Source of the DNA: a virus
Virus record (IMG/VR): IMGVR_UViG_3300021378_002093
Span: 1 to 29,786 of that record
Length of the DNA stretch: 29,786 nucleotides
Direction: 5' to 3' (one strand)
The notes under the pieces were generated by a model. The model was not told the DNA's origin, did not search any database, and saw only the letters and a list, made by a program, of their open reading frames with translations. How positions within the stretch are numbered: position 1 is the stretch's first letter; every line of letters begins with the position of its first letter. Of the stretch, positions 1 to 29,786 are shown in pieces. The position numbers and the translations under genes were made by a program.

Positions 1-3000
1 CCTTCTCTGAACAATCAGGTATTTCTCTAGATGTTAGGAATACTCTAGCACCATCACCACCTGCTAATGTATCATTAATTGGGTCGTATCCACCAGGTGA
101 ACCTAAACGTTTGCCATCTTGTAAAGGATCAAACTGGCCAAGTCCTGTACCTTGAAAGAAGTTACCATCTGCGTCCGTTCCAGTTTCATCTCCAAGATTT
201 ACATAGTCGTATTCTAATGGTATACCCATTGTTAAGTCACTCGGGAATACTTTATATATACCTCTATCAATAATTTGTAAACTTGTAATTGTTCCTATTG
301 CATCAATACTGGTTACGATAAATTTAGCAACTCTAGGTGGTACACTTGAACCACTGGCTACTTTTGCTGTTGCTGTTGCTTGTAAAACCTGTCCTGTATC
401 ATTTAAATCTATTATTCTAACTACTGGTGGGTTAGTTACATCATACCCTTCACCACCGTTAACCATTAAAATATTTTTTATTCCACCATCTTGTACAATA
501 ACACTACCTGCTTTTGCACCACTACCTGGAGTGTTTCCGTCTCCAATATATACTACAATATTTGCAGTATCAGAATATCCGGCACCCGGTGCATCTATAC
601 AAATTTCTGTAATGCTACCGTAAGGATCTGCTACTGGAGTACCTCCAACTAGTCTTAATCTGTCTCCTACAGAATAGCCACTACCACCTGTTGATTTACT
701 AGATGAACTACTTGATAGTATAGAACCCTGTCCGTCACCTGCAAAACTGTTTAAAATTCCTGTAATGTTTCCTGTGGGACCATATGTTGTATAATCTACT
801 GTGGTTGCACCTACACTTGAATTACCTTGTGAGAATCCTGGCAAAACTACTGTGTTACTTGTGTCAACAACTGATTGTTCAAAGCCTCTTACAACGTGGA
901 AGTCTAAAACTTCTTTGTATACTCCACCTGCACAACCATCTCTAATAATAATTGGTGCTCCACTACAACTACTAATTCTTATAGCATCCTTTCCATTAAT
1001 TTTTGTGTCTTTTACTTCTATACCACTACCTGCAGGACCACATTTTAAAGTATTTTTAACAATTTTAGGGTCACTGCCAGGGAAAACATATTTTCTATTG
1101 TTAATAAACAGCTCATCGCCTGGTTTTACTCCAGTCAAGTTGTCCATTGGTATCGAGATACCAGGTGTAGGTTGTGTTAAGTGACATCCTACTTTAGGAC
1201 CACCAGGAATATAGTTTCCTTCTGGTGTTCTCAATAAAGGTTGTATAGAAAGATTAACATTTCTATTGAAATCTATATTATTAACATCTGGTGGTGATAT
1301 TTCTGTTGGAACTATTGAGTCTGCTGGTAAATAATCGTATGTTGGAGGACTGTCTCCTCTGTTTATAAAGTCAACTATCTCACTTCCTGGATAATTTATA
1401 ACAATATTACTGCCGTCTATGCCACTAGCACTACCTAAAATGTTTCTTACACTTGTTCCATCTGGTAAGATTAAATCTCCGCCTATTTTTTGTGCCACAA
1501 ACGATATTGCACTATCAGTTTTACTGAAATATGGGTTATTTAATTTAGTTATAAAATTATAATTATATTCTTTAACGTCTATTGCTCTTAGAGGGCTCGG
1601 TCTTAGTGGTACTTTGTCTGCAAGTGGTGTTGCAAGTGGTATTTTCTTACCTCCTGTAACTTTCTGCATGGTTGTATTAATATATTGATTGCCTTCTAGA
1701 GGAATAAACCTTCCAATATTGTTTGGTTTAACATTTTTAACTGTTTTTCTTAAAACATTTGGTATAAATCTGTATCCTGCTAAACTAGGTAGTCCTACAT
1801 CACCAAAATTGGCACTAAAGTAATTTGCAGGGTCTTTTAATCCTGCTGTTGTTACTTTTACTCCTTTAAATGGAGCCGGAATTGAATTTGCAAATCCTGG
1901 TATAATTACAGGATTAAATGGTATTTTAGGGTACGGCATAATAGGTGAAGGTGTGCCTGGAAAAGGCAATCCTGGTATACCTGATGGGAACGGGAAAGAT
2001 CCTGTTGGAGGTGGTACATAAACTGGTCCATATGTTAAAGCAGATTGTTGTTGTGCCCTCTTGACCGCGCCGCCACCGCCGCCGCCACCGCCGCCGCCAC
2101 TGCCGACACCTCCACCACCACCACCGGTGCCTCCACCGCCACCAGTATTTCCACCACCGGTACTTCCACCGCCACCTGTTGGTGTATTAATTGGTGTTTG
2201 TGGTAAACTTGCACCTGAAACTGTAGTATTTCCGTTACTTGCAGTATCACATGGTCCTGTAGTTGATGGATTTACACTAGGGTTAGGAATATTAGGTCCT
2301 ACTTTAGGATATTTTATTAAGAATCTATAAACACTACTTGTTTTATGAACTTTTATTTTAATATAATCCCCATTTGCTTTATTATATGAGAATCTCATAG
2401 CACCACCGAATTTAACACCAGTATTATTAGGTGCAGATATACCACTTACTTGGTAATTTCTAACTACACCTGAAGCAGGGCCTACATTTGTGCTATTTTT
2501 TTTCTTAGCATTTGTTAAAATTTCTTGTTTTTCAGCCTCAGTCAATACACTTAAATTCTGTGCCGCACTAGAGCTTATTAAAGCAGATTGTGTAACTTGA
2601 TCTCCTTGAAAAACTTCTATACCGTCAGCACCGCTGTACATATCAAACAGTATTTCTATTGTACCACTTGCACCAGGATTGAATAACCACTCATCACCTG
2701 TTCCATCTGCCGCATTTCCTGTTTTCCAATTTCTTGTTGATTCTTTTATAAACTCTGTTTGAACTAATCCATTATCTTGAGTAGTATTTCCTTCGTCTGC
2801 TGGTGTTGTACTTGCGGGATCTAATATTGTTGCTGTTGTAGACAGTCTTTCTGCCTTTGTACTAAGGTGGAATCCTACAGAATTCCAATGATTACTACCC
2901 CATTTTGCAACACCACTGATTGTCACTGTTTGTCCTGCAGTTACAATTAATTCATATATTGCTCCTACACCAGAATAATTACTATCTGTTTTACCTAAAT

Positions 3001-6000
3001 ATTTAGGTGTTATAGAAGCACCACCTACTGTAATAGATTTTGTACCGCCTGGACTTTTCGCCGAGTAATATGCATGTACATAGAAGGTTCCTGCTTCGCT
3101 AAATGTACAATTTAAATTAAATGTATTTCTGCTACCGTTATCAGCCCATGTGATTGCACCTAATAATGCATCTGCTGGCATGTGTCTGCTACCACCGTAC
3201 TGAGTTACTTGTCCTCTTTTAGTTCCTGTAGTTCTATAATATCCTGAATACGCATTTTGCCAAGATCTTTTACCTTTACCATTACCTGATGCACTTACAG
3301 ATATAGTACCACCATATGCTTTTGTTATATACTTCTGTCCTTTATTATTTGTAACAGTAGAGGACACAGGCGGTGGTGCAGGAGCACAAATATCACAAAG
3401 TTTAACGTCTAATGATGCAAACGCCTTTGTTGGGTCTAGTACTGGTGAACCTATGTAATCGATTCTTTGTCTAGTTCTTCCGCTACCTTTAATATCATAT
3501 AATGGAATCTGTGTGCTTGGTACAACTGTACCCATTGTTCGCCCAACTGGCTGTGGATTCTTTATTCCAAATGGTGGCCAGTCACCTGCTCTTACTCTAT
3601 GATCACCCATTATTTCGTCATCTATAGATTCACCTGGGAAACCGTATTTTAAATCGTCTTCAGTTGCAAAAGGCATGTACCCTTTTAGTGTAAGACCTTC
3701 CATATTGGGACTTCTTGGAACATATGGTCCTGATCCCTTTATCTGTGTTGCAGGCATACCTGCATAAACTTTTTCACTACACTCTATATTGTTAAGCATT
3801 GGGATAGTTAGACCTTCATCGTCAATTAATCCTCTTCTTAAATCTATTTGTCTGTTAAATTCTTCTTTAATAGATTCTGGTGAATTAACATTATTAATAG
3901 TTATTAAAGAATTATTAAGTGATATAGTACTGTGATCTAACGTTGTTAATACTGCATTAGCCTGTGACACAGAGTATGGATAAAATGCAAAAGCATTGTT
4001 CACAATTACTGTATTAGATGTCACATCACTTACTCTATACACTTGGTTATAGTATCTTGGTTCTGCTAAGTGAACTGCAATACGTTTTCCAGTATAGGAT
4101 ACATTAATACCGTGATCTACTGTTGTTGTAATTGTAATTCCTTCCGGAATAATATTACCACTTGGGGTCACATTTGCATTATAAGGTGCGTTAATAACAA
4201 ATGTATCTTTTGCCGCACTTTCTACATAATAGAATCCTGAATAAGAATTTGCAGATAACTTAATAAGTTCACCAGATGTTAAATCATGGTCTGCGGCTGT
4301 TATTTGTGTTTTACCAAATATACCATAAGATAAATTTCCGGAATCTATATTTGCTGTTACGTTTGCTTGTTCTACAGTAAACCCAGTTAAACCTACATTA
4401 CTAATTGTATGTCTTTGTGCATGTAATGGGTATTGTTCTTCAAATACAAATCCTGTAATACCTAAATCAGAATTTGTTAAATATTGATTATCAAATTCAT
4501 CTGTAAGATCTATATCTCTATTAAATATGTCTATATCAATTACTATTGAGTTATTTGCAGTATCTACTTCAGTAACAGTAAATGATGCATTATTATATGT
4601 TGTATTTGTTGCTGTTAATCTTACAACATTATTTGCGGCAACAATACCTGTACCATGCACATTAAGATTTGAAACACCAAGTTTTAATTTACCTGTATGG
4701 AATTGTGTAAGGGTAATACTTGTATTTGTAGCAGGCAAATGTGTTGCAGGTAAAACAATATTACTATCGTTAAAATAACTTACTGTACTATTTGCATTGG
4801 CATTATAAACTGCCATTTCTAAACTTTCTAACGGTATAACAGCACTATTACCTGTGTATTTTACGTTTGCAAATTCATAGTCTGGTTCTGCTGTAAATGA
4901 TAATGTCCTATTCCCTAGTGTTGTATTATTTAAATTTGCTACATTAGACTTTGTAACATACTCAACGTTACTTGTGGTAAACACTCTGTCTGTTATACTT
5001 GTTACAAAGAATTCTACTTGTTCACCATTTTGTAAAGTACCTTGAGAACCTGTTATTTGAATTATGTTACTGCCTAATATATTTGCATCTGCATTTGTAA
5101 ATGCACTAATGGCAGGCTGTATATTAGATATGCTAACTACTCTACTAGGTGCTATTGCTCCTATGTTAGCACTTATCATGTTTGCTCTACCAAAGTTAGA
5201 TATCTGTACAGATTTTCTTCTAACTATATCTTCGTTTTGCCATACTACAAATTCATCTGTTATATCAGCCTTTTTAATAACAAGACTGTAATCTAAATAT
5301 CTTGATAAATCATTTTGCAATAATTGGTTACTGTCTACATAATTAAATAAACTTCTTTCTGTATATAGGTATGCAGTATCAGTGGCATCATCCTGCTCCA
5401 CAAAAGTAACATTACCTTTGTTTGCTTGTTTTAGTTTATAAACGTTCCAATCTAAATTTTCACTCTTTGCAACATGAATAAAATCATTACCTGTAGGTTT
5501 AAATCTTATATTATCGCCAAATAACTGTGCTACTCCTCCTAAATCAAATGCACTGAAGTTTATGTTTTCTTCATTTACATAACCTGCATTAGGAAGAGGA
5601 TTGTATTTACTATCTTGTAAACCTTGATATGTTACGTTTCCTGTCTTAGGCCATAAATTACTTTCTCTTATACCGCTAGGCTTCTTGAGAAATCTTGAAG
5701 TGTCATCTATATCAATTAAAATAACTTCATCATCTTTTGCATCAGGTGTTATTTCAAAAATTCTTATACTCTTTACATGTACTGCTATATCATCATTTGT
5801 TGTAGCCTTAACATTTAATGTGCTACCTGGTAAATCACCTTGGTATGTATCTTGTAAATCTATAGTTGCTCTTTCTACAACATAAACATTGGACCCTGCT
5901 AGAATCTCACCGTCAGGTAATAGACCTACATTTGGGAATGTTATAGTAGTTGTGTTTGCTACTTGATATCTAGTTTCATATCCTGGGTTATAAATTTTTG

Positions 6001-9000
6001 TTCCGTTTACATAAACATCAACAAAAGGATAATCGCCATCGTATTCTGTGATATTGTTAGTATCGAAAGATGTATTCGCGTTTACAATTCCTGTGCCTAC
6101 TGTATAACTTACAGAACTATTTCCAGTTACAGATGAAGGTGCTGTAATTTGCCATCTATCACCTGCATCAAATACAAAATCAGATCCTGATAAGTTTACA
6201 TTGTCAACTGAAACAACAATATTTGAACTTACTGTATTGTTTGCAACATTGAGAGCATATCTCTGTCTTGGTTGATATCTACCTGCTGTGATATTTAAGT
6301 TTGCTAGTGTACTAGAACTTCCACCAATAGTAAAATCATTACCTGATATTTTTAATCCTTTGTTAATTATTACGTTACTACTATTCGAAATATAATTTTC
6401 TATTGTATGTGCTGTAATGTTAGCATTAATTGTTGCATCTGAATTAATTGCTGTAGTAATATTTGCTACATCTGTTATCGAATTTAAATTAAATGAAGCA
6501 GTAGCACCAAAATTATCTGCTATAGTAATTGTACCTAAAGAATTTATATTAGCATTGCTTGTACTAAGAACATTACCGTTTATATCTTGTGTGACAGATG
6601 TTATTGTATTAGTTGATCTTGCATCTACTTTTGCTAATATGGATGATACATTTCCTATATTTAATTCACCAGTAATAATTGTTAGTCCAGGAGTGTCAGT
6701 ATATCCTGATCCTTGTTCAGTAACATTTATAGAACTAATTACACCATTATTATTCAGTACGGGTGTTGCTTTTGCCTGTGTTCCGTTAGTTGATTGTGTA
6801 ATTAAAATTTCTGGTACATCAAAATATTGGTGTTTTGTATTTAATACATCTATTTTATCTACAACACCTGTTGTATCTTCAGGGAAGGATAACGTAAATA
6901 ATTGCGGGTCCTGTACAAAATCTTTTTTCTCTAATGCTAATTCAACACTTTGATTATTTTCTAAATCACCAAATGAACCGACCTTAACTGCCCACTCATC
7001 ATAAATGTCCATGTTGCCTTGAATAATAGAACTGCTTCTTCCTATTCTGCTTAAACTTGTTTTAGTACCTTTATTTTGTATAAATCCTTTATAGAATTCA
7101 AATTGTTGATCATCATCTATTTGTAATTCTGCAAGATAATCTTTTTCCTGATAACCAAATAAATTTCTAGCAGTTTCATATACTTGTTTTTCAACTGGTA
7201 TAAACCCTAATTCATGATATCTACCCATGCTTTCTGCAAGGTTATCTAAGTTAGGTTTAAGTGAATCCCCTTGTATTAGGAAACCTTCACTTATAAATCT
7301 ACCGTCCCAGTTAGCAGTTTTATTACCTTTAATTCTAATTCTTGATTGTCTTTGATTATACAAAGGATTATATAAAGTATCAGCAAAGTCTGTTACATTG
7401 TCTAATACCATTGCATGTTCTATTTCTCTCACAAATAAACATACAGCATAAATTTCTTTTCCAACTGGTGGGGTGATTTCTATTTTTAAATCTTCTCTGT
7501 TTATTGAACATTCTTTAGGATTAATAGATCTACCGTCTTTGTCCATAATATTAAACATATTAAATTCATTACGTTTAATTTTTGCAACAAATCCTTTTGA
7601 AGTTTCAAATGTTACCTTAGTTGCCATAGGAGATAATTCTAAAGTATTGTCTGTTTGCCAATTACCTTGTAGCCAGAATAAGAATTGTTTTGCTGAATAT
7701 ATCCAGTCTCTTGTTTCATTAATGCCTATATCATATTCACCAAAAGTATATCCCATGTATTTCTGATATCTACCTAACGAAATTAAGAAATTAAATACTT
7801 CCTGTTCTGTTTTATAAACAGTTTCATATTCTACTTTTTGTAAAATGCCTGTTGTGTCTAAATATACTGCGCCTTCTTTAAAATTAATTTGAGGTAATTT
7901 ATTTAATTTCTTATAAAGTAATTGAGAAAAAGTTACTGCTTTAGGGATATAATCTTTTGCTTCATAATACACATCATTATATTCTACAATAGTGCCTTTA
8001 TTATATGATGTATTTGGTTGCCACCTTACAAATGGATGTGCTTCGCCCCCTACTTGTACTTTCTCAGATCTACCTGTTACATCACTTTCTAATATTTTAA
8101 AGTGTCCTAAGTTTTTATCATAACCACTAACTTTATATCCATTAGTAACTTTTTGTATAATAACACCCTGATAAATGTTTCTTGATTTGTATGGCGAATT
8201 ATGTATATCTACTGTGATATTTTCTTGTGGAATAATTAAATTTGTACTGCTACCTGTAGTACTAAACTGATCCATAGACATTGTCATTGTATCTTTATCA
8301 ATGTAGCCGGAGAATCTGTAACCTAATTTAACATTTAAATTTCTTAATTTATGAACAAAATTATTTACAACATCAAGTCCCTGAAACTTTAACCAACTGT
8401 TAATAAATTGAGTGTAACCAATATTGGTTATCATGTTTCCTTCAGAATCTATATCACCGTGAATATGGAAATGATCAGGATCTCTAAACATCCAATTTTT
8501 TCTTGTTGTTTTGTTTATATATTTTTTGTAATTTGCTGGTGCTTTTGTAACCTTTGTGGGGTCACTGAATACTGTAGCAAATTTACCTGGATTGGATAAT
8601 ACTAATAATTCGGCTATTGCAAAAGGATATCCTTCACTGTACTTCCATGCATTTTCTACTGGGGCACCATCACCAAATTTCCATGGTCTATCCAAATCAA
8701 CATCTTGACTAATAGTTTTATTAATAACTTTTTCGCTCTTTTTGGCGTACGTTGCCAGAGAATCTGTTGGTGCTGTACCATTTTTGTTTGTATCTATATC
8801 TAAAACTGTATTTACAAATACACCTGACCAAGTTAAAGGATCACCATCAAATGTTGCTGTACCACCGCCTACTGCGTATGGGAACATTGGGATACCTGTG
8901 TCGTCTATAGTTGCTACATAATATCTTATTGCTGTACTAGGAGAATCAGGGGTATAACCGTATCGTGTATTCCATCTATCTGCATAACCGTTTGTACCGG

Positions 9001-12000
9001 CATTTCCGCCTAATTCATAATCCTGTACAAATTCTCCTGTGGGTGCTCCTTTAGGTCCTGTAGTTCTAGTACCTGATTTTAAAACAAATCCACTTTTAAT
9101 ATTTGTAATTGCTGATGAACTATCCATAGGATCTGTGTAACCATATGGGCCATAAATTGGTAATCCATCAAAAGCCCAACCTATAATACCTGAATGAGTT
9201 GAACTATCTCCCCATACGGAAGTAGTAGTCATATTAGATGTTGGTATTGCTGTATAAATAAGACCGTTTTCATCTGTTTGAGCAATATCTCCGTTTGCTC
9301 TGCTTTCGGCTGTCTCGAATCCTAATTCATATGTCCATGTGTCGTCATATTCATATGATGTAGATATAGGACTATGTAAAGGTAATCCGTTTACTAATAT
9401 TGCACAAGCACCTTCTACCATACCGTTATTTGCAGTTGCTTCTTTACCTGAACTAATTGCATTGTAATCAACATTATTAGGTAATCTATAAGTTTTTGCA
9501 AAAAAATCAAATTCTGTAGGTGATAATGTATGGTCTATTAATCCTCTACTGTAATTTGGATTATCATAACTAGTAATGTATCTATGAGTGGAATCAAATT
9601 GTACACTTAAACCATCTGTGGAAAGGAAACTTGTTGTTTTGTATCCTTGTGAGGTATCTGGTTCTGTTTCGACCCATCTGTTTTTTAATGTACTTACACC
9701 AGTGCTTACAATATCCACAGGTTTTTTTAGATTTCCGTTTTCATCAACTGGTAAATATTCAAGTAAATTTATTCTGGTGTTTCTAGACTTTCTACTATAT
9801 GGATTTAAAAAGTCCTTCCATATATCGTTAGTTAAATTTTCTCTAGGTCCTTGTCTAATAATACCCTTTTCTAAATCAGACCACATAGGAATATTTTTAC
9901 TACTGTAATCTGTGTAAGTTGTAGTAATGTATTGGCTATCCCACCATGAAGGCTTTTTAAAGAAAGCCAACATTTCCCAAGGATGTGTATGAGGTCTTAC
10001 TGTATCGTAATAGTATTCGTACCAGCCTCTCCAGTGTCCAGGAATTATACCATCACCTGATTGTATACTACCGCTAGTGAATTGTTGACGATAGTTCCAA
10101 GTCCATTCATTGGTATTATCATAATGTTCATTTACTATAGGATCAACTTTGTTTTCTATTACCCAGTTTTCAAAATTTGTTTGTAATAGATCATGATATA
10201 GATCCCATTCTGGTTTTTCTCGTCTCCATCTACCTTGTCTAACTTCTATAGCATCTAGTTCTGGATATTCAACAGTATCTCTGAACTCCGATTTTGCACT
10301 ATTATAGATTCGTTTTTCAAATTCTAATACAATTTGATCTCTGTCGTCGCCGTATACAGGCGTTCTACTGCCGTCGTGACCTACTAATAAGTTTATTGGA
10401 TCTTGAAAAGTGTCGTCACTGATTATCTCTGGAGTATGTAATGGGTATAATCCCATTGTACTCGGGGTCGGTGGGCACTCAACACTATCTCTGTCTTCAT
10501 TATAAATTTTAAATTCTAGTTCGTCTAATAGTTCCGGAGTATAGTTTTTAAATTTAACTGTTAGTGGACTATATGTTAATGTGTAGTCTTCTCCCACAGT
10601 CATTAAAGTTTTAATATTATTTCTTGTATAGTAAACTAAAAGGCTGTTTTCTACTTTATCTAAATCTACTGATGTAGATACTGTATATGATGCTAACGTA
10701 ACATCATTTATAATTAAAGATTCTTTGATATAGTTATCACCAAACGGTAATATGTATGTTTCTCCAAATACGTTTCTACCTATACTAAATGAGATTAAAT
10801 TTCTTAAAACCTTTTCTAATATTTCTTCGTTTGAGAAATCGTTAAAATTTACTATATTATAATAATCGTCTAGCTCTTTAAAAAATCTTTTCTTATATTT
10901 TTTATATTCACTACCATTAAATCTTAAAGCATCAATTATATTATGCGGTTGATCGTCAAGTAAAAATGCACCTAAAATTAAATCTGTATTGGATTGAACT
11001 ATATCTACGCCGTATAATTCTTCTTTTACTAAACTGTTATAATTATTTGTACTTAAGGCATCACCTGTAAATCCGGGCTGTGTCTCAATATAGTTTTTAA
11101 AATGTGGTAAAAATTCAGGTTCTGAAATTTTTTCAACTTCTTCTTTAAAAGGATTATTAGTCCATGCTATAGGCAATTCGTGCCTACTTGTATTATTTAT
11201 TGACTTATCAAGTCCTCTGGAAAAAACTGATATTTCAAATATATCACCTACCACAAAGTTCTTTCTTAAAATTTCTATTTTATCACCGTTTTGGGTATCG
11301 TTTATAAAAGTGAAATCATGGAATAAATCTCCATTTTTTCTAACTCTTATATTCATACCACTTAAATATGTTTCGTCAACCCTTGCATTACAACCAAGGC
11401 TAAATATTTGATCGAAATTATCATAAATTGTTCTAGTGATTTCTATTATTTTTTCTATTCTTTGCTGGCTCTTCCATTGTGGGCTTTTAAAGTTATTATG
11501 AAATACTGGAGTTTTTCCTATAATTGCTGTAAGTCCAGAAGTACCGGTACTGTCGTTAGATGTTTTTTCAACAGATCTCAATAATTTATAATAGTAATAT
11601 CCCTTTATGTCAGTAGATTCTGAACTACCTAAAACAATGTTGTTATAAGTTTCTGTTTCCATAAAGTTTTCAAAACTTATTTCACTAGCATTCTTAAATG
11701 ACCTGTATGCTAATGATAAATTATATTCTGCATCAGCAGTTCCTGTGCCTATTTCAAAACCAAATATTTTATTTCCCCTAAAGTTATTGCTTGGGAAAAT
11801 TGTGGTATCTCCTAAATAACGTTTTTGATCATCATATAGATTAAATAATGGTGCTTGATTTAATTTAGATTTAGTTTGTGATTCTATTAAGCCGTTATTG
11901 TAGTAATACTCTTTACCTATTTGTGAAAATCCTGAGGACACAAATACTGTGTCTCCTTCTGTTAATGTAGTGTCTACACTTAAACTTATTGCATTGGAAA

Positions 12001-13033
12001 GCGATGAATTAGCCACTGTTGCTACATAAACATTTGCTGAAACAGAACTATCGTCGTTAGGGAAAATAATTTTTGTTCCTGTGGTTATAGTTACTGTATC
12101 AATAGCAACATTACTTGCATCTAAACCTACGACTTCACTGTAAAGTAATGTTGAGCTTACATCTACATTTCCTTTACTTGTTTGCCCTACATTATATAAT
12201 TCTAAATCTCTGTCAAATTCTAAAATAGGCCTTCTAGCTCTGTAAATCTTTGATGGAACGTTATCACCTGCATCTTCAAAGTTTTCTTTGTGATACCAAA
12301 AGTTAGTTCTACTCCAGACATTTTTGTTTGCTGAGCCTCTACCTATTACAACATAGTCTTTACTTGTTTGTGGATTAGCAATACCGTTAGCATAACTTAC
12401 ATCAACTGCTACAAGAATTATGCTTTCTCCTACGCCTTCTACTATAAATTCCTTCCCAACATATTTGGAATTGTCAATTACATAATCACCCGCAAAGGTA
12501 ATTTTCATACCATTTTTAAACAGTTTACCTCCTGAAGGTGTATAGGATTTCTTACCTACTATGTCCTTATCAACATTTATTGTGTTTGATGAAGTACCAG
12601 AAATAGATATTGCTGTAGGACCAGTTGTGCTCCAAAAGTATTCTTGATAATTTAAAAATTTATTTAATTCTATGGGAGGTAAAAATGTCTGAAACTCAGA
12701 TCTCAACCATTGGTTTTGTTCATTTACATCTACGTTATAATTTTTAAGGATGTTTATAAATTCATCATAAAAAATAAAATTTTCACTTACGCCTGTATTG
12801 GCATTAGTATTATTAACTGTTGGTGCTAAATTGTAATATTTTTTATCGAGGTCATCTTCATATATCCAAGTACCATCTACAAGTTTATCCTTAGATGTTT
12901 TTTTACCTACAAAACCACTTACTGCTTCTATATTTGCTTTGCTGTATAATTGTTCTACTGTGCTTTCAAAGAAATTCTTTACTGACTCAGTCTGCAGGAT
13001 TCCGGGTAACTTTTTATAAATTTTATCTGCCAT
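1..13033 (-). CDS. Giant virion structural protein with YHYH-like domain (3' end outside window)
   Basis: I translated the minus strand from the ATG at 13033 to the left edge and met no stop codon, giving at least 4,344 codons. The product begins MADKIYKKLPGILQTE. It starts 2 nt after the gp6 stop, with no clear Shine-Dalgarno, so translational coupling is likely. Visible parts, in order: an N-terminal region rich in Trp, Tyr and acidic residues with a PHTHPWEM motif (Met about residue 1021); a YHYH-like domain (GWAFDGLPIYGPYGY, residues 1285-1299); long Asn/Thr/Val-rich beta-type stretches (about 1900-3200); a CDIC motif just before a Pro-rich turn (about 3215); a run of 36 mostly Gly codons (3620-3655); a Pro-rich segment; a Cys-containing region (about 3950-4035); and several GxGY repeats near the left edge. 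The place directly after gp25 and gp6 in a late operon points to the baseplate or tail fibre. T4 has gp7 and gp8 after gp6, so the N-terminus may stand in for gp7, but I see no convincing gp7 motif. Confidence 0.85.
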   Translation of the reverse strand, partial: MADKIYKKLPGILQTESVKNFFESTVEQLYSKANIEAVSGFVGKKTSKDKLVDGTWIYEDDLDKKYYNLAPTVNNTNANTGVSENFIFYDEFINILKNYNVDVNEQNQWLRSEFQTFLPPIELNKFLNYQEYFWSTTGPTAISISGTSSNTINVDKDIVGKKSYTPSGGKLFKNGMKITFAGDYVIDNSKYVGKEFIVEGVGESIILVAVDVSYANGIANPQTSKDYVVIGRGSANKNVWSRTNFWYHKENFEDAGDNVPSKIYRARRPILEFDRDLELYNVGQTSKGNVDVSSTLLYSEVVGLDASNVAIDTVTITTGTKIIFPNDDSSVSANVYVATVANSSLSNAISLSVDTTLTEGDTVFVSSGFSQIGKEYYYNNGLIESQTKSKLNQAPLFNLYDDQKRYLGDTTIFPSNNFRGNKIFGFEIGTGTADAEYNLSLAYRSFKNASEISFENFMETETYNNIVLGSSESTDIKGYYYYKLLRSVEKTSNDSTGTSGLTAIIGKTPVFHNNFKSPQWKSQQRIEKIIEITRTIYDNFDQIFSLGCNARVDETYLSGMNIRVRKNGDLFHDFTFINDTQNGDKIEILRKNFVVGDIFEISVFSRGLDKSINNTSRHELPIAWTNNPFKEEVEKISEPEFLPHFKNYIETQPGFTGDALSTNNYNSLVKEELYGVDIVQSNTDLILGAFLLDDQPHNIIDALRFNGSEYKKYKKRFFKELDDYYNIVNFNDFSNEEILEKVLRNLISFSIGRNVFGETYILPFGDNYIKESLIINDVTLASYTVSTSVDLDKVENSLLVYYTRNNIKTLMTVGEDYTLTYSPLTVKFKNYTPELLDELEFKIYNEDRDSVECPPTPSTMGLYPLHTPEIISDDTFQDPINLLVGHDGSRTPVYGDDRDQIVLEFEKRIYNSAKSEFRDTVEYPELDAIEVRQGRWRREKPEWDLYHDLLQTNFENWVIENKVDPIVNEHYDNTNEWTWNYRQQFTSGSIQSGDGIIPGHWRGWYEYYYDTVRPHTHPWEMLAFFKKPSWWDSQYITTTYTDYSSKNIPMWSDLEKGIIRQGPRENLTNDIWKDFLNPYSRKSRNTRINLLEYLPVDENGNLKKPVDIVSTGVSTLKNRWVETEPDTSQGYKTTSFLSTDGLSVQFDSTHRYITSYDNPNYSRGLIDHTLSPTEFDFFAKTYRLPNNVDYNAISSGKEATANNGMVEGACAILVNGLPLHSPISTSYEYDDTWTYELGFETAESRANGDIAQTDENGLIYTAIPTSNMTTTSVWGDSSTHSGIIGWAFDGLPIYGPYGYTDPMDSSSAITNIKSGFVLKSGTRTTGPKGAPTGEFVQDYELGGNAGTNGYADRWNTRYGYTPDSPSTAIRYYVATIDDTGIPMFPYAVGGGTATFDGDPLTWSGVFVNTVLDIDTNKNGTAPTDSLATYAKKSEKVINKTISQDVDLDRPWKFGDGAPVENAWKYSEGYPFAIAELLVLSNPGKFATVFSDPTKVTKAPANYKKYINKTTRKNWMFRDPDHFHIHGDIDSEGNMITNIGYTQFINSWLKFQGLDVVNNFVHKLRNLNVKLGYRFSGYIDKDTMTMSMDQFSTTGSSTNLIIPQENITVDIHNSPYKSRNIYQGVIIQKVTNGYKVSGYDKNLGHFKILESDVTGRSEKVQVGGEAHPFVRWQPNTSYNKGTIVEYNDVYYEAKDYIPKAVTFSQLLYKKLNKLPQINFKEGAVYLDTTGILQKVEYETVYKTEQEVFNFLISLGRYQKYMGYTFGEYDIGINETRDWIYSAKQFLFWLQGNWQTDNTLELSPMATKVTFETSKGFVAKIKRNEFNMFNIMDKDGRSINPKECSINREDLKIEITPPVGKEIYAVCLFVREIEHAMVLDNVTDFADTLYNPLYNQRQSRIRIKGNKTANWDGRFISEGFLIQGDSLKPNLDNLAESMGRYHELGFIPVEKQVYETARNLFGYQEKDYLAELQIDDDQQFEFYKGFIQNKGTKTSLSRIGRSSSIIQGNMDIYDEWAVKVGSFGDLENNQSVELALEKKDFVQDPQLFTLSFPEDTTGVVDKIDVLNTKHQYFDVPEILITQSTNGTQAKATPVLNNNGVISSINVTEQGSGYTDTPGLTIITGELNIGNVSSILAKVDARSTNTITSVTQDINGNVLSTSNANINSLGTITIADNFGATASFNLNSITDVANITTAINSDATINANITAHTIENYISNSSNVIINKGLKISGNDFTIGGSSSTLANLNITAGRYQPRQRYALNVANNTVSSNIVVSVDNVNLSGSDFVFDAGDRWQITAPSSVTGNSSVSYTVGTGIVNANTSFDTNNITEYDGDYPFVDVYVNGTKIYNPGYETRYQVANTTTITFPNVGLLPDGEILAGSNVYVVERATIDLQDTYQGDLPGSTLNVKATTNDDIAVHVKSIRIFEITPDAKDDEVILIDIDDTSRFLKKPSGIRESNLWPKTGNVTYQGLQDSKYNPLPNAGYVNEENINFSAFDLGGVAQLFGDNIRFKPTGNDFIHVAKSENLDWNVYKLKQANKGNVTFVEQDDATDTAYLYTERSLFNYVDSNQLLQNDLSRYLDYSLVIKKADITDEFVVWQNEDIVRRKSVQISNFGRANMISANIGAIAPSRVVSISNIQPAISAFTNADANILGSNIIQITGSQGTLQNGEQVEFFVTSITDRVFTTSNVEYVTKSNVANLNNTTLGNRTLSFTAEPDYEFANVKYTGNSAVIPLESLEMAVYNANANSTVSYFNDSNIVLPATHLPATNTSITLTQFHTGKLKLGVSNLNVHGTGIVAANNVVRLTATNTTYNNASFTVTEVDTANNSIVIDIDIFNRDIDLTDEFDNQYLTNSDLGITGFVFEEQYPLHAQRHTISNVGLTGFTVEQANVTANIDSGNLSYGIFGKTQITAADHDLTSGELIKLSANSYSGFYYVESAAKDTFVINAPYNANVTPSGNIIPEGITITTTVDHGINVSYTGKRIAVHLAEPRYYNQVYRVSDVTSNTVIVNNAFAFYPYSVSQANAVLTTLDHSTISLNNSLITINNVNSPESIKEEFNRQIDLRRGLIDDEGLTIPMLNNIECSEKVYAGMPATQIKGSGPYVPRSPNMEGLTLKGYMPFATEDDLKYGFPGESIDDEIMGDHRVRAGDWPPFGIKNPQPVGRTMGTVVPSTQIPLYDIKGSGRTRQRIDYIGSPVLDPTKAFASLDVKLCDICAPAPPPVSSTVTNNKGQKYITKAYGGTISVSASGNGKGKRSWQNAYSGYYRTTGTKRGQVTQYGGSRHMPADALLGAITWADNGSRNTFNLNCTFSEAGTFYVHAYYSAKSPGGTKSITVGGASITPKYLGKTDSNYSGVGAIYELIVTAGQTVTISGVAKWGSNHWNSVGFHLSTKAERLSTTATILDPASTTPADEGNTTQDNGLVQTEFIKESTRNWKTGNAADGTGDEWLFNPGASGTIEILFDMYSGADGIEVFQGDQVTQSALISSSAAQNLSVLTEAEKQEILTNAKKKNSTNVGPASGVVRNYQVSGISAPNNTGVKFGGAMRFSYNKANGDYIKIKVHKTSSVYRFLIKYPKVGPNIPNPSVNPSTTGPCDTASNGNTTVSGASLPQTPINTPTGGGGSTGGGNTGGGGGTGGGGGGVGSGGGGGGGGGGAVKRAQQQSALTYGPVYVPPPTGSFPFPSGIPGLPFPGTPSPIMPYPKIPFNPVIIPGFANSIPAPFKGVKVTTAGLKDPANYFSANFGDVGLPSLAGYRFIPNVLRKTVKNVKPNNIGRFIPLEGNQYINTTMQKVTGGKKIPLATPLADKVPLRPSPLRAIDVKEYNYNFITKLNNPYFSKTDSAISFVAQKIGGDLILPDGTSVRNILGSASGIDGSNIVINYPGSEIVDFINRGDSPPTYDYLPADSIVPTEISPPDVNNIDFNRNVNLSIQPLLRTPEGNYIPGGPKVGCHLTQPTPGISIPMDNLTGVKPGDELFINNRKYVFPGSDPKIVKNTLKCGPAGSGIEVKDTKINGKDAIRISSCSGAPIIIRDGCAGGVYKEVLDFHVVRGFEQSVVDTSNTVVLPGFSQGNSSVGATTVDYTTYGPTGNITGILNSFAGDGQGSILSSSSSSKSTGGSGYSVGDRLRLVGGTPVADPYGSITEICIDAPGAGYSDTANIVVYIGDGNTPGSGAKAGSVIVQDGGIKNILMVNGGEGYDVTNPPVVRIIDLNDTGQVLQATATAKVASGSSVPPRVAKFIVTSIDAIGTITSLQIIDRGIYKVFPSDLTMGIPLEYDYVNLGDETGTDADGNFFQGTGLGQFDPLQDGKRLGSPGGYDPINDTLAGGDGARVFLTSREIPDCSEK
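411..690 (-). repeat. GxGY-type short protein repeats in the giant protein
   Basis: Three neighbouring segments share a pattern of hydrophobic beta strand, Gly-x-Gly-Tyr turn, then a second strand: GGSGYSVGDRLRL (about 650-690), ITEICIDAPGAGYSDTANIV (about 545-620) and ILMVNGGEGYDVTNPPVVRI (about 411-487). A fourth copy lies far away at about 6668-6760 (SINVTEQGSGYTDTPGLTI). The pattern looks like a short repeated beta unit of phage adhesins or structural proteins. I infer structure only, not ligand. Confidence 0.55.
2069..2176 (-). repeat. Poly-glycine-coding GC-rich repeat inside the giant protein
   Basis: Thirty-six codons, residues 3620-3655, are almost all Gly (GGC, GGT or GGA) with scattered Ser, Thr, Asn and Val. 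On the plus strand this reads as imperfect ccgccaccgcc repeats. It is a sharp GC-rich island in an AT-rich gene. Structurally it should be a flexible linker between the beta-rich body and the Pro-rich segment that follows. Low-complexity DNA of this kind often varies in length between relatives through slippage. Confidence 0.85.
8850..9430 (-). other. YHYH-like domain inside the giant protein
   Basis: Roughly residues 1200-1395 of the giant protein follow the order of the YHYH family (Pfam PF14240 type): an ILVNGLPLHSP segment, then THSGIIGWAFDGLPIYGPYGY (G of GWAF at residue 1285), then a closing stretch with YYVATIDDTG and MFPYAVGGG. The GWxxDGxPIYGPYGY core is the hallmark of that family and is well preserved. 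The naming Tyr-His-Tyr-His motif, expected upstream of the core, is not visible; the corresponding place reads NGLIYTAIP. A HFHIHG motif lies further downstream, at about 8460. Such domains occur in large structural proteins of marine T4-like phages, but their role is not established. The boundaries are approximate. Confidence 0.7.
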
Positions 13034-13035
13034 TA

Positions 13036-16000
13036 TTAATTAGCCAACGTATTTTTAGTAATTTTATCTATAATTTCTATGTCTGTAACCTTTGCTGTAT
13101 TAACAAAAAATTCATTGCTTTCCGCTTGTATCTGGAACAAATCTCCAAAGTTACCAGAACTAATTTTTGGTATAATAACAATACTTCCTATTATGCCACT
13201 TAGTTGTTGATGTACATAACTACTCAATTCTGTAAAGTAGAAATTTTCACCGAATTCCCAATTATTGACGTCAAAGTATTTGTTAAATGCTTTGATAACT
13301 TTTGTTTTTATTTCATTATCACTTAATGTTGTGCCTGCTAATTTAACTACTCTAAATTTAGCCTGTACACTTTCATCAGCATCAGCACCAAACAATCTTT
13401 TAAATTTTGCACTCTTATAAACTAATGTGTCACTGGCATTTTTAAATCCATCTAAAGATTGGAATTCGTTTGCTAGTTCATCACTTGTAGGAGCCAACGG
13501 AAATGTTGTACCAGATACATTTAAGTATTTTTGTATCTCTGTATAATATGAAGTTGTTAATACTAACATCTCAACGACATTACTAATACTTGGATCTATT
13601 CTTACATCATTAGGTGCCTTGTGATCCCATTTCATTACACATGGTCTTACATCAGGTAATCTTGTATTTTGGTCTTTACCTCTACCTGTTTTAACAAAAC
13701 AATCCGTAGTTTCTACTAAACTAATACTATTTGCATCAGTGCTACTTCTAGTCATTATATAAAACTTCTCGTTTTCTACTACATAAATTTTTATTCCAAA
13801 ATATTGATTTGCAGTATTTTCAAATTTTTCTGCTAATGCTAATGTATCAACAATAATATAATCTACAGTACTCCATTCTACTGGGTCAGAATAACTTATA
13901 GGGGATATAGTTGCCGGACTTCCACTTGCTTGGGTATTGTCCCAGTCTGTTTCTCCTCTCCAATCTAGTATTACTCCGCTTACAGGTTTATCATAAACAT
14001 ATCCGTCAAAGTCTGTATAATTTGCAAATATGATTAAATCTGTACTTGATACAAATTCATTGAATTGGAACGGCTTATCTGGAACTAAGTCACTGTCTGA
14101 ATCTACTGGAGCAACTTTTACTTTTCTATTATCTGTATAACCGTCTGAATATTTAAAAACATCTCTAATTTCATAAACAATATCAGTATCTAATCTGTCT
14201 TTTGCAGATTTGTATTCTACTAGTATTTTATCTCTGCTTATAGCACCAGTTGTATCTGTAGCAAATAAATGGTAATTATCGTCTAGTTGATTGTATGTTA
14301 ATCTACCTGTTTGTGCTGTAGCATTTGCATTTGACAAGAATGTTCTTCCAATTTCACTAGCATTACCAGAGGCACCATTAATACCATAAGTAAATATACT
14401 AGCATTACCGTGGTAAATTTCAGTAAGTCCAGTATTGTTATTGTATTGCTTGTATGTTATGTTACCATTATCGTCTAAAATATTATATCCAAATGTTGTA
14501 TTATCAAAATCTATTGTTAAATTGCTTGGTAATCTAGATATGCGACCATCATTGTTAGATAGTGTTACATTATTAGTGGAAACATTACCGTCATCAAAAT
14601 AAGGATTTAATGAAACATTTGCCGCATTTACAAATCTGTTTGCTGTAGAAATATTTGCTACTGAATGAGGATCTGATAATAAATCGTTTCTCATCAATCC
14701 AAATGTGCTTTGCCATGTAACATTTACATCAAACCATTTAATGTCTCTCGTTCTCAATGCAATATTTGTTCTTAAACCGTTAGGATCGTAATATGCAGAA
14801 TTGTCTAAACTTTGCCATGCATCTGCAACATTATCGCTATTAGAATCTGCCCAAACAAAACTTTCTGTAACACCAGGCTTGTAATTTAAAGTATTAAATG
14901 TAATTGTATCTCTTACTGCTTGAGTGGTATTATCTGTTACCTTAACTGATTTTACATTATAGAATTTTAGATCATTAGCACTTTGCACAACATATGACAA
15001 TCCTCTTATACTGACATTATATCTATAACTGCTTGAATCTATAGGAAAAAATTCAAATAACATTAACCAACTATTATCTACACCCGATAGTGTTTTGTCT
15101 TTGGCATTTTGAATACCTATACTGCCTGTTTTTAGTAAATCTGCATTAGATATAATATAAAAAGATTGATCTGTAAGATCAAATCCTATACCAAATGTGC
15201 TTTTATTAGCCAGTGCTGATTCTATTTCGGTTTGTTCAGACGTTGTAAAAGATTTTCTTAAACTTGTAATAACTTCATCTGCTCTCCAATCGGAATTCAC
15301 ACTATCACTTAGTGTCCAAGGCCCTATACTTGTACTTAACCCACTGGACAATGCTCCATTATTTTGTATACCTGTGATCCTTACCCATTTATAATTTGCA
15401 ATATTTGTAGGATCTACAAACTTAACAAAGGTATTTTCTTGAAAAACTTTAGTTGATGCTGTGTTGTTTACCATAACAACTGCATTAGAGCTACTAAATG
15501 TTTCTGTCATGTAACCTGTTGTACTTTGATTAGCAACTGGCAGTGGTTTCCACCTAATATTAAGAGTGTCTATGGCAAATTTTGTTGGAATAAAATTACT
15601 CCATTTTTCTCTTAGGGTATCGTATATTACGTTATTCAATCTTTGATCTTTTAAGAACTCTACAATAGTATTGTCAACTACTTCTGCAGGTGTATTATTG
15701 TCGCTAACAATAACTTCTTTGCTTACGGGGTCGTTATCCTTATATAAGTAGCCATCTTCTGTATAAGTCTCAACACTTTGAAAAGTGCCAGTAGGATCGT
15801 TAATATCAATATATCTACTATGACCTGCATGTGTTCTATTTGTAGCCTTTAATTTTAAAATATTTGATGATTGGCTTAAAGGGAAAACATTATAATCTTG
15901 TGCAGACACCATTCTATTTTGTGTATAGAATGTTTGTGGTGCTTTGCTTTTAATGTTTTGTAAACTTTCTGCAGGTAAACTATTGTTTACACTTGATTCT

Positions 16001-17202
16001 AAACCAAATGTAAATGTTAAAGTAAATGATCGTCCTGAAGCATTTACATAAGGAATACTAGCATTTAAACTTTTAGCATCATCTGGATGTATAGTGTATC
16101 TTTCTCCATCACTAATTCTGTGCCATATTCTAAAAATACCTGTAGGCACATTACCAAAATTACCATCAGGAAACTTTACTCTTATGCCATCATTGTTTAA
16201 ATTTTCTACAGCATATAAATTTCTAGTGTTTAGTGCTTTACTGTTATAGTTTAATGTTTGTCCAACAGTATTTGGTATCTTGGTCCATTGATTTTGCACA
16301 ACACCTTGTGTATTGACTTCCTGAATATATACATCAGTTTCGTTTATATTTTTCTTTACAATGTCTTGAAATCTGTTTTGTAAGGGAGTTTCATAATTGA
16401 AGTCTTCGAATGCTAATTGCCCTTGTTTAAATAATAAGAAAAATCCTGTATTATTACTGGATAAACCTAATCCATCATTTCTATAAAAAAGTCCAAAGTC
16501 ATTTGTTGGGTCAGGTTGTTTTTCATAAAAATATTCATTGTCAAAGAAATCACCATTTACTATTTCAAACTGTCTTGATACTCCGTTTACATTTATAGGA
16601 AAGGATAAAGCAAGTGGAGATGTTATAGGGGTATTAAGTTCGTATTGGTCTGTGTTTATGCCTGCAACTTTTCCTGATTTAACAGGCGCCGAGAATCTAT
16701 TTGTTGTTCCCATAGCCGCATTAAGAATTGTTATAAATTGTTCGTAACTCTCAGGGTTATTAGAATCGTCCCAAAAAATGTTTTGGTTTGATAATTGATT
16801 ACCCTGGCTATCAGTTAAAGGTTCATTTGTTTTTACAGCAGTGATTTTCATTAATCCACTTGCAGGAATATTTCTTTTAGGATTGTATCCTAACATTCTT
16901 GCTAGTTTAAATACAGAGTCTCGTCTTTCTGCTGTTTCTAAAAAGTTTTCTCTAGTATTAACATCCATTCTAAATGCAATACTTGTACTCAAAAATGCCA
17001 ACAATTCTATAATTGCAATGAATTCTGAACTTTCAATATAGTCGTTAAAGTTTTCTGGAAAATTTACTCTGACATATTCGACAAGACTTGTTCTCATTGT
17101 GTCGAAATCATATGCTTGGAAGTCAACTTCACTAAAGGCCTTATATGCAACCTTCCAGTCTTCTGCCGCAAATAAATTAGATTGTCTATTAACGTATGCC
17201 AT
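13036..17202 (-). CDS. 6: Baseplate wedge subunit gp6, enlarged
   Basis: This 1,388-aa protein matches the T4 gp6/baseplate J-like family at both ends. Residues about 20-130 contain the N-terminal helices (RTSLVEYVRVNFPENFNDYI, ELLAFLSTSIAFRMDVNTRENFLETAERRDSV, ARMLGYNPKR). The last 110 residues have the family's closing pattern (IKTKVIKAFNKYF, NFYFTELSSYVHQQLSGI, IVIIPKISSGNFGDLFQI, ESNEFF). T4 gp6 has about 660 residues, so roughly 700 extra residues, rich in Asn, Thr and Ser and beta-like, lie in the middle (about 500-1150). In T4, gp6 forms the dimeric ring that ties the six wedges together around the hub. The ATG shares one base with the gp25 stop (TAATG), with AGAGGAAAC as ribosome site. 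The giant protein follows 2 nt after its stop. Confidence 0.85.
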   Translation of the reverse strand: MAYVNRQSNLFAAEDWKVAYKAFSEVDFQAYDFDTMRTSLVEYVRVNFPENFNDYIESSEFIAIIELLAFLSTSIAFRMDVNTRENFLETAERRDSVFKLARMLGYNPKRNIPASGLMKITAVKTNEPLTDSQGNQLSNQNIFWDDSNNPESYEQFITILNAAMGTTNRFSAPVKSGKVAGINTDQYELNTPITSPLALSFPINVNGVSRQFEIVNGDFFDNEYFYEKQPDPTNDFGLFYRNDGLGLSSNNTGFFLLFKQGQLAFEDFNYETPLQNRFQDIVKKNINETDVYIQEVNTQGVVQNQWTKIPNTVGQTLNYNSKALNTRNLYAVENLNNDGIRVKFPDGNFGNVPTGIFRIWHRISDGERYTIHPDDAKSLNASIPYVNASGRSFTLTFTFGLESSVNNSLPAESLQNIKSKAPQTFYTQNRMVSAQDYNVFPLSQSSNILKLKATNRTHAGHSRYIDINDPTGTFQSVETYTEDGYLYKDNDPVSKEVIVSDNNTPAEVVDNTIVEFLKDQRLNNVIYDTLREKWSNFIPTKFAIDTLNIRWKPLPVANQSTTGYMTETFSSSNAVVMVNNTASTKVFQENTFVKFVDPTNIANYKWVRITGIQNNGALSSGLSTSIGPWTLSDSVNSDWRADEVITSLRKSFTTSEQTEIESALANKSTFGIGFDLTDQSFYIISNADLLKTGSIGIQNAKDKTLSGVDNSWLMLFEFFPIDSSSYRYNVSIRGLSYVVQSANDLKFYNVKSVKVTDNTTQAVRDTITFNTLNYKPGVTESFVWADSNSDNVADAWQSLDNSAYYDPNGLRTNIALRTRDIKWFDVNVTWQSTFGLMRNDLLSDPHSVANISTANRFVNAANVSLNPYFDDGNVSTNNVTLSNNDGRISRLPSNLTIDFDNTTFGYNILDDNGNITYKQYNNNTGLTEIYHGNASIFTYGINGASGNASEIGRTFLSNANATAQTGRLTYNQLDDNYHLFATDTTGAISRDKILVEYKSAKDRLDTDIVYEIRDVFKYSDGYTDNRKVKVAPVDSDSDLVPDKPFQFNEFVSSTDLIIFANYTDFDGYVYDKPVSGVILDWRGETDWDNTQASGSPATISPISYSDPVEWSTVDYIIVDTLALAEKFENTANQYFGIKIYVVENEKFYIMTRSSTDANSISLVETTDCFVKTGRGKDQNTRLPDVRPCVMKWDHKAPNDVRIDPSISNVVEMLVLTTSYYTEIQKYLNVSGTTFPLAPTSDELANEFQSLDGFKNASDTLVYKSAKFKRLFGADADESVQAKFRVVKLAGTTLSDNEIKTKVIKAFNKYFDVNNWEFGENFYFTELSSYVHQQLSGIIGSIVIIPKISSGNFGDLFQIQAESNEFFVNTAKVTDIEIIDKITKNTLAN

Positions 17203-17579
17203 TATAAAGTTTCCTCTGCATTTCTTTTACTGAATTCTAAAAATAAAGTTTCTGCTTGGTCTATATTATAATATCTCAATATTACTTCTGCTCTTATAGT
17301 TTGATCGTTTATATATAAAATTGTTTCTTCTAACGTAACTCTAGGATCTAAATCTACAATTCTTTTGATATCTTCTTTTATGTCTTCTTCTAATGATGGT
17401 GTTTCCGGCTCCATTAACAAATCCCAAATTATACTACCAAAATTAGGCCTCATTACTCTTTCACCTTTTTTAGTATAAAAATGATTAAGTAAATCTCTCT
17501 TTATAAGAGCGGTATCTGTAAGGGTATAAGGTGCCCTATTTTTATCTACAGTACTGAATCCTCTGAATAACGTTGCCAT
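17202..17579 (-). CDS. 25: Baseplate wedge subunit gp25
   Basis: A 125-aa protein of the gp25/GPW (lysozyme-like fold, non-enzymatic) family, close to the usual length (T4 gp25 has 132 residues). Diagnostic stretches: MATLFRGFSTV at the start, LIKRDLLNHFYTKKGERVMRP, then FGSIIWDLLMEP, and a DPRVTLEE segment. In T4 it joins gp6 and gp53 in the wedge core and helps initiate the sheath. I chose the ATG at 17579; an in-frame TTG 15 nt upstream lies inside the predicted late promoter. No Shine-Dalgarno precedes the ATG. The late motif ends immediately before it, so the mRNA may be leaderless. It is first gene of the late operon 25 - 6 - giant protein, and its stop overlaps the gp6 ATG by one base. 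Confidence 0.9.
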   Translation of the reverse strand: MATLFRGFSTVDKNRAPYTLTDTALIKRDLLNHFYTKKGERVMRPNFGSIIWDLLMEPETPSLEEDIKEDIKRIVDLDPRVTLEETILYINDQTIRAEVILRYYNIDQAETLFLEFSKRNAEETL

Positions 17580-17592
17580 GTAAGTATTTATC
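17580..17592 (-). promoter_or_regulatory. T4-type late promoter for the 25-6-giant operon
   Basis: On the minus strand the sequence is GATAAATACTTAC, directly followed by the gp25 ATG. The first eight bases differ from the T4 late consensus TATAAATA only in the first base. In T4 this element lies at about -13 to -6, which places the start of transcription on the A of the ATG. The same 13-mer with one change recurs at 25033-25045, also at the head of a structural operon. It should be read by RNA polymerase carrying gp55. Confidence 0.75.
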
Positions 17593-17613
17593 AAAACTAT
17601 TAAATATAGTTTT
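17593..17613. promoter_or_regulatory. Inverted repeat AAAACTAT/ATAGTTTT in divergent promoter region
   Basis: Perfect 8-base arms (AAAACTAT and ATAGTTTT) flank a 5-base centre. On the minus strand the dyad abuts the GATAAATA late motif, and on the plus strand it lies about 10 bases upstream of the -35 box of the hydrolase promoter. A related dyad sits in the other divergent region (25053-25068). It could be an operator for a dimeric regulator; this is inference. Confidence 0.5.
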
Positions 17614-17622
17614 AATTTTTAC

Positions 17623-17651
17623 TTGACTTTGAGTGTTTAAGGTGTTATACT
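17623..17651 (+). promoter_or_regulatory. Sigma70-type promoter of the hydrolase/coiled-coil island
   Basis: TTGACT (17623-17628) and TATACT (17646-17651) are separated by exactly 17 bases, a strong match to the bacterial housekeeping promoter. The expected start, about 7 bases after the -10 box, is the A of the ATG at 17658. No Shine-Dalgarno is present between promoter and ATG. The downstream genes would therefore be early (host polymerase) and the first one leaderless. Confidence 0.75.
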
Positions 17652-17657
17652 AACCGC

Positions 17658-18266
17658 ATGAAAAATGTGATTTACTTACACGGAGCAAATGCAGACCCTG
17701 ATAACTTTAATTACTATACATTAAAGATGCCAGAACATCCTTTTTTTGCACCTGCTTACGATATGGAACAAGACCCGTATGATTTAGTTGAGCATGTCAG
17801 AATGCAAAAAGAAAGAGAATGGGGTAAGGGCAAAGTAGTAATTGTAGGACATAGTTTTGGTGGTTTATTAGCAAGTTGGTATGCTAGTGTTTACCCAAAC
17901 AAGGTTGATCACTTAGTTACCATTGCAACACCATGGCAAGGTACGCCAGTGGCTAGAATACTTGCTATGATTTTTAGAAATAGAAAAGTATTTGAAAACA
18001 CCAAGCCTGGCGCAGATGTACTAAGACTCCTACAAGAAAAAACTTATACAGGTAAGCATACTAATATTGTTTGTACCGGTAGTTCTAATCCTTTAGCAGG
18101 GTTAGGCGGCCAAGCAAATGATGGTATGATATCAGTTTCAAGTCAATCTTCCACACCACCTAAGTTCAAAAATACCGAGAATGTTTATATAGAAGCAGGG
18201 CATAGCGGTGTTTTGTTAAATAATGATGTAGCAGACTTGTTACAAAAAATAATATTCGAGAAATAA
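17658..18266 (+). CDS. Lipase/esterase-like alpha/beta hydrolase
   Basis: A 202-aa protein with the alpha/beta-hydrolase layout: strand then oxyanion-type IYLHGA (residues 5-10), nucleophile elbow VGHSFGG with Ser66, a TIATPWQGTP segment (88-97) typical of lipases and PGAP1-like esterases, candidate acid Asp155 in ANDGMISVSSQ, and catalytic His182 in EAGHSGVLLNND. All three expected catalytic residues are present, so it is probably active. There is no signal peptide or membrane segment, so it should act in the cytoplasm or at the inner membrane after infection. It lies on the strand opposite to the structural operons around it and has its own sigma70-type promoter. The substrate is unknown: a phospholipid, an acyl ester or a small-molecule ester are all possible. 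It is not part of the core T4 gene set. Confidence 0.8.
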   Translation: MKNVIYLHGANADPDNFNYYTLKMPEHPFFAPAYDMEQDPYDLVEHVRMQKEREWGKGKVVIVGHSFGGLLASWYASVYPNKVDHLVTIATPWQGTPVARILAMIFRNRKVFENTKPGADVLRLLQEKTYTGKHTNIVCTGSSNPLAGLGGQANDGMISVSSQSSTPPKFKNTENVYIEAGHSGVLLNNDVADLLQKIIFEK

Positions 18267-18267
18267 T

Positions 18268-18465
18268 ATGACACAATTAAAATCTTTAAACAATACTTTA
18301 GAAGAAGAATTAAGAATTATGCTTGTAAATAAAAACAACGAGTGTGCTTCTTTAAGAGCTCATATAGAGTTATTGGAAAAAGCAGTTGCTGAAGAGCAAG
18401 AGCAGAAGTACAGATTGCTTGTAGAAAATATGGATTTAAAGAATACTTTAAAAGAAAATACCTAA
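18268..18465 (+). CDS. Small coiled-coil protein, unknown function
   Basis: A 65-aa, Leu/Glu-rich protein starting one base after the hydrolase stop (TAATATG), so the two are surely co-transcribed. Leu, Ile and Val recur with a heptad-like spacing (for example LRAHIELLEKAVAEEQEQKY), predicting a single helical coiled coil. A lone Cys lies near residue 26. It has no signal peptide or membrane segment. Its last 18 bases overlap the 3' end of the lysozyme-like gene on the other strand. It could be a partner or dimeriser of the hydrolase, or an early host-interaction protein; no family is recognised. Confidence 0.6.
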   Translation: MTQLKSLNNTLEEELRIMLVNKNNECASLRAHIELLEKAVAEEQEQKYRLLVENMDLKNTLKENT

Positions 18466-19047
18466 TTTATTATATGCTCTCTTTTTAGCGAGTTTTAATA
18501 TTGCTCTCAATTCCGCAAAGTTCAAGTTTCTTTGAGCCGGATACAATGTTGCTTGTACGTTGTCTAACTCTGCTTGCCAGTTCAAATGATCAGGAGTAGA
18601 AAAAAGTTCTGCTTCATACTTTCTTCTATCCATATAGTCTGTTCTAATTTGTGGTCTACTAAATTTTCCTATTTTACCAACCCTAAATCTCTGCATTAAT
18701 TTAGGTACTGCTTCGTATTTTCCCCTATTGAGAGCGGCCAAGCATAGGCTTTTGGCAAAATTGTCTACACCAATATGTGAAACAAAACTTGCAAGAGCCC
18801 CCATTTGATTTTGATTCAGGGGCACTTTAACTAATTTTGTAATATCCTTTATTGCCTGTTTGAGATCAGATTCCAATGCCAGTCTTTCTGCATTAGGACC
18901 TAGTCCGTCTATAAACTCCACAAGTTTGTAACCTGTCTTTCTATCCACGTAAATTAAACTGGGACCATCTATGTATAAATCTATACCTTTATCAGAAAGT
19001 CTGGTCCTTACATTTTCAAATATATTTGTAGTACCATATCTAGGCAT
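18448..19047 (-). CDS. GH24 lysozyme-like protein, probably non-catalytic
   Basis: This 199-aa protein resembles the C-terminal half of phage GH24 endolysins: LNQNQMGALASFVSHIG (77-93), FAKSLCLAALNRGKYEAVP (97-115) and RRKYEAELF (141-149) follow the order of the family. The N-terminal half should carry the Glu-8x-Asp-5x-Thr active site (Glu11, Asp20, Thr26 in T4 lysozyme), but I cannot find it: the region reads FENVRTRLSDKGIDLYIDG. In T4 the baseplate lysozyme is an inner domain of gp5; here a related domain directly follows gp5 as its own gene. It starts inside the gp5 stop (TAATG), with GGAGG of the gp5 tail as ribosome site. It is last in the operon and converges with the coiled-coil gene. 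It may be a structural remnant of the tail lysozyme. Confidence 0.65.
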   Translation of the reverse strand: MPRYGTTNIFENVRTRLSDKGIDLYIDGPSLIYVDRKTGYKLVEFIDGLGPNAERLALESDLKQAIKDITKLVKVPLNQNQMGALASFVSHIGVDNFAKSLCLAALNRGKYEAVPKLMQRFRVGKIGKFSRPQIRTDYMDRRKYEAELFSTPDHLNWQAELDNVQATLYPAQRNLNFAELRAILKLAKKRAYNKLGIFF

Positions 19048-21104
19048 TATCCGCCTCCTTTATTGATAATATCTTTAGCCGCATTTTTAAATTCATCTGC
19101 TTTACCGCCTGTAACCTCGTTGATTGCACCGTTGATTTCACCTTTCATTTGTTCAATTTGTGCATTGGCTAAATCTATAGGTAGCCCTGAATCATCTAAG
19201 GAAAATTGTTTTAATCTTGCTTCTAAATCTGTTAATATTTTACTTTGTCCTATAATATTTTGCATTATAGAATTTGTTGTAGGTATCCTGAACGGAGGTA
19301 TAACAATACCTAAAGTTTCTGCAACTTTTGTAAGACCTTCTATACTTGCTAAGTTTACATCCTTTAGTGCCATAAAGTTACTTACTGTAGCATTGTACTC
19401 TGCGTATACAGATTTAATGCCGTCTGTGGCATCATTTATTCTGTCTTTAGCATCTGCAAATCCTTGTCCTATTTTAGTTCCTTCTGGAGTATCAGCATCT
19501 GCTGGCGTTGTATCTGTAGGATCAATTTGATTTTCAAGAGTTTCTGCATCTGCTGTGACGTCCTCTTCTATACTGGTAGGATCTTCAGTACTAGGATCAT
19601 ATTGTCCATGGCCAATATAAGGTTCTGCTGTAATTAGTTTTCCAACAATAGTGCTAATAGTAGGGCCTTTCTCTGGTCTTTGTCCGCCATTTAGAATAGG
19701 ATTATCTGATTCTCTATCGTACTCTGGAGGTGCTGATGCTTGATCAGGTTTTTCTGTTCCGCCTAATTGTGGCGCCGGCACGGCTGGTACAAGATCAGGA
19801 GTAGGAACTGAACCAGGATTATTTAATCCTATAGTTGATCCAAATAAATTTGTTGTGCCTCCTGCTGAAAGTGTTGCGGCACCGCCTGCCAAGACATCAA
19901 CTTTACCTGCGGCCTGTACTGTGGTAAATCCTTGAGATTGTATAGCCGCACTTATTGTACTTGTTAATGTCAATCTCCCTGCAGAGTTTATTTGTAAATC
20001 ACCTGCATTTGCTGTAATTTGTGCATTAAGATTTGCATGTATAGAAGTATCTGCGGCTGAATGTAGTCTAAGTGAGCCCCCTGTGCCCAATGGTGGTACA
20101 CCCAGAGCGCCTAATTTACTTGCAATTCCTTTATAACCGCTACTATCATTATCGCCTGTGGCCTTAATATTGATATCGTTTCCTGCTTCTAAATTAATAT
20201 TTTTATCCGCTCTTAAATTAAAATCTCCTTTAGATCGAATACTCATACTTCCTTCACCAAAGAAATTTATATTACCGCTTTTATCTAGTTCAAACCATGC
20301 AGTACCAGTTTTGTTTATAACATATATACAACCTGTAGTATCATCTAAAAGTATTTGATTACCGCCACCTGTTCTTAACCTTATATTAGAATTAGTTTGG
20401 TTATCATCCATTATAAATTGATGACCTGGACCTACAGAATTGCCTTTATCGTCTCTGGGGCCTTTAGTTAAAATACCTAATACTTCACTTGGTGTTTCTC
20501 TTCTTGCACTACTTGATGTTGCTCCTCTTAAAGGATCGTTTATTAAACCTTGCTTGGTTAATACTTCTGCAAAATCATGATATATAGGTCTTAACTTTCC
20601 GTTATTTTTTGTATCGGTATCATAGTTATTTTTTTCTACTGTAGGAGTATTAAATGGACCGCCTTGGAAACTTGGACCTCCTGGAAGACCCGGAATCATT
20701 TGGTTGAAAGGTATAGGCATTGTTTGCCCTACTATAAAAGGCTTTGATAAAAGACCGTCTCCAAATGCCACTAAAACTGTGTTACCTACATCAGGCGGTG
20801 GTGTCCAAATACCATATGAATGTAAAGAATTTTCGTCTAGTGTAATGTCATCGTCTCGTACAAGATTAGGATTAGATGCACCGTAAAATTGTGAGGTATA
20901 CATACACTCAAATAAATTTTTCTCTTTAGGTGATTTGTTTAATTCTGGAATATTAACAGAAACTTTTCCGGTTCTTAATGCATCTTTATTAAAGTCTACA
21001 ATTCCTATATATATCCCCCAGAATCTCTCTGTAGAATTTCTATCAGCATAAGGGTTACTATATGTGGCGCTCATATTATTTAGAGCATAAAACCATTTAG
21101 GCAT
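19047..21104 (-). CDS. 5: Baseplate hub spike protein gp5
   Basis: A 685-aa tail-spike protein. Residues about 27-130 form the gp5 OB-fold domain (RFWGIYIGIV, GKVSVNIPELN, WTPPPDVGNTVLVAFGDG, PFIVGQTMP). A spacer follows, then about 225-430 is a VgrG/gp5-type triple beta-helix with short alternating strands (GNINFFGEGSMSIRSKGDF, NINLEAGNDINIKA, GRLTLTST). A Pro/acidic linker and a helical C-terminus (about 535-685) follow. T4 gp5 has an internal lysozyme domain between OB-fold and helix; it is absent here. The chosen ATG follows a GGGGAGGTGG site made by the end of the upstream gene; an internal Met11 is possible but less well placed. The protein ends in NKGGG, whose codons supply the next gene's ribosome site. 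Confidence 0.88.
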   Translation of the reverse strand: MPKWFYALNNMSATYSNPYADRNSTERFWGIYIGIVDFNKDALRTGKVSVNIPELNKSPKEKNLFECMYTSQFYGASNPNLVRDDDITLDENSLHSYGIWTPPPDVGNTVLVAFGDGLLSKPFIVGQTMPIPFNQMIPGLPGGPSFQGGPFNTPTVEKNNYDTDTKNNGKLRPIYHDFAEVLTKQGLINDPLRGATSSSARRETPSEVLGILTKGPRDDKGNSVGPGHQFIMDDNQTNSNIRLRTGGGNQILLDDTTGCIYVINKTGTAWFELDKSGNINFFGEGSMSIRSKGDFNLRADKNINLEAGNDINIKATGDNDSSGYKGIASKLGALGVPPLGTGGSLRLHSAADTSIHANLNAQITANAGDLQINSAGRLTLTSTISAAIQSQGFTTVQAAGKVDVLAGGAATLSAGGTTNLFGSTIGLNNPGSVPTPDLVPAVPAPQLGGTEKPDQASAPPEYDRESDNPILNGGQRPEKGPTISTIVGKLITAEPYIGHGQYDPSTEDPTSIEEDVTADAETLENQIDPTDTTPADADTPEGTKIGQGFADAKDRINDATDGIKSVYAEYNATVSNFMALKDVNLASIEGLTKVAETLGIVIPPFRIPTTNSIMQNIIGQSKILTDLEARLKQFSLDDSGLPIDLANAQIEQMKGEINGAINEVTGGKADEFKNAAKDIINKGGG

Positions 21105-21106
21105 TT

Positions 21107-23785
21107 CTAACCACCTCCCCTATTTGCCTTCCAGGCTTTATAGGCCTCTATTTGCTCACTAGTCATAATACCTGAGCTTGTTACTTCATCTAAGGTAACT
21201 GCACCTGAATTAAGCCACGTATCTACATACTCAGGATTATCAAATCGCTTTTTATCATCTTCACTTAAGACACCATCCTGACCGGCTGTATCTCTAAGTC
21301 TTTGTTCGAATTCACTTCTTATATCGTCAAGTGCATAATCGTCTTTATTTTTTATTTTAGATAAATCTAATGCCATTTCTTTATATGTTTCTAATTGTAC
21401 TGTAAATCTTCCATTATCAAAACTACTTATAACATTTTTAATTCCGTATATACCAGTTATGAAATAACTTTGTTTTCCTACAGGATACAATCCTGTATTC
21501 GCATCTTCATCATTAGTAAAAGGATCAAAATACATAGGTTGTCTCAATTCAAAAAGTATAAAATTATCACCTCCAAATGTGTTCAGATATTCATCTGTGG
21601 ATTTTTCATCTTTCACATCAGGTATTTTATTATAATTAATACCTCCTGTTTTATCCGGCTCACCTAAATACCAAGGATCTCCCCTTAGTACCATATTTAA
21701 ATTATACAAAATATCTATTGCATCTTTCTGACCGTATCTATAACCAAATAATGTTTGTCCGGGTGTAGCAGGTCCTCCTGAATATATAGCATGATCTACA
21801 TGTCCCTCTTCTGTTCCAGGTGTATTAAAATCAAACAATGTATCATTATCTGTTAATTCATTATATTCAAGATTGTCCTTGGCTCTTATTTGTGCTGATG
21901 CTAAATCTGTACTAAGTTCGCCTGACATTTCACCGTATGTTAAAACGTCTTGCCCGTAAATATAACCACTGGCTTCTGCTTGATAGTCTTCTTCACTATT
22001 ATCTATTCTTCGTTGCCTGTCACTTTCTGTTACTGTACCGGATTGTCCACTGGCACCTTTGGGTGTGAGCTCTTTTACAATAGCACCTGCAATCTGTCTG
22101 TCTGATAAACTTTGAACTAGTGCCTGAGCCGCCGCCCCTGCTCGATCACTTACAATATCTTTTATAGTGGCATCATCGAATCCAAACGCATTCGCAATAT
22201 CTCTTATGCTACCGTCTTTTGCCGCCTTAAATATATCAAAAAATTTCTTAGCATCTTGTAATAAACCTGCCACTTCTGCTAATGCTTTACCGCCTAAAGG
22301 TTCCCCTGGTTTGGCGGGGTCTATTGCAAAACTAGTTATATTATTTAAAGCCGCATTTCCAAATCTAACACCTTGCTCTCCTAAATCGTCTCTTGGAGGC
22401 AATAACAAGTTAATACCTAAATCATATTTGATATCTATGTTTATAATTTGATCATTTCTTCCAGTAAAGATATATTCATAGGCTCGCTTTATCTCCATAC
22501 TGTTGACCCTTCTTTGTATTTCATCTGGTTCTGGAGAAAGTTCTTCTGGAATTGCCGCACCTTTAGTTGCAGGTGTTTCGAAAACCGCTGGGTGAAAAAT
22601 TATTTCTTTATTATATCCTTTTCTTTTCTTATCGTATTCAACCTGTTTCACATAAGCATTAATTTTCACATCGTTAACTAATGTTTTGCTGGCATCATAT
22701 TTAAATTGTCCGCTTTCATCTATCATTGTTCGTGTTAGACCATTAGTAAAATCTAGATTTCTAGCAAGTAAACTTCCTATGTAAAAATCTATTGATGTTC
22801 CTTTAGGAACTTCTATTTTTATTTTTTCAGTTTCAGGATTTGACACATCTCTTGTTGCTTCATCAGTTTGGTTTTCTGCCTGAGATCTATCGTCCCCTTC
22901 ATTAATTACTTCTGTGTTTGCATCTGCTGTTGCGTCTTTGCCTCTAAATAATTTTTGATCTTTAATTATTGTTTGGCCTTCACCTGTTAAATTTTTTAAA
23001 TCAAACTTATAAGTATCTAATTTGTCTCTATCTCCGGATTTATCTTTAAGATATTTGTTCCATTGTAATGTTAAATCCTGTATATGTTCGTCTATAGTTT
23101 CTCCCACAGTGGTCATTGTAGTAGGAGTCTTTGAATTTATATCTGTAAATGCTATATCATCCGCAACTGCGAATAACATATTGTATGTAGTTCCAGTACT
23201 GTCCAATTCAAAATCTACTGATTGTAAAAGTCCTTTATATCTATAAGGTCCTGCAATATCTCTTATTTGTCCTCCGTCATCTTGTTCAAAACCATCCCCT
23301 GATGCTTGGTATCCTTGAAAGTTTATCTCAAAAAAGAACGGTGCACCATCTACACCTCTTCCTGATAAAGGGGGAATCCCCAATCTGCGTCTCCCTAAAA
23401 CTATCATGTCTAAAAATGTTGCCGCACCTGGTTGTTTTATCACACAACGAATGTTTTGTGTAATTTTTCCTCCCTTTCCACTAGGCACACTTACTATTTC
23501 AACATTGTCTATTAGTGTACCAGTTACACCTGTTTGTGCCAATACAACGGTATTTTCTGGCTTAGCCACATAGGCACCATTTAAAAATCCTCCTCTGGAT
23601 GTTACTTCACCACCAGAGTCCGATCTTTCATCACCGTCTGTTGAATCACTTTTTACTTCAGTTATATCTTCTGTAGGAGGTATCATATACAACTTTATGT
23701 TATATGTAACATTGTCATATTGATCTAAAGGATTGGTTGGTATGTCACCTAGAAAACCGTTACTTTTTTTAATTATTTCAGCCAT
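21107..23785 (-). CDS. Baseplate hub-like structural protein (gp27 position)
   Basis: An 892-aa protein between gp53 and gp5, where a hub protein that seats the gp5 spike would be expected. It begins MAEIIKKSNGFLGDIPTNPL and then NVTYNIKLYMIPP. The first 230 residues look like beta-rich tail-hub sequence (FFFEINFQGY, YKGLLQSVDFELD). A C-terminal segment (ITGIYGIKNVISSFDNGRFTV, about residues 780-800) resembles the end of phage late-control/hub proteins. The middle is charged and low-complexity. T4 gp27 has 391 residues, so this would be more than twice as long. I cannot prove homology by eye. It starts 3 bases after the gp53 stop, and its NRGGG tail encodes the gp5 ribosome site. Confidence 0.6.
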   Translation of the reverse strand: MAEIIKKSNGFLGDIPTNPLDQYDNVTYNIKLYMIPPTEDITEVKSDSTDGDERSDSGGEVTSRGGFLNGAYVAKPENTVVLAQTGVTGTLIDNVEIVSVPSGKGGKITQNIRCVIKQPGAATFLDMIVLGRRRLGIPPLSGRGVDGAPFFFEINFQGYQASGDGFEQDDGGQIRDIAGPYRYKGLLQSVDFELDSTGTTYNMLFAVADDIAFTDINSKTPTTMTTVGETIDEHIQDLTLQWNKYLKDKSGDRDKLDTYKFDLKNLTGEGQTIIKDQKLFRGKDATADANTEVINEGDDRSQAENQTDEATRDVSNPETEKIKIEVPKGTSIDFYIGSLLARNLDFTNGLTRTMIDESGQFKYDASKTLVNDVKINAYVKQVEYDKKRKGYNKEIIFHPAVFETPATKGAAIPEELSPEPDEIQRRVNSMEIKRAYEYIFTGRNDQIINIDIKYDLGINLLLPPRDDLGEQGVRFGNAALNNITSFAIDPAKPGEPLGGKALAEVAGLLQDAKKFFDIFKAAKDGSIRDIANAFGFDDATIKDIVSDRAGAAAQALVQSLSDRQIAGAIVKELTPKGASGQSGTVTESDRQRRIDNSEEDYQAEASGYIYGQDVLTYGEMSGELSTDLASAQIRAKDNLEYNELTDNDTLFDFNTPGTEEGHVDHAIYSGGPATPGQTLFGYRYGQKDAIDILYNLNMVLRGDPWYLGEPDKTGGINYNKIPDVKDEKSTDEYLNTFGGDNFILFELRQPMYFDPFTNDEDANTGLYPVGKQSYFITGIYGIKNVISSFDNGRFTVQLETYKEMALDLSKIKNKDDYALDDIRSEFEQRLRDTAGQDGVLSEDDKKRFDNPEYVDTWLNSGAVTLDEVTSSGIMTSEQIEAYKAWKANRGGG

Positions 23786-23788
23786 CGG

Positions 23789-24088
23789 TTATCCCATCAT
23801 ATTCTTTACGACTTCCGGTGACGGTATCTTTATTATAACTCCTGGTTTAAAATCGTTCAAAGGATCTTTAATAACATCAGGATTTTTTAAAGCAAATACC
23901 CACCATAATCTTGGAGTTCCATATAATTCAGTTGCTAAAATATCTGGTCTACCATTATGAGCATCTTTAATTTTATAATCTATTTCGTAGGCATCTGTAG
24001 GCATTTTAGGTAAAGAATTTACATCCAGAAATCCCTCAAATACTCTTGCATTTCTTAAAAAACTATCTCTTCTATGAAAATCTGCCAT
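23789..24088 (-). CDS. 53: Baseplate wedge subunit gp53
   Basis: A 99-aa protein with the gp53 core: YEIDYKIKDAHNGRPDILA (34-52), ELYGTPRLWWVFALKNPDVI (54-73) and DPLNDFKPGVIIKIPS (75-90). The RPD...LYG...LWWVF signature is diagnostic. It is about half the length of T4 gp53 (196 aa), keeping the conserved core only. In T4, gp53 clamps wedges together around the hub. The ATG overlaps the upstream gp48-like stop by one base (TAATG). Confidence 0.88.
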   Translation of the reverse strand: MADFHRRDSFLRNARVFEGFLDVNSLPKMPTDAYEIDYKIKDAHNGRPDILATELYGTPRLWWVFALKNPDVIKDPLNDFKPGVIIKIPSPEVVKNMMG

Positions 24089-25017
24089 TAAATATATCCG
24101 TCTTTGTATGCTTGTCCAGTTCTTAATGTATTAAGATTAAAGTTTTTACGCAATTTGTGTGGTGTATAACTTGGGAATAGATCAAATGTCACAGTAGATT
24201 CTGTTGGTACATAGGTTGTAGTAGGCTCGTTGCCTACTTTTATTTCTACTGGAACATAATCAACATCGGGCGGTAATTCTAATGAATAAGATAATACAAC
24301 CACTGGGACTTTGTTAAATCCATGATCACCTAAATACTCAAATAGCATCACTGGAGGTGGTGTACCAAATGTACCGTCAGCAACAGATTGATCACCGTAA
24401 TATGCCTTTGTTACAACTCTGGCAAATTGCATCATTGCAAGATAGTATCTACCCTCGTCAATGTTATTAACTGTAAATGTTGATGTTAGTGTTAGTCTAG
24501 GAGGTGTTGACATTTGATATGTATTAATTGGATAATTCATACCCTGCATTTGCTGTGAGTCATATTCTGCAGATGCTGATACATAAATCTGTGGAGTATA
24601 TTGCCAAACTAATCCACCTGATTCCTTAATAGGGTTCATTATCCCATTTTTATCATCACCGTAAAATCTTTTTGCTCCGCCTCCCTTAGGCCTTAATCTT
24701 GCTCTCCAATCGTAAGTATTTACAAATCCTTTACCCTCACTAGGATTTATTGCTGTAGAACTTGCGGCCTGATTACTTTGTTGTCCTAATTGCTGTTTTA
24801 ATTGCTGTTCACTTAGTTGCCTAGCACCAAATAATAAATTACTACCTGGGTTTCTGCTAGGGCCTGCATTTCCATCATAAAAGAAAGAATAGAAATCGGC
24901 GTCAGATAAACCACCTAGTAATGCTCCGGTAATTACTTTTCCACCAGGTACATTACCTAGTAGACTATTACCTACACCGCCTATTAAACCTTTTAAATAA
25001 TCACTACCGCTTGGCAT
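24088..25017 (-). CDS. 48: Baseplate tail-tube cap protein, gp48-like
   Basis: A 309-aa protein. The N-terminus is Gly-rich (YLKGLIGGVGNSLLG), followed by a Gln-rich stretch (about 70-82). The rest matches the tail-tube cap/initiator family of T4-like phages: GLVWQYTPQIYVSASAEYD (135-153), PPRLTLTSTFTVNN, RYYLAMMQFARVVTKAYYG, PPPVMLFEYLGDHGFNKVPV and LELPPDVDYVPVEI. In T4, gp48 and gp54 sit on the hub and start tube polymerisation. I favour gp48 over gp54 because of the context beside gp53, but the two are related and hard to separate by eye. It heads the operon 48 - 53 - hub - 5 - lysozyme-like and has a strong AAGGAGAT site 4 bases before the ATG. Confidence 0.7.
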   Translation of the reverse strand: MPSGSDYLKGLIGGVGNSLLGNVPGGKVITGALLGGLSDADFYSFFYDGNAGPSRNPGSNLLFGARQLSEQQLKQQLGQQSNQAASSTAINPSEGKGFVNTYDWRARLRPKGGGAKRFYGDDKNGIMNPIKESGGLVWQYTPQIYVSASAEYDSQQMQGMNYPINTYQMSTPPRLTLTSTFTVNNIDEGRYYLAMMQFARVVTKAYYGDQSVADGTFGTPPPVMLFEYLGDHGFNKVPVVVLSYSLELPPDVDYVPVEIKVGNEPTTTYVPTESTVTFDLFPSYTPHKLRKNFNLNTLRTGQAYKDGYI

Positions 25018-25029
25018 TTAATCTCCTTG
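25018..25029 (-). promoter_or_regulatory. Strong ribosome binding site of the gp48-like gene
   Basis: On the minus strand the leader reads ACAAGGAGATTA immediately before the ATG at 25017, a near-perfect Shine-Dalgarno. It contrasts with gp25, whose ATG directly follows its late promoter and has none. Confidence 0.75.
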
Positions 25030-25032
25030 TAT

Positions 25033-25045
25033 GTAACTATTTATC
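25033..25045 (-). promoter_or_regulatory. T4-type late promoter for the 48-53-hub-5 operon
   Basis: Minus-strand GATAAATAGTTAC matches the gp25 late promoter in 12 of 13 positions and the T4 late octamer in 7 of 8. Transcription should start about 6 bases after the octamer, giving a short leader that includes the AAGGAGAT ribosome site. Confidence 0.75.
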
Positions 25046-25052
25046 GTATTCA

Positions 25053-25068
25053 TTAAAACTAGTTTTAA
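25053..25068. promoter_or_regulatory. Perfect palindrome TTAAAACTAGTTTTAA in divergent promoter region
   Basis: A perfect 16-base palindrome, 7 bases from the minus-strand late motif and 12 bases before the plus-strand TATAAATA. Its half-sites (AAAACTA/TAGTTTT) are the same as those of the dyad at 17593-17613, though the centre is shorter. It is a candidate operator shared by both divergent regions. Confidence 0.5.
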
Positions 25069-25080
25069 ATTGCCAGTTCT

Positions 25081-25088
25081 TATAAATA
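25081..25088 (+). promoter_or_regulatory. Possible plus-strand late promoter upstream of gene 55
   Basis: An exact TATAAATA octamer, the T4 late consensus, points toward gene 55 and overlaps no gene. It lies 4 bases before the -35 box of the sigma70-type promoter. If used, gp55 would reinforce its own operon late in infection. A chance match is possible in such AT-rich DNA. Confidence 0.45.
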
Positions 25089-25092
25089 CTTA

Positions 25093-25120
25093 TTGACAAT
25101 GCACAAGAACTGTGTATAAT
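25093..25120 (+). promoter_or_regulatory. Sigma70-type promoter of the 55-47-46 operon
   Basis: Consensus TTGACA (25093-25098) and TATAAT (25115-25120) with a 16-base spacer, both hexamers perfect. It should drive early transcription by host polymerase. The leader of about 35 bases contains a GAGGAGAG ribosome site (25149-25156) ahead of the ATG at 25162. Confidence 0.85.
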
Positions 25121-25161
25121 AACACAATATAAATGAACGATAATTTTGAGGAGAGTTATGT

Positions 25162-26022
25162 ATGGCACAGCCAAAGAAGGTTAATTACCTTAACAACAAA
25201 GACATTCTAAAAGAAATACACAAAAGTAAGATGACTTACTGCTATGTAGCAGACGACAAATACGCAGGTTTTGACGTAATTTTAGAAGATGTTAATAAAA
25301 TCAATAGAAACAGTATAAAGGTTGCTAGAGAAAACAGAGCATCACAAATACAATCAGCAGGATATCAAGCCGCAATGGCATTACATGATCCTAAAGATTA
25401 TAAAAATAAACCCAAGCAAAAAGAATTTGCAATAGATCCTAAAAGCATAGACCAAGAAGATTTAGTTTTTAGAGTTATGGATATGGAACATATTCCATTA
25501 GAACCAGGCAGAAAGAAGAATCCTAGGAACGAAGCAGAAACAAAAGCAAAGGTAAACTTCCCTCCTTTCAAACATTATGCATTTATAGGCGGCGAAATTA
25601 AAGAAGTTGCTAGAAGTCATTGGCAAGGAAGTTTAAGTAACGGTGAGTTTTGTGTAGATCATGGAAGGATTACAAATAAGTTAGGTACTATGTTTTTAAA
25701 ACTTGTTGAAAGGTACAGCCACAGAGCAAACTGGCGTGGTTACACTTATGTAGACGAAATGCGTGGACAAGCATTGGTACAGTTATCTCAGATTGGATTA
25801 CAATTTAATGAAGCAAAATCCGATAATCCATTTGCATATTATACTGCCGCAGTTAATAATAGTTTTACAAGAATTTTAAATTTAGAAAAAAGAAATCAGA
25901 TGATTAGAGATGATATCTTAATCGACAGTGGACATTTACCAAGTTACGGTAGACAGATTAAACACGAAGAAGAGATGCGTTTAATTAGAGAATCCGCACA
26001 ATCTGAAAATTCACAAGACTAA
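25162..26022 (+). CDS. 55: Late transcription sigma factor gp55, with long N-terminal extension
   Basis: The last 110 residues carry the gp55 signature: KLVERYSHRANWRGYTYVDE (180-199), ALVQLSQIGLQFNEAKSDNP (204-223), FAYYTAAVNNSFTRILNLEK (224-243) and RNQMIRDDIL, the counterpart of sigma region 2 that reads the TATAAATA box. Gp55 directs host RNA polymerase to late promoters. The protein has 286 residues against 185 in T4, with about 130 extra, charged N-terminal residues (KKVNYLNNKDILKEI, a Lys/Pro-rich stretch 81-90, PGRKKNPRNEAETKAK) of unknown role. I see no obvious hydrophobic-acidic clamp-binding tail like that of T4 gp55; it ends SAQSENSQD. The ATG at 25162 follows GAGGAGAG; an ATG 4 bases earlier is out of frame. 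Gene 47 begins 3 bases after its stop. Confidence 0.9.
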   Translation: MAQPKKVNYLNNKDILKEIHKSKMTYCYVADDKYAGFDVILEDVNKINRNSIKVARENRASQIQSAGYQAAMALHDPKDYKNKPKQKEFAIDPKSIDQEDLVFRVMDMEHIPLEPGRKKNPRNEAETKAKVNFPPFKHYAFIGGEIKEVARSHWQGSLSNGEFCVDHGRITNKLGTMFLKLVERYSHRANWRGYTYVDEMRGQALVQLSQIGLQFNEAKSDNPFAYYTAAVNNSFTRILNLEKRNQMIRDDILIDSGHLPSYGRQIKHEEEMRLIRESAQSENSQD

Positions 26023-26025
26023 TTT

Positions 26026-27042
26026 ATGGCACAACTGTTTAAGACAGCGGCCTGCTTTACGGACATACATTACGGACTAAAGCAAAATAGCCGTTTACAT
26101 ATAGAAGACTGTCACAGGTATGTGGACTGGTTTATTGCAGAAGCAAAAGCCAGAAATGCAGAAACCTGTATTTTCCTCGGTGACTGGAATCACCATAGAG
26201 CAAGTATCAGTGTTGCGACTATGAATGCATCTATTAAAGATTTTAAAAAATTAAATAATGCATTTGAAACTGTTTATTTTATAACAGGTAATCACGATTT
26301 ATATTACAAAGATAAAAGAGAATTAAACAGTATTGAATATGCTAGAGACTTGTCTAACTTTGTAATGGTAGATGAACATTTTTTACAAGACGATGTTGCT
26401 ATCATACCTTGGTTAGTAGGCGACGAATTCAAACAAGTGCAAAAAATGAAATGCAAATATATGTTTGGGCATTTTGAATTACCATACTTTAAAATGAATG
26501 CAATGGTAGAAATGCCAGATCATGGTGGTATAAACGATAAAATGCTAAGTGGTCCAGAGTATGTGTTTAGCGGACATTTTCACAAAAGACAGTTTAAAAA
26601 TAATATACATTATATAGGCAATGCTTTCCCACATAATTACGCAGATGTAGATGATAACGAACGTGGTGCAATGTTCCTTACATGGGACGAAGAACCTCTT
26701 TATGTTAATTGGACAGAATGTCCTAAGTATAAAGTGTTTACATTAAAACAACTATTAGATGACCATGCCACTCTATTAGATGCATACACTTATGCAAGAG
26801 TAAAATTAGATATCAGTATCTCATATGAAGAAGCAAACTTTATAAGAGAGAAAATGGCTGAGCAATATAAAGTAAGAGAACTACAACTTATTCCTATTAA
26901 AGAAGAAGAGGAGTATGAAGGTGGCGACATTAGTTTTGAAAGTGTTGATCAAATAGTTATACAACAATTAGAAACTATAGAAAGTAATACAGTACAAAAA
27001 GATGTTTTAATAGATATGTATAATAGTATAGAGATTCAATAA
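26026..27042 (+). CDS. 47: Recombination nuclease subunit gp47 (Mre11/SbcD family)
   Basis: A 338-aa calcineurin-like metallophosphoesterase, the length of T4 gp47 (339). All metal-binding motifs are visible: TDIHYG (Asp13, His15), LGDWNHHR (Asp53, with the distal His/Arg), TGNHD (Asn89-His90-Asp91), FGHFE (His149) and SGHFHKR (His184, His186). With gp46 it forms the Mn-dependent nuclease that resects DNA ends for T4-type recombination-dependent replication. Its stop overlaps the gp46 start (TAATG), matching a stoichiometric complex. Confidence 0.95.
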   Translation: MAQLFKTAACFTDIHYGLKQNSRLHIEDCHRYVDWFIAEAKARNAETCIFLGDWNHHRASISVATMNASIKDFKKLNNAFETVYFITGNHDLYYKDKRELNSIEYARDLSNFVMVDEHFLQDDVAIIPWLVGDEFKQVQKMKCKYMFGHFELPYFKMNAMVEMPDHGGINDKMLSGPEYVFSGHFHKRQFKNNIHYIGNAFPHNYADVDDNERGAMFLTWDEEPLYVNWTECPKYKVFTLKQLLDDHATLLDAYTYARVKLDISISYEEANFIREKMAEQYKVRELQLIPIKEEEEYEGGDISFESVDQIVIQQLETIESNTVQKDVLIDMYNSIEIQ

Positions 27043-28808
27043 TGCTAAAAATAAAAAACGTATCAGCAAAAAACTTTATGAGTGTTGGCAACAACACACA
27101 GGCAGTTAATTTTGATAATTGCCAACTAACACTTGTACTAGGTCACAACTTAGACATGGGCGGTGACGGTAGCAGAAACGGTACTGGTAAAACGACTATA
27201 ATAAATGCATTAAGTTATGCATTGTATGGAGATGCATTAACAAACATTCGTAAAGATAACTTGATAAACAAAACAAATGGTAAAGGAATGATTACCACTG
27301 TAGAGTTTGAAATCGAGGGTAAGTCTTATCGTATAGAAAGGGGTAGACGTCCTAATGTTTTAAAACTCTTTATAGACGGTGAAGACGCATTGGAGAACGA
27401 ACAGCAAGGTGACAGTAGAGAAACACAAAAAGAAATAGAAAAAATTATAGGTTTCCCACATAACATGTTTAAGCATCTAATTGCTTTGAATACATATACT
27501 GAACCCTTTCTTGCAATGAAAAATAATGATCAACGAGATATGATTGAACAGTTGTTGGGTATAACAGAACTCTCACAAAAAGCAGAAGTACTAAAAGAAA
27601 GACAAAAATATACCAGAGATAGTATTAAAGAAGAAGAAATTCGTATTAATGCTGTAGAAGAAAGTAATAAAAGAATAGAAAAAAATATTCAAGAAATAGA
27701 AAGTCGTAGTAGAGCGTGGGAAAAGAATAAAGAAAATAAACTTATAGAATTAGGCGAAAAAATAATTCGTATGGAAAGAATAGATATAGATACAGAATTA
27801 GAAAATCATAAGTTACTAACATCATATAAAGACCAACGTTCTAGTTTACAAACATTACAAGCAGAAGAAAAACGTACAGCAACAAGTATAACTAGAAGCT
27901 CTAAAAAATTAGAGGAACTGGCTAATAATTTAGAAAGTGCAAAAGCCGGAGTATGTCCTACATGCGAACAAGGTACTGCACATTTAGATACACACGAAAA
28001 GTACACAGCAGACTTAGAAGAAGAAATAGATAAAGAAAAAGAATATTACAAAGACATAGAAAAGATTATGACTCAAACAACTGAAGCCATAAAACAGTTT
28101 AGTAATATTCCTGCAGATCCTGAAGTATATTATACTACATTAGAAGAAGCATTAGAGCACAAACATAATGTAGAGACAATGCAATCTAATTTAGAATCTA
28201 TGGCCATTGATGAAAATCCTTATATAGAACAAATAGAAGGTTTAAGAACTACTGGTATACAAGAAATTAGTTTTGAAATAATGAATGAATTAACTCATTT
28301 ACAAGAACATCAAGACTTTTTATATAAACTATTAACCAGTAAAGATAGTTTTATACGTAGGCGTATTATTGATCAAAACATTGCATATTTAAATCACAGA
28401 CTTGCATATTATTTAGATAAGTTAGGATTACCTCACGATGTTAAATTTGCAAGTGATTTAGGAGTTGAGATAACAGAATATGGCAGAGATTTAGACTTTG
28501 ATAACTTATCTAGGGGAGAGCGTAATAGACTTATTTTAGGACTATCCTGGTCATTTAGAGACATCTATGAAAGTCTAAACAGGCCTATGAACTTAATGTG
28601 TATTGATGAACTTATAGATAGTGGTATGGATTCAACAGGTGTAGAAAATGCCTTAGGAATACTTAAAAAAATGCACAGAGAACAAAATAAAAATATTATG
28701 TTGATATCACATAAAGAAGAACTCGTAGGTCGTGTAAATAATGTATTAACAGTTGTCAAAGAAGGCGGCTTTACTGCATATAATACGGATACGGAATATG
28801 TTACTTAA
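27042..28808 (+). CDS. 46: Recombination nuclease ATPase subunit gp46 (Rad50/SbcC family)
   Basis: A 588-aa SMC-like ATPase, close to T4 gp46 (560). Walker A is GSRNGTGKTT (residues 43-52), the ABC signature LSRGE (489-493) and Walker B LMCIDE (Asp522, Glu523). Between them lie long charged coiled coils (about 175-430) broken by a zinc hook, CPTC (Cys305, Cys308), by which two molecules join. A final ISHKEEL supplies the switch His. It clamps DNA and drives gp47 nuclease. The start shares a base with the gp47 stop, and the next gene begins 11 bases before its end. Confidence 0.95.
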   Translation: MLKIKNVSAKNFMSVGNNTQAVNFDNCQLTLVLGHNLDMGGDGSRNGTGKTTIINALSYALYGDALTNIRKDNLINKTNGKGMITTVEFEIEGKSYRIERGRRPNVLKLFIDGEDALENEQQGDSRETQKEIEKIIGFPHNMFKHLIALNTYTEPFLAMKNNDQRDMIEQLLGITELSQKAEVLKERQKYTRDSIKEEEIRINAVEESNKRIEKNIQEIESRSRAWEKNKENKLIELGEKIIRMERIDIDTELENHKLLTSYKDQRSSLQTLQAEEKRTATSITRSSKKLEELANNLESAKAGVCPTCEQGTAHLDTHEKYTADLEEEIDKEKEYYKDIEKIMTQTTEAIKQFSNIPADPEVYYTTLEEALEHKHNVETMQSNLESMAIDENPYIEQIEGLRTTGIQEISFEIMNELTHLQEHQDFLYKLLTSKDSFIRRRIIDQNIAYLNHRLAYYLDKLGLPHDVKFASDLGVEITEYGRDLDFDNLSRGERNRLILGLSWSFRDIYESLNRPMNLMCIDELIDSGMDSTGVENALGILKKMHREQNKNIMLISHKEELVGRVNNVLTVVKEGGFTAYNTDTEYVT

Positions 28809-29583
28809 TGTAAATCTCGGTAAGGATCAAATAAATTATACTCTAACGTACGAATTATTTGATCACAGAGTTGCTAAAAGAATATGGCAACGATTTAACA
28901 CCCAGGAATTTAAATTATTAAGCCATGATAGATTTTACGGCTTTGGTGAATCTCGCGAAGAAATAGAAAAAGAACTTGTAAAGGATATACAGAACTTAAA
29001 AAGGCTCAAACCTGATTTATATCTTCCGGAAGATGATTTAAATTACTTGCATGAAAATTTTGTTGCTGTCCATCGTAGTTTAGATCAAAGCGAAAACGAT
29101 GCAAGATATTGGCTAAGTAAATTTAATTACGACATACATCATTTAGAAAACTTCGATGTAGGACTACCCACAAGATTTATTACGACTACGGAAGATGAGG
29201 GAGAACCCTTGCAAGACTCAGACTATGACCTATTTAATAGGGATATACTAGAAAATCATTTATACATGAATTACCCTCATGTAGGTAAAGAACTAATGGG
29301 TATATATCAAAATAATGATATTAACATACCTGCAGAACAGATTATGCCTACTTCTGTTTTAAAAAACGATTTGTTCGGCTGGTTTAACCCTAGTAGAGTA
29401 TGGACTGAAAAATTAATTGTACAACAGAATAGATTTTTAGCAAAGATACATAATAAGTTACCTTATCCCTTAAAAGATAAAAGATTGGCATTAGGAAAAA
29501 TACCATTAGGAAAACTCACTCATAGTCCTAACAAAGAACTTATAAAGCAAAACAGATATATTCATTCTATTATTGCAACATAG
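28798..29583 (+). CDS. Hypothetical phage protein, 261 aa
   Basis: Starts at the ATG at 28798, which overlaps the gp46 end by 11 bases; an upstream in-frame TTG would lie deeper inside gp46 and is less likely. The protein begins MLLNVNLGKDQINYTLTYEL. It is charged, rich in Asn, Leu and Tyr, without signal peptide, membrane segments or obvious catalytic motif. A HENFVAVHRSLDQSENDARYWLSKFN-like stretch (helical, about residues 83-108) and a Trp-rich FGWFNPSRVW near residue 200 stand out. Its place behind 47 and 46 suggests expression with replication and recombination genes; I assign no function. Confidence 0.75.
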   Translation: MLLNVNLGKDQINYTLTYELFDHRVAKRIWQRFNTQEFKLLSHDRFYGFGESREEIEKELVKDIQNLKRLKPDLYLPEDDLNYLHENFVAVHRSLDQSENDARYWLSKFNYDIHHLENFDVGLPTRFITTTEDEGEPLQDSDYDLFNRDILENHLYMNYPHVGKELMGIYQNNDINIPAEQIMPTSVLKNDLFGWFNPSRVWTEKLIVQQNRFLAKIHNKLPYPLKDKRLALGKIPLGKLTHSPNKELIKQNRYIHSIIAT

Positions 29584-29588
29584 TGTTT

Positions 29589-29606
29589 AGGTCCTACGGA
29601 CCTTTT
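29589..29606 (+). terminator. Rho-independent terminator after the 55-47-46 operon
   Basis: AGGTCC, loop TAC, GGACCT, then TTT, starting 6 bases after the stop of the 261-aa gene. The stem has 6 perfect pairs (4 GC) and its final T extends the U-tract to four. The T-run is short, so termination may be partial. Confidence 0.7.
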
Positions 29607-29640
29607 CAAACTACATTCAATCGTTTCGTTTCACTACACT

Positions 29641-29664
29641 CTTTCATTTGTTTGAAAGTTTTTT
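29641..29664 (+). terminator. Second hairpin with T-tract
   Basis: CTTTCA, 6-base loop, TGAAAG, then six T. The stem is AT-rich but the T-run is good. The 3' arm with preceding bases (GTTTGAAAG) can alternatively pair with CTTTTCAAAC near 29602-29611, just after the first terminator, so two folds compete. Confidence 0.55.
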
Positions 29665-29786
29665 AAGTAATACCGTTATCATGTATGTTTGGGTCATAAC
29701 TCACCTATACAGGTGAGAATGATGTCATCATGTGATGCCGTCGCCATCTTAACCTCGGGTGCTACTAGGAACCGGTGAGCCTTCTG
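29665..29786. other. Noncoding structured, GC-richer right end of the window
   Basis: No gene is visible here. A perfect 7-base hairpin CTCACCT-ATAC-AGGTGAG occupies 29700-29717, followed at once by the dyad ATGATG-T-CATCAT (29719-29731). From about 29735 to the edge the base composition turns clearly GC-richer (ccgtcgccatc, acctcgggtgc, aggaaccggtgagcc) than the rest of the window. It could be the start of a structured RNA or leader of the next gene. I could not fold it into a tRNA. Confidence 0.4.

Follow-up and report, generated by a model that had tools for sequence, protein, structure and literature searches.

The IMG/VR record IMGVR_UViG_3300021378_002093 is a viral fragment of 29,786 bases, and the window that we analyzed is this whole fragment. 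On the minus strand, 4,344 codons run from an ATG at position 13033 to the edge of the window without a stop codon. A sequence-only reading had proposed that this frame encodes a very large tail component, perhaps a fusion of wedge and fibre functions, in an operon where it follows gp25 and gp6 and sits at the position of gp7 and gp8 in phage T4. Is the frame a single gene, how long is its product, and what could such a protein do in the baseplate? The 4,344 codons are the front three-quarters of a virus-tail protein of roughly 5,600 residues. The features that we discuss are listed in Table 1.

Table 1. Features of the giant gene and its upstream neighbors (window coordinates; aa, residues of the giant protein unless stated otherwise)
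Feature	Position	Strand	Basis or remark
Giant baseplate-region structural protein gene	2..13033	-	ATG start; 4,344 codons shown; 3' end beyond window
Conserved scaffold, N-terminal part (aa 1-490)	11564..13033	-	Alignments A1/A5; AF2 model
Conserved scaffold (aa 560-720)	10874..11356	-	blastp with PA5oct, Atu_ph07, Phosso, SCTP-2
Domain similar to the N-terminal fibre-attachment domain of T7 gp17 (~aa 770-850)	10484..10726	-	Foldseek, hhalign
Conserved scaffold (aa 853-1121), family signature RPHTHPWEM	9671..10477	-	blastp, alignments
HTHPWEM (aa 1015-1021)	9971-9991	-	Family signature
YHYH domain (aa 1198-1375), insertion	8909..9442	-	Pfam PF14240, E = 4.1e-19
Best-conserved scaffold block (aa 1447-2133)	6635..8695	-	Alignment A3
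Candidate CBM family 5/12 module of chitin-binding type (aa 1671-1696)	7946..8023	-	Pfam, PDB profiles, Foldseek
KGT motif QxFYxGxIxxKGTxxS...EWA (aa 1976-2015)	6989..7108	-	Present throughout the family
Expansion slot (aa 2180-4344), lineage-specific insert between scaffold halves	2..6496	-	blastp slot lengths
Gly-rich linker (aa 3619-3657)	2063..2179	-	Same place, different sequence in close relatives
Three GxGY repeats (aa 4117-4200)	434..685	-	Sequence
gp6-type baseplate wedge protein, 1,388 aa	13036..17202	-	PHROG 10646, E = 0; PHROG 219, E = 1.6e-21
gp25 baseplate wedge protein	17202..17579	-	Pfam GPW_gp25, E = 2.4e-10; likely start ATG 17579 (125 aa)

Extent and neighbors of the reading frame

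From base composition alone, we estimate by hand that the chance of a stop-free run this long is about 1e-146. In a codon comparison with five relatives, dN/dS over the giant frame was 0.09-0.15, and pN/pS was 0.09-0.38 across all of its 400-codon blocks. Since purifying selection acts on each block, the whole frame is maintained as a single protein. The contig is metagenomic and the gene is cut at its edge, as might be seen with an assembly chimera or with read-through of a pseudogene. We consider that reading to be refuted, with a negligible chance of being correct: selection is seen in all of the blocks, and the same frame is present on the separate contigs of relatives.

Because the record contains only the window, we took the stop of the giant gene from relatives. 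The gene is closed at both ends in G003 (5,645 aa), G004 (5,568 aa), and G005 (5,613 aa). By alignment, residue 4344 of the window protein corresponds to residues 4404, 4328, and 4321 of these proteins, respectively, and the frames of the close relatives end 1,240-1,292 codons past the position of the window edge. Projecting from these relatives, the full-length window protein would have ~5,585-5,635 aa, or ~620 kDa. The frame of at least 4,344 codons from the ATG is therefore borne out by the open reading frame itself, by selection, and by the closed relatives. The search for its stop succeeded in part: the closed relatives supply an end, but the window's own record stops at the edge.

Other members of the family are longer still. 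G014 encodes 7,914 aa (874 kDa) and G007 encodes 7,548 aa (832 kDa); in both, the frame is bounded by stops on either side and the sequence contains no N. In 28 further contigs from IMG/VR, the frames around a shared motif reach 7,915 codons. Al-Shayeb et al. 2020 (PMC7162821) reported huge-phage proteins of up to 7,694 aa, some of them tentatively annotated as structural, so size alone is not new. Those giants resemble ours in size class and, in some cases, in their structural annotation.

Just two bases separate the stop of gp6 from the ATG of the giant gene, and, with the matches to GPW_gp25 and PHROG 10646 (Table 1), this confirms that the giant gene follows gp25 and gp6. The order gp25-gp6-giant is common to PA5oct, Atu_ph07, GAP32, CBB, Phosso, and Vibrio 2.275.O, and a gp6-type frame directly precedes the giant in the relatives from IMG/VR. 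Salicola phage SCTP-2 is an exception: its giant is at 128-139 kb and its gp6 is at 231-235 kb, or ~90 kb apart, so the adjacency is not absolute. (The gene ahead of the giant in SCTP-2 is itself 3,096 aa; see L004:6606-27397.)

The surrounding genes have some features of their own. At 1,388 aa, the gp6 homologue is twice the size of T4 gp6 (660 aa), and the gp6 homologue of Vibrio 2.275.O is annotated with a CBM5/12 domain. T4 gp5 appears to be split into a hub-type protein (19047-21104, minus strand) and a separate lysozyme (18448-19047, minus strand), and this is seemingly the case in GAP32 too. An alpha/beta-hydrolase gene (17658-18266, plus strand; 202 aa; Pfam Abhydrolase_1, E = 1.2e-11) lies on the opposite strand within the baseplate operon, with the lysozyme on one side and gp25 on the other. 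A few bases upstream of the ATG of gp25 is GATAAATA (17585-17592, minus strand), which is close to the T4 late-promoter sequence. The window also encodes a gp55-like late sigma factor (25162-26022).

The conserved body, its slot, and inserted modules

The match of the window protein to PHROG 10938 ("virion structural protein") has E = 2e-250 and consists of three stretches over the conserved scaffold; all 41 members of alignment A5 match this PHROG as well. Homologues include PA5oct gp355 (3,857 aa), Atu_ph07 gp180 (4,449 aa), GAP32_230 (3,341 aa), and proteins from SCTP-2 (3,807 aa), Vibrio 2.275.O (3,771 aa), and Phosso (4,555 aa). A degenerate-pattern scan of viral contigs in IMG/VR identified at least 598 relatives. 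The window protein is not unprecedented: it is a new addition to a family of giant structural proteins that is widespread, though little studied. It shares its scaffold family and its gene position with the PHROG 10938 proteins of PA5oct, Atu_ph07, GAP32, and CBB (CBB_236). However, these jumbo-phage homologues have 3,341-4,555 aa, while the relatives nearer to the window have 5,568-7,914 aa and a longer slot.

Homologues of this protein have been found in virions. In CBB, the gene that comes next after gp6 is CBB_236, a homologue of the giant; mass spectrometry of virions detected 21 unique peptides of its product, for a coverage of 7.72% (PMC5259590). The record of PA5oct gp355 also notes ESI-MS/MS. 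These data uphold the proposal of a very large virion component encoded in the baseplate operon. PHROG 10938 carries the category "head and packaging," but this is probably a mislabel, as the gene order points to the baseplate.

Alignments of the family show a large conserved scaffold with invariant Trp, Pro, and Gly. Its first part (aa 1-490) has a helical start and the motifs 'NYxxYxW' and 'RGSxxxNxWSRxNxWYHK'. The AF2 model of the N-terminal region has pLDDT of 80 and pTM of 0.71, and the same N-terminal fold is found in the structural protein of Atu_ph07 (E = 1e-55). The second conserved half lies beyond the window edge, at 4646-4967 and 5063-5182 of G003 (blastp with distant homologues), so most of aa 2180-4344 of the window protein is a slot between the two halves of the conserved body. 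As estimated with blastp, the slot has ~200 aa in GAP32, ~330 in PA5oct, and ~1,540 in Atu_ph07 and Phosso; it has ~2,550-2,600 aa in G003-G005, ~2,950 in G001, and ~3,500 in G002 and G014. Searched with tblastn, the window's expansion matched none of 50,697 phage records. Pfam gave nothing convincing for the C-terminal half of the relatives, and in PDB profile searches with the N-terminal, middle, and C-terminal scaffold, the only match was to the chitin-binding module.

The sequence-only reading had described the protein as a mixture of features. HTHPWEM, YHYH, a Gly-rich run, and GxGY (four sites, at aa 2108, 4117, 4150, and 4194) are all present, but the Cys-containing region is unremarkable (the window protein has 16 Cys in 4,344 residues). 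Nor is the mixture peculiar to this protein, as other family members also have HTHPWEM, the CBM, and YHYH.

Besides the slot, the protein has two candidate modules and a YHYH domain. First, Foldseek matched the N-terminal model to fibre chains from T7, PhiM1, Kp9, and E1004 with probabilities of 0.9-1.0, but with E values of 0.04-0.6. The hhalign comparison to the N-terminus of T7 gp17 gave 18.4 versus a maximum of 13.5 in 40 shuffles, with a probability of only 3%. The position that we give for this fibre-type domain comes from the profile alignment and not from Foldseek, and a Pfam search at the domain gave no match. (A different insert, a domain shared with PHROG 677 or "baseplate wedge tail fibre connector," is found in aa 174-278 of L083 and in a further 16 members of A5, where it separates the N-terminal helices from the RGSxxNxWS motif. 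It was not detected in the window.)

Second, the CBM5/12 module (PF02839) scored 24.1 bits in the window (E = 3.6e-05), which is below the cut-off of 26.2. Pfam matched this module in 36 of 49 family members at E ≤ 0.1, with a best E value of 1.2e-11; the PDB profile matches in this region had E = 0.0013. By Foldseek, the model of the module resembles chitin-binding domains (probability 0.98-0.99, rmsd 1.8-2.9 Å), and the matches include a chain of the receptor-binding complex of phage Milano and a baseplate protein of an Anabaena contractile system.

Third, the YHYH domain (PF14240) scored 69.7 bits versus a cut-off of 25. It is present in 22 of the 49 family members. The relatives nearer to the window that we examined carry this insertion, unlike the homologues from PA5oct, Atu_ph07, and GAP32, from which it is absent (blastp). 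Iyer et al. predicted that phage YHYH domains are metal hydrolases with a metal site formed by a His triad plus an Asp (PMC7824862). If this held here, then the domain would be a tail-associated enzyme, and the fold is indeed recognized at E = 4e-19. However, a motif alignment shows that the histidine motif was lost in the window protein, in G001, and in G003-G005, where an IYTAIP-type sequence takes its place and HS...AFDG is the only part that survives. (HYH is still present in G002.) Given the loss of the motif, we set aside a catalytic role as improbable. Because the motif is replaced in the window, a binding or structural role for this domain seems more likely.

The suggestion of a wedge/fibre fusion is thus supported in part: candidate domains of the T7-fibre N-terminal and CBM5/12 types, and a YHYH domain, lie within a protein at the wedge position.

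Comparison with gp7 and with the cyanophage giants

Is the giant a form of gp7? Like T4 gp7 (1,032 aa), it is encoded after gp6, and it may share a KGT-type motif, but we found no significant similarity of sequence, or of structure with two models. Comparing T4 gp7 to our profiles A1, A4, A5, and A6 gave hhalign probabilities under 1%, and there was no PDB profile match. Using hhalign, we found no similarity of four scaffold profiles to T4 gp6-gp12, and no similarity to gp8 with scaffold profiles that included the C-terminal half of the relatives. gp7 was not among the best 50 PDB matches from Foldseek for either the N-terminal or the middle model. The middle model is of middling quality (pLDDT of 71 and pTM of 0.50), and pLDDT is only ~60 in the KGT region. 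The homology to gp7 or gp8 that was first suggested is not supported so far by sequence profiles or by the two structure models. In particular, comparing the N-terminal region to T4 gp7 by profiles and structure did not reveal gp7; the only similarity, which is weak, is elsewhere, at KGT.

This KGT motif is a possible equivalent of the 'DFYsxKGTxxS' motif of gp7 from T4 and cyanophages. The sole alignment between the A4 profile and a cyanophage gp7 profile falls on the motif, scoring 31.9, whereas 60 shuffles reached 25.1 at most. For a wider gp7 profile, hhalign gave 27.7 versus at most 26.3 in 80 shuffles. (Full-length or scaffold-wide profile alignments missed KGT; motif-centred and deeper A4 profiles aligned on it.) However, the hhalign probability of the match is only 3-28%, and the spacing differs (FYxGxIxxKGT in the giant versus DFYxxKGT in gp7). 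We view the similarity as suggestive and not as membership. The identity of the giant with T4 gp7 is not established; the short KGT motif alone hints at it.

The claim that marine T4-like phages have giant proteins at the gp7 position was correct. P-HM1 gp7 is annotated with 4,446 aa, and cyanophage proteins at this position range from 1,942 to 4,446 aa (L047, L048, and L051-L056). Their N-terminal region matches residues 677-813 of T4 gp7 (hhalign probability 84-85%; PDB profile E = 5.5e-5), and the match runs through the DFYsxKGTxxS motif. The KGT domain is near the N-terminus in the cyanophage giants, as opposed to residues 677-813 in T4 gp7, which suggests that the gp7 core was relocated in the cyanophage proteins. 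In pelagimyophages and cyanomyophages, gp7 was described as being replaced by VrlC (PMC7029224). The match to T4 gp7 suggests that the cyanophage proteins at the VrlC position keep a piece of gp7.

The cyanophage giants (P-HM1, S-CAM1) resemble the window protein in gene position, size, and GxGY repeats, and their YHYH domain is 39-46% identical to the window's. But their N-terminal scaffold cannot be aligned with the window's, and the significant match to T4 gp7 is theirs only.

The scaffold of the window protein might nevertheless be a true orthologue of gp7 that has changed too much to be recognized; aa ~1976-2015 would then be its KGT domain, comparable to that of the giant gp7 of cyanophages. 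This would be a sharper form of our best explanation (below). The gene position is the same as for gp7 of P-HM1 and S-CAM1, the KGT motif is exactly where the best match to the cyanophage gp7 profile lies, and this motif links cyanophage gp7 to T4 gp7. Set against the low hhalign probabilities, the narrow difference from the shuffles in the wider test, the different spacing, and the lack of a structural match to gp7, this leaves orthology at somewhat under even odds.

Proposed role in the baseplate

We propose that the frame encodes a giant baseplate virion protein of a jumbo myophage, from the PHROG 10938 family, which combines a wedge body with host-contact arms. We estimate a probability of about 60% for this reading. 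It would account for the family match, the synteny, the mass spectrometry of virions for homologues, the selection, the slot map, and the modules. Also, the cyanophage protein in the same position is a homologue of T4 gp7 and is likewise giant. Against the proposal are the lack of significant homology to gp7 in sequence or structure, the location of the SCTP-2 giant away from gp6, the "head and packaging" category of PHROG 10938, and the middling second model. We did not find a prior description of the giant as a wedge component in the literature that we searched.

For phage A-1(L), the structure of a wedge heterotrimer like (gp6)2-gp7 has been determined (PMC10966104). Judging from its gene position, the conserved body of the giant would be the third subunit of the wedge, seated on the gp6 dimer in the role that gp7 has in (gp6)2-gp7, and the virion, in which homologues are seen, would probably have six copies. 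The slot and the inserted modules would project as outward arms. Given the modules that they carry, the arms may bind surface polysaccharide weakly and repeatedly, and they may hold or replace fibres. They might also pass a contact signal to the wedge, and so to the baseplate switch and sheath contraction. If the slot faces the host, this would explain why it grows and shrinks between lineages.

Instead, the giant could be a peripheral protein of the baseplate or fibre network that is unrelated to gp7 and came to occupy its place in the gene order, with the third wedge subunit encoded elsewhere. No gp7 fold was found with the two models, the fibre-type, CBM, and YHYH modules are present, and adjacency to gp6 is lost in SCTP-2, all of which would fit. 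However, the position right after gp6 is kept in nearly all lineages, and a large scaffold with invariant Trp/Pro/Gly exceeds what an adhesin needs. We consider a peripheral role to be unlikely, though a serious competitor to the wedge body with arms.

We also put forward, tentatively and as something we would bet against, a more specific idea: that one chain of up to 7,914 residues (874 kDa) serves both as a wedge subunit and as the receptor-contact arms, by means of a hypervariable slot (from ~200 to ~3,500 residues) in the conserved wedge body.

What we add is the projected length and the map of two halves plus a slot, together with the loss of the YHYH motif, the candidate modules of fibre and chitin-binding type, and a weak link to gp7. 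The T4 baseplate is about 6 MDa. Six copies of a ~620 kDa protein would come to ~3.7 MDa, which is of the same order as that whole baseplate. The map describes a huge, widespread, and little-studied virion protein as a two-part body with one slot and separable sugar-binding modules, and it raises the question of whether jumbo phages build the wedge and the host-contact arms as one chain. If so, these would rank with the largest known phage virion proteins, and lengthening the slot would change the contact with the host.
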